A stretch of 64,000 bases of DNA from Sipunculus nudus (taxonomy: Eukaryota > Annelida > Sipuncula > Golfingiida > Sipunculidae): contig CM049320.1 in the NCBI GenBank assembly GCA_026874595.1, positions 43,596,714 through 43,660,713 on the forward strand, in the 5' to 3' direction. The stretch's first letter is position 1. Every line of letters begins with the position of its first letter. The position numbers were made by a program, and so were the translations under genes. Shown piece after piece: positions 1 to 64,000 of this stretch. Under the pieces are notes generated by a model. It was not told where the DNA came from and searched no databases. It saw nothing but the letters and a program-made list of their open reading frames with translations.

Positions 1-1210
1 TTGGCCATATCTCCAAAATTATAAGCCTCAATTACATAAACTATAGCTTATTTTCTTCCTCTGAGTCTCCTCCATAACCTGGTGTAGTCATCTGGTCACA
101 ATTTTGTGTCACCTTGTCAGTGTGTCTGTCTGTTTGTCAATTGTCCTCAAATTCGCCTGCTTGCTCTTGCGTCTCACATATAGCATTCTACAGCCCCCAG
201 TTTTGAAAGAATCTTTTTGAAACTATTACATCTTAAGTCTTACACTAATATCTCGAAACCAACTTTTCATTTTCCGGATATGGCCGCTAGGGGGCGCTGA
301 ACTCGAACCTCTCCCAACATATCATGCTTTGGTAATATGTCCAAAACTATAAACCTCAGTTACATAAACTGTAGCTTTTTTCTTCCTTTGAGTCTTCTCC
401 ATAACCTGGAGTAGTCATCTGGACTCAATCTTGAGTTACTTTGTCAGTGTGTCTGTCTGTTTGTCAGTTGTCCTCAAATTCGCCTGCTTAATTGCTGGTT
501 CTTGCGTCTCACATATAGCATTCTATAGGCCACAGTTTTGAGGGAATCCTTTTGAAACTATTACACCTTATGTCTTACACTAATATCTCGAAATAAATTT
601 TTCATTTTCCGGATATTGCCACTAGTGCGCGCTGCACACGACCCTTACACACATACCATTGTATTGGCCATATCTCTACACCCAAAGCCTCAGTTACATA
701 AACTTTGGCTTATTTTATTCCTTTTAGTCTTCTCCATAACCTGATTAAGGCATCTGGTTTCAATCTTCTGTCACTTTGTCAGTGTCCATCTGTTTGTCCG
801 TTATCCTCAAAGTCGCCTGCTTGCTGGTTCTTACGCCTTACATATAGCATTCTACAGGCCACAGCTTTGACGGAATCCTTTTGAAACTGGGACATCTCAT
901 GTCATACGCTAATAATACAAACCGCGTTTGTCGTTTTTGGAATATGTCCGCTAGAGGGCGCTACAGTCGAACCTCCCAAGTATATCATTAATTCGCCATA
1001 CCTCCAAAACTATTAATCTAAATTACATTAATTATAACTCATTTTCTTCCTTTGAATCTTCTCCATAACCAGGTTAAGTCATCTGGTGTCAATCTTGTCT
1101 CACAAAGTCAGTATGTCTGTCTGTTTGTCTTTTGTTGTCGGCTTTGTCTGCTAGCCTGTTCTTTTGTCTCATATGTCATTCTACGGGCCACATATTCTCA
1201 GCAATGTCCT
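1..1210. repeat. ~330-bp tandem satellite, about 3.6 units
   Basis: Units begin near 1, 330, 665 and 991, each with a version of 'ggccatatctccaaaa' followed by 'cagttacataaac', then a cttcctttgagtcttctcc block, a gtctgtctgtttgtc block and, near the unit end, 'cgctagggggcgct'. Divergence between units is high, so the array is old. The last unit is cut off after about 1200. Confidence 0.85.
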
Positions 1211-1321
1211 TGAGAGTCATTCCATTGATAGAAAACCGACAAAATTTTCTGTCTGTCCATCTGTGTTTCACTTCCGATTTCCGGCAAGCGTTCGACCTAT
1301 GGTCGTCTAGTTTTATTATTA

Positions 1322-1344
1322 CTGAGAGAGAGAGAGAGAGAGAG
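1322..1344. repeat. (GA)n microsatellite
   Basis: A pure GA run follows 'attactga'. It lies in a short open frame that has no other coding character. Confidence 0.95.
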
Positions 1345-1399
1345 CGCAACTTTAAACGTGCGCTTCACTCGACTGTAGGAAACGACTGCTTTGCAAGTC

Positions 1400-1957
1400 T
1401 TTTTTTATTTATTAATTAACCGCTGTGATTAGACAGATACCAACTTTTATACAGCGAACTTTAAAACATCTTGTCACCTATAACGCTCACGTGATATAAG
1501 TAACGTGTTTCACTTACCTCCGGTTGCAAGCGAAGCTAAAAGTGATTGTGAAAATCAAGCTTCAAGCCACCGAGTGAACAAGAGAATGGTCTCTCAACGG
1601 AACGCGTTAGTATATCATGCTAGATTAATCCCTCCTTTACGAAAACACTAGGGTGTGTTTTATATACCCCAATTCCACTTATATCAAGGTGTTTATACAA
1701 CTTTAATTTGTTTGTGACTAAGGTTCTTATTTTGTATTTAGCTTATTATAAATATTTACGCTGAACACTTCCTGATAAATTTTAAAGCCATTTTGGACCT
1801 AGATTTAACGGGGTATACAGAACATGTAAAACACCATGCATATGTCTCCAGGGAATCATTACAAAAGAGTCATCCACATCACTGCAGTGTTTAGCTGTTC
1901 TGACAATGACGCTAATTCTATGTTAGCAGTTGATATGTATTGAGCAATATAATATTC

Positions 1958-1997
<40 letters not shown>

Positions 1998-3110
1998 CTA
2001 AATACTTAATATATTACAAGCCTAGGAAAAATATATTTTTTTATTTCATCTATTCGAATAAAATCTAAAGCCATGTTCATTTGGAAAGTTAAGTATACAG
2101 GTACACGGGAGTGGGTATCCCTCCAATATTGAGAAAACGTTTAAATATGCATTGTAAAGTGGACATTTTGAGGCACCTTAAAAATATGAGGATATTCTGT
2201 TCCTCAACTACTGTTCTCTTATATTTCTTTGCATGACGTAGTCAAACTTTCAGATGGTGGGGGTTCAGGTGTGGCCGGCTATGTTTATATTTCTTCAAAT
2301 TTGGATATTAACTAGAAAGTCAAAACATTTATTCGTTTGTTACATATTGATATCTATAGATATCTATATGGTGAAAATGCGTATCTACGTTCATAACTTG
2401 CAAAATTGCATCGTTAAACTGTAATCCTTGTAGTAATATAATTGATATGTTCAAGTTGCATGTTAAACTTTGCATTCTACCCGTTTCTCTGGTCCAGGCA
2501 GAACACAGAACTCAACAGGGCACAGGTCGTGAGTTCGAGTATTAGCCGAGGAGCCGTGTATAGAAACATTTGGATGCTATCTTAATCACAGAGCTGTTCA
2601 TTAATATCCTAAACTTATGAGTGAGTAGGTAATTTTCTAAACTGTGGATAATTAATAATTTAATTACAAGGGGAAAAGATAAATAAAAATGAAAATTAAT
2701 TACGATAATCTTGGAAAAGAAAGTCACTGCTCAAGGGGGGGGGGGGGGGATGGATCCGTGTGTGATAGCATATGTAGGCAACATGATGCTATTTTCAAAC
2801 TGAGATATATATATACAATCAGACTGACAGTAAATATGTTATTTTATTTTTTAACTGCACATACATGTAGGATTTCCACAAGGAGATGGGATTTTATCAA
2901 ATATTAACTGTTGTTATGTATCCTTAATACATATAGCCGCTAGGAAGGTATTGTGTTTTCCCTTCGTTGCTTTGTTTGATTTGTCAGTCTGCAACTTACC
3001 ACAAAAAGTTTTGGACGGTTTTCGATTAAATTTTGCAGAGGGCTATACCATAATATTTTACATAGTATTTCCATCTGCGCGTACTCTTATGTATTGCTTC
3101 TGCATCCACA
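1400..3110. other. Non-coding stretch without a recognisable gene
   Basis: AT-rich unique sequence with a (TA)n run at about 1965-1995 and a G-run at about 2736-2749. At about 2489-2557 there is a weak tRNA-like segment with a B-box-like 'gtgagttcgagt' at 2529-2540; the same pattern recurs on the minus strand near 23930-24000. I see no supported exon. Confidence 0.6.
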
Positions 3111-3111
3111 T

Positions 3112-3560
3112 GAATGTTGAATGGAGCTCCACCTCCACGTAATGTATGAATGTAGCTCCACCTCCACATGATGTAGCTCCACCTCCACGTAATATATTAA
3201 TGTAGCTCCATCTCCACGTGATTTATGAATGAAGCTCCACCTCAACGTGATGTAGCACTACCTCCACGTAATGTAGCTCCACCTCCACGTAATGTATGTA
3301 TCTCCTACTGCAAGGAATATTGGTACGTGTTTCCATCTGAAGGTAGTTTATATGTAGTTCAACTATATGCAAGGCATGGACTTCCACCTGCACGTAATGT
3401 ATTTTCAAGTGCATATAATATATGAATGCATTTCTGCCTGCAAGTTATACATGAACACATTCCACCCTCAGGCAATGTTTATATGTATGTGTTTTCAAAT
3501 GCACGTTATGTATTTATATCCATCAGCATTTATTCACGGTACGCATTTTCAGATTAGAAA
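3112..3560. repeat. Degenerate short tandem repeat ('gtagctccacctccacgta')
   Basis: The left part (3115-3300) repeats 'gctccacctccacgta' with 'atgtatgaatgta' linkers at variable spacing. To the right the motif decays into 'tgcacgtaatgtat'-like pieces up to about 3560. Open frames on both strands here are by-products of the repeat. Confidence 0.8.
3529..3534 (-). terminator. Candidate poly(A) signal AATAAA for the minus-strand gene
   Basis: TTTATT on the plus strand reads AATAAA on the minus strand, about 190 bases beyond the stop codon of the 222-residue gene. It is the nearest canonical signal I noticed; use is inferred from position only. Confidence 0.35.
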
Positions 3561-3723
3561 AAAATGTAAAGACCAAAAATATTCTTAACACTATGTACAA
3601 GAATTTAGCCGTTAATAATTTTCTTGTAGATCATTTAGTTTTTCAGGGTTTTTGATTAAGAAGCAGTAGAGATTCGACAAATGTTTCCTGAATGTGTGTC
3701 TCAAACATTGAAAGAACGATTCT

Positions 3724-4392
3724 TTACTCTTTCAGAGCTGACATTAGGTCTGTGTGTAACTTGTTCGTGCGGACTCGCATACGATCAAAATCAACAAAGG
3801 TTGATTCTTTTGCAGCGTTCTTGTGTAAAAGCTCTTCCCCAAATCTGAGTTTTTGCTTGGTAAACAAATCATTTGTTGGGGTATGCGGCCTAGCGATAGG
3901 ACCCCCACTTCTTTTTACGTACATCTGTAACGTATTTTTGGGATCGTACATATACCGGGAGAATCTGTTGTCCAGGGGCGAATGCTGGCTGCCGTTTGTA
4001 ATATTTCTGGAGTCCCGCAGCCATTTCTCTATACGGTTATTACGGTGGTCGTGTTGATCACACACCCTGACACCGGGCCTGTCCGTTCTGTTTCCTGGAG
4101 TGACGCCGGTCACTTTTCTCTCAACAAGCAGATGGTTCTCAGGGTCGGCCAGCTTTTGACACCTTTTCAGCCAGTCCAGCACGAGCTCTGATCGGTCGTG
4201 TTCGCCCACCGATCGGCTGTTTTCTTTAAACCTGCGCGCTGGGTCTACACTTGGGAGGTTGGCCAGCTCAGCCAAGGTTCGACTGCGGTAGAACCATCCG
4301 GGTGCTTTACGACTCGGTGGCGCCTTTAAGCCGGGGGCCCCACAGCGTGAACAACCCCTCAAAGGCTTGAAGTGATGGGAACCGGACGCCAT
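3724..4392 (-). CDS. Uncharacterised 222-residue charged protein, single long coding exon
   Basis: I do not recognise the family. The frame runs 222 codons from ATG at 4392 to TAA at 3724-3726, with normal codon use and balanced composition, unlike the repeat-derived frames elsewhere. An acceptor-like pyrimidine tract ending in 'tttgtcag' lies just upstream on the minus strand, giving an exon start near 4413 and a short 5' UTR; that is why the ATG at 4392 is preferred over codons further up the open frame. The protein starts MASGSHHFKPLRGCSRCGAP with a Cys-X2-Cys pair, is rich in Arg, Lys, Asp and His, and has no signal peptide or membrane segment, so a cytosolic or nuclear place is likely. 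A helical charged block (about residues 55-95) precedes an Asn/Arg/His-rich middle; the C-terminal third is KLRFGEELLHK-like and amphipathic. It could be an intronless retrocopy or the coding exon of a gene with a non-coding first exon. Confidence 0.72.
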   Translation of the reverse strand: MASGSHHFKPLRGCSRCGAPGLKAPPSRKAPGWFYRSRTLAELANLPSVDPARRFKENSRSVGEHDRSELVLDWLKRCQKLADPENHLLVERKVTGVTPGNRTDRPGVRVCDQHDHRNNRIEKWLRDSRNITNGSQHSPLDNRFSRYMYDPKNTLQMYVKRSGGPIARPHTPTNDLFTKQKLRFGEELLHKNAAKESTFVDFDRMRVRTNKLHTDLMSALKE

Positions 4393-4503
4393 GCTCAAAA
4401 CATTCTCCAGCCTCTGACAAAGACACAAGCATAAATATTTTGATTTACAATTAATCTTTCCAGATCGTATGTTTTTACATGCACCAGCATCACATGTAAT
4501 CAT

Positions 4504-5820
4504 TAAATGGTTAAACTCGCTCTAAAGGTAAGACACAGAAGCTTCTGTTATAAACATCTATCATATAAAAGACGCCTTGGCTTAAAAGAAAAAAGCAGAC
4601 AGCCGCAGAAGAATTCATTGAAAAAAGGGTAAATGAATGAAGAAGACCACACGTCTTCTGCGAGAATATTCCTGTTTAAGTCACGGGAACAGGGTGCAGG
4701 CAGTATTAGTCAGAAGAGGACGTTCGTTATTATCATGAAGTGGTCTACAGATGACTTTCAATCTGACGTAAGGTCGGCAAGAAAAGATATCTAAATACCG
4801 TCAATTCCATAAATACTCAATTACAGCTTTGCAATGGCTCTGTTATGTCGGCATCTATATCAGAGGGGGTACATTTAACAGATCTGAATTATTAGGTATG
4901 CAGTGCATGGGCTGAACTGTGAGAACCTCTTTACACATAATAAGAAAACTTATAAACATACAACGCACTTGTAATAAACGAACCCAGCACTCGCCAGGAT
5001 ACCGTGAACAAACTGTCATAGAAGAGTCTCAACATTTTTACGAATTAAGATCGGTCACAAACCCGGTACTCGCAAGATGATGCCGGTCAATATCAGAGTA
5101 TGGAGGGATGATTAAACTTCTGTGTTAAAGGAGAGATAAGTACTGTGATATGTCTAGACCAGCGCATGGAAGACTGGGAACACTGCACTACAGCAGTGTA
5201 AGAGAAGGTATGCTTGGGAACACTGCTCTTTTCTGACATCTCGGGGTGAACTTTTGCATGTTTATTCTCAATTAGTATCAGCTTTTGTTTGCACAAATCT
5301 TGTGTTGTTGGGAAACCCTCAGCACCACTGTTGGTGAACAGTGAGAGTGTTTACCCAGCACTCCCTGCGCCGCGTTATCAGCACGACTAATCCACTATTC
5401 TACTCACAGCTACTATTTTCACTCTTCATCCTTGGCAAAGCCGGGATTACCTCGAATGAACATGCACGTACGAACAAAGGCAACCGCTGTTTAGGATTAT
5501 ACAGCAATGAGTTTGGTTAATGACTTAATTAACTGCGGTACAGTTTAGGTCGTGATTGACCGTATTGCCGAGTCCACATATCTCGGCAAACCTAGCGAGA
5601 TCAGTTTAGACTCCCAGTACCAGGATGGTAAATAAAAGCAAATAAAAGTTTTTCCTGGTAGAAAATGGGCCTGGCTTTATGTATTAATTTTAATATTCCA
5701 CTGCATCCTGACTATGTGATGCCCCTGTCTGCAAGGTGTCTTTATTTATTAAAAACATATTATTAATTAATATTTGATATTTAAAGTGTCAAAGAAACTT
5801 CAATAAAAAGCTAAGAGCGG
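4504..5820. other. Unique non-coding sequence upstream of the minus-strand gene
   Basis: No exon, transposon or repeat is evident. It would hold the promoter and any non-coding first exon of the minus-strand gene, but I can place neither. Confidence 0.5.
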
Positions 5821-5821
5821 A

Positions 5822-7255
5822 CTTATTACAGTACCAGCTTTACTGATCGGTATGTACCAAGCTGAATAGACCTAGTATGTCTAATTACAGTGCCAGGTTT
5901 ACAGATCGTGTGTACCAAGCTGATCAGACCTAGTATGTCTAATTACAGTGCCAGGTTTACAGATCGTGTGTACCAAGCTAATCAGACCTAGTATGTCTAA
6001 TTACAGTGCCAGGTTTACAGATCGGTGTGAACCAAGCTTATCAGACCTAGTATGTCTGATTACAGTGCCAGATTTACAGGTCGTGTGTACCAAGCTGATC
6101 AGACCTAGTATGTCAAATTACAGTGCCAGATTTACAGGTCGTGTGTACCAAGCTGATCAGACCTGGTATGTCCAATTACAGTGCCAGGTTTAAAGGTCGT
6201 GCGGACTAAGCTGATCAGACCTATTATGTCTAATTACAGTGCCAGATTTACAGGTCGTGTGTACCAAGCTGATCAGACCTAGTATGTCTGATTACAGTGC
6301 TAGATGTACAGGTCGTGAGTGCCAAGCTGATCAGACCTAGTATGTCTAATTACAGTGCCAGATTTACAGGTCGTGTGTGCCAGGCTGATAAGACCTAGTA
6401 TGTCTAATTACAGTGCCAGATTTACAGGTCGTGTGTGCCAGGCTGATCAGACTTAGTATGTCTGATTACAGTGCCAGTTTTACAGGTCGTGTGTGCCAAG
6501 CTGATCAGACCTAGTATGTCTTATTACATCGCAAGGTTTATATGTCGTGTGTACCAAGGTGATCAGACCTAGTATGTCTAATTACAGTGCTAGATTTACA
6601 GGTCGTGAGTACCAAGCTGATCAGACCTAGTATGTCTAATTACAGTGCCAGATTTATAGGTCGTGTGTGCCAGGCTGATCAGACCTAGTATGTCTTATTA
6701 CAGTGCCAGATTTACAGGTCGTGTGTACTAAGCTGATCAGACCTAGTATGTCTAATTACAGTGCCAGATTTACAGATCGTGTGTACCAAGCTTATCAGAC
6801 CTAGTATGTCTAATTACAGTGCCAGGTTTATGGGTCGTGTGTGCCAAGCTGATCAGACCTAGTATGTCTAATTACAGTGCCAGATTTACAGGTCGTGTGT
6901 GCCAGGCTGATCAGACTTAGTATGTCTGATTACAGTGCCAGATGTACAGGTCGTGTGTACCAAGCTGATCAGACCTAGTTTGTCTAATTACAGTGCCAGG
7001 TTTACAGGTCGTGTGTGCCAGGCTGATCAGACCTAGTATGTCTAATTACAGTGCCAGATTTACAGGTCGTGTGTACCAAGCTGATCAGACCTAGTATGTC
7101 TTATTACAGTGCCAGATTTACATGTCGTGTGTACTAAGCTTATCAGACCTAGTATGTCTAATCAAAGTGCCAGATGTACAGGTCGTGTGTACCAAGCTGA
7201 TGAGACATGTATGTCTAATTACAGTGCCAGATTTACAGGTCGTGTGTACCAAAAT
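5822..7255. repeat. 58-bp minisatellite, about 24-25 units
   Basis: Each unit contains 'agtatgtctaattacagtg', 'ccagatttacaggtcg' and 'accaagctgatcagacct'. Units differ by scattered point changes (gatgtaca, ccaggctgat, cttatcagacct). The length is not a multiple of three, and the short frames across it are not genes. Confidence 0.95.
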
Positions 7256-7324
7256 GATTGTGGTTTGTTCTTCAAACTGAAGGCTTCTTTTTAAATCAGG
7301 CTATTTTTTATCTATATGTTATCT

Positions 7325-9063
7325 ATAAGTCATCTGAGCTATAGTTGTGGTCCACTGTCCGTCGTCCGTGCGTCTGTCCGTCCGTAAATAGTAATCCAAA
7401 ATTCGGAAAAATGTTAGATGTCCCCAAGATCTCCTACCAAGCCAAAAACTTGGTCTTTGCGACTTCGATCCTTTGAGAAATTAAGGAAAAACCTCAATTT
7501 TTAATTAAATACCTATTTTCACACTCCAGAACTGCCTAATATCAAAACCACTCATCTATTTTTCCTCATATTTACCATAAATATTCCCCTCTATAGTTCC
7601 TATAAACATTCCAGAAATTTGGTTTGTATTATATAATTTAAAAAAGTTATGGGCCCAAAATATTGCACTTTATAAAAATATCAGGAAAAAAATATTTAGT
7701 TACTTAACACAAAAAATGTTAAAGCTAAGGACTTTTTTCAGTAATATAACTTTAATTAATCAAAATTTAATTGTATACCCAAAATTAGATCAAAATCTTT
7801 TAAAGTTTTAAAAATATTTACAAAAATATAAAATTGGTACCTTAAATTTTGCCCAAATTTGACCATGGCACGTTTTTGCTCGTAAGTATATTTAATTTAT
7901 TTTTCACAGCCGATATACATGTGGATTTTATCTGTTGAATTCTGAAATTTGAAAGTAAAAGCTTAAAAATTATTCTAATTATTGAAGTTTTTCAGATGCT
8001 CTAATGTATTTGCATTTTGTATATCCAAGACCCCACTCTTGCTCACTCCAACCTTGCCTAGGTAACCTTATTAGTGATGCAGCACTGGCAGAACACACCT
8101 GCTGTAATAAACATACACTTATTCTCATGGGCCCTACCCTAACACCCCCCCCCCCCCCCCCACCACCACCACCACCATCACCAATTATATTGCAATACAT
8201 GGTTTGTTATTGTCAACTGTATTTCTTTAAATGTAAAGTTGTTTTTGATCCAATGTGCACAACTTTTCTTGAAATATTAAATCAAGAAGTAATCCAAGAG
8301 ATGCCACGTTGTTCTGATGTAGCATTTTTAAGAAATCATTTCCTTTCAAATAATTAAACAAAATATAATTTAACACATCAGTAGCCATAATTTGAAAATA
8401 TATGAAACAAATCATGGATAAATAAAGGTGCAATTTAAAATTGTGAATTCTGGAGTGTTATTTTCATATATTATTGCTTTGCAAATTGAAAAAATATATT
8501 TTGTAAAAAAAAAAGAAATATATCTGTGTGCATAATGTGCTGTTACCTGACTAAATTAAGTATAAATATTGATGCAATTAAGATTTGTGAATCAATTTAA
8601 ATATTTAGATATATATTATATACTGTAAATATAGTAAAAATAGTAAAATTTATAAACTTTAAAAAATGACTTAACAAAGAAAAAATAGGATCAATATAAT
8701 ATTTGTTAAGTATTTTCCTGTCTCAGTAGAATGGAAATTAAAGTTATCTGCTTTGTTTTCCATCTCTCTGCCTGTTTTTTAAATATTTAAAAATAATTTC
8801 ATTTAAATTAATTCTTATCCTTAACATATAGGCAGAGGTGCTGTAACTCCCACCAGTCCCTGTAAGCACCATTGAATTTCATTCCGTATTCTTTATTAAT
8901 ATCTAAAGGTTTTGTAACTCTCCCCCCCCCCCCCCACCAGTCATTGAGCCCTAGCTCCCGAGCACTGAGGATAGTATTTTTTACTGCAATTTAAAAAAAT
9001 CTATGATGATGCAGTTATAACTGTTACAATCAGCTGAGCGCCGTGACCCATGGGTCCCTTGTT
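7325..9063 (+). mobile_element. Dispersed non-autonomous element, copy A (fullest copy)
   Basis: The left end 'catctgagctatag' is followed by a gtccgtcgtccgtgcgtc block. The right end is 'cagctgagcgccgtgaccc' plus the palindrome GACCCATGGGTC and 'ccttgtt'. The interior is AT-rich, with C-runs at 8143-8162 (running into ACC repeats) and about 8922-8936. Matching interior sequence occurs on the minus strand at 40890-43325 and on the plus strand at 44490-45720; shorter copies sharing one or both ends lie near 32000-32370 and 62865-63690. No transposase frame is present. The 3' palindrome hints at a Helitron-like element, but the canonical CTRR end is absent, so the class is open. Confidence 0.7.
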
Positions 9064-9218
9064 GCATATTTGTAATTACACCTAACTTGTAATAAGGTTC
9101 TATGACAAAATTCATATTACTAGACCCGGCTCACTACTTAAGTCATTTTACTCATAATCCCTCTCATTTACGCAAAAATGAAAAAAAAAAAACACACGAA
9201 GATGATATGCCTTACACT

Positions 9219-9780
9219 TCCGACTTAACTCAGAAGCCACACATTTGACGAGCATGTTGTTTGAGGGTGACGTCATATCTCGGAAGCCAGACACCTGGCG
9301 GGCATTTTGTTTGACTGTGACGTCATAGATCGGAAGTCACACACCTGACGGGCATGTTGTTTGAGGGTGACGTCATGTCTCGGAAGCCACACAGCTGACG
9401 GGCATGTTGTTTGAGGGATACGTCATATCTCGGAAGCCAGACACCTGGCGGGCATTTTGTTTGACTGTGACGTCATAGATCGGAAGTCACACACCTGACG
9501 GGCATGTTGTTTGAGGGTGACGTCATGTCTCGGAAGCCACGCAGCTGACGGACATGTTGTTTAAGGGATACGTCATATCCCGGAAGCCACACACCTGGCG
9601 GGTATTTTTGTTTGACGGTGACGTCATAGCTCGAAAGCCACATACCTGACGGGCATGTTGTTTGAGGATGACGTCATATCTCGGAAGTCACAAGCCTGAC
9701 GGGCATGTTGTTTGATGTCGACCTCGTAGCCCGGAAGCCACACACCTGACGGGCATGTTGTTTGACGGTGACGTCATATC
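9219..9780. repeat. 50-bp minisatellite with a CRE-type TGACGTCA in most units
   Basis: About eleven units of 'cggaagccacacacctgac', 'gggcatgttgtttgag' and 'ggtgacgtcatat'. Exact TGACGTCA occurs at 9268, 9318, 9368, 9468, 9518, 9619, 9669 and 9769; three units (near 9418, 9568, 9719) have lost it. The three-unit block starting at 9281 recurs at 9431, showing a 150-bp higher-order step. TGACGTCA is the known full CRE palindrome bound by CREB/ATF bZIP factors; binding here is not shown. Confidence 0.92.
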
Positions 9781-9789
9781 AGCAGCTTC

Positions 9790-12640
9790 AGGAGAATGTC
9801 AGGCTCTATGTTAAAAGACTGCACCTCTCTGTAGACATGTTTCTTTTACTAAAACCTGATTTTTCTCCAGTCTTACATGTGTCAAGCTAAGGCCCAGTGA
9901 GTGTTAATGCTGATTCTGATAACAAAAACCTACGAAACGATTGTCGTATAGATTTTAAGTGAGGAAATTGGAGCCTGGCACGTGCTTTGATTAAATATTT
10001 ATAAAAAAAAATATCGAGCCAACCTGAAAGCCGCGTTCACAAGTATCGCGTAACAACATAAACCTAGCAACACTTAACGCTCAATACAGCATGTCTTGTA
10101 AACGGAGATCTACCACGCCCAGTCGCCTCTCTATACAAGATAGGCCTATCTCATACAGCTATCCCTGATTGTCATTAAATGGTAGCAAGCTTAATAGGTA
10201 TAACTTATTAGATGCAATCAGCTAGTGCCCTTTATTTATAGGTACACACACCAAGTCACACTGGGAATTTTAAAAGGAGTATAAATCTGTTATACTCTAG
10301 CAGTGTATGGATCTGTCAATCCATCCTGAATCAGTATAAACTGGATCTTACTGTACAGTATAATGGTGCTAAATGAATCTGATTACTAAGGGAACCAGGA
10401 CATATACATTATAAGATGGAAAAACAATTATGTCTCAGCGGTGAACGACAACACAAGGAGTTGCCGTCTCGATTAGCAAAGGCAAAAGCTTACTGATTTT
10501 CCTGCGTAAATATCCGCCAGTGCCACTTTTCCCAAGTCTTTTTTCTTCATTACAGACATCAGTTTCTACTGATATATTACAGATAACCCGGTGCTAGCCA
10601 CATCTGAAGTCGATACGTCGGAACCAGGAGCGAAATCACTTCTTGAAAACCATGGACCCCTTTTTTGGCGACTGGCTTGAAGTAGGAGAGTAGCAATTAT
10701 GCTGAAATGATTGGCTTAGCGCTAGCCTCGTGGCCATAGCAGATTTCAATCCCAGTCTATTATAATATATAGAAAATAACAGGTCGGGGTCCTTAGAAAC
10801 TTACTGGGTTATATCACAATTTTGTATGCTTTCCATTCGTGGCCAGTCCCATAAATTATAATAAATACGGTAAGATCGGATAAATGGGGATTCAACCATT
10901 TGTGGTTTCAGGTATACAACGAGGCCTTTCCAATCATCCGTTGTCCTTTTGTAACTGTCAATAACAAAACAATGGTACATTTTCACTTACCATACGATAA
11001 ACTACCCACTGGTTTTGATTGTATAACGACATGTGTTGACTATTTTTACAGGACTGCAGGAAGGATTGGACCTTTCATTTACAGCTGTCAATTCATGTAC
11101 AAACAGTTTAACACCGGTCAGTAATACCGGTCAGCAAGTTGGTTCCATTGTAATAATTTGCTCTCAGTGCACGTTTGGTCAATGTCGCTCCCAATTAACC
11201 AAAGCCTTGTAGACTCCGGGTTTTTATTTTCGCTCGATTTAACATGACAGTCAACATGTGGAGTATGTTGGACATCATGTAGAAGGTGTGTTACTCTTTC
11301 CCAGCATCAAAGATCACAAACCACTCACTGTGAATGTTCATTACCACCGCCAGGTCTTGCGGCGTGGGTTATGTTTTCGGCAGCGGCTGTTTGTCTGTTA
11401 GCACGATTAGCTCGGCAATAATACAAGAACAAGTGATTAAATTTAAAGTGTTTTATCGGTAGTCTATTGCAAATTTGTGTACACAGGGACGTAGCATGTG
11501 ACGTTATAGAGGACAATGACGTCACTCCAGGTCTACGTGCCGTTTCCCTGAAAGATTTAAGTGAATCAACGTACAGCATGGGGGCCACGATTGTTGTTCG
11601 TTGTTTATATAGTCCTGGGCCCTGTTGTTATAAGAAAGTAAATGTATTACGCTCCCCCAAACCTCCCACACCCACAGGAGATGGGCCCAAAAACCCAACT
11701 TTGGCAAGCCCGAGATATGTCTGTTGGAGTACGCTGTTTTACTGTAGACCTTGAAATCCTCCTTTTCAACAACGTCAGACACCTTTCTGGCGCACGTAGC
11801 AATAAAATCTTATTATTAACTTGCTGAGTGTTTACAGTTTTTATCATAATCATAATCAATAAATGTGGTTACATCTTGTCTTGTAATGAGACAGAAATAT
11901 ACAAAAACGCAGCTTATGACTATGTATGTGACATTTGATACAGCCAGGCATAAAATATACTATTTAGCCGATACATAAAAATATGTGAACGGATAATTCA
12001 TAATTTTAGTAAAACTACATAAATTTTAACATGACGTGGTCACATTGTTTTTTTTTTATGTCCTGATAACTGGTGGTAGTGGGTATCAAGTTCTGCCTTT
12101 AACATTTTAAGGATTTGTTGTGCATGGTAATATTGATATACAAGAACCATTAAAATAATTGAGGCTGCAAGATGGCGCAGGACTAGTGACTCAGGGTGGG
12201 AGCTGCCACAACTAATTTAAATTATTCGGAGGCTTTTGGCATATTTCAACAAAACAGTTGTATATCTAAGGTAGGATATTGCCAAATAATGTATATACTT
12301 GAAAGAAAAATCATGAGGACGGCAAGCGTCAATAAATAGGAAATTGTTAGGAAAAATACTGTAGTATTGGCTGATTAAGAATCCACAGCAGGTCAGGTGT
12401 CACGCTTGATGGCTGTGGTTTGGTGACGGGTTTTGTGTACGGGTACTCATTGAACCTGGTCTTTGAATACAACATATGAGAGCTCTCATAATCTGGCTTT
12501 TGTTTGTAAGGAACTTTTTAACACTGTTACTGTTAGGGGACCTGTAAAAAAGGAGAAATATGAGTGCAGTAGAAAATTCAGAAAGCTTGCCCGAAGGAAT
12601 AAGTGAAAAGAGAATTCTTGAAATGATATGGAAGCAAGTG
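9790..12640. other. Unique AT-rich sequence without a recognisable gene
   Basis: I find no exon with family similarity. Short frames at 10900-11124 and 11325-11860 lack supporting motifs. From about 12540 a start-like 'atgagtgcagtag' opens a short frame up to the LTR-like insertion at 12649; this may be the first open frame of the decayed LINE that follows, but it is too short to call. Confidence 0.5.
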
Positions 12641-12648
12641 ACAACTTT

Positions 12649-12845
12649 GTTACGGAACCTAATATACACAGATCACGTATACGTGATGAACACAAATTTT
12701 GTAATGGAGATAAAAACAAATCAGATTCTATAACACTAGGGACCGTGAAATGTCCAGGGGAATGAATAAAGAAGTCAGTGGTTTTTTGTTAACAAATAAC
12801 TATAATTTATTCCTACAACAACCCTAACAATACAATACACTCGGG
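12649..12845 (-). mobile_element. LTR-like fragment, minus orientation
   Basis: It begins TGTTACGGAACCTAAT, the reverse complement of the right end of the solo LTR at 31052-31631 (attaggttccgtaaca). It shares 'cagattctataacac' and 'gtgaaatgt' with that LTR at matching spacing, then 'gttaacaaataactataat' with the second fragment at 13727. It belongs to the same or a sister LTR family and is truncated. Confidence 0.6.
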
Positions 12846-12961
12846 AAATGAAGAGAATGGAGGTGGAGGCCGAGCAAGGAAAGCATGGCCTATACATGCG
12901 AGGCTACTGTGACGAAACGATGTGACCGTAGTTTGGAGGACGCCCCCAAGAAGTTATCCGG

Positions 12962-13008
12962 GGTGGGTGGGGGTGGGGGGGGGGGGGGGGCGGCGGGGGG
13001 GGGGGGAG
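12962..13008. repeat. G-rich tract with quadruplex potential
   Basis: Long G-runs are interrupted by single T or C bases (ggtgggtggggg..., ggcgg...). Four or more G-runs sit in under 50 bases on the plus strand. It lies between the LTR-like fragment and the LINE endonuclease relic. Confidence 0.85.
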
Positions 13009-13179
13009 TATCTATGTCCCTGACGATATTCATCCATACACAAGGAGTGTGCACGAGCTACTCGTGGGGAACATGTAGGACATGAAGAAAAAATGATTTG
13101 AATGATTTTATTCCAATGACGATGGTCCCGCGCGTCATCAAGTACAAAAAGGGCCCAAAAGGTACGAAAAATCCACTGC

Positions 13180-13726
13180 AAACATTCAGACTATGCTTCT
13201 CTCATGGTAGACCAGGCAGTTATGGAGATATTACTCTAGTTATCCCAATGCTGGACTTAAAACTAAAAAAACAGTGATTTAAAAGTAAGGTTTATTATTA
13301 TAGAATTTAGTTTACAAGGCCATTTATTCACAGTATTATATACTTACGCAACTTATACTGAACAGATAGAATATTATGGTACACTTTATAGGGAAATCCA
13401 GAAGACTGATACGTATGGCAAATCTCAGTATATATGGGCAGGGGATTTCAGTTGTCCATTAAGTGAGCTTGACGTAGATAGAGGTAATTATATACCAAAA
13501 ATAAAATCTATTACAACAATGAAAAATGTTCAAAAAGAAATGAATTTATGCGTTATTTTCAGAGTAAGGTATCAATTGATAAAAGCTTTCACTTGGAGAA
13601 CAAAACACCCCTAAGTTCAAAGAAGACTAGATATTTTCTTTATATCAAATACTATACAACCATTTACATCTAAGTGTACCATTATTTAAGGTGCAGGCTC
13701 TGACCACTCGGCAGAATTATTACATT
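13180..13726 (+). pseudogene. L1-like LINE relic: endonuclease part
   Basis: Conceptual translation across several frames gives the order expected of a non-LTR AP-endonuclease: a tyrosine-rich block where YAPN is usual (about 13340), WAGDFSCPLSELDVDRG (about 13436-13490), AFTWRTKHP (about 13583-13610), an RLDIFFIS-like block (about 13627) and GSDHSAE (about 13695-13715). Stops and shifts break the frame, so it is dead. An LTR-like piece cuts it at 13727, and the reverse transcriptase part resumes near 14156. Confidence 0.7.
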
Positions 13727-14155
13727 GTTACGGAACCTAATATCAACAGATCACGTATGCGTGTCGAACATAAATTTTGTAATGGAGAAAAAAATTCTCT
13801 AGTGGATGAATGAAGAAGTCAGTGTTTTTTGTTAACAAATGATTATAATTTATTCTTAAAACAACCCTAACATTACAATACACTAATACAATTTCACAGT
13901 ATAACAACAGTAAAACAGCAAATCAATACAATTTCACAGTATAATAAATGAAGTGTACAGTACCTGGATACCACCACTGTCACAGCGACAAAAAGTCCTT
14001 TAAAGCATATATAATCCAGATGAACAGTTCACATAAATCCACTCAGAGAATAACAGTCCAGTTCAATCACAAAATCAATCTGTTGCAATCCAGCAATCAA
14101 GGACACAGAAAATAAGACAAAAAAAGTCACACTTCTCCAGGTTCAGAAGGCTATT
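13727..14155 (-). mobile_element. Second LTR-like insertion, inside the LINE
   Basis: It begins TGTTACGGAACCTAATAT like the fragment at 12649 and shares its 'gttaacaaatgattataat' and 'acaaccctaacattacaat' parts. It separates the endonuclease and reverse transcriptase parts of the LINE, so it went in after the LINE. The right border is set only by where LINE similarity returns. Confidence 0.55.
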
Positions 14156-14706
14156 AATTAAATGGGAAACAGAAAATCACCCGGCAGTAATGGACTGCCT
14201 AAAGAATTTTATGCAGAATTCTTTCATATAGTACAGGAAGATCTAATAAATTCATACAATTACAACTATAAATGGGTTATTGTCAGAGGTAGTCAATGAT
14301 CACACTTATACCAAAACAAGGGAAAGATATGTGTCACTTGAAAAAGTGGCGACCAATTTGTCTTTTGAATGTCGACACAAAAATACAAACAAAATCTAAG
14401 CAGACAGAATAAAGCCTCATCTAAAAAATATAATACATCCTGAACAGTCACCTTTTATCAGCGGAATAAACATAAACGAGAATGTGAGATTAGTTTCAGA
14501 CATTTTAGAATACACTCCAACTGAAATTTTACCAGGTTTATAATTTGCAGCAGATTTTCAGGCAGCATTCGACTCTGTCGATCACATATTCATAGAAACT
14601 GTCATGACGAAATTCAGAATTCCTGAGACATACATAAAATGGGTGAAACTTTTAAACACAACTCAATATTTTAAATTAAACAGGGGATTCCGACAAGGTG
14701 ATCCAT
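14156..14706 (+). pseudogene. L1-like LINE relic: reverse transcriptase, first part
   Basis: Frames read KSPGSNGLPKEFYAEFF (about 14175-14225), a KKWRPICLLNVD block (about 14340-14375), FAADFQAAFDSVDH (about 14545-14585) and GFRQGDP (about 14686-14706). These are the ordered landmarks of an L1-clade reverse transcriptase. In-frame stops and shifts are present. The domain is cut exactly after RQGDP by the SINE at 14707. Confidence 0.78.
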
Positions 14707-14955
14707 AGAGGACCTGGACAGCTGAGTGGTAAAACGCTCAGCTCTCTCCGCTGGTGACCCGGGTTCGATTCCCGGCGTGGCTATGAGAGTGGGTTGTAGT
14801 TTCTCGTCCAAGGTCGATGGTTTTCTCCGTGTCCTCCGGTTTCCTCAAACCTTACCGTCTACCGAGCGCCAGCATTCGAGCCATGGAGGGTGTTTTGTAA
14901 TAGTTATTATAACTAGATGTACAATCAATGTAAAATAAATAGTTTATATTATAGA
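14707..14955 (+). mobile_element. tRNA-derived SINE, copy 1 (inside the LINE)
   Basis: The tRNA-like head has an A-box-like 'gctgagtggtaaaacgc' and a good B box 'gggttcgattcccg' at 14761-14774. The body contains 'ggttttctccgtgtcctcc' and 'ggtttcctc', and the tail is A-rich with 'gtacaatcaatgtaaaata'. Two further copies occur at 32600-32835 (plus) and 35610-35885 (minus). The head has lost tRNA folding beyond the boxes and the transcript runs on past the 3' acceptor position, so it is not a tRNA gene. Short 'ataga' repeats flank it. Confidence 0.85.
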
Positions 14956-15480
14956 TCAGTTACATGTTTATTCTTATTATTTAAATTTTAGCCTGCTTGG
15001 TTAGAAAAAATAATAATATGAACGGAAATACAGAAAAAACAGAGCATTTTGGGGGATGATAATACATTCTTCCTAAAAGTGTAAGATCTTTACAAGAATT
15101 GATAAGAGTGATATCTGAATTTTCTAAATATGCTACACTAAATGAGTCGAAGTCAGAGATTGCATTCATTGGTTCAGCGAGAAATAAAACTCAGAAATGG
15201 GGCAACTTTAAATAGGTAAACTTAGAAGAAACGACAATTAACATACCAGGCATGTATTTTCATACAACATGAATTTACAAAGACATATTAATTTTTACAA
15301 AAAATGTTCAGTGGCCACAGTATTAAACACATTGAGACAGCGAACTTTAACTGTCTATGGAAGATGTCAGGTTATTCAAACACTGGCAGTTCCTTAAATA
15401 TTGTATGTTACAGACCTAATGCAAAGACACTTTGTTCTTTGATGGAACTATTGTCAATTAATTTATTCTTATTTAAATGA
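14956..15480 (+). pseudogene. L1-like LINE relic: reverse transcriptase, second part
   Basis: Right after the SINE the frame resumes with YMFILII, the block that normally follows RQGDPIS. Further on come SLQELIRVISEFSKYATLN and ESKSEIAFIGS (about 15090-15180) and a thumb-like LRQRTLTVYGRCQVIQTLAV block (about 15332-15395). The FADD catalytic region is not readable. Frame breaks are frequent. Confidence 0.7.
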
Positions 15481-17255
15481 TAGATAAAAAAATACCCATG
15501 TAATCATTTTCTTTATATGTCGCAGATTCATTTAATATTTAATATTTACCCGTAAATCTGCAATCACTTCATGGAAAAAGTTTAACTTTTTGTTTTGTTC
15601 TTATATAAAAGAAAATGGACTGTTATGATCATAATGTGTCAAAATCCTTCTCTACAATAATATATAGTATTTCTTATTTCATACGTCACAAATGGACTTC
15701 AGACCGATTTGTTTATTAAAGCTAAGTCTACAGACTCCATGAATCACTCTCAGAGTGACCACCGTAAGAACTTTTTGTAAACCACACGCTTTTCCAAGGT
15801 CAATTAAGATATGTCTTCTCACGGATTTTCCCTCAGCTCCTCGGTAAAGAATATTTCTACGTCATTGATATACACAGTGTCTTCTTTTCACGGAGTCTCG
15901 TAAATAATTCTATTCCCTTCACGGCCACATCCAGAGATTAATACAAGCAGAGAACCAAACATACTTTTCTCTTGATCCTCTGTCTTGCAGGTACATGAAC
16001 CTTGTCCTAGACACATCAATGCGGGCCTGACAGCACGCCACCATCTTGAAGAAACAGGACAACAGGTGCTCCATTATAGGACAAAACAGTCTCTTGCCAG
16101 TTACCATGGTCACAGCGATAATGGGTGTGCCTGGTTTAAAGAAGTTTTGTGTAGGAAAAACTACGCCCTGAGGCTTATAAAGAAGTATAGACGGGAACTC
16201 TATACCACTCTCACAAAATCATTGCTAAAAAACATTTTCTCAAACATGGCCAATTAATAATTGAAACGAACCAGATAATCAACAACTCTTTGTATACTGG
16301 TTATACTTTCTCTTGCAAATGGTGCGGTGCGGCGATCTAGGGTTTTATTTTTATCCAGGTTTGATTCTTCTCCGGATCAGACCTTATAGGCCAATGACAT
16401 AACCACGTGTGTGGATATTTACCAGGACTTTTTATGTACTGGTCCCAAGCCGCGGGAAATTGTATAATAAAAAATCTCCCAACACATATATCTATATGTC
16501 TGCCCAGCAAGCCGATTAAAAGCTACAAGAAATAAAGGCCTCTAAGACAAGGAAGACAATTCACCAACATCGTCAGTGATAAACGATTATAAACTCATCC
16601 TTTGTCGTTCTGGCTTTCAAGTGCAAAAATATATAATACACCATTGGTACAACACATTGTTACCATATGGCACAACTTTAAATTTCCGTCGTAATGCCCC
16701 TAGCTTTATAAAACTAAACAATTCGGATAGTTGCCGAAGTATCCGAAGATCTTGTATATATATGCCCTCACATGTAGCTCCTTTCTCTGTAGGCGCGGAT
16801 CCAGGATTATTTTGCAGGGAGGGGCCAACGGGTGTCATGCATAAAAATTGTCTTATAAAAGGTCGTTGGTTTAGAGCGGGGTGGGGGGGGGGGGGCTCTA
16901 CCCTCAAAACCCCTCGTCATGCATAAGATTTGTCTAAAAAAAAGGTCGGTGGTTGAGAGAAGGGGGAGGGGGTTCCTAATAAATCTAAATATACTGCATC
17001 CTCTATATCCAACTATATCTATGCATGATTCATCAATCGACCCAACATTATTCATCAGATTAAATATCAGGCCTCTCCAATAGAAAAAGGTGTGACTAAA
17101 AGTAAAAGGTATGACCAAAAGTTATTATCTAACCGGTATTTCTGCATATACAGCATCCGACAGGAATCTGTTCATTTGTCTTTTGTGTTGTAATAATGAC
17201 TCGTTGTTTTAGGTGGCAGTGAGTTGAAATAAACCGAGCAAAACAGGCAAAAAGC

Positions 17256-17333
<78 letters not shown>

Positions 17334-17566
17334 CGTATGAACCAGTCAAATAATGATGGACATGAATTGTCTGTGACAGCGGCGCAACCGCGCTGAGCTC
17401 ATATCTCCACACAAAGTAATCAACATTACCACGCCTCAAGATCCGTAAAATATAAAACTCATTGATATTTATTATTTACTTTTGAGATATCTTGCACACA
17501 AAACAAAAGTTATCAAAGGCTTACTTGGAAAAAGACGTAGACAATTGAAGTAACAACCCTTTCTTG
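15480..17566. other. No supported gene; microsatellite and G-rich pieces
   Basis: Mostly unique sequence. A 90-codon plus-strand frame at 15985-16257 has ordinary composition but no recognisable motif or splice support. 'gcgcggatccagg' near 16796 resembles the hAT-like terminus seen at 24424 and 52272; G-runs follow at 16880-16892 and 16960-16972. A (TA)n run of about 74 bases lies at 17258-17331. Confidence 0.5.
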
Positions 17567-17574
17567 ATTCAAGC

Positions 17575-17843
17575 CAGAGTTCTCAATATGCGGGGAGTAT
17601 ATCCACTTTTTGGCAGGGGGGAAGGTCATAATCATCCCTCTCCTAATCAGAGAATAATATTTATATAGTGGAAATGAAATATATTTATAAAAAAATTTGA
17701 ATTATAGACTTTGGTTGTAGTTATGAGTCTACTATGAAATATTATATATCTAAACTTAGTTGAAAATGAACCTATATACTGCATACATATTATCTTATTT
17801 TCTAAAACCTTATACTAAATTGTAATGTATTTGAAAAGTACCA

Positions 17844-17894
<51 letters not shown>

Positions 17895-17967
17895 TAATAA
17901 AAAAATGATAATATCCTACGTACGTCTGGGAGTCGTCCCCACCCTTGAAGATAAATTGACGCCACTA
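17575..17967. mobile_element. hAT-like MITE, copy 1, with 8-bp target duplication
   Basis: ATTCAAGC at 17567-17574 recurs exactly at 17968-17975, flanking the element. The left end is 'cagagttctcaata' and the right end 'aaattgacgccacta', the reverse complement of a CAGTGGCGTCAATTT-type terminus. The interior ('actttttggcagggggg', 'ttatagactttggtt', an internal (TA)n, 'gaagataaattgacgcc') matches copy 2 at 33554-34007. It has no coding capacity. Confidence 0.82.
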
Positions 17968-17975
17968 ATTCAAGC

Positions 17976-20714
17976 CATACCATTCTAAAATTCCATGTGC
18001 ATCACATATCATCTGCAAAATGAACTTTACTCGCAGACAAGACAACGTTTGATGAGCGATACCTGGGAAAAGGGGAGACGCGGAAGATCTGTTCATCAAA
18101 TAAACAGTTAATCTTATGCTTGGAACTTCAATACAATTCCAATTCGTCCTTTTTTATTAAAAAATAAAATCAATTCAAATAACTTCCAATCTTTGCAATT
18201 TTCTCTTCAATTCCACCTTAGTTTAGAATTCACATGGTGTGACTTGAAAGTTGTGACTGTCACTAGTGTCACTAGTCACTGTTATTACTGGAATAGGACA
18301 TCCCAGTCGCCACATTTTTTTGTGCTACAGAGAAATTAACAGATTTATATGACGTGTTGATCAATCTAAAACAAATGGAAATAATTTAAAGATTGCGACA
18401 AAGGTTTTTACGGTGTGAGAGAGCACCGCTTTATCTGATCCACTTTCCGATGCACATTGGGTAAATTTATTGTGAAGAGCATGTCACCTCGCAAGTTGTA
18501 TCCCGTGTTGCCCAAGTCAGTCAGAATAAAATGAAAGTGGCTGTCCCCCAAGGAAATCATACATTCTTGTATGGAAGCAAAACGTTATAACAGGACGGTC
18601 ATCACTGTTAATTTCTAACGATATAATTACTATCTACCTTGCATATATATGTATTATCCACCAAAAGCGTAAGCCCTTCCGTCAGGCCTCGATGTAACAT
18701 GAAATACTGCCGAGGTGGATGATTATATAAGGTGGTGACACCTTTAAGTCAGGAGTGAAGATACTCGCCCATTGGTGACGTCATATTGGGGGTGACTCGG
18801 TAATTTGTTGGGAAAAGCTTAAGCCACAAACATTATAGTTGATTGATTTCATGTATCGACCGATCCGACAAACAATTTTAAACGAATGGGGTCGCACGAG
18901 GAATAACGCAGAATTGTATACGTCACACAGGGGTTTCCCAAGGATTAACGTATTTATCAGAATATGCCACGAGAAGAAAACGTGCTCCGCCTGAAAATAT
19001 CGATTTAAATCATTGTGAATATGGGAAACATATGCCTGACCTTCATTTGTGAGGGATCCGCCCAGTACCTGTATCTGTTTCGATTCAAGCAGCTGGTTTC
19101 TTAATCATTCACTGGCACTTTCCACAATGCAGGGATACATACATTTATAATATATATCAAACATGAATAATTTATAGCTTTAATTCAGCAGTTGTTGCAA
19201 ATTAAACAAATAATATATCACTGATCACGTTAATACCTATACACAAACACATCACATGAGACGTTTTAATGTTATGACCTAAAGTCAAACAGGTCTATCT
19301 GGTATTTATTCATGTGTGCAGGCTTCGGGGCATTAACCCATAGGCCCTCCTTCAGCGGCAATAATCTCATTACACACTTTTACATTATATTTGTTGGAGA
19401 TGATTGAGGGAATGAGGAACATGAGGTTTTAACGAATGTAGAATTTGATAAAATACTAATATACTAATAACTCATTCCCATAATTTTTATCCAGGGATGA
19501 TCAGTCTTGTCTGGTATAGCATGATGTCTGTGTATTTACTATAAATGAAGAGAATGTGCACGCAGTAATTGTCCAGTTAGGTTTATCTGCACATAAAACA
19601 GACTAAGTCTTATGGAATAAGACCGAATAGACATATTATTAGGAAACCTGGACAAAACCTTTCAGTTGTACGTAACAGTCAAATGTACCGGTCTAATGTT
19701 TGTTTAAAAAAATCTAAACTAGCCTATGTAAAACCTGGGGTACATTGTAGGATGAAAACGCGAAGGGTTTTATCACCAGTTATATATTGAATAAAAGAAC
19801 ACCGAAGATTGAACAGTAATATCGTGATATATAACAAATATATATATATATATACAAATAGTTATTAAAAAGGACCACACCGAAAGTTCAAAAGTATCAG
19901 CATGAGTAAAAACAAACAGGTAAACTTATAAATATCTAAACTATGACATAAATGTAATACTGACCGTAATGAGTGACTGTCGTTGGTCGGGTGTCGGCGT
20001 GCTGGGTCGTCGTGGTCTGGAGGTATTTAATCAAGTCGCAGCATTGCCTAGCAAGCACACATAAACAAAGAGCCCCGCCAGGTAGTAATGAGGACCAGCT
20101 GGGCTGATCGTGGTAGGGATTTACCGCCAGATCGATGCCATCAAGTGAAGCCGGGCTATTTTAGCAAGTAATCTCTCGGAAATGGACTAATCAACCAACG
20201 GCAAGGATCAATTGCCCGATTATACCTGGGACCAGAAATCTCGGCGGTGCTGGCATTATTTTTTCATATTTATGTTATTGACCGCTGACTGGGAGTTCGC
20301 ACGTGTTCCTTGACTAACAGAGGCGTATTGATTCAGACACTGTTGTGTTTATTTCTTCATTGCTATCATATTTGCGAAAGTAAACAGACTCAAAACCAAA
20401 AACTAAAACAATAAATTTCGTCTGTGGAGCAGTCTATATTTTAATATTTCTTTCTTTCACTATTTGTTTAAGATAATTCTTGTGACATTAGGTTAATGTT
20501 AATGACTAGCAATATCATTTCATCATAATGCCATAAAAATATCATAAAATCATGTTCCAGGATTTCCTTTACCTGTTTACAAGAAAACCTAGATTCTAAG
20601 ACAAACGAGATTGCCAACTGAGAGCGGCTGAAACCAGGTCCGATGTTATACTCTGCTGTTGTTGTGATCAGTTCAGATTCTCTTGTCTTAACAGGAAGCT
20701 GTGATTTGATGAAA
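17976..20714. other. Unique sequence without a recognisable gene
   Basis: No exon, SINE or LINE signature found. GC is a little higher at 19975-20260, but no open frame of note is there. A short (TA)n lies near 19838-19852. Confidence 0.5.
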
Positions 20715-20905
20715 CGTAATTTTTTTAGATGATGTGATCTGTTGAGATCTGTCGAGATGTTGTGATCTGTTGATTTGTTGTAATCTGTTGAGGTGTTGAG
20801 ATCTGTCGAAATGTTGTGATCTGTTGTGATCTGTTGTTGTGTTGTGATCTGTTTAGGTGTTGTGATTTGATCAGATTTTGTGACCTGTAATTTTCTGTCG
20901 AGATG
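20715..20905. repeat. Short degenerate repeat built on 'gttgtgatctgttgaga'
   Basis: Variants of 'tgttgtgatctgttg' and 'agatctgtcgagatg' alternate with irregular spacing of about 15-25 bases. AGATCT and TGATCT cores recur. Confidence 0.75.
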
Positions 20906-21330
20906 TTGCGATGATTTTGACTTTACTGCACTCAGGCCAAAATTATGAAAATGAGATACAATGCAAGTGCAAGTTTAAAATTTTAAGGAAAATAACATAT
21001 CAGAATTTCGATATTAAGCCATAAATATTTCAAAATCTCAAGCTTTTGGTAGGTGTTGTAAAGGCCCATTTTAATAATGTCCTGTTTCCAGCAGTACCAT
21101 GGGAGCTTAGCATCGATCACAGGCGCTTGAATCCCTAAACATGATAATTCTGGTTTAGCTGGGTATACATTAAGAGAATAAGTTAGACCTTCGGGCATGA
21201 ATACACCCCCTTATATAAAAAAATTAGACGGCGTATTCAAAACATGTTACAACCAATTCCTACCACAACCTGGTTAGCGCATTTCGGCCTCTGACAAAAG
21301 AGTTTTATACCAGCGTCAATGTGACTTTAC

Positions 21331-23395
21331 ATGTGGTATAGAGGGCGCAGTATACGGCTCCGTGATGATGTAGATACTTTCTTGTATAGAAGGCGCAGTA
21401 TACGGCTCCATGAGGATGTAGATACTTTCTTGTATAGAGGGCGCAGTATACGGTTCCATGAGGATGTAGATAATTTCTTGTATAGAGGGCGTAGTATACG
21501 GCTCCATGAGGATGAAGATAATTTCTTGTATAGAGGGCGCAGTATATAGCTCCATGAGGATGTAGATACTTTCTTGTATAGAGGGCGCAGTATACGGCTC
21601 CATGAGGATGTAGATACTTTCTTGTATAGAGGGCGCAGTATACGGCTCCATGAGGATGTAGATACTTTCTTGTATAGAAGGCGCAGTATACGGCTCCATG
21701 AGGATGTAGATACTTTCTTGTATAGAGGGCGCAGTATACGGCTCCATGAGGATGTAGATAATTTCTTGTATAGAGGGCGCAGTATACGGTTCCATGAGGA
21801 TGTATATAATTTCTTGTATAGAGGGCGCAGTATACGGATCCATGAAGATGTAGATAATTTCTTGTAGAGAGGGCGCAGTATACGGCTCCGTGAAGATGTA
21901 GATAAATCTTGTATGGAAGGCGCAGTATATAGCTCCATGAGGATGTAGATAATGTCTTGTATAGAAGGCGCAGTATATAGTCCGATGAGGATGTAGATAA
22001 TTTCTTGTATAGAGGACGCAGTATATAGCTTCATGGAGATGTAGATAATTTCTTGTATAGAGGGCGCAGTATTAGCACCATGAGGATGTAGATAATGTCT
22101 TTTATAGAAGGCGTAGTATACAGCTCCATGGAGATGTAGATAATTTCTTGTATAGAGGGCGCAGTATACGGCTCCATGAAGATGTAGATAATTTCTTGTA
22201 TGGAAGGCGCTGTATATAGCTCCATGAGGATGTAGATAATTTCTTGTATGGAAGGCGCAGTATATAGCTCCATGAGGATGTAGATAATGTCTTATATAGA
22301 AGGCGCAGTATACGGCTCCATGAAGATGTAGATAATTTCTTGTATAGAGGGCGCAGTATTAGCACCATGAGGATGTAGATAATTTCTTTTATAGAAGGCG
22401 TAGTATACAGCTCAATGGAGATGTAGATAATTTCTTGTATAGAGGGCGCAGTATCAGCTCCATGAGGATGTAGATAATGTCTTTTATAGAAGGCGTAGTA
22501 TACAGCTCCATGGAGATGTAGATAATTTCTTGTATAGAGGACGCAGTATACGGCTCCATGAAGATGTAGATAATTTCTTGTATAGAAGGCGCTGTATATA
22601 GCTCCATGGGGATGTAGATAATTTCTTGTATGGAAGGCGCAGTATATAGCTCCATGAGGATGTAGATAATGTCTTGTATAGAAGGCGCAGTATACGGCTC
22701 CATGAAGATGTAGATAATTTCTTGTATGGAAGGCGCAGTATATAGCTCCATGAGGATGTAGATAATGTCGTGTATAGAGGGCGCAATATACGACTCCATG
22801 AAGGTGTAGATAATTTCTTGTATATAGAGGGCGCAGTATACGGCTCAATGAGGATGTAGAAAATTTCTTGAATAGAGGGCGTAGTATATAGCTCCATGAG
22901 GATGTAGATAATTTCTTGTATGGAAGGCGCAGTATATAGCTCCATGATGATGTAGATAATGTCTTGTATAGAAGGCGCAGTATACGGCTCCATGAGGATG
23001 TAGATAATGTCTTGTATAGAAGGCGCAGTATACGGCTCCATGAAGATGTAGATAATTTCTTGTATGGAAGGCGCTGTATATAGCTCCATGAGGATGTAGA
23101 TAATTTCTTGTATGGAAGGCGCAGTATATAGCTCCATGAGGATGTAGATAATGTCGTGTATAGAGGGCGCAATATACGACTCCACGAAGATGTAGATAAT
23201 TTCTTGTATATAGAGGGCGCAGTATACGGCTCAATGAGGATGTAGATACTTTCTTGAATAGAGGGCGTAGTATATAGCTCCATGAGGATGTAGATAATTT
23301 CTTGTATGGAAGGCGTAGTATACAGCCCCATAAAGATGTAGATAATTTCTTGTATAGAGGGCGCAATATACGGCTCCATGAGGATGTAGATATTT
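21331..23395. repeat. 48-bp minisatellite, about 43 units
   Basis: Each unit carries 'ttgtatagagggcgcagta', 'tacggctccatgaggat' and 'gtagataatttc'. Units vary at a few fixed places (agagggcgc or ggaaggcgc; tacggctcc or tatagctcc; gaggat or gaagat). Because 48 is a multiple of three and units lack stops in several minus-strand frames, frames of up to 453 codons arise in more than one frame at once, which argues against coding. Confidence 0.97.
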
Positions 23396-23590
23396 TCGTC
23401 ATTTTTGACAACGCCTGATAGCCTACTGAAACGCTGCCATATAAAATAAACCATTTCAAGCATTAAAGATATTCTGTTCTGTTCTTACGTATGCAAGAGC
23501 TTCTCCTAAGCGAACATATGTTAATGTAACATTTTACCCAGATTCTTAGTTTTTTTAAGTGAAATGCTCTTTAACAGATGAATAAGCACA

Positions 23591-24424
23591 GTGAGGGACC
23601 TAGAGGGGGTGCTCGCGGCGCCGTCGAGCTATGAAATATCTCGTTTGATGTATTTCATTTTCTATGGATTCTCGATTAGTTTTAATTTTTCATATTTCTT
23701 TTTATTTATTAGCAAATAGATTATTAAGCTACCCAAAGTTTATTTCTTTCTTATTCATTAGTTGAGGATATTTATGAACAGCAGTGTGATTTGCTCCATT
23801 TAGATCAATGTTTCTACAGGGAGAGAGGGAGTCTTTTCGTTATTACACTGCTGGGTCATAACACTGAGGAGCGAGGCACGGCCCGGGTTGGGGTCGACCG
23901 TGAAAAAAATCCCATGCCTCCTCTACTGATACCGGTACTCGAACTCACGGTCTGTGTTCTGTTGTCCGAGTCCTGTGCGCTGCCTATAAACCACAGAAGC
24001 CGATAAAATGCAACGTTTAATTTTAGGCTTCAATATCAATTAATTTACCCCGAGCAATTCATTTGAAAGGTGATATTTTGCAAGTTATAAACGTGGAATG
24101 GCATTTCAACGTTAACCATGAACATGCTGCAAACATTTGAAAGTTTTTATCCTAAATTAGGAGAAATGTAAACATTAAATATTGAACCCCTCTAAATTGT
24201 GACTACGTTATAGTAAAGGCATTTAAGAGAACAGTACTTAAGGAACAGAAAATCCTCATACTTTTTTTTTAAAAGTGCCTCATAATGTTCAGTTTACTTT
24301 ACACATTTAAAAATATGTATAATATATATTAATATATATATATTAATTAAATTTACAAAACAATTTAAATGCATAATTTAAGAACTTAGTTTACATAATA
24401 CCCATCAACCTGGATCCGCCACTG
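23591..24424. mobile_element. Possible hAT-like element of about 834 bp
   Basis: The right end 'cctggatccgccactg' at 24409-24424 is the reverse complement of CAGTGGCGGATCCAGG, the terminus also seen at 52272. A diverged match, 'cagtgagggacctagagg', starts at 23591. The 8-base flanks do not match, so the left boundary is uncertain. A tRNA-like minus-strand segment (B box 'gtgagttcgagtac') lies inside at about 23925-24000. No transposase frame. Confidence 0.4.
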
Positions 24425-24630
24425 AAGTAGATAGTTAATTAGTCAATTTCAATTTGAATACTAAAATAACATCTTGTCTCCATCGACCATCATTTCCCAC
24501 AAATAAATTTGTGAATTATGTAAAAAAACCTCTTTTTTTATGGTTTCTGTACTCATACACTAATATTTCAAAACATTTTGATTGTTTGTCTAACATATCC
24601 GAGTCTTGGGTCCTTGCGAAACTTCTATAT

Positions 24631-24676
<46 letters not shown>

Positions 24677-24916
24677 ATCACATTCAGATGTCAGGCCCGT
24701 GTGATGTTAACACATTCCATTTGTGTGTGTGTATCGGTGGGGGGGACTTCAACCCTCAAATCCCACCCGCACCACCCCTCACTTAGGGTGCAAATTCATT
24801 TTGCAAGGTTATGGTTGTGGGGAGGGGGATATGAATGATTTTATCTGAGGTGAATTTACAATTGTCATTGAGAATTAAAGCCATATTGAAGCAATTTGAT
24901 ATCATATTACATGGAA

Positions 24917-24980
<64 letters not shown>

Positions 24981-25535
24981 CAATATTACGTTAGTAATAA
25001 TGTAAACCTTAAAATCTACAGGAATGATTAATTTGTCTGTTTATTTGTAGAAAAAATGTCGCACAAGAACACGCGAATCATATCATATTACTATTTTAGT
25101 CCTTTCTGAAAACCGTTTAATTAATATTTAAGGAGCTGTGACACATAATTGTTAATAACTCATATCATTACAAAATATATTGGAGCCTATTTCTATGACA
25201 ATTAGACTTTCAATTAAATGGCAAAATGTGGGGATACAAATCGCATGCCCCCCCCCCCCCCCCGTTCGCAAAAGTGTGGTGTTTGGCTTGTTCCCCAAAC
25301 CCGAGCAAGCTAGACCTATGACAAGACATATCACTTCCTATAGGGGCCAGGTGTGTAAGCAAATATATACAAAATGACATATAAAATGAATACATGTATA
25401 TGCACGTTCAAAGACCATTGCAAGACCATTGGAATATGCTATACAGTCTCACCCAGATCTCCTTTTAAAGGGAATAAAGCAAATTTTGATTTAAAAATCA
25501 TGGTTGTTCAACAAAGAATGTTGGGTGAGGATAAT
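24425..25535. other. Non-coding, rich in simple repeats
   Basis: (TA)n at about 24636-24674 and 24921-24978, a G-run near 24748 and a C-run at about 25247-25262. No exon found. Confidence 0.6.
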
Positions 25536-26025
25536 AATATGCCTTGCTTGACCACACCGTCAGCTTGCCTACACCGTCAGCTTGACCTCACCGTCAGCTT
25601 GACCTCACCGTCAGCTTTACCACTCCATCAGCTGGATCTCACCGTCAGCATGACCACACCGTCAGTTTGTCCACACCGTCAGCTTGACCACACCGTCGGC
25701 TGGACCACACCGTCAGCTGGACCACACCGTCAGCTTGACTTCACCGTCAGCTTGACCTCACCGTCAGCTTGATCATACCGTCAGTTTGTCCACACCGTCA
25801 ACTTGACCACCAGGGCAGCTTGTCCACACTGTCAGCTTGATCATACCGTCAGCTTTACCACACCGTCAGCTGGACCACACCGTCAGCTGGACCACACCGT
25901 CAGCTTGACTTCACCGTCAGTTTGTCCACACCGTCAACTTGACCACACCGTCATCTTGACCACACCGTCAACTTGACCACACCGTCAGCTTGACCTCACC
26001 GTCAACTTGACCTCACCGTCAGCAG
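25536..26025. repeat. 17-bp minisatellite, about 28 units
   Basis: The unit is 'tgaccacaccgtcagct', with common variants tgacctcac, tggaccac and tgtccacac. The right edge ends in 'cgtcagcaggagaacc'. The C-rich and G-rich strands differ strongly in composition. Confidence 0.95.
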
Positions 26026-27920
26026 GAGAACCTTGTCACTTCTAGCCATGTATATATCAAGTACAAAGGTGACAGGGTTCAAATGTGTGCATATACATTG
26101 TAATTTTGTATAAATTCATTTTTGTATAACTAGAGATTCTGAAATGTTGGACTGAATTAAGCACATGCATTATGTAATTTGTCATATACATGTGTGATAT
26201 ACATGTACAGATATATCTGGGCCATTATCGGGTCACAGCGTTGCATCTGTATCTATGTATCTACGTGTATATAGTGTTAATGATATTTCTGTACAGCCAC
26301 ATTAGGTTTTGTCAGGTTGTCTGATCACCTTAGTTGACCATACTCTGCTATGTCCCATTCAGTTTCAGGTGTTATTATATCTTGATGGATAGCGTTTGTC
26401 AGTCCGTGCAGGTGACGTTGATGCACTCTGCACTTAATAATCAACATTAATAGGTCAATAGTTTTCAATTTTAAATCCGGAGAATTGTATGAAACTTCAA
26501 TTTTTATGCAATTAAGTGTGTTAGGGGCAAAATACTGATACCAATTCATTTCAGATCACTTTAAACATTAAACTCAAATTCAGTTCACGGTTTAAAGGAA
26601 ATAGGAAATATTTTGCTTACATAACACTTCAGTGGCATTAGTGCTGGTACACAAATTAAGGGGTATATTACTCGAATATATACCTAACCTTAGTGAACAA
26701 ATTATTTAAACTGACTAGACTACAATTAACTGACATTTTCACTAGGATTCGGTATTTTTAGAGATATAATACATGAGTAAGGAGGAAGCTACAGCTGTTT
26801 ATGTAGGCCTAACATGTGGGCGTTTTAAAAGCATGCATGCAGTGTTTTAGAATCGACGCGTTTGAGTCATTTTAATCATATGTATTAGACTTTTTATGAG
26901 TTGTCTTTCAGATAAAACCACCAACTTAACTTTGTCTTATTCAGCAATGTAAAAAGAGTAAAATGGTACTTATTCTTATCCTAGGACTTGTATTATGGAA
27001 GTAGTTGATTTTAGTGACTATACCCCGTTTCCGCCTCCCTTGCGCCACGGAATTCGCACTTTGACGCGGTTAGATAAAAAAGCCATTTCTCCAAAAATGT
27101 GAATTGTTTTAACCACCAACATTATTTTTGTATAATCAAGGAACCAAGGGAAGCAACATAAAATCAGATTAACAAGATAATCCACACAACGTATTGTGTC
27201 TAAACATTTGGTTAAAAATGTGCACACATAGAAAAAAGATTCACAAATATTTTGTGAATTTGACATAACTGTACTTCATAAGCATGTAACTCATCCAAAT
27301 ACAAAAACATTTATATCTACATATTTAGCAAATAAAGTGGCGTAACTGGTGTTTGTTATGGTGGTGACCATAAGATCAGTTTAAGGAAACTCGGTTTAGT
27401 GACCATATACCCCCCATATCAAATTTTTCTCAGCCGCAACTTGGTACTTTGATTTGTTCTGTTAAAAAGGGCCATTTCTCGAAAGGTCAGCTTTATTTCA
27501 AGCGACGACATTCATTTTCACAGACTAGAGACCTCTAGGTACAAGAAAATTAGTTGCAGTTCAAGTGGCTACGTTTGTGATGTAATGATAACCCAGACCA
27601 CACTGTAAGTATGCATAGAGGAATCGACACGAGCTCCCACAGCTATACTCGGCTCGCAGCCACATTGTTAATCAATTTTAAGTAGAATAAAATCAAGGGT
27701 ATGTTATATGCATGGTCATGTTTAGTGGCTGAGTGACCGGTATCAACCAGGTGGATAAAGCAACAGATAATTTGGTTTGCAATAGAATATGTCAATATTC
27801 CTGGTAACACATGGTGCGTGAACCTGAATGGTTATGGTCGTTCCGCTTGACGCACCACTGGAGATGGTCACGGCACGTCAGAGTTATCAGAGCTGAACGA
27901 CAACACCCGCTTCTTCAATT
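26026..27920. other. Upstream flank of the sulfotransferase gene
   Basis: Mostly unique AT-rich sequence. A diverged direct duplication about 390 bases apart is visible: 'tttagtgactataccccg' near 27010 with 'aaaaaagccatttctcc' near 27078, and 'tttagtgaccatatacccc' near 27394 with 'aaaaagggccatttctc' near 27464. The region just before 27921 should hold the promoter and 5' UTR; I cannot place a TATA box or start site. Confidence 0.5.
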
Positions 27921-28047
27921 ATGTCAGGACAGACTTGGGGCCCTAAACATGACAGCATGAAGCTGGTACGGCGAGGCTGTTTCACTAAAACCATATTGGT
28001 TATTGTCGGCTTGGTGGTGCTGGTCATGTACCTGGTGCAACGTGAAG
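27921..28047 (+). CDS. Sulfotransferase exon 1: cytoplasmic tail and signal anchor
   Basis: It encodes 42 residues plus one base. MSGQTWGPKHDSMKLVRRG precedes a hydrophobic run from TILVIVG to VLVMYLV. The donor is GAAG|gtaatc. The basic KLVRR before the helix fits a type II (N-terminus in cytosol) orientation. Confidence 0.88.
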
Positions 28048-31000
28048 GTAATCATCACTTCATTATTAATATCCTAAAACCCACAGCTATCATTTAGTAT
28101 TACAGTCAGCAGGGCACACCACTCCCCAAATCACCCGACCCGACACCTAGGATATTATTTAGGAATGTATCCAGGCGAATGCAAAAGAATATACTTGAAA
28201 ATCGTTCCCATTCTGAACTTATTATATGCATTGAACCGAACATTGGTTACTTAGTGAATCTGAGCGGAGATGCGGAGATATAAGGAAAACAACGAGACTA
28301 CGGCATGCAGCCTGCCTGTGGACATGCAGCCTGCCTGTTTGCTTGCCCCCCCCCCCCCCTCTCTCTCTCAAAACACACACACATTCACATTACTTCTTTT
28401 GACATACACATTCCGTTGGTCATATAGGATTCAGAAGTAAAGTTCGCCTGACTGCACGACATCAATATAAACATTGATTCCTCATAGGACGTGTGGTCTG
28501 GTTCCCCACTCATAATATTATGATTCATACCAACACCACCATTATAGATATGAATTATTGAGCTATGGTCAGCCGCTTTACTGAGTGACAATTTATTTCC
28601 GGGAAAGAGATTGGCGTATATCGGTACACACAGAGATACATCACACGTTGGAGAATATATAAGCCCTGTATGACTGTATTAGAAAAAAGTGTATTCATCC
28701 TAATGGAAACTAAACCTGACAGATGAAAATATAAATGCCCCTTAAAGGTGCCAAATCACCTACTTTTTTTTTTTTTTTAAATGTACATGTGTGTGATTTC
28801 TGAAATCCTCTGTGTATATATTAATGATCTAAGGGTAATTTCGGTTGTGAAAAGTTCTTATAACGCCTTCGAAAAGGATGTATGAATTTGTTTATCAACA
28901 AGATGTTTGTAAACACAGCAATGTTAACAACGGGAGAAGCATGTAACCTAAGGTGGTGGGTTGCATATATGCGAAGGTAAAAAAGGTCACTTATTTCAAA
29001 ACGCCTTGAATTTGTTTTTTTTTTTATTTTGGCGGGCTCTCACATATTATAAACAAGTTGATATAAACAAAACAAGCAGCCTGTGTGCGGTGATATTCAC
29101 GTTTTCTGGTCTATTTATATAAAAGATCCAAGGGATTACCATTAGTTTATAAAGGTCAGATAGGTTATTGGGCCCCTTTAAATCAGCAGCCAGCTATCTG
29201 TTACTCATGGGTCGCTTATGGTAATGAGAATTTATTTCTTTTCATATTCCATTTCAGTTGTAACAGGAGTCATTTTATTAAAAACAAACGGAATCCCAGT
29301 GCCCGAGGATGGAGTGCTTCAACAACGATTACGGACGCCAGGTAACCTGAGCTCCGACAGGGGGCAGGTAAGGGATGATTTATAATGACAGAAGTGGTTC
29401 AAGACATTGACAGTTTTATTTGACTCAAAATATAAGATATTGACAGTTACATATGACTCCAAGTATAAGATATGGACAATTATATGTGACTCCAAGTATG
29501 AGATAATGGTAGTTATAAATGATTCCAAGATTAAGACATTGACGGTTATATGTGACTCCAAGTAGAATACATCATCAGTTATGTATGACTCCAAGTATTG
29601 GATATCGACAGTTATATATACTCCAAGTATCAGATATTGTCAGTTTTATATGACTCCAAGTATAAGATATTGACAGTCATATATATCTCCAAGGAAAAGA
29701 TTTCGACAGTTATGTTTACTAGTGTTTTCACACTCATTTTCAAAATAATGACCATTTAGGGTAGCGTCATGATGAGGTACATCGAGAGAGGAACACCTCT
29801 ACCTCACATACATTATAGAAAGGGTCCTATTAAACAAAATTAACATATTATCATTCATTGATGTGTATATGGTCAAATATTCATATTTTAATATATAAAA
29901 TGTTTTCCGGATTGACAAGAATCAATGAATTAATAAATGAACTTAAGAAATGTCAACATCAACAACGAAAAGTTTGAAGAAATTCCATGAAATTCAACAA
30001 TTCTTCAGGATGTTTTATTATAATCATAATTAATTTCTTTATCAACATAAACATATGATACATTTATGTGATTATTTCTATCAGTGACATTTTGCAAATA
30101 CAATACAGTGAAGTGAATATGTCAAATATTAAGCAAGTAATAAACATTTACATACCCCTACACCCTTATCAAGGCAACCTATCCGCAGGTGCCATGTGTA
30201 ATTGACGCGGTTGTCTCTAAGTGGCATAAAATTGTAGTTTATCCCAGAAATAATCATTGTTAACATCTTAATTCATTAACTGGACATACTTTTGGATCAA
30301 AAATACCTATGTAATAAAATTCCACAGCGGGTGCACGGTGACCCTTCCAATCCCATGGCATATGTATGATTATTTTTGTTTAAATACTATATGTTAAAAA
30401 AAAATGGCTAAAGGGTGGGCTTTCTTAATTTTAAATGCCAATAAACACCTTCAGGTGAATAACTTTTCATCATATTCGGAAAGGATCACAGTGAAAATCA
30501 AATGCATCTGGAGAGGAACATGGGACACCACATTCATCTTATATACAAAGGGTACCATAAAACAGAATTAACAGTGGGTCATTTATTTCATGTGTATATG
30601 GTCAAATTTTCAAAATTTCATCAAAAGGATCTTTAAGAGTTTCAGGAACTAATGTAGTGATGCACTAGAGCTTCAGATATATCAACATCATCTCGAAAAA
30701 ATACTGTTGGAAATATTTTTATTAGAATAGTAATTAATTGCTTAATCAACAAAATCATATAATAATTTGTTATGATTATTTTTATCAGTAACTTTTACAT
30801 ATACATACAGTTTACTTGAAGTGAATATGTCCAATATTAAAGGAGCTATAAGCATTTATATACCCCAACCCCCCTATCAAGGCTGCCTGTCCGCGGGTGC
30901 CGTGCGTAATGATGCGGTTGTTTTAAAATGGCTTAAAATGGTAGTGTATTTCAAATAATCAATGTTAACATCTTAATTCATTAACTTGACATACTTCGGG

Positions 31001-32239
31001 ATCTAAAAATACCTGTGTCATAAAATCCCAGAGGGGTCGCACTTTGAACCTTGTTACAGGTGTCTCTTTTATTGTGGTACATGTGTCTGTAGGCATTCAG
31101 TTTCGTGTCAAGCGCAAAGCCTGCACTTGCTGAACTCTCGCGGAGTGTAGAAACACAGCGCTCATACTAATCTGTAACTTTCTGGGCTGGACGCGCTCTA
31201 TGAGCATGTGTCTTGTAATGTTCTTTGGGCGTTTGTATTATGTATTGTTGGGTTCTTTGGGATTGTTCGTGAAATAGAAGTTTCTAGAATTTTTGGATGA
31301 AAAGTTATAAATAGGGGCTGTGTTTTTAGAGCCAAGGGGAGGAGAGAGAGAAATATTCCAGCGGACACGGAAGAGTGTGAGACAGTTTTGGACCTATCCG
31401 ATAATTGCAGTAGAGTCAGGGATTCTACGAACCCTATGCAGATTTAGTGCGGCCTGTCTCCAGTTTGCTTTCAAGATTATTACAAGAACTTCACTTTTGG
31501 ATTACAACATATTTATTTTGTAAAGTGCACATTTCATGCTGCCTTGTGTTATAGAATCTGATTTTTATTTATTTCCGTAAGAAAATTTATGCTCTAATCG
31601 ACTAAGTTATCTGTTATTAGGTTCCGTAACAACCTTCCTTGCCCAAGGGGTTAATACTGCACAGCATCAAAAATGCGCCTTTCATGTTTCAGCTCCTTGT
31701 TTTGTAGGTGTTGCGCATGCGCAAGAAACAGACACACACACACAGACTGACTTGACGCACACACACACATATTAACGTTTCAACAGGTGAACTGGAGATT
31801 TAACAACTGCATGAGGTGGAAAAAAAATGTTTTCAGCCAATGTTTATGACCACTGGCCCATGTCACGCAGCTTGTGGTCTACAGAAATATAGGGCATTGG
31901 TTAATGTGTTTTTAATTGAGAACAATCCCGCCTATAATGATATCCCGCACAAACGTAGCATGAAAACTTTCTTGTTTTTTTTTTTTTGCATCCCAGCTGA
32001 CTAAGTCCACTATTTCCAAATGAAAACTTTAGTTTGGATTGACAAATTGATCTCACACTTGACTTATACATGGCCCGCCACGTAAGAACCGTTTTGATTT
32101 TGGGGTCATGAAGTCAAAGGTCAGGGTCACAGAACCCACTCTTTAAAAAGATTGTGGATGCATTTTAAGAAAAAAATTGTCATCCCCAAACTTCAATCTT
32201 CCATATGTGGTCCACTTGAATAGGGGAAGATTCTGTTTG

Positions 32240-32287
<48 letters not shown>

Positions 32288-33859
32288 CAGAAATAAGTAT
32301 TTTTTTGCATTTGATCACATTTTCAAAAATTCAGCTGAACGACGTGACCCATGGTTTCCTTGTTTTTTTTACTGAGAAATTAAATTTTTTGAGGTTCAAA
32401 CGTCTTTTGATGCTTGAATTGTAGAACAATTTTTAAAGTCTTTCTAATGCCTCTGTGAATGAATTCTGGTTTTGTTGGCAGTGAAATTGTGCTAAAATTG
32501 CTTTTTTTTACCAGGACATCGAAGGGTAAAACTTATAAGTTGATACTGTTCTGAAATATAATTTATTTGTTTATTCTGAGTATTTGAAAACTATGTCTCT
32601 TTCAATGTAATGAAAAGGACAATCGAGTGGTAAAACACTTGGCTCTCTCCACTGGCGACCCAGGTTCTATTCTGGGTGTTACTATGAAAGTCATTTGAAA
32701 TGGCACGTCCCAGGTCGGTGGTTTTCTCCGGTCCTCTGATTCCATCCTACCCTACCGAACGCCGCTATCCGAGCCACGGAGAGTGCATTTTATTAGGTAT
32801 TATATGAATTTTATTTGTTTATAATTTTTATTTCAGACTGAATACGTTTACGACAGGATAAACACGTGTTGACGCTCACATCTATCAGGTGTATAGACCT
32901 TTGCCTTGTGGAGATAGGGCAGCTTTCAGACACTTTGCTTACATTAAGACAGAATAAGTATATATTTAGAGGATCACAACATTATGCTACGCAACCGTTC
33001 CTTTTAAAGGATTATTGTAGGCCTGTTGGTATCATTTCTCATTGAATGAGAACGATGAAGACGGTATGTTATTAGAAAGAGTCGTAACTTGTCATCAAGC
33101 AATTAGGGCCAATCTCCTCGTTTTTGGCGAGATTTCACTATTCTGCCACTGTGACAACTCAAACCCGGATGTACCTCGCTAACCACTAGGCTACGTCCTA
33201 CCCCTGTATATGCTACCTTTATACTGTGGTGATGGTGCATGACCGAATCATCACACTTGTAAATACTGGTGCAGTTTGCAGCTTGTTGTAGATACTGTTT
33301 GAAGTTTCATGCTACTTTGATAATAGGGTTGAGGATCCTTACCAATAAGCTGTAATTGACCTTACATTTCCTGTCTTAAAATTCTCGGTTTACTTACATA
33401 AAAAGAACGCTTTTTTTATAAATGTAGTACTTACAAGTATTATAAGAAAAAGGAATATTTACTACATTTATTTGAAATGATTTATCACCTTGTGTATACG
33501 ATGAAAAATTGTAGATCGCTCTTAGCCTTGCACGTAAGATAAAAAGTTTTACCCAGGGGCGTCAATAAAGGGGGGAATGGGCGGTATATACCCCCCACAC
33601 TTTTTGGCAAGGGGGGGGGGGGGTAGTTCAATGTAATAATCCCCCACTTTTCAGAGAATTATATTTACATATTGCGAGTTAAATATAAATTATAGACTTT
33701 GGTTCCATTTATGAGTTAACCATAAAATATTATATCTCAGCCTGGTTTAGAATTAATTTTTACTGGAAACAATAATTTATTTTCTAAAAAAAATATACTT
33801 AATTGTAATATGTGAGAAATTTGATTAAGTACTTATATTTAAAATGTATAATAAAGACG

Positions 33860-33923
<64 letters not shown>

Positions 33924-36615
33924 ACAATGTATATAAATGATATAGTGTGTTTGTTCGTGACCCTGTCATCCCCCTCCCCCACGCTGGAAGATAAATTGAC
34001 GCCACTGGTTTACCAGATAGTTTAACCAGAATAAAAACGTTCTTGTATTACCAAATCTATAAGAAAATATTCAGGAATAGGTTATAAAAAAGTTGCCGAC
34101 AATATAACAAAATTTGATGTAACAAACTTTTCTATTCAGTAATAATAATATTCAGTAGTAATATTAAGATATAATCTGTTCAGATTAATGTATGTTCACT
34201 TGATGAAGGGAGTTTTCCAAAGCATTCTGCATGGGGCATAAAGCTGAAATAAAGAGAAAACTGTACAAAGAATTGCCACAACAGAGAAGCTGAAAGCACA
34301 GAAACGTTACAATCATCAATCAAAGAAAGGAAAACTCGAACAAAACTTTGTACTGAATTTTGATGTAATAAAGATAATGAAGATAGAATGCATGTCTGGA
34401 ACCTGAGGGTTCATTATATTTTTCAACCTTGTGGTGTGAATTCGACCTTCTATCTTGCCCCTTGCTCTTCCATTCTCTTAGCATACATCCAAGAAAGATC
34501 AGTTAGCTGGCAGCACCGACTCCTGAAGTTTGATACATGCATGTGGCAAATATTATAATATTTAAGTAATATAATTTAATTTAATAATAAAGTAATAGTA
34601 CATGCATGTACTACATGCATGTGCATAACGTAAGCTAATGAAAGTCAGTATTTGTTGACACCAATACATCACCCAAGTGAATGCCAACTCACATTATAAC
34701 TAAACATCAGGAATTCCTGTATCACAAAAAAGCTTCATCACGAAATGTGACATCACAACAAAACTATTTCGTACTAGCATACAGTCGGAAGTTTGCATGC
34801 CTCATCGCCACATAACAAAATTCATAAACTCAAACAGGTATATCTATATGTGTGTTATTTCATACATTCATCACCATAGTACAAAGATAACATACAGTAA
34901 TATGTTGTGCGCTTCTATAAATGTGTATATTGATTCCGTCTTCATGCCAGCATACAGTTTGAAAGCTGCGCCATGAGAAGTTTGAATCTATACAGCAAAC
35001 AGGTGTGAGCTTCTACATATTTGCGTATCCTGTCATGCATGCATAGAGTCTAAATAATTATGAATAAAAGTCTTTCCCATGAAACACACATGGTGTTCAA
35101 ATACATGTAACTAGTACATGTATATTAAATTTCAGCCTAACTATTTGATATTTCCCAATCGCACAAATAAAGGTTCACTTGAATGTAGAGTTTATCGTAA
35201 AATTTTATATAATATTTGTAGATTTTAAACATTTCTAACTTATTATTCTTCATGGATATATCAAGCTCCTAATATAATACCAGAAAGGATAGCTAAATTT
35301 CTTTCATCCATCACCTCTACAAAGCAATTAATACATTCGTTAGCATGCAAATAATTGGAAATCAAAAGGAAGAAATTTGAAATATTAATATAATAAAACT
35401 TAGCCTAGCAAATGACACTTTCATTTGAAAGTGCAGTTTTCAGGAATGTTTTACCGTTGGCTTATGAAAAAGGCCCTTGTATCACAATACGAATACAGAA
35501 GGCATAGGGTCTTTACAGCTGACAGGTAACCTTTTGACATCTGTTTTACATATAATGCATTCAATCTGATATAAACATTGTAAGAAAGATAAACTTTATT
35601 TTATAAGGATTGTCTAATTTTTTTTATTATTTTATGTTTTATATGGGTTGTACAATTAGAAAAAATTCTATTACAAACCACTCTTCATGGCTCAGATGAT
35701 GGCGTCCGGTAGTATAGGGGTGGAGGAAATCGGAGGACACGGAGAAAACTACAAGCCTTGGACGGGCCACTACAACCCATTCTAATAGGCACGATGATGA
35801 TCAAACCTAGGACGCCCGTGGAGATAGCCGAACGTTTTTCCACTCGTCTGTCCATTTCATTACATTGAAACAGACATAATGCTCTAATACTATAAAAATA
35901 ACATGTACATTAAATTTCAGCAAAGTTGGATATTTGCATTTGATATTTCCCAGAGTCTGGATATTTAGTATTCCAAGTTTCATGCTCCTTTCTTGTTTTT
36001 CACAATTCTTGTCTTTACAGCTGGACTACAAACTGCTTCACATTTAACACGTTCAATCCAATCTATGATTCCACACGCATATCAAAAACCAAGATTTAAC
36101 CATAATGTAAACTTTACTGACCTATCGTCGTGTACTGACGCTACCACTGTGCGTCTCACCAGGTGATGCTGCCATCGGCCTCACACCAAACACGAAGCTA
36201 TATAATGGTTTATAATACAACCATGTAACCCTGATTCACGCAGCATCTATCACAGCCACCGACCTTGCACAAAAATAAACTGTAAACTAGTTTCAAAAAC
36301 CTAACGTGTGACTGTAAACCACAGTTTTCCAGCTTACAATGTACAATGAAAAGGCATATTCCCTTACAGAATATCGCCACACCGCCACATAACGAAGGAA
36401 TGTCCTACCTGTTCTGTTTCTACTTGAAATCTAACATAGATGCAGGCGACCTAGACAGAATGTCCCCAGAATCTCGGTTTCGGGTCAGTGGACCCTTCCT
36501 TTAAGCTTCTGACTGGCACTGGTAAAAAAAGACACCAAAGCTCATTTGTTAAGAAACTGTACTCAGCCAATGCATTGAAAAAGTAATAGTAACGTAATAC
36601 ACTTTTTTTCAAATT

Positions 36616-36655
<40 letters not shown>

Positions 36656-38457
36656 TTTAATTTTTAAAGCGTAAAATCCACAGTGTTGTGCTCTGCAACG
36701 CTATTACAAGCAAGCATTTGCATAATAATGACTATGAGAAAAAAAAATATTCATTAAATAAAAATTAAGACAAACATTTAGATATTACTTAGGCTATATA
36801 AAACATGCACATAATCCATTAATATACATTAACTATGATACTAAACCAATAACAAAAATTAAACCTATAAAAGTGTAGTTAAAATTACGGTATGGAATTG
36901 AAAATCTGCACATATGCAAAATCACAGCTAATCGAAATATTGCACAAATAGGTATGTCTTAAGCTTTTTTTAAAAAGCGGTTAGGAAATGAATTCCACAA
37001 AGTGGGACCTGCCACAAAAAATGCTCTTTGAACAACCATGGAGGACTTTGTATGTGGAACAAAAAATATGTTATGATCGGCCGATCTGAGGCATCTACCT
37101 GGTGTGTAAGAATGAATTATATCCTGTAGGTAGACCGGGGCCATGCGATGTTTGGTCTTGAAAAGCAGTATGGCCACCTTAAATTTAATACGCTGACTTA
37201 CAGGGAGCCAGTGCAGCTCCCGCAATACAGGTTAATATGATAATACTTGTCACATCTACCTAGTATACGGGCTGCGCTGTTCTGAACTCGCTGAAGCCTC
37301 TGAATCAATGAAGACGGAATCCCAAGAAGTAAAGGTTTCCATAATCTAACTTGGTAGTGACTAAAGCATGGATTAGGCGTTCAAGACAGCGTTGATCCAA
37401 ATACGCTTTTATTTTATAGATGTTGTGGAAATGCATGTAGGCCACACGGCATTTGGTGTTCACATGCTGCTCCATGGTGTAAACAGGATCAAAATAAACA
37501 CCAAGGCCTCGAATCCACTGAGATCGTGGAACTTTATGTTCGCCAATGAGAAGATTTGGACATTTCATCTTTGTCGCCAAGTGTTTCGGTGTAATCAGTA
37601 TCACATCTGTTTTATCATCATTGAAATACATCAGAATATTAATTTCTTCATTTAAATGACACAAAGTAAAATTATATGAATCAAAACAGCTCGGCAGGAC
37701 CTCCAGAAATTGTCACAGGGAAATGGGTAAACAACACACTGGATAACACATATGTAAATTAAGTGACAAATATATATTCAAACATATATTCATGTTGTTT
37801 TACTCTGTAGGAAAGTTAAAACCCTGCCAGTTCTACGTGTCAATGGCCGCCTACAATGTTTTCCTGTTGTTTCGTCTGCAGGACAGTTATAACCTTGCCG
37901 GTACTACATGTCAATGACCCCCATAATGTTTTCCTGTTGTTTTGTCTGTAGGACAGTTATAACACTTATAATCCTCAATTACTTTTACATTGCTTATATG
38001 TTTACCTTTAGGAGAATGTTAAAGTCCTGCTGGTGACGTACATGCGCGGCGGCTCGTCGTTTCTGGGGGAGCTGATAAACAGGAACCCGTCAGCGTGTTA
38101 CTGGTATGAACCGATGGAGGCCATGTATCACTCCATGTACGGGGTGGTCAACGTTCTCCTACCACTAGACATAATATATAACATCAATGGTTCCAAGAGG
38201 TACGTATTCTATTTAGTAACAGTAATTTTTTTAATAATATTAGCTCATTTTGTCTTAGCCCTATACTAGAACACGGAAGGCAAGTGGTCAGTCAAAACGT
38301 GCGTCTTCCTCAGTGATAATCCACGAATACAGTGTTGAAAGATGGAAGTACATTTGATGTACCTATTAGACTAAGGTATTTGGTAGATTGAGAGGCAATG
38401 ACGAATCATTTGGTTTGCTTGCCACTGTTACGTTAGAGATGCGTCTATTTATACTAA

Positions 38458-38517
<60 letters not shown>

Positions 38518-39608
38518 CTATGGAATTAACTTGTTTTATTTGTTCTTCATTCTCATATATACATACTCAGACTCAGCGGAGCAGAGCCGAGTCTACATTA
38601 GTAGCAGGACTGTACAGAAATAGTAAACTTTATTTTGTTTCTTTCAGGGTTTATTCGGCGTATGAGAAAGCCAATCTTGTTGAATACACACACAATATAC
38701 TCTCCAAAAGTTTTGAACGTTTACCACTTCCTATGTTTTACAACCGACTTATAATCGACAGCAAGTCTAGGTGGACACAAGGCTACAGGAAATGTCTCAT
38801 ACGGCGCTATCCCGGAAAGGTTAATTGGATGGTCAAATGGAGGAGGAGGAAATGTAGAGAATGTCGGATAACCCCGACTCTTGATGAACTGAACGGATGC
38901 TACAGATATACTGAGAAAGCAAATGGCACAGTCCAGATAATGACACCCAAACATCAAATATATCCCAAGTGCCCAGAGGCTAATCAGGTTTTATGCTTAA
39001 GAAACTGCATGGCTTCTATGTTCAGACGAATGAAAACCTGTGAGGCCGTCGTGTCTAAAGCCAAGTCACAGTGCGTCAGTAAGCAAATTATTGGAATGAA
39101 AGCAATAAGAATGCCAATGGACCTTGTGGGTGATCTGTTGAAAGTTGATCCTTCTATAAAAGTGATACATTATGTCCGTGACCCACGCGGAATCACCGCT
39201 TCTAGGAAACGTTCTGCATGGCTCCGCGCTAAACTGTCTGGCACGTCCTGGCTCAAAGAAATCACCTTTCTATGTAAGCGTATCATGGATGATGTTACAA
39301 CCAGGAAGGAATTAGAAAAACGTTTCCCAGGTCAATTTTTAACATTACGTTACGAAGATTTTGCGACCGATCCACAGGCGCGAGGAAAAGAAGTATACGA
39401 TTTCATAAACACTTTATTTCCAGTCGATGTTCAAAAGTGGTTGTACAGTAGTACACATAACAGTAAAGGATCTAAAAGATTCGGAACTGTCCGTAAAAAC
39501 AGTACAAAAACAGCTTATTCTTGGAGAACTAAGGTCCCTACTAAAACCATAGGACAATGGACGGAGCCTTGTTTGCAAGTTTTGAAAGAATTAAACTATG
39601 AAATATGA
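27921..39608 (+). CDS. Golgi-type carbohydrate (PAPS-dependent) sulfotransferase, complete four-exon gene
   Basis: Coding exons are 27921-28047, 29258-29367, 38012-38199 and 38648-39608, totalling 1386 bases and 461 residues. All introns are GT-AG and the joins (phases 1, 0, 2) keep one frame. By family knowledge such enzymes move sulfate from PAPS to sugar hydroxyls of glycans in the Golgi lumen. Seen here: a short basic cytoplasmic tail, a signal anchor at about residues 25-39, a short stem, the 5'-phosphosulfate loop TYMRGGSSFLGEL (residues 88-100; R91, S94, S95), and the 3'-phosphate motif RDPRGITASR (319-328; R319, S327). Length matches CHST1/2/3-type enzymes (about 390-530). Several Cys in exon 4 would suit a disulfide-stabilised luminal domain. 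GlcNAc/Gal 6-O or related specificity is likely, but which sugar cannot be told. A TGA at 27894-27896 in frame upstream makes 27921 the first ATG; M13 (27957) is an alternative start. Confidence 0.93.
28048..29257 (+). other. Sulfotransferase intron 1
   Basis: It is 1210 bases from gtaatc to ttcag. It holds a C-run followed by CT and AC repeats at about 28347-28385 and T-runs near 28765 and 29018; otherwise unique sequence with no hidden exon seen. Confidence 0.75.
29258..29367 (+). CDS. Sulfotransferase exon 2: stem region
   Basis: The acceptor is 'ttccatttcag' and the donor CAG|gtaagg. Its 110 bases complete a Val codon with the last base of exon 1 and read VTGVILLKTNGIPVPEDGV then LQQRLRTPGNLSSDRGQ without a stop. 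There is no catalytic motif; it is a flexible stem. The exon rests on phase and splice signals, not on family similarity. Confidence 0.78.
29398..29715. repeat. ~32-bp degenerate minisatellite, about 10 units
   Basis: 'gacagttatatgtgactcc' plus 'aagtataagatatt' repeats with many substitutions, starting just 30 bases after the exon 2 donor. Confidence 0.85.
29755..30375. repeat. Segmental duplication, copy 1
   Basis: It aligns with 30470-31051 at an offset of about 707 bases. Shared landmarks are 'ggagaggaac' or 'gagagaggaac', 'gtgtatatggtcaaat', 'aacatcttaattcattaac' and 'aaaatacct'. It ends in 'ggtgacccttccaatccc', the unoccupied equivalent of the LTR target in copy 2. Confidence 0.85.
30470..31051. 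repeat. Segmental duplication, copy 2, interrupted by the LTR
   Basis: It matches copy 1 throughout and ends at 'actttgaacct', where the solo LTR begins. The counterpart of copy 1's 'cccttcc' resumes after the LTR as 'accttcc' at 31632. Confidence 0.82.
31052..31631 (+). mobile_element. Solo LTR of a TG...CA retrotransposon, 580 bp
   Basis: The ends are TGTTACAGG and TTCCGTAACA, giving a TG...CA element with 6-bp inverted tips. ACCT flanks it on both sides (31048-31051 and 31632-31635); the shared flank can be read as up to six bases. A TATAAATA box at 31306-31313 followed by 'ggggctgtg' fits a plus-oriented LTR promoter. There is no primer-binding site, gag or pol next to it, so it is a solo LTR. 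Diverged relatives lie in reverse at 12649 and 13727. Confidence 0.82.
31636..32599. other. Intronic sequence with a dispersed-element end
   Basis: (TA)n at about 32241-32286. 'ttcagctgaacgacgtgacc' and 'catggtttccttgtt' near 32329-32364 match the right end of the dispersed element at 7325-9063. The left limit of this copy is unclear. Confidence 0.5.
32600..32835 (+). mobile_element. tRNA-derived SINE, copy 2
   Basis: A-box-like 'cgagtggtaaaacac', a worn B box 'caggttctattctgg', the body 'ggttttctccggtcctctg', and 'cgagccacggagagtg' matching copies 1 and 3. It shares 'tttcaatgtaatgaaa' upstream of the head with copy 3. Confidence 0.8.
33120..33215 (-). repeat. tRNA-like segment, probable SINE head relic
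   Basis: On the minus strand it reads 'gtagcctagtggttagcga' (A-box-like) and, further on, 'ccgggtttgagttg' (B-box-like). No intact cloverleaf and no SINE body follow. Confidence 0.4.
33554..34007. mobile_element. hAT-like MITE, copy 2
   Basis: The left end is 'caggggcgtcaataaagg'; the right end 'aaattgacgccactg' is the inverted CAGTGGCGTCAATTT. The flanks are GTTTTACC at 33546-33553 and GTTTACC at 34008-34014, an 8-bp target duplication apart from one lost T. The interior (actttttggcaagggg, ttatagactttggttcc, a (TA)n at about 33862-33920, gaagataaattgacgcc) matches copy 1. Confidence 0.82.
35610..35885 (-). mobile_element. tRNA-derived SINE, copy 3
   Basis: Read on the minus strand: 'tttcaatgtaatgaaatgg', an A-box-like 'cgagtggaaaaacg', a worn B box ('taggtttgatcatc'), 'gtagttttctccgtgtcc', 'tccgatttcctcc', and an A-rich tail with 'gtacaacccatataaaac'. 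It is antisense to the sulfotransferase. Confidence 0.82.
36617..36651. repeat. (AAT)n microsatellite, possible LINE 3' tail
   Basis: It lies about 250 bases past the 3' side of the minus-strand LINE relic. Microsatellite tails are typical of CR1/L2-type LINEs; the link is an inference from position. Confidence 0.6.
36900..37670 (-). pseudogene. CR1/L2-like LINE relic: C-terminal reverse transcriptase tail
   Basis: Minus-strand frames contain NDDKTDVILITPKH (about 37586-37627), ALVTTKLDYGN (about 37320-37352), an LQRVQNSAARI block (about 37260-37292), ELHWLPVSQRIKFKV (about 37175-37222) and the C-terminal PHTKSSMVVQRAFFVAGPTL and WNSFPNRF. These are the landmarks after the polymerase core in CR1/L2/jockey elements. 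At least two frameshifts separate them (near 37320 and 37225). The catalytic core is missing, so this is a 5'-truncated dead copy. Confidence 0.88.
37790..37990 (+). repeat. ~71-bp tandem repeat resembling the exon 3 acceptor junction
   Basis: Three units carry acceptor-like ends ('ttactctgtag', 'tcgtctgcag', 'ttgtctgtag') followed by 'gaaagttaaaaccctgcc' or 'gacagttataaccttgcc'. True exon 3 begins 'gagaatgttaaagtcctgc' only 22-200 bases downstream. Each unit also carries 'ctacgtgtcaatg' or 'ctacatgtcaatg', like the exon's 'gacgtacatgcg'. Confidence 0.6.
38012..38199 (+). CDS. Sulfotransferase exon 3: 5'-phosphosulfate-binding loop
   Basis: The acceptor is 'gtttaccttttag'-like and ends at 38011; the donor is AAGAG|gtacgt. 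It encodes ENVKVLLVTYMRGGSSFLG and then the conserved WYEPMEAMYHSMYG block that follows the PAPS loop in this family. The usual RSGSS appears as RGGSS. Confidence 0.92.
38200..38647 (+). other. Sulfotransferase intron 3
   Basis: It is 448 bases from gtacgt to ttctttcag, holding a (TA)n run at about 38462-38511. Reading from exon 3 into it meets a stop after about 23 codons. Confidence 0.85.
38648..39608 (+). CDS. Sulfotransferase exon 4: luminal catalytic domain and stop
   Basis: The acceptor is 'tttgtttctttcag'. It encodes residues 142 (shared codon) to 461. The 3'-phosphate-binding VIHYVRDPRGITASRKR lies at 39162-39212. LRYEDFATDP, the conserved block after it, lies at 39346-39375, and a C-terminal WRTKV...IGQWTEPC block matches family C-termini. 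The stop is TGA at 39606-39608. Confidence 0.95.
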
Positions 39609-39639
39609 TGAATATTATGCATCTCTCTCCTACAGCCAC

Positions 39640-40680
39640 AGTCTTCTCAACCCTACTAAACAGCTGTCATGTCAAACTTCACCCAAAAAGAAAACTGTCG
39701 TATTCATCTCCACCCTCCTGAAAAACAGTAATTTTCATCTCCACCTTCTCAAACATTAGTCAAATTCATCTCAACTTTGAGAAACAGCAGTTAAAGTCAT
39801 CTCCGAATCTCAAACAGCGGTTATATCGAGCTTCACAATCATAAACAGAGATCATGTCATGTTTAACTTCACAAACAGCAGTCACATTCATCTCAACCAT
39901 CAAAAACAACAGTTATATTACTATCCACCCTCTCAGAGATGGTAAAGTCCAGCATCACGATCACAAACAGCAGTCATATTCATATCACCCTTAAATACAG
40001 CAGTCACATTCATCTCCACCCTTAAAAACAACAGTCACATTCATCTCCATCCTTAAAAAGAGCAGTCACATTCATCCCTGCCCTTAAAAACAGCAGTCAC
40101 TTTCATCCCCGCCCTTACAAACAGCAGTCACATTCATCCCCGCCCTTACAAACAGCAGTCACATTCATCCCAACCCGTACAAACAGCGGTCACATTCATC
40201 CCTACCCTTACAAACAGCAGTCACATTCATCCCAACCCGTACAAACAGCGGTCACATTCATCCCTACCCTTACAAACAGCGGTCACATTCATCCCTACCC
40301 TTACAAACAGCAGTCACATTCATCCCCACCCTTACAAACAGCGGTCACATTCATCCAAACCCTTACAAACAGCGGTCACATTCATCCCTACCCTTACAAA
40401 CAGCAGTCACATTCATCCCCACCCTTACAAACAGCGGTCAGATTCATCCCCACCCTTACAAACAGCAGTCACATTCATCCCAACCCGTACAAACAGCGGT
40501 CACATTCATCCCTACCCTTACAAACAGCAGTCACATTCATCCCAACCCGTACAAACAGCGGTCACATTCATCCCAACCCTTACAAACAGCGGTCACATTC
40601 ATCCCAACCCTTACAAACAGCGGTCACATTCATCCCCACCCTCACAAACAGTGGTCATATCCATACCACCCTCTCAGAGA
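39640..40680. repeat. 31-bp minisatellite directly after the sulfotransferase stop
   Basis: The unit is 'acaaacagcagtcacattc' plus 'atccctaccctt'. The array is degenerate at the left (39640-40020) and regular at 40080-40660. It starts about 30 bases after the stop codon. No AATAAA is seen between 39609 and the array end; ATTAAA occurs at about 40834, so the array may be in the 3' UTR. Confidence 0.92.
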
Positions 40681-40889
40681 TGATAATGTCCTGTCCACTT
40701 CCAATCATTACAATTTTCCTTCCTGGTATTATTAGGGCGTGCTCCAAGCTTTCTGTTAGCTTTGTCACATAAAGACCAGCATATATATATACTTATAAGG
40801 CAGTATGAAATCACAATCAAGTGCATCAACAAACATTAAACATGAAAATACAAAGACATGAACATACCAGCTAACTTACCAGCTAGTTT

Positions 40890-43325
40890 TAGATGCTACA
40901 TTACCACAACATGGCACCTGCTGGATTACTCCTTGAATTGCTGTTTCAAGAAAAGTGTTGTATATTGGAGTGGAAACAGCATCACAATTAAAGAAATGCA
41001 GTTCAAACAATAACAATAACTGCTAAACACTTGATGGGTGGGGGGGGGGGGGGGGTGTAGGTGGTGACATAAGATTAACTGTACACCTGTGACAGCAGAA
41101 GTGCTAGACCATAACTGCATCACTAATAAGGTTACCCAGGCAGGGCTGTAGTGACCAGAAGTGGGCGGTCTGGGGCTTGGCAATGCAAATGAATACAATA
41201 GTCTTCCAAAAAATTCAATAACAGCCTTATTTTTAGCTTTTATTTTCAAATTTAAGAATTTAACAGATTAAATCTTTTTGTGTAACTGCAGTAAAAATTC
41301 AGTCATATGTACTTACAAGAAAAATGTGGCATGATCAAAGTTGGGCAAAATTTAAGGTACTGATTTTATATTAATGTCAATAACTTAAAAATCAACAGTT
41401 TGAACTAATTTGGGTATTTTATTGATATATTTTACAAAGTGCATTATGTTTGCACGGTGGCTGATTTAGGACACAGAAAAAAAATTTATTTTGACATCTC
41501 GATATGTTATCTCGGGATCTCGACATAGAATTTCGCAAAAAAAAAAGAATTTAAGGAAGCAACCAAAAAAAAAAAAAATTAGGAAGCAAAAAAAATTAGG
41601 AAGCAAACAATTTTTTTTTGATGCAAACAAAAAAATTTAGGAAGCAAAAAAAATTAGGAAGCAAAAAAAAAAAATTAAGGTAGCCCTGGCTGGGAATGGG
41701 TCTTATAACGTCACTTCGACATATAAACATTTTATCTACAGGCTACTTGTACACAAGGTACTTGTGCAAGTGTTAACATACAGATAAAAACATGTAACCG
41801 AGTTATTGAAAGATCCCTGGTTGATGTTCGTTAGAGCATGTGAAGCAAAGCAGTATTTGTCATTTACAGAACTCTGTACTCTCTGAATTAAAGCCAGATG
41901 TTTTTGCCGGACGTCTTTCTTTTTCGATCGGTGGCGATTTTTGCACCCCCCCCCCCCCCCCCCGGACCCATGTTAAAATCATGTGGATATAGACAAAGAC
42001 ACCGCCTTTACCCATGGGATTGGCTCATTTTTATGAAAGGTTCAATAGATTATGTTTACCTATAGATTATGTTTATGATTACCTTCTTTTCTTTAATATG
42101 TATATGCAGAGTTAGCCGGTATTACAAAGATTATATAAATAAGGCAGGTAAAAAGCGATTTATTTATAAATATTAAATATTTAAGAAGATAGGTTGACTA
42201 AAAGTAATCTGAGCTATAGTTATAGCTATAGAGGGTCAAGACTTGGGCTTTAGGGGCTCAAGCACCCCCAGCGTACCTACCCAAAAACACAGTAATCATT
42301 TTTAGCATATTTACATTTATGACGGTCTAATATATGTTCCATAAAACAACACACCATTTCAATAAAAACAAAAGCTGAAAGAAATTGTACAAAAAGCGTG
42401 TTTCTAATAAGGTACCAAAAATGCATGCATGCAGACCTAAACATTTCTATTTGAGTGATTTAACAGCCATGGCTCCGACTCCGCCGTTCAGGTAGAATGT
42501 TTCAGTTTCTTTAGGCTTTGACATCTTCCTTACGGATATGAATAATTAAATATTGAATTTATATTGAACTTCTCTTCAACTCGCCTTATCTTAGGGGATA
42601 TAATAACTTGATTGATTTTAAATTAATTATATCGTATTACCGTTCAGTTAAACATAGTATAAAGTTATCCTGCGGTCCCCAAAACCGTACGGTACTCTAC
42701 GGTTGCGGTTGTGACCGAGGCTATACATGGTCTTTGTTTTATAATTGCAATAGCCAGCACTCTTAACGTATACTGTCCCTTTAACGTTGCTTTGCTTTAT
42801 GTCAATTCAGCTTCGTATGGTTCGTACAAGTGTGAAATTTTATCTGGATATCTCGAGATATATATATTTTTTTGCTTCCTATAATTTTTTTTGCGAGATA
42901 TATATATTTTTTTGCTTCCTTAATTTTATTTTATGCTTCCTAAACTTTTTTTGCTTCCTAATTTTTTTTGCTTCAAAAACATTTTTTTTGCTTCCTAAAT
43001 TTTTTTTTTGCTTCCTAATTTTTTTTTTTTTTGCTTCCTAAAATTTTTTTTGCGAAATTCTATGTCGAGATCTCGAGATAATATTTAGCACTTCATAAGT
43101 GTGAGAATAGGTTTATAATGGAATATAAAGGTTTTATCTAAATTTCTCGTAGGAACGAAGTCAAAGAGACCAAGTTTTCGGTTTGGTAGGAGATCTTGAG
43201 GACATCTAACAATATGCCGAACTTTGGATTCGTAAGTCTAATGGTTACAGAACGTGCCAGTCTAACGGACAATGGCTATAGCTCAGACGACTTATAGTCA
43301 GCTGAGCTAAAAACCAAATAAATTC
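40890..43325 (-). mobile_element. Dispersed non-autonomous element, copy B, interrupted
   Basis: Reverse complement of parts of 7325-9063 and 44490-45720. 40890-41460 matches the middle and 3' part (tacccaggcagggctg, G-run at about 41040-41056), and 43085-43325 matches the 5' part (ggtaggagatcttgagg, cggacaatggctatagctca). The gap is filled by the inverted-repeat element at 41507-43081. Confidence 0.75.
41507..43081. mobile_element. Terminal-inverted-repeat element of about 1.57 kb with A-rich arms
   Basis: The left end 'ttatctcgggatctcgac' then 'atagaatttcgc' is mirrored at the right by 'gcgaaattctatg' then 'tcgagatctcgagataa'. Next to the tips, both arms consist of repeated 'aggaagcaaaaaaa' blocks (about five on the left at 41550-41670, about eight in inverse form on the right at 42870-43045). 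The centre has no transposase; it contains a C-run at about 41947-41962. It sits inside dispersed-element copy B, so it inserted later. Confidence 0.75.
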
Positions 43326-43687
43326 ATACCTTCTAAAACAATACAAATATCTGTTTAATGATATATCATGTGTCTTACAAAACGTTAACAATCCTAAACC
43401 TTTTGCCTGGGAAAAATCGAGTCAACATAACAGGAAAAGAAACTCATTACCATTGATTATTACTAAATAAACATTCACCGAGGCCAGCTAGATCTGATAC
43501 TCCAACCTCTCAATAACAGTTAGAGATAAGGCATCGCATTGGCGTTGAAGCTTAATATTCATTAGGGGGGGGGGAGCATAGTAGACATACATAAATATAT
43601 ATATACATATAAAATATATAAATATGCCTATATATATATGCCTATATATATATATAGGCATATGCATGTATGTCTACTATAGGCCCC

Positions 43688-43734
<47 letters not shown>

Positions 43735-44489
43735 GCACTTATTGGTTTGATATGGGGAGAGTCTAGTTAATTAAAGTCTTGTACATAAGAATATTCTAAT
43801 TTAGTTGTTCCGATCAGGGAACCTAGTAAATGTTACCTTCGCTAGATGGCTCCAGATTAAACCCATTTGACTATAACAGGTCCAGAAAAGCCAATCGGTC
43901 ACTTGGGTACCTCCGTTACACAGCGTGTGCAATCCAGTGGTCATTTGACCGGCTACAACGCGCTGCACGCACACGCCCTTTTAATTGCTCTCCCTCCTAT
44001 CCCATCATGGTAATATTATAATTTTTGCTTTGCACTACTTGTGTAAATATAATTTGGTAACACATGATTCTTTTATACTCAAATATATGTGCTTCCACTT
44101 TATGAGGCCGTTGTTCATTGTACATGTATTTACCTGAATAGATTCGTTTATGAGCTCTGAAATCGGAATCAATACAGCACAGAGACTCGTCTACTGCGGC
44201 CACATGAACACCAGCAGCACCAAGAACAAGCGGGCATGATGTGCGTACAGAAACAGCTGATTTGACATATCTGTGAAAGAAAGCCAAACTTTGCTTCGGT
44301 GTTCCAATGACACACAAGCATTTTGTAACAACCGAGGAAAGCATGAGTTTTTGACACACCATCGCCGATTATCATGGTGGAGAAAAGACATCATGTGAAG
44401 ATGGTCGGACATTCATGTCATATGGGGGGGGGGGGGAATATATAGTATGTACATACCAACTTAGGTCAGTATTGTGAAAATTCTTAAAG
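43326..44489. other. No supported gene; simple repeats and an inverted repeat
   Basis: G-run at 43565-43574, an inverted repeat at 43578-43680 (separate entry), (TA)n at about 43688-43733 and a G-run at about 44425-44438. Overlapping minus-strand frames at 43997-44412 are short and carry no recognisable motif. Confidence 0.5.
43578..43680. repeat. Inverted repeat with 15-bp perfect arms
   Basis: ATAGTAGACATACAT at 43578-43592 is mirrored exactly at 43666-43680. Outside the arms are a G-run on the left and CCCCC on the right, which extend the complementarity. The loop is built of TA-rich 'atgcctatatatat' units. Confidence 0.85.
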
Positions 44490-45580
44490 TTGGGGCCCGA
44501 ACATAATCAATTAAAAAAAAACAGGAAAGATATTTGCCCACTTAACATGAGAATTGTTGTAGCTAGAACCGTTCTTTTTTTTCACAAATATAACTTTATC
44601 TAATCAAGATTCAACTGTATACCCAAAATTAGATTTGAATTTTGCCATTTGTTTAAGTTATTACGTTATTGACATGAATATAAAATTAGTACCTTATACA
44701 CATAAGGACATATTTTGTTATAATCTCAAATTTGAAAATAAAAGCTCCAAAATTAGGCTAGTTATTGAATTTTTTTGAGGTTCTTATTGTATTCACTTGC
44801 ATGGTGAAACTCAAGCCAGCCCACTTCTGGTCACTGGAAGTCAGCTGTGCAAGGGTACGTCATTTGCCATGGGTCACTGGGGAGATCCCCTGTTGTGGCA
44901 GGTGTACAGTTATTCTCATACCACCATCACACCCACTCACCAAGTGTTAAGTAATATTTTGTTATTGTTTAAACTGTATTCCCTTAATTGTTATGCTGTT
45001 TCCACTCCAATATACAACACTTTTCTTGAAATAGCAATTCAAGGAGAAATCTAGAAGATGCTATCCTTTGGTAATGTAGCATCTAAAAAAATTAATTTTC
45101 TTTCTTTTAATTAATATTAGGATATTAAAATAAATTAAACCCATTAGTATGTATAAACTGATAATATATGAGCCAAATAATGGATTTATAGTGGTGCAAT
45201 TTAGAATTGTGAATTTTGAATCAAATGTTATTTTCATATATTTATTGTTTTGCAAATTTATAATTTTTTGTGGTAAAAAATAAATACATCTGTGTGCATA
45301 ATGTGATTTTATTTGACCAAATTATTCATAAATGTTGATGCAGTTTGGAATTGTGAATTAATTTATATATTCAGTTAAATATGTTATATTGCAAATGTAT
45401 AAAATTTATAAATTTGACAAACAATGTGATCGTATGCAAACATATTGTTAATTATTTTCCTGCCTCAGCATAATAAAGTGATTGGATTTCCATGTCCATC
45501 TCGCCGTCTTTTCTAAATTAAATATTTAATTATAATGAAATTCTTTTTTCTCCTATAAGCATTGTTGAATTAAATTTCAT

Positions 45581-45629
<49 letters not shown>

Positions 45630-45720
45630 GTAACTCTCACCATTACCCCCTTCCCCCTTCCCCTTGGCACTGAGCCCTTGCACCTGTTGATTGGGTAATT
45701 AGGTTTATTGCAGCTGTTTT
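44490..45720 (+). mobile_element. Dispersed non-autonomous element, copy C
   Basis: It matches copy A from about 7680 to 8960: 'gtatacccaaaattagat', 'aacacttttcttgaaata', 'tctgtgtgcataatgtg', 'attattttcctgcctcag'. The 5' end is missing. A (TA)n run at about 45585-45626 lies near the 3' part. A spliced-looking frame at 44765-45054 is a repeat by-product. Confidence 0.72.
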
Positions 45721-45872
45721 TTATCAGCATATAAATCTGAAGGCGGTTTCACACCGAATGCGTACGAACGAATTTTACGTCCGAACGAAAATTTGGTGTA
45801 CGAACGAAAAAATAAAACACTTTATTTTATGTTGGTGCATACACACCTAATCCGAACGATGCTATCCGAACG

Positions 45873-45900
45873 AAAAAAATAGAACATGTTCTATTTTTTT
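45873..45900. repeat. 28-bp perfect palindrome centred on GAACATGTTC
   Basis: Seven A, then TAGAACATGTTCTA, then seven T, with no mismatch. Inverted 'cgaacg' and 'cgttcg' flank it, and 'gaacgaa' units recur at 45765-45875. It could fold into a strong hairpin. Confidence 0.9.
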
Positions 45901-46778
45901 GTCGTTCGCATCGGACAAGAATGGCTTCTTTTCACCTTCAACACAAAAGAGCTGGAATATTTATAACCAGACTGGTTCATTTGTACGTTATATACTGTAC
46001 AACATAGAAGTGTTGTTTCCTTGTCCACTATTTCAAAATTATGTGATAAAAATATAAAAACAGGGATTATTTTTTTTTCAATCAAATTAATTTGATTTAA
46101 ACAGATATTTATTTACAGATATTGTTTTAGCTCCAATGATTTTTCCATTTAAATCAGACTTTTTTTTATATAATATGTAAATTTCCTGGGGGATTATATT
46201 TTTATCAAAAGGGATTTTAATCGCCGCTTGGCCACTTATTTTAATTAAGAATCCGGGACAAAACAGACTTTTAAACCAGGTTTAGATGTAATTTTTCAGG
46301 ATAAATTCTAATTCTTAATATATCTTATTTGCAATATATTAAATTTATTCTCCGAAAGGGGGAGGGTTGATTACATTGATCATCCATCCTAGCCTCCCCC
46401 AATCCCCCTATATTTACGCCCCTGAATATAAGTCAGATGTGTAAGTGATATGAACCCAAATTAGTGACATTATCCATGCAGGACTTGCTGTTCATTACAC
46501 ATAAAATAATCCGCGGTAAATATAGAAAAAAAATCACGGAACAATAACTTTTTTCATTTGTAATTTGTATTATTATAATAGTAATAATTATAATAGTATT
46601 ATTTTTAGTTCAACGTTTTGCATTTAAACAGAAGTTTCATAGCTGTGCGCAGACTGTTCAAAATCATATTGGCAGATTTGAAAATGAAATATAAATCAAA
46701 CTTAACTAGTGATTCAAACTTTAGACACATTTTAAGGTTTAATGGTGGCATTAAGACGCTTATTATCATAACAATCAA
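45901..46778. other. AT-rich unique sequence, no gene seen
   Basis: No exon or mobile-element signature beyond homopolymer runs and a small AT-repeat near 46568-46605. Confidence 0.5.
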
Positions 46779-48862
46779 AGTATGAGAATCTGGTGAACAT
46801 AAGGTCCAGAATGTGCAGGGTGATTCGCTAAATCAATATGAAGTATGAGAATCTGGTGAACAAAATGTCAAGAATGTGCAGGTAGATACGCTAAATCAAG
46901 ATGAAGTGTGTGAATCTGGTGAACAAAAGGTCCAGAATGTGCAGGTAGATTCGCTAAATCAAGATGAAGTGTGTGAATCTGGTGAACAAAAGGTCCAGAA
47001 TGTGCAGGTAGATACGCTAAATCAAGATGAAGTGTGTGAATCTGGTGAACAAAAGGTCCAGAATGTGCAGGTAGATACGCTAAATCAAGATGAAGTGTGT
47101 GAATCTGGTGAACAAAAGGTCCTGAATGTGCAGGTAGATACGCTAAATCAAGATGAAGTGTGTGAATCTGGTGAACAAAAGGTCCTGAATGTGCAGGTAG
47201 ATACGCTAAATCAAGATGAAGTGTGTGAATCTGGTGAACATAAGGTCCAGAATGTGCAGGTAGATACGCTAAATCAAGATGAAGTGTGTGAATCTGGTGA
47301 ACATAAGGTCCAGAATGTGCAGGTAGATACGCTAAATCAAGATGAAGTGTGTGAATCTGGTGAACAAAAGGTCCAGAATGTGCTGGTAGATACGCTAAAT
47401 CAAGATGAAGTGTGTGAATCTGGTGAACAAAAGGTCCAGAATGTGCAGGTAGATACGCTAAATCAAGATGAAGTGTGTGAATCTGGTGAACATAAGGTCC
47501 AGAATGTGCAGGTAGATACACTAAATCAAGATGAAGTGTGTGAATCTGGTGAACAAAAGGTCCAGAATGTGCAGGTAGATACGCTAAATCAAGATGAAGT
47601 GTGTGAATCTGGTGAACATAAGGTCCAGAATGTGCAGGTAGATACGCTAAATCAAGATGAAGTGTGTGAATCTTGTGAACATAAGGTCCAGAATGTGCAG
47701 GTAGATACGCTAAATCAAGATGAAGTGTGTGAATCTGGTGAACAAAAGGTCCAGAATGTGCAGGTAGATACGCTAAATCAAGATGAAGTGTGTGAATCTG
47801 GTGAACAAAAGGTCCAGAATGTGCAGGTAGATACGCTAAATCAAGATGAAGTGTGTGAATCTGGTGAACAAAAGGTCCAGAATGTGCAGGTAGATACGCT
47901 AAATCAAGATGAAGTGTGTGAATCTGGTGAACATAAGGTCCAGAATGTGCAGGTAGATACGTTTAATCAAGATGAAGTGTGTGAATCTGGTGAACATAAG
48001 GTCCAGAATGTGCAGGTAGATACGGTAAATCAAGATGAAGTGTGTGAATCTGGTGAACATAAGGTCCAGAATGTGCAGGTAGATACGCTAAATCAAGATG
48101 AAGTGTGTGAATCTGGTGGACAAAAGGTCCAGAATGTGCAGGTAGATACGCTAAATCAAGATGAAGTGTGTGAATCTGGTGAACATAAGGTCCAGAATGT
48201 GCAGGTAGATACGCTAAATCAAGATGAAGTGTGTGAATCTTGTGAACATAAGGTCCAGAATGTGCAGGTAGATACGCTAAATCAAGATGAAGTGTGTGAA
48301 TCTGGTGAACAAAAGGTCCAGAATGTGCAGGTAGATACGCTAAATCAAGATGAAGTGTGTGAATCTGGTGAACAAAAGGTCCAGAATGTGCAGGTAGATA
48401 CGCTAAATCAAGATGAAGTGTGTGAATCTGGTGAACAAAAGGTCCAGAATGTGCAGGTAGATACGCTAAATCAAGATGAAGTGTGTGAATCTGGTGAACA
48501 TAAGGTCCAGAATGTGCAGGTAGATACGTTTAATCAAGATGAAGTGTGTGAATCTGGTGAACATAAGGTCCAGAATGTGCAGGTAGATACGGTAAATCAA
48601 GATGAAGTGTGTGAATCTGGTGAACATAAGGTCCAGAATGTGCAGGTAGATACGCTAAATCAAGATGAAGTGTGTGAATCTGGTGAACAAAAGGTCCAGA
48701 ATGTGCAGGTAGATACGCTAAATCAAGATGAAGTGTGTGAATCTGGTGAACATAAGGTCCAGAATGTGCAGGTAGATACGCTAAATCAAGATTAAGTTTG
48801 TGAAGCTAGTGAACAAAAGGTGCAGGTAGTTACGCTAAATCAAGATTATATATGTGAATCTA
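46779..48862. repeat. 63-bp minisatellite, about 33 units, open in one plus-strand frame
   Basis: The unit spans 'caagatgaagtgtgtgaatc', 'tggtgaacaaaaggtcc' and 'agaatgtgcaggtagatacg' plus 'ctaaat'. Since 63 is 21 codons, one plus frame stays open from 46849 to the TAA at 48793-48795; edge units carry stops (TGA at 46846-46848). Unit variants are mostly amino-acid changing (caa/cat, ggt/tgt, cta/ttt/gta), which does not look like purifying selection. There is no start codon with a good context, no splice support and no family match. I treat it as a minisatellite; a repetitive acidic protein is the alternative. Confidence 0.95.
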
Positions 48863-49149
48863 ATAAGAAAAAAAAGCTTTCCTGGATAATCCGTTGCTAT
48901 ATCTGTCATCCGTGAACATCTCAATTGTCACCCATATACTGTACATGAGCCGGAGTTCAAATGAAAGGTGTTATGAGGGTAAAAGTTGTTATCCTGCAGT
49001 ATACACACACCTCGGTTTAATCCAGGAAAATATGGCGGGTGGGCTAACATTTGATACGGCAAGTGGCTTTGCACAAAGCAGGTCACGTGATATCCAACAA
49101 CTCGAGAAGATACTCCGGCCCGCTCTAATTGTTTCACGTATTTAATGAA

Positions 49150-49245
49150 CACGACAAATACCGGACGGTGTCCTAGTTTTATCCACTTTGCGCCTAATAA
49201 ACGCTGCATCCCGGCTCAATGTTATAGCCACTCCCGGTAACGCAG
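49150..49245 (+). other. Candidate non-coding first exon of the membrane-protein gene
   Basis: A strong donor, CGCAG|gtaagt, ends at 49245 in locally GC-richer sequence, and CACGTG lies upstream near 49084. Exon 53299-54091 begins with only nine non-coding bases before its ATG and has a good acceptor, so an upstream UTR exon must exist somewhere; this is the best site I noticed. The left limit is arbitrary. Confidence 0.25.
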
Positions 49246-52200
49246 GTAAGTGTTCACACTTTTCACTAATTGTATTAAACCACAAGACCATGTTTCACTG
49301 ACAGTTATCATTATTAACAACATTGGTGAGATTTGTAAATTTGATTTGTAAGCAATGAAGTGGACGAGTGGATAATTCTGCTGACCAGGACATCACTATT
49401 CAGTGATGTAGGATACAGAAACAGGAATAATTAGCATTGTATATACTAATGACTAGACTAAACAGATCAGATCCAGCTCAGTGTCGCCCAATGCAGATTC
49501 ATTGTTCCTTTATCTATAATGCCGCTTGCCCCTAAGCTGATACAAAGCTATAAAAGTTGTCCTCGCATTGTTGGCAAAGTATTAAATGTTTAATACTTAA
49601 ATCCAAGTTTTTAATGTCCTTAGGTATTGTGTTTAAATTTATATATATGTTTTATCAATAAGCACGATATTCATGTTTATGCCGATTTGCAAGATATCTT
49701 GAGATGTACAATGATTTATCAATAATAAACCAGATTTATCAATGTTATTTGTATTTTTTCATTATAACAACCTAATATATGTTTGTTTGCATGAGAACAC
49801 TTAGTCCTGTGTAAACACAGATAAAACACAGCTGACGGTGACATTCCCACAGTCTCATCTGCTCATCTCCACCTTATTTGTTAAATCCTGCTCTTATTAT
49901 TGCTGAAATTTGCTTAGGAAGAAAAAAATATCTTGTATAATTCACAAATTAGCCTGAACAGCAAACATTCATATTATGGTACACATGACTGGGACGAACT
50001 GTGTGTGTTACTGTGTGTTTTAATCCAGTCTTCATACTGGGTGTGCAGTGACCCGCGGAAACAGCCAGCGCCGACCATGACAGACGTTTGTATTCGTCAG
50101 AGCCGAGCTGATATTTAAGGAGAGAGGACCACGGTTGAGTGAGACCGTCAACGGGTCATACTGTGTCTTGGTGTATGCGGTTCATGTGATTTAAGGCGGA
50201 TCCACGGCTGTTCCTTGGAAGCAAAAACACACATATATATATGGAGTATTTTGTTCAGACAATCCCATCAAAATGCTTAACATTATATGAAGCATAAAGG
50301 AATCATATAAACACTTTTCGTACATATACACACGTTTCTCAAACATCAATTTTCCCTGCTACTTTTCTGTTGTTTTGCAGGCTCATCGGTCCATGTTCTC
50401 TTATCTCTTCTCATGCTTTTCTTGGCCTTTTCATTTTTCATTTTTATTGAGGACCTAATTTTTATTTGATTCTTTCAGATTTTAACTGTTCTACATTTGA
50501 CTTAGGTCTCATACCGTCATACTTCTCCGTTTCTGTCCTCTCTTTTCGATTCCGTACTTCTTCTGCGGGTTCATTGTAAGATATTTCATAATCATGCCAC
50601 TCTTTTCCAATATTTCTTTCATATCCTCATATCTTTTCCGCAGTTTCAATGAGAAATAATTGTGCAAAATGTGAATTGTGCATTTATGGTAGATTGTTGT
50701 ATTTTGGAGAAATCGTACTTTTTTATATCCTTGTTAGTTTGTTTTCTCTTCTACGTTAATTTGAACATTGTGCGGACAAGCTGGTGTCAACTAAATATAT
50801 CTCCCAAATCAATAATCGCGTGTCCAATAACTGAAACTATGTGTTAACTGTTACCATAAAAAAATCAATCTGTTATTTATTGCTTGGCCTCCACATGAGT
50901 TCCATGGACTTTTATAGATCTTCCTATGTGCGTAAATAGTTCAATTACAACAACCATTCCTGTCCCCAACTCCATGTCGTCCAGTTACATGTCAAAACCT
51001 GTATTATTCCCACCTACTTTCCGTTTAGGTTTCCATTACTATCAACATGTCATGGCTGCATGTGACCTGTACCCATCCCTGACTGGGGCTGGCCCTCTTC
51101 TGTAGCTTCATGAGCTGGTGAATATTCTTGGATTACTGTGAGAATTACGAGGTTTTCACTCTATCAATGCATTTTCAGCATTCTTTGATATTATGCTCCA
51201 GTGCTACACCACGTTGATGGAGATTACCTCATAGATTATTTGCCAGTACATATTATGCTTTTACCTGAATTTAGTTTGACATTTCAAAACCCTATCCATC
51301 TACATTCACTAATTCCAAAGATGTCTGAAGTTTGATACCTCAAAGGTCCTTGCAAGTTGACCAGATATCCCACTTGTGTAGTGTCCTGACATTCCGGCAG
51401 CCTATGTTAATTGCTTGGGCTTGGTTATGGACGTTTTCGGCCCCTGAACGTCCTAATGCAACAAGTTGTTGGACCATGTTGGGTTGTAGGTTTTCCTCCC
51501 ATTAGTTACCCTAACACCGCATATATGTTAAAATAAAAAAAAAATAACAATACATACTTTCTCATCTCTCAATAAAATCAATTAATATTAACTAATGTAT
51601 CAATGTGCCATAAGTGTTCCTATAAATATAAAATAACATCTTCTGAATAAGTCATAATAAGCAAATGCTGCTAATTTCGAAATTACTAATGGATTTTCCA
51701 AATTTAATAATTATGTTTGAAATTATATTCATAGGGTTATTACAAATCTCTTCTTAAAATGTCACACGTGAATCAATTTCAAAGAAAATGAATCTCGTCT
51801 TCTAAAATAATGTAAGCAAGGTGATAACAGTATATACAGATTGTTTCTTCCTGTCAATTGATTTATGCCTATTTGATTCTATAACTAGTTTGTGGTCGCA
51901 GCATCTCCATTAAGCAAGAGCCTTTTTGTATATTATACATAATAGATATGTTTCTACTTTCTACTGTTAACAACAATAAAGAATCAAAGGTTCCAATGAA
52001 ATATAAAATATTACAGGAGTGAAATTTTGCCATTTTTGATTGCCATGACTTTTATCCTTTGTTTCAACTGGTAAATAAAAAAAATGTTCATGTCACCTAT
52101 GGATTGTACCAGCCACACATGTCCTAATCCCGCTTGAAAAATAAAGTCCTAATGTAAGTGAATCAGTTAATGTTTCCATTATTATCTAACTTCATTAAAA

Positions 52201-52271
52201 ACTGGTATAAGTGTTTTGATCTATATTCCTCCATATGAACAACTGTTAACCAGTATTTTATGCAACATACT

Positions 52272-52470
52272 CAGTGGCGGATCCGTGGGGGGGGGGGGGG
52301 GGGGGCGAATCAACCTTTTAATAGGGTTTCAAACTAAATTTTGCGACCCTGACCCCTCCTTCCGGATCAGAGAGGATTCCTTCAGAAGGAGGACCTTCCT
52401 TTAGGTTTTCTTTCAGTCTTCCTGGGCTTGACCCTTCCGTTTCCAAAACCCTGGATCCGCCCCGATACTG
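52272..52470. mobile_element. hAT-like MITE of about 199 bp
   Basis: The left end is 'cagtggcggatccgtgg' with a G-run; the right end 'ccctggatccgccccgatactg', read inversely, starts CAGT and contains GGCGGATCCAGGG. The 8-base flanks (aacatact and tgacaaaa) do not match, so the target duplication has decayed or an end is misplaced. Confidence 0.55.
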
Positions 52471-53298
52471 TGACAAAAAGTCTTCTACAATCACCATAAA
52501 CTGCTGGGTTCGGAGTGTTATCACCTAGAAATAAAACACACAAAATTAATGGTGAACTTTTTCTAATGAATCAGTTTTAGAATGGCCCCAATCGTACAAC
52601 ATATATATATATTAAGATTGCAGCAACCATACTCTCAAATAATTTAAAATTTAACGGTTGAATTCCCAATACTTTTCAACATTTATGATTGCTTTATTAA
52701 GATTTATGCCAGGAATGTTTGTAAACTGTTGAAACAGAATGACACATTCAATTTGTTCAAATTTGGTTTATGACAATTAAGCCTTTTGATATTTGTTTAG
52801 ACTTGATCCAAGTTTCAGTGATATGACTATTGACTAACGCTAGGTTCGTCCCTGGGCTTGGCTCCTGTCTGACTGTGCTGCCTTCGGGTCTTGGCTTGTC
52901 CCGGCCAAATGATCAAATCCTTTCTCATCAACGTTGAGGTTTCCATCAAAATTATGAAATGTAACCGGCTTTACCTTTCTGACAGCGATATCATGCTTGT
53001 CCATCGAAAAAGAACTAATAATTACTCAAAATTGTCCACGAAAGCGATGCTTATATCGGCGCGCATCATTTCAATATACGGGTACACCGTTCATGTGCAA
53101 TTCACAAGGGCCAGGTAGTCGCAAAATGGGGATTTTTTCAGAGATTCTTATCAAGTGGTGGCCATTTGAGACATATATACTCAGAGAATAAACGCAATTA
53201 TTATAAATCCTTAATATACCGCAGTATTTACCAGTATCGGTAATGTCATTTAATTTTCCTGCATGAATTGACTTGTTTAGTTCTGGCTTTGATTACAG

Positions 53299-56200
53299 GC
53301 GTGGACCATGGAGTCTGCAACACTTCCGGCTCACTTAGACAGCAAGTCGCCGACCCCCCTCCGGCCGTCCTACTCGGACACTGAACTTGAGCGTCGAGTG
53401 TCACATGATCCCGGGGCACCAAGATTTGTCCGCCGGGTCAGCTTCATTGACGACAACGACACAGTCGTGGACAACCAGGGCGCCGTGCTCCGGGCAGGGT
53501 CTGACACCAACGGTTCGACGGGAGACGAGAGAGAACAAGTACATAAAAACGGAAAGTATAAAAAACACAAAACTAGACACGATCCCGGTAACAAAAGTCA
53601 CCAGAAGAGGAAAGAGCAGTCCTCGAGGAACAATGACAGGGTCAAGCACCACAAAGCAAGGGCTCCCCCGGTACCTGTACAGGTCAGTCCAGGGGTGACC
53701 ATCAGTGGTCCGTACGTGTCTACGTCACAGCCCCAGCCAGCTACACAGCCAGATGACGTCAACAGTGATGAACAGCCCTTCACGGTAAATATTGTCATAC
53801 CATCTGAAGAAAAAAATGATCCACCGCCATTGGGAAGACACTATGTCCCTGAAAGTCACACAAACGGACCTGCCGGGGTCGATGTGGGCAGCGAAGCAGG
53901 TCCTGTTAAAGATGTCCCCGTCAACCCCGTCACGACGTCCAGCTCCTCATCATCATCCACGGCATCTCCTGCAGATACACCTGAAGGGTCGCCCATAAAC
54001 ACCACCAGGGGCGCCACTGTCATCCGCATCAGCACGCCCGAGAGCAGTCCAGACCCGTCTGTCGGAAAGAGAAGCCCCATCCTTGCAAAAAGTAAGAAAC
54101 ACCGTTTCACCGACAGTTTATTTGGTGATCCCCCTTTGACAACTACAGTACAAGTATTTCCGAACATTCACGAGAAAAATTGTTGAGGTGGACCGGTGTT
54201 GTGTAAATTCATTTAAAGCTTTACTCGTTTATATATATCAAAATGTAAGATTATAGCTTTAATAGTAGAGTTTTCCCAGTTTTGTTAATGACCCTGACTG
54301 TTGCTTCCTTTTACCTTCAGGCAACATTGTGTCCGTTGATATAAATCCAGAAGATGAGGATGACGTCAAGCCTCTCCAGGTTCAGGTTCATTCTGATTCT
54401 GAGGACAGTGTGCGACCTTACGTGGCGGTCGTCAGTCTACCTCCGCTGGAAACAGATGTCGCTCCACAAGTGGAACCTCCACATACAGAGGAACAGGTTG
54501 CTCTAGAATCTCCTAAGACGGTCATAAGTGAACCGACAGAGACGCCTTGTGGCCTATCCGTCCCAGTTGAAGGTGTTACATTGTTATCATCAGAGACTGA
54601 TATTCCCGAGGCCATCAGACCGGAACCAGTAAGAACTGTCGACATCACAGTACCTGTCACTGGAGTCACTACGGAAGCATCCGATAGTGACGTGATTTAT
54701 GCAAATGAGCCGAAGTCTATTCGGCACTCACGTGAGGACTCGGTTGATGTTGACCCTCCTACATACTCTAACCTGCCAGGTGACCTGGTGAACACGGAAG
54801 ATGAAGGTAACATTACGTACGCCAACTTACCAGTGACATCATCCCCTAAACCCGACGATCAGCCAGTGTATACAAATATACCTACACCGGTGGTGCCATC
54901 TCGTGATACGAAACCGAGACACAGCGCTGCCTCCTCAATGTCCGACTCACAGTCCACGCTCACCAGGCACCCGCCCACCCTGGTGGTCGAGTCCACACCT
55001 GGGCCGTCTACGTCAAAGGAAGATCCCGCGGTGTCAAGCGTAGACTCGCGCCCTTCCTCAGACACCATGTCGGCCACATTACCCATCCGACAACCGAATA
55101 ATGGCACGAGGAAGGCCATTCCTGTATCAAGCGCTCCAGTTGAGATTGAATGCGAAATAGAGTGAGTATAACTATATTTAGATCATTATTTCCTTGATTA
55201 CCCGTTAAAACGTTTATTAATAAATATTCGAAAAGGAAAACTGAATACTTGATCGTTAAACTTATGTCATCAATTGGTTGAAAATTACAGAAAGCTGATT
55301 TATGATATTAAGTAGTCGGTCACTGCCCCTTGATTTTCTGATCCATCAAAGCCATCAGATGCGAGTGTTTGTGTACAAGGCATTATGGCGGAGACTGAGT
55401 TTGGTTTGTCTGCGGTGAGTCACACACCTCGTCAGTGATTACCTTCGTGGTCTAACCATCACGCTCTAAGTTTATAATGTACGGCATGCTCCGTGTACGG
55501 CATGCTCCGTGTACGGCATGCTCCGTGTACGGCATGCTCCGTGTACGGCATGCTCCGTGTAGAGTTTATAATGTACGGCATGCTCCGTGTACGGCATGCT
55601 CCGTGTAGAGTTTATAATGTACGGCATGCTCCGTGTAGAGTTTATAATGTACGGCATGCTCCGTGTACGGCATGCTCCGTGTAGAGTTTATAATGTACGG
55701 CATGCTCCGTGTAGAGTTTATAATGTACGGCATGCTCCGTGTACGGCATGCTCCGTGTAGAGTTTATAATGTACGGCATGCTCCGTGTAGAGTTTATAAT
55801 GTACGGCATGCTCCGTGTACGGCATGCTCCGTGTAGAGTTTATAATGTACGGCATGCTCCGTGTAGAGTTTATAATGTACGGCATGCTCCGTGTAGAGTT
55901 TATAATGTACGGCATGCTCCGTGTAGAGTTTATAATGTACGGCATGCTCCGTGTACGGCATGCTCCGTGTAGAGTTTATAATGTACGGCATGCTCCGTGT
56001 AGAGTTTATAATGTACGGCATGCTCCGTGTACGGCATGCTCCGTGTAGAGTTTATAATGTACGGCATGCTCCGTGTAGAGTTTATAATGTACGGCATGCT
56101 CCGTGTAGAGTTTATAATGTACGGCATGCTCCGTGTAGAGTTTATAATGTACGGCATGCTCCGTGTAGAGTTTATAATGTACGGCATGCTCCGTGTAGAG

Positions 56201-59043
56201 TTTATAATGTACGGCATGCTCCGTGTACGGCATGCTCCGTGTAGAGTTTATAATGTACGGCATGCTCCGTGTAGAGTTTATAATGTACGGCATGCTCCGT
56301 GTAGAGTTTATAATGTACGGCATGCTCCGTGTAGAGTTTATAATGTACGGCATGCTCCGTGTAGAGTTTATAATGTACGGCATGCTCCGTGTAGAGTTTA
56401 TAATGTACGGCATGCTCCGTGTAGAGTTTATAATGTACGGCATGCTCCGTGTAGAGTTTATAATGTACGGCATGCTCCGTGTAGAGTTTATAATGTACGG
56501 CATGCTCCGTGTAGAGTTTATAATGTACGGCATGCTCCGTGTAGAGTTTATAATGTACGGCATGCTCCGTGTAGAGTTTATAATGTACGGCATGCTCCGT
56601 GTAGAGTTTATAATGTACGGCATGCTCCGTGTAGAGTTTATAATGTACGGCATGCTCCGTGTAGAGTTTATAATGTACGGCATGCTCCGTGTAGAGTTTA
56701 TAATGTACGGCATGCTCCGTGTAGAGTTTATAATGTACGGCATGCTCCGTGTAGAGTTTATAATGTACGGCATGCTCCGTGTAGAGTTTATAATGTACGG
56801 CATGCTCCGTGTAGAGTTTATAATGTACGGCATGCTCCGTGTAGAGTTTATAATGTACGGCATGCTCCGTGTAGAGTTTATAATGTACGGCATGCTCCGT
56901 GTAGAGTTTATAATGTACGGCATGCTCCGTGTAGAGTTTATAATGTACGGCATGCTCCGTGTAGAGTTTATAATGTACGGCATGCTCCGTGTAGAGTTTA
57001 TAATGTACGGCATGCTCCGTGTAGAGTTTATAATGTACGGCATGCTCCGTGTAGAGTTTATAATGTACGGCATGCTCCGTGTAGAGTTTATAATGTACGG
57101 CATGCTCCGTGTAGAGTTTATAATGTACGGCATGCTCCGTGTAGAGTTTATAATGTACGGCATGCTCCGTGTAGAGTTTATAATGTACGGCATGCTCCGT
57201 GTAGAGTTTATAATGTACGGCATGCTCCGTGTAGAGTTTATAATGTACGGCATGCTCCGTGTAGAGTTTATAATGTACGGCATGCTCCGTGTAGAGTTTA
57301 TAATGTACGGCATGCTCCGTGTAGAGTTTATAATGTACGGCATGCTCCGTGTAGAGTTTATAATGTACGGCATGCTCCGTGTAGAGTTTATAATGTACGG
57401 CATGCTCCGTGTAGAGTTTATAATGTACGGCATGCTCCGTGTAGAGGACAGGAACAATACCTTCACTAATGTTGATTCAATTGTGCACCAGAAAACCGGT
57501 CTTTACAAACAATCCAGCAAACAACTGCAATGGACTCATAAATTTCGGCCTACATGCTTTGAAACTTTTAAGTGTGTAGCACGTAAATGTGTATCATGCA
57601 TGACCAAGCAAGGGGAATTAGAAATCCTATAGGGCTATAAATGCTTTGACAATGAGTTATATCATATTTGCCATAAGCGGTCTGTACTGCTGTGGGTAAT
57701 GTTGGGGCGGTAGGTTAGTGTGTAGGAATGAACGCTTGAGCTGGTCTTGATGCACACATGCGCCATCATCCGTAAAACTACTTACGGTATCATGAAGAGA
57801 TGCACGACCGGCTAGTTATATACGAGAGTAAGGTGTCAGGAACATTTCGTTAGCATGTATAAGCATCGTTTCAGTTTCATTAATGTTCCTACAGACGCCT
57901 TAGTTTGCACATATTGTGAAAGCTGAGAATCTGTTCTACATTTTTTATCTGGGAACGCTCCGTTTTCAAAAACTTCTTGATTTGACCTTGAATTTAAGTT
58001 TTTTTTATGGCTTTCGTATATTTGATTATAAAGTCAGTTATTCAGCATGCCTGTATAAGATCAAGTAAACCTCTGGGCGTATTGTGTAAATAAGGATTTT
58101 TTTATTGTGTGTAAACTTTCAAAATTATAATTTTCCGGGGTTTTTACTTTTCAAATATAAATATATACCTATCAAAGGCTTCCCGAAAATAAAAGTAGGC
58201 TCTTGAGAGTATATGGTAACAACTTCATATTGTGCCAATTGAATTTTTCAACCATAAGTGCCTGATTAAGAGTGATTAAAAATTTTAATATATATACACC
58301 AATCAAATTGTTTTCAAGTCTCTAAACTTGTTTTAAAGTCTTTATGTAGTTTTTGAAATCTCAAAATTTACATATGCTACATTATAGAGAACATTTATTA
58401 TCTATCAGAATATAAATGTATGTCAAGTGGTACAAATGCAACAGTTTAGATGTTAAGAAGAAATTAAAACAGTGTTTCCTGAGACTCAAGACAGTAAAAC
58501 CAATCTTTACACAATTAGTTTCAAATTTCAAGAGACACACATTGAAAAAAAAGATGTCTCAATACCATTCCCATAAACATGGAGGGACATTAGGCCTACA
58601 CAATATCCATTCACACGTGACCTGTGGGATGTAACTCACGACGCTCCACAGCTAACCTCCTTTGCGTTACAAAAAAGTTGTAATATTCTAAAACATCGAT
58701 AAAAGACCTATATTGGTTGTATATCGTTGGACTTCATGCTGTTGGACTTTATTTAACATATATATGAAACCACCTAAGTCTTACTTCACTCCTTGCGCAA
58801 ACGTATATTTACAATTTATCCTCTACATGTAAAGTCTCCCACCTAGACTGATAGAAGATTCCCTGCCGCTCGTTAATTTAGATTTATTTTTAAGGGAACG
58901 CCTTTTTTTAATACTTTTGAAAAACTCAGATATTGGTTCCACAATTATTTTTAGCAAGACTGGAACACGTACAAAGATATTTAAAATTACTCTTAAAATC
59001 ATGCAATTATACTGCTGTCTTTTATCTACACGAACGATCTTTG

Positions 59044-59110
<67 letters not shown>

Positions 59111-62100
59111 TATATACATGAATCATGGTTATAGAATGAATTCCGACGCGCCCCCTGTCGCAAAGAAGAAGAAAGAAGGGTAGGTGAATCCTACGGAATG
59201 TTTCTGGTATGACTCCTGTGTGTGAAAGCCGCATGTTTACACGTGTGTACAGAGCGAGTGTAACAAAGGCAGCCTGTTTACACGTGTATGTACAGAGCGG
59301 TTGTAGGCTAACAAAGGCCGGCTGTTTACATGTATGTGTACAGGGTGGGTGTAACAAAGGCCGACTATTTTTCATGTGTGTACAGAGCGGGTGTAACTAA
59401 GGCCGCCTGTATTTGGTGTGTGTAAAGGACGAGTGTAACAAAGGGCCGCCTGTTTTATACGTGTGTGTACAGAGCGGGTGTAACAAAGGCCGCCTGTTTA
59501 TACGCGTGTGTACAGAGCGGATGAAACAAAGGCCGCCTGTTTATACGCGTGTGTCCAGAGCTGGTGTACCAAAGGCCGCCTGTTTATACGTGTGTGTACA
59601 GAGCGGGTGTAACAAAGGCTGCCTGTTTATACCTGTGTACATAGCGGGTGTAACAAAGGCCGCCTGTTTATACGTGTGTGTACAGAGCGGGTGTAACAAA
59701 GGCCGCCTGTTTATACGCGTGTGTACAGAGCGGGTGTAACAAAGGCCGCCTGTTTATACGTGTGTGTAAAGAACGGGTGTAACAAAGGCCGCCTGTTTAT
59801 ACGCGTGTGTACAGAGCGGGTGTAACAAAGGCCGCCTGTTTATACGTGTGTGTACAGAGCGGGTGTACCAAAGGCCGCCTGTTTATACGTATGTGTACAG
59901 AGCGGATGAAACAAAGACCGCCTGTTTATACGTGTGTGTACAGAGCAGGTGTAACAAAGGCCGCCTGTTTATACGTATGTGTACAGAGCGGATGAATCAA
60001 AGACCGCCTGTTTATACGTATGTGTACAGAGCGGATGAAACAAAGGCCGCCTGTTTATACGTGTGTGTACAGAGCGGGTGTATCAAAGACCGCCTGTTTA
60101 TACGTGTGAGTACAGAGCGAGTGTATCAAAGGCCGCCTGTTTATACGCGTGTGTACTGAGCGGGTGTACCAAAGGCCGCCTGTTTATACGCGTGTGTACA
60201 GAGCGGGTGTACCAAAGACCGCTTGTATTTGGTGTGTGTAAAGGACGAGTGTAAAAAAGGTCCGCATTTATATATATATGTTAGAAAGCAAGAAGTGATA
60301 AGAAATCCTAGCTTGTCGCAAAGTTATCTTACGATACGAAAAATTCTACAATTTTCTTCTCATGGGGTCGCAATTCCACCGGCATATTACAAAATTTTTA
60401 TCCGATGAATTTTGCATTTTTTTAAATAACATTCGTATGATGTACAGAAAATTAATGCGAATCATATTTGATATGCGCCGTTACGATAGGAAATTAAAAA
60501 GTCGTATCGTTTTGAATCTTACCTTTAATTCATGAGAAATATATGTACTTGTACCTTTAGACTTTACCGTATAACAGCGAATGAGGGTACATTTGTAAAC
60601 ATATATACTGAGTACAGACGAGTTACAACATGGACTTGTTATTGTGATTCCAGGGGATGTTCGAGCAGACGGTCTCTCTGTGAGCTCTGCCTGATGTACC
60701 TGGTGGCGGCCATCTTGCTTGTCATCATTACCTGTGCTATTATATTGGGGTTTAAACTTAGTCATCGTCACTCACCGGCAGCCGTTAACTATTGTAAGTC
60801 ACGTTTCCTAATATCGTCAAAACATCTGATAATTTGTTTTCTACTCGGAATTTTTTATTGCCACCTTGTCAAAAATATGTAACTGACAATTTAGTTCATT
60901 ATTCAGAAAAAAATAACAGGGGATAAACAGAATCACGTGTATACCCTGAGAACCAACACATTTCTTCAGTCGCTGATTGACTGGCAAATGGAGCCATGGC
61001 TTGACTGATACTTTGATTATGATCTGCAGTAATAGTATTTTGAGCTCGAGCAAGTCTTATCTAGATAAGCTTGACCCTGTTTATTGACCATTAATTCGTG
61101 CAAGTCAGAGTGGTCAGGTGATCTGATTAGTGGCTGGAACCATAAGCTGTGACTCCGAGTTTGATACTTACAGACTTCACATTCACATCAGAATCACCTT
61201 TTATACATGAAAATGGTTATAAGACCAATAGAAGAGGAAGGGAACAAAAATATGCTATATCATGCTATATAGAACTGGCAAATGCTTTTACATTTCAGTT
61301 GGCCAACTGGGACAAAATAATTCTTCCCAAACAATTGATTTCGCCATCTCCAGAGCGATATTCCTCACAAATTATCAGGCATAAAGCTATCAATTTTTTA
61401 CACAATAGTTTTAAATTTATGTAGAAGAAAAGATGGTAGATATGCAATAAAAATGCTTAGAGACATTTGTGTATATTTAAAGATGATGTCCTTGTTAAAT
61501 ACACATTTACTTCCACATTTAATTTAATTTTTTAAATCTTCTGACCAACAACAAACTATATTTTTATATATAATATCTATAAGGGATATTCTGAGGTTAA
61601 TATGTATGTACAGGGCAATTGGACATTCAATATATATATATATATAAAAGATGTATTGAACCAAGGTACTTTGACGATATTAAGCCCTAAATGCTTCGTG
61701 TGCAGGTAAATAGACCTTCAGTATATAGTGCTTATTACAGAATGGTTACAAACACATTAGCATTGATCAGTGCAGAATTTAAAGAAAAAAATATTTATTG
61801 GTGGAGTTGACTGCCTCCGTTTTTAATGCTAACGTAACTAAGTATATGTACATCTGCAGAATTTGTACCATATAGTTAGAAGACGATAAGGAACAATAAT
61901 TTAATCTCAGCTTCATCAGAATTTTTTTCCATGGCATAATACAATGACATCATCTACGTACATTACAATACCATCAGTATTTAGCTCAACAGGAAGATCA
62001 TTTACGTATAATAAAAACAGAATAGGTCCAAACATGGTACCCTAAGGGACACGTACACTCACAACAGCAGGGCTAGAAAGGTTGTTATTGTATTTTACTA

Positions 62101-63990
62101 TTTGTAACCAGTTATGAAGATATGATTGAAATAGGCCACTGTGTTACTAGCTTAACCAAATGTATGCATTTTTCTAGTAATCTTTCATGATTTATAGGAT
62201 CAAATTCTTTGGTTTGGTAGAAAAAAACCGGCCATAACTTTCCCCATATCTATATTTTTATATATATCATTTAAAAATTTACCAATAGCAGTTACTTTTG
62301 ATCCTCCCGGCACGTAAACAAAATATAGCGTTTTACGTATATAAATATATACATGCCCTTCTATGGCCTTGGTAATGTTATTCCCCTGGTAAAATGCAAC
62401 GGTCAGTTGTATTCGGATAACCGAATTCAGGAAATCAATTATACATTAAAATGTCTGCATTGGTACTATTTCTGGTAATTTCAAATCAATCCTCAAATCA
62501 TATTTTAATTTGGAGTTCTAAAATCAGGAATAATCATTTTGCGAGAATCTCACGAGACTATCTAAGTCTAATTGAGATAAACTTTTACCAGGACATGGTG
62601 CCTTTTTTCTGAAATGTACAGCGGAAAAGTAAGTGATATACATTGTGTGTGGGTGTGTGTGTATATATACATGTATATACACAATATATATCATTTACTA
62701 GCAGAAAAGAGCTTAATGCCCTCGACCCCGAATTTGATGTTGCGCCCCCTCTATCTTCAAATCTTGTTTACGCGACTGCTTTTTATTGAGCTCAAATTTG
62801 TGGTAAAAAAAGATCTTTGATGTCAATTTTCTGGGCATGAAAATATGTAAGATTTGCTTGAGATGTGAAAGTGATCTGATCTATAGCGAACACTCTTTGT
62901 CCGTTGTCCGTCCATCTGGCCGTCCGTTAACAGTGCACAAATCCTGACTGCTAGACCTAGAAACTTCCAACTGAAATTAAATGGAAATTCATAAAAAACC
63001 TCTGTTATTGCACCCGAGAATAATTATAATTTTGAAACAAAAGCTCCTGTATTCGAATAACTAATGCTTTGATTGGCATGAATCTTTTTATGCATATTCA
63101 TTATGGAGTGGTTCGTCAGTTCCTGAAGACTGGTGGCGCAACCTGTATTTTCTCCAATTTTACGCATTATATTCTATATATTGTGAGACCTTCAAATCAA
63201 GCCATCCGGCCTTTAACAAGGCAGTTGAAATAAGGTCACTGTTTGCTATATTCTGAAAGATATATGAATGAACATTATTTGAGCACCCTATAAGACAGCT
63301 GTTAGACAGCTGGGCTCAAAACTTCTTATTTGATAAAGATCCAGGGAGGTTCCTGTAAAAAATACAGGGAGGTTCCTGTAAAAAATACAGGGAGGTTCCT
63401 GTAAAAACCAGAAATAATGTTAATGTCACTGTCTGCGAACTGTATGAAAGAATACGATTTTAACAATCTATTAGTCGGACGGGCACAGGTTGTAGCAGTT
63501 GGACGTAGAAACATCTAACTTAGCATCTATGGAGTTCTTGTTAAAACTCCTTAGAAATCATTCTACCCATTGTTCAAGGTTCCTTATCAAACATTTTCCA
63601 TCAGATCATAACATGCAATAGTAAATGCATACGTCCCTGGTAATGCAAATTCAGCTGAGCGTCATTGCCCAAGGGCAACTTGTAAGTTCTAAATGCGAGA
63701 TGTTGTAACCTTTTTTTTCAAAATTTTGGAGATAACAATTTGACAGACTGGAAAACATGACGGACTACGGTCAGAGAAGGCTAGTACTTGATCCGAACCC
63801 TATTTGTACTGCCACCCTAACGTCTCAAGAATTTAATATCGACTTTCGGGTGACAGGATGTCGCTAGTTCATGACAAACTCTGGAATGTTAATTTATGTT
63901 GCTGTTTCAGACTATTCTTACAATACAACTAAGGAAGAAGGCTCAGGAAGCGGGCAGACCTCACGGCAGTGGCTAAATATGGGTAAATGA
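53299..63990 (+). CDS. Single-pass membrane protein with multiple Tyr-X-Asn motifs (3' end uncertain)
   Basis: Coding exons are 53308-54091, 54321-55161, 60654-60793 and 63911-63990 (or beyond). All joins are GT-AG and in phase (1, 2, 1). I do not recognise the family. The N-terminal 550 residues are Ser/Thr/Pro/Asp/Glu-rich and disordered: two RRVS sites (29-32, 42-45), a Lys/Arg/His block (about 80-118), an APPVPV stretch, then four Tyr motifs: VIYANEP (Y388), PTYSNLP (Y410), ITYANLP (Y428) and PVYTNIP (Y445). A hydrophobic helix (about 553-575) is preceded by RR and Cys 544, 551 and 554, and followed by an NTT glycosylation site (593). Without a signal peptide, a type II orientation with a long cytosolic tail fits. 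Known SH2 rules make pYxN a Grb2-type site, and ITYANL fits the ITIM pattern; a signalling scaffold role is inferred. Reading through gives TGA at 63988-63990 and 614 residues, but G|gtaaat at 63983 may splice onward. Confidence 0.82.
53308..54091 (+). CDS. Membrane-protein exon 1 (coding): basic disordered tail
   Basis: The exon begins at 53299 after 'tggctttgattacag'; ATG at 53308 is in the good context ACCATGG. The donor is AAAA|gtaaga at 54092. It encodes 261 codons plus one base. Reading into the intron gives a stop at 54184-54186, so a retained intron would give a 292-residue soluble form. Confidence 0.85.
54092..54320 (+). other. Membrane-protein intron, 229 bp
   Basis: gtaaga to cttcag, AT-rich with a pyrimidine tract at the 3' end. 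In frame from exon 1 for 31 codons, then TGA. Confidence 0.85.
54321..55161 (+). CDS. Membrane-protein exon 2 (coding): acidic region and Tyr motifs
   Basis: The acceptor is 'ttccttttaccttcag'; its first two bases complete a Ser codon with exon 1. Then it reads NIVSVDINPEDEDDVKPLQ onward with no stop for 280 codons. The four Tyr motifs fall at 54692-54880 with 22-, 18- and 17-residue spacing. The donor is AATAGA|gtgagt at 55162; reading past it hits TGA at once. Confidence 0.85.
55470..57446. repeat. 30-bp minisatellite with shortened 16-bp units, about 67 units
   Basis: The full unit is 'tagagtttataatg' plus 'tacggcatgctccgtg'; the short unit keeps only the latter 16 bases. Short units occur up to about 56240; from there to 57446 about 40 full units follow with no visible change. 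ACGGCATGCTCCGT is a near-palindrome around GCATGC. Since 30 is a multiple of three, open frames of 469-486 codons arise in several frames on both strands; none is a gene. Confidence 0.98.
59217..60275. repeat. 43-bp minisatellite, about 25 units
   Basis: The unit is 'gtgtgtacagagcgggtg' plus 'taacaaaggccgcctg' plus 'tttatacgc', with variants gatgaaac, gtgtacc and agaccgcc. The array edges carry 'ttggtgtgtgtaaaggac' variants at about 59412 and 60229. Confidence 0.95.
60654..60793 (+). CDS. Membrane-protein exon 3 (coding): transmembrane helix
   Basis: The acceptor is 'cttgttattgtgattccag'. The first base completes Glu 542, then GCSSRRSLCELC leads into a hydrophobic helix from LMYLVAAILLVIITCAIILG to FKLSHRH. 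The donor is TATT|gtaagt. The phase match on both sides and a complete membrane helix make the exon convincing despite the 5.5-kb intron before it. Confidence 0.83.
61910..62230 (-). pseudogene. Jockey/CR1-like LINE relic: reverse transcriptase core
   Basis: On the minus strand one frame reads FGPILFLLYVNDLP (about 61990-62031) followed by MYVDDVIVLCHGK (about 61929-61967), the palm motifs with the YxDD catalytic pair. A TAG replaces a codon in the usual PQG block just upstream (about 62040), and an FDPINHERLLEKC block (about 62160-62205) sits in another frame. It is a short dead fragment, antisense to the host gene. Confidence 0.8.
62865..63690 (+). mobile_element. Dispersed non-autonomous element, copy E (short form)
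   Basis: The left end 'gtgatctgatctatag' with 'gtccgttgtccgtccatc' and the right end 'attcagctgagcgtcattg' with the palindrome TTGCCCAAGGGCAA and 'cttgt' correspond to both ends of copy A. The interior is different and about half as long. Confidence 0.6.
63341..63410. repeat. 24-bp direct repeat, three units
   Basis: 'cagggaggttcctgtaaaaa' with short linkers, three times. CAGG and CCTG arms let each unit form a small hairpin. It lies inside dispersed-element copy E. Confidence 0.9.
63911..63990 (+). CDS. Membrane-protein exon 4 (coding): juxtamembrane, possibly incomplete
   Basis: The acceptor is 'tgttgctgtttcag'. It reads YYSYNTTKEEGSGSGQTS then RQWLNMGK and TGA at 63988-63990. NTT is an N-glycosylation sequon. 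A donor-like G|gtaaat at 63983 would skip this stop and continue into an exon outside the window; a 38-residue ectodomain seems short, which favours continuation. Confidence 0.65.
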
Positions 63991-64000
63991 CGCAAAGTCT

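Follow-up and report, generated by a model that had tools for sequence, protein, structure and literature searches.

Four clustered Y-x-N-x-P motifs in the tail of a predicted membrane protein of Sipunculus nudus, candidate docking sites for Grb2-type adaptors

What kind of protein carries four evenly spaced Tyr-x-Asn motifs in a long tail that precedes a membrane helix? The question is raised by a locus in a 64,000-nucleotide stretch of the Sipunculus nudus genome (contig CM049320.1; the whole stretch is referred to here as the window), in which a first-pass annotation had described an unrecognized membrane protein with four such motifs. Translation of positions 54692-54880 gives VIYANEPKSIRHSREDSVDVDPPTYSNLPGDLVNTEDEGNITYANLPVTSSPKPDDQPVYTNI, with the Tyr codons of the four motifs at 54698, 54764, 54818, and 54869 (Table 1). 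The description of the motifs as standing 17 to 22 residues apart, each with a Pro at one residue's remove, agrees with the translation: the Tyr-to-Tyr spacings are 22, 18, and 17 residues, and YANEP, YSNLP, YANLP, and YTNIP all (4/4) carry Asn at +2 and Pro at +4, the Pro codon of the fourth motif (54881-54883) lying just beyond the end of the translated interval. These four tyrosines are the last four of the nine that precede the helix.

Table 1. Positions of the predicted exons and of the motifs within their translation
Feature	Position	Strand	Basis
Predicted first coding exon (261 codons), start codon within ACCATGG	53308-54091	+	donor AAA/GTAAGA
RRVS, residues 29-32, PKA-type site	53392-53403	+	pattern scan
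RRVSF, residues 42-46, PKA-type site and RVxF PP1 docking fit	53431-53445	+	pattern scan
Second coding exon with the four motifs, ending AGA/GTGAGT	54321-55161	+	splice-site ranks, frame
YANEP (Tyr388)	54698-54712	+	translation, spliced frame
PPTYSNLP (Tyr410), YxNxP overlapping PPxY (WW-ligand type)	54755-54778	+	translation, pattern scan
ITYANLP (Tyr428), YxNxP and ITIM pattern match	54812-54832	+	translation, pattern scan
YTNIP (Tyr445)	54869-54883	+	translation, spliced frame
PVVPSR, residues 451-456, class II SH3-ligand fit, right after fourth YxN	54887-54904	+	pattern only
Predicted third exon, GCSSRRSLCELC then hydrophobic helix	60654-60793	+	scan for helix exons
CELC, residues 551-554, CxxC at tail-side membrane edge, candidate palmitoylation site	60679-60690	+	pattern only
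Membrane helix CLMYLVAAILLVIITCAIILGF, residues 554-575, peak 19-residue hydropathy 3.04	60688-60753	+	hydropathy
Predicted fourth exon, NTT sequon, SGSG after acidic residues	63911-63982	+	frame, donor TGG/GTAAAT

The cluster of four motifs is real and non-random. When the 551-residue tail was shuffled 200,000 times, four or more YxN arose in 50 shuffles (46 with four and 4 with five), and four YxNxP never arose, the maximum being three (reached in 3 shuffles); in shuffles of the local 81 residues, four YxN were seen in 4 of 200,000 and YxNxP never exceeded two; all of these figures overstate the significance because the YxN and YxNxP patterns were picked after being seen. In our judgment, this post hoc choice does not reduce the cluster to chance. 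Six-frame, stop-to-stop segments of at least 40 amino acids across the window contain 95 YxN among 2730 Tyr, and the motif tail is the sole site among them with four YxN inside 80 residues. Codons vary among the motifs (Tyr, TAT or TAC; Asn, AAT or AAC; Pro, CCG, CCA, or CCT), with the second and third units using identical codons for the three residues (TAC, AAC, and CCA). Since the codons differ and no DNA repeat was found to link the units, it is the residues, more than the DNA, that the units have in common; an origin of the four units by recent tandem duplication is unsupported.

Tandem arrays are present elsewhere in the window; together with apparent introns and a sulfotransferase gene, they suggest animal, probably lophotrochozoan, DNA. 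A 63-bp unit occurs in 32.5 copies with 97% matches at 46778-48825 (+), and this array is open over 648 codons (46849-48795, +), encoding a 21-residue repeat like ESGEQKVQNVQVDTLNQDEVC. A 48-bp unit occurs in 43 copies with 88% matches at 21336-23397, where several frames are open on the minus strand. An array of a 30-bp unit occupies 55494-57446, inside the predicted intron 2, and includes 40.8 copies with 100% matches at 56224-57446. An open stretch at 37305-37712 (-) has no Pfam match at E 1 and resembles part of a retrotransposon reverse transcriptase.

The four exons of Table 1 join in a single frame of 612 residues; the join proposed in the first-pass annotation is thus in frame by translation of the model. 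Ranked with approximate splice-site weights, the donor of exon 1 falls in the top 0.5% of GT sites in the window, that of exon 2 in the top 1.5%, and that of exon 3 in the top 1.1%; the acceptors of exons 2, 3, and 4 fall in the top 0.03%, 2.3%, and 1.6% of AG sites, respectively. The acceptor ahead of the exon-1 start codon is weak (top 12%), as is the donor of exon 4 (top 5% of GT sites), 18 bases after which the window ends. Exon 4 would either continue past the window through this donor at 63982 or, if unspliced there, end at the TGA at 63988-63990. At 298 codons, one open stretch is longer than the regional composition would lead one to expect: Markov sequences modeled on the region have a longest open stretch of 132 codons on average, and 5 of 2000 reach 261. 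GC content is highest in the two 2-kb bins of 52001-56000 (0.437 and 0.473) among the 32 bins of the window, the second of which also contains the start of the 30-bp array. GC content differs little among the three codon positions, so codon use adds little.

Whether the tail belongs to a membrane protein depends on the predicted splice from 55161 to 60654. The first-pass annotation had placed a Cys-flanked membrane helix downstream, and an open exon encoding one does stand at 60654-60793, in the phase that exon 2 requires, but its membership in the same transcript is a prediction. We scanned both strands of the window for exons of about 60 to 300 nt that have an acceptor, a donor, and between them an open frame encoding a strongly hydrophobic segment. 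With splice cut-offs of 3.6 and 3.1, set just under this exon's own 3.67 and 3.18, and a hydropathy cut-off of 2.5 (3.04 in this exon), it was the sole candidate. Lowering all three cut-offs to 2.0 gave four candidates, namely this exon twice (with different starts), an exon at 27928-28047, and one on the minus strand. The second of these loci, on the plus strand, is an open exon with the Golgi-anchor-like MKLVRRGCFTKTILVIVGLVVLVMYLVQRE, 10 kb upstream of the catalytic part of a sulfotransferase (38463-39608, +; Sulfotransfer_3, E 3.5e-11), and may be the anchor exon of that gene; if it is, it serves as a fair internal control for the scan.

The side of the membrane on which the tail lies was judged from both ends. 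No hydrophobic signal peptide was found at the start of exon 1, and no signal-peptide exon candidate was found in 44000-53290 (one directly upstream exon of phase 0 and at most 300 nt, at the cut-offs of the strict scan), so the tail should be cytosolic, as had been proposed. The charge around the helix does not favor a cytosolic tail and leans the opposite way: flanks of 15 residues have a net charge of -1 toward the tail and +2 beyond the helix (+1 and +2 for 10 residues; -3 and +2 for 20), with equal counts of K/R (2 and 2). Past the helix stand the NTT sequon and, following acidic residues, SGSG. We regard a type II topology with a cytosolic N terminus as the more likely. The tail was also said to be acidic and disordered. 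It is acidic, with 81 D/E versus 52 K/R in 555 residues, and the prediction of disorder holds for the whole tail, narrowly (charge-hydropathy value of 0.418 versus a boundary of 0.432 that is itself an approximation), and for the block that contains the majority of the motifs, but several 60-residue blocks (181-360 and 481-540) are at or over the boundary. AlphaFold, run on exon 2 alone as a single sequence, returned a mean pLDDT of 40.8 with 264 of 279 residues below 50, which from a single sequence is weak evidence of disorder.

The remaining short motifs of the tail were located with patterns that are likewise approximations. The two RRVS sites reported upstream are present at residues 29-32 and 42-45, and the second reads on as RRVSF, which matches the RVxF trait of PP1-interacting proteins and is a putative dock. 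RVSF is described as the canonical PP1-docking motif (PMC3795061), and in KNL1 phosphorylation of RVSF by Aurora B is reported to inhibit PP1 binding (PMC6715587); the second RRVS site may similarly be a kinase-gated phosphatase dock. The upstream proline stretch is RAPPVPV, at which the scan found no class I SH3 pattern; such a pattern occurs at residue 201 (KDVPVNP). The proposed fit to the ITIM consensus holds for ITYANL but for none of the other three motifs (1/4). YxxM was not found in the 612 residues, nor was the one simple 14-3-3 pattern used (R..[ST].P, which is not a full test of such sites), and a KASH-type pattern is absent from the end of the 612 residues, although the true end of the protein may differ. 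The RVSF within the second RRVS site, the CxxC as such, PPTY, and the in-frame stop overlapping the exon-2 donor had gone unmentioned in the first-pass annotation.

The 612 residues have no Pfam match at E 1 and no PDB sequence match at E 5. In IMG/VR, 121 pattern stretches were found for exon 2 and 4 for exon 1, none of them confirmed, which says little given that the collection is viral. Neither Rfam families at the gathering score nor tRNAs were found. In the portions of the literature searched, no invertebrate multi-YxN membrane protein was recognized as the same. The unrecognized status of the protein may only reflect a gene cut off by the window edge: since the gene reaches that edge, named domains of a type II protein might lie past base 64000.

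The four motifs probably serve in signaling, to judge from their pattern. Asn at +2 is described as the dominant determinant of Grb2 SH2 binding (PMC12521615), in keeping with the first-pass reading of pYxN as a Grb2-type docking motif; affinities predicted by a fitted model with and without this residue differ by 2 to 3 orders of magnitude, and earlier measurements cited in the same source put the loss without it at at least 100-fold. A flatworm Grb2 has been reported, with YXNX named as the recognition motif of its SH2 domain (PMC3894193). Our preferred reading, to which we give somewhat less than an even chance, is a single-pass type II membrane protein whose N-terminal tail, with its four YxNxP, recruits Grb2-type SH2 adaptors in the manner of LAT or CD72. 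About 550 largely disordered cytosolic residues would precede the single membrane helix. A tyrosine kinase would phosphorylate the four Y-x-N-x-P sites, each of which would become a dock for a Grb2/Drk-type SH2 adaptor, and several adaptor-Sos complexes per molecule would be brought to the membrane and feed Ras/MAPK signaling. Palmitoylation would occur at the CxxC next to the membrane. PP1 would bind the N-terminal RVSF as long as no PKA-type kinase had phosphorylated it, which would add a second, serine-based switch. The ectodomain would be short if the TGA at 63988 ends the protein and longer if the donor at 63982 is used.

We propose that the protein would work like LAT or CD72 and do not claim membership in either family. 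In LAT, three distal YXNX bind Grb2 once phosphorylated, and Grb2-SOS1-Grb2 can bridge two LAT molecules (PMC3291652); LAT, LIME, NTAL, and PAG have a CxxC palmitoylation motif adjoining the helix (PMC2803307). As described in these sources, the LAT-type adaptors (LAT, NTAL/LAB, LAX, LIME, and PAG) share with the predicted protein a single helix and a long tail with several tyrosine docking sites. The four YxNxP correspond by pattern match to the YXNX sites for Grb2 in LAT, and CELC corresponds by pattern to the CxxC by the helix of LAT, LIME, NTAL, and PAG, provided that exon 3 is spliced in. Proteins of the LAT type have a short ectodomain, the N terminus outside, and a C-terminal cytoplasmic tail. 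Here, in contrast, the YxN tail is N-terminal to the helix, which would reverse the topology and speaks against the LAT-type arrangement, with the orientation itself being a prediction. The protein also differs from the LAT type in having Pro at +4 in 4/4 sites together with RVSF and PPxY, and it has no sequence match to a Pfam family at E 1.

The topology proposed here is that of CD72, a type II protein with an N-terminal cytoplasmic tail that is much shorter than the present one. CD72 is a membrane protein of the C-type-lectin family whose ITIM is reported to bind SHP-1 and whose ITIM-like site is reported to bind Grb2 (PMC7168817, PMC3980566). The combination described there, an ITIM with a Grb2-type site, has its likeness in ITYANL, which fits both patterns, and in the three further YxN, on a tail whose side of the membrane is predicted; the number of sites differs (four versus two in CD72), and the Pfam search found no lectin domain in the 612 residues within the window. 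Among invertebrates, amphioxus BbLcLRR is a membrane receptor in which three ITIM or ITIM-like tyrosines are reported to be the principal targets of Lck in Jurkat cells (PMC8211107). As described, it is an LRR receptor and carries ITIM rather than YxN.

The nearest competitor is compatible with the docking mechanism, and the likelihoods that we assign to the two overlap. It is possible, though rather unlikely, that the four exons are the N-terminal part of a type II protein already known (a teneurin or a C-type-lectin-like receptor, for example), with recognizable ectodomain exons past base 64000 and with the tail described here as its fast-evolving intracellular domain. Teneurins are described as type II proteins with an N-terminal intracellular domain and a single helix, encoded by a single gene in lophotrochozoa; the terms "highly variable" and "poorly conserved" are applied there to the intracellular and transmembrane domains (PMC6428715). 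On that description their intracellular domains are too variable for comparison, so a Pfam miss would be expected even for a teneurin tail. The EGF-like repeats and the 2000-residue C-terminal part that follow the helix of a teneurin would here lie past base 64000. In favor of this reading, exon 4 ends in a possible donor close to the window edge, and the NTT sequon and SGSG past the helix suit an ectodomain. On the other side, that donor is weak and a TGA follows directly, the 612 residues lack any Pfam match at E 1, and within the window, which stops at base 64000, neither an EGF nor a later teneurin domain nor any match was found. To our knowledge, multi-YxN tails are not a feature of teneurins, which further counts against a teneurin. 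If exon 2 is instead the last exon, the protein would end after CEIE at a TGA and be a soluble, disordered scaffold docking Grb2 in the cytosol, the helix exon belonging to another gene or to none. This TGA (55163-55165) is in frame, shares bases with the exon-2 donor, and terminates the unspliced reading; an AATAAA follows at 55219, 54 nt past it, where the 74 AATAAA on the plus strand of the window lead to an expectation of about 0.06. The rank of the donor that would have to be ignored and a downstream helix exon in the right phase, the only one at the strict cut-offs, make this an unlikely solution, though one to be taken seriously.

The two remaining explanations give the tyrosines another role. 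AP-2 mu2 reads YxxPhi sorting signals, and Nedd4-type ligases are partners of PPxY. The YxxPhi pattern is matched by three of the four motifs (YSNL, YANL, and YTNI) and by YVAV (residue 295), and the PPxY pattern by PPTY; the motifs could then be mainly endocytic signals read independently of phosphorylation, with the PPxY perhaps recruiting a ligase. YANE misfits YxxPhi and yet shares the +2 Asn and +4 Pro of the other three, neither of which YxxPhi needs, and we regard this explanation as less likely again. Most doubtful of all is a mucin-like type I protein in which the stretch rich in Ser, Thr, and Pro (34% of 555 residues) is extracellular, a signal-peptide exon lies upstream, and YxN is unrelated to phosphorylation. 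The six N-x-S/T sequons in the tail and a flank charge that leans toward a cytosolic short side would agree with it, but the start codon stands in ACCATGG context behind a weak acceptor, the upstream scan yielded no signal-peptide exon candidate at its cut-offs, RRVSF and a long run of basic residues have a cytosolic look, and Asn at +2 and Pro at +4 would be left unexplained.

Returning to the membrane-bound docking protein, its most specific form would be a 614-residue invertebrate transmembrane adaptor of reversed topology that ends at the TGA at 63988 and has a short ectodomain, with four YxNxP clustering Grb2-Sos and RVSF bringing PP1, a counterpart of LAT evolved independently outside vertebrates; as a whole, we consider this improbable. 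The best-known multivalent YxN scaffolds at membranes are those of vertebrate lymphocytes. If the gene proves to encode a known type II receptor, it would represent a new signaling tail on a known body. If it is a separate invertebrate scaffold with its tail at the opposite end, the clustering of adaptors at membranes by repeated pYxN would appear to have arisen more than once, and such a separate example would test which spacing and which flanking residues matter.
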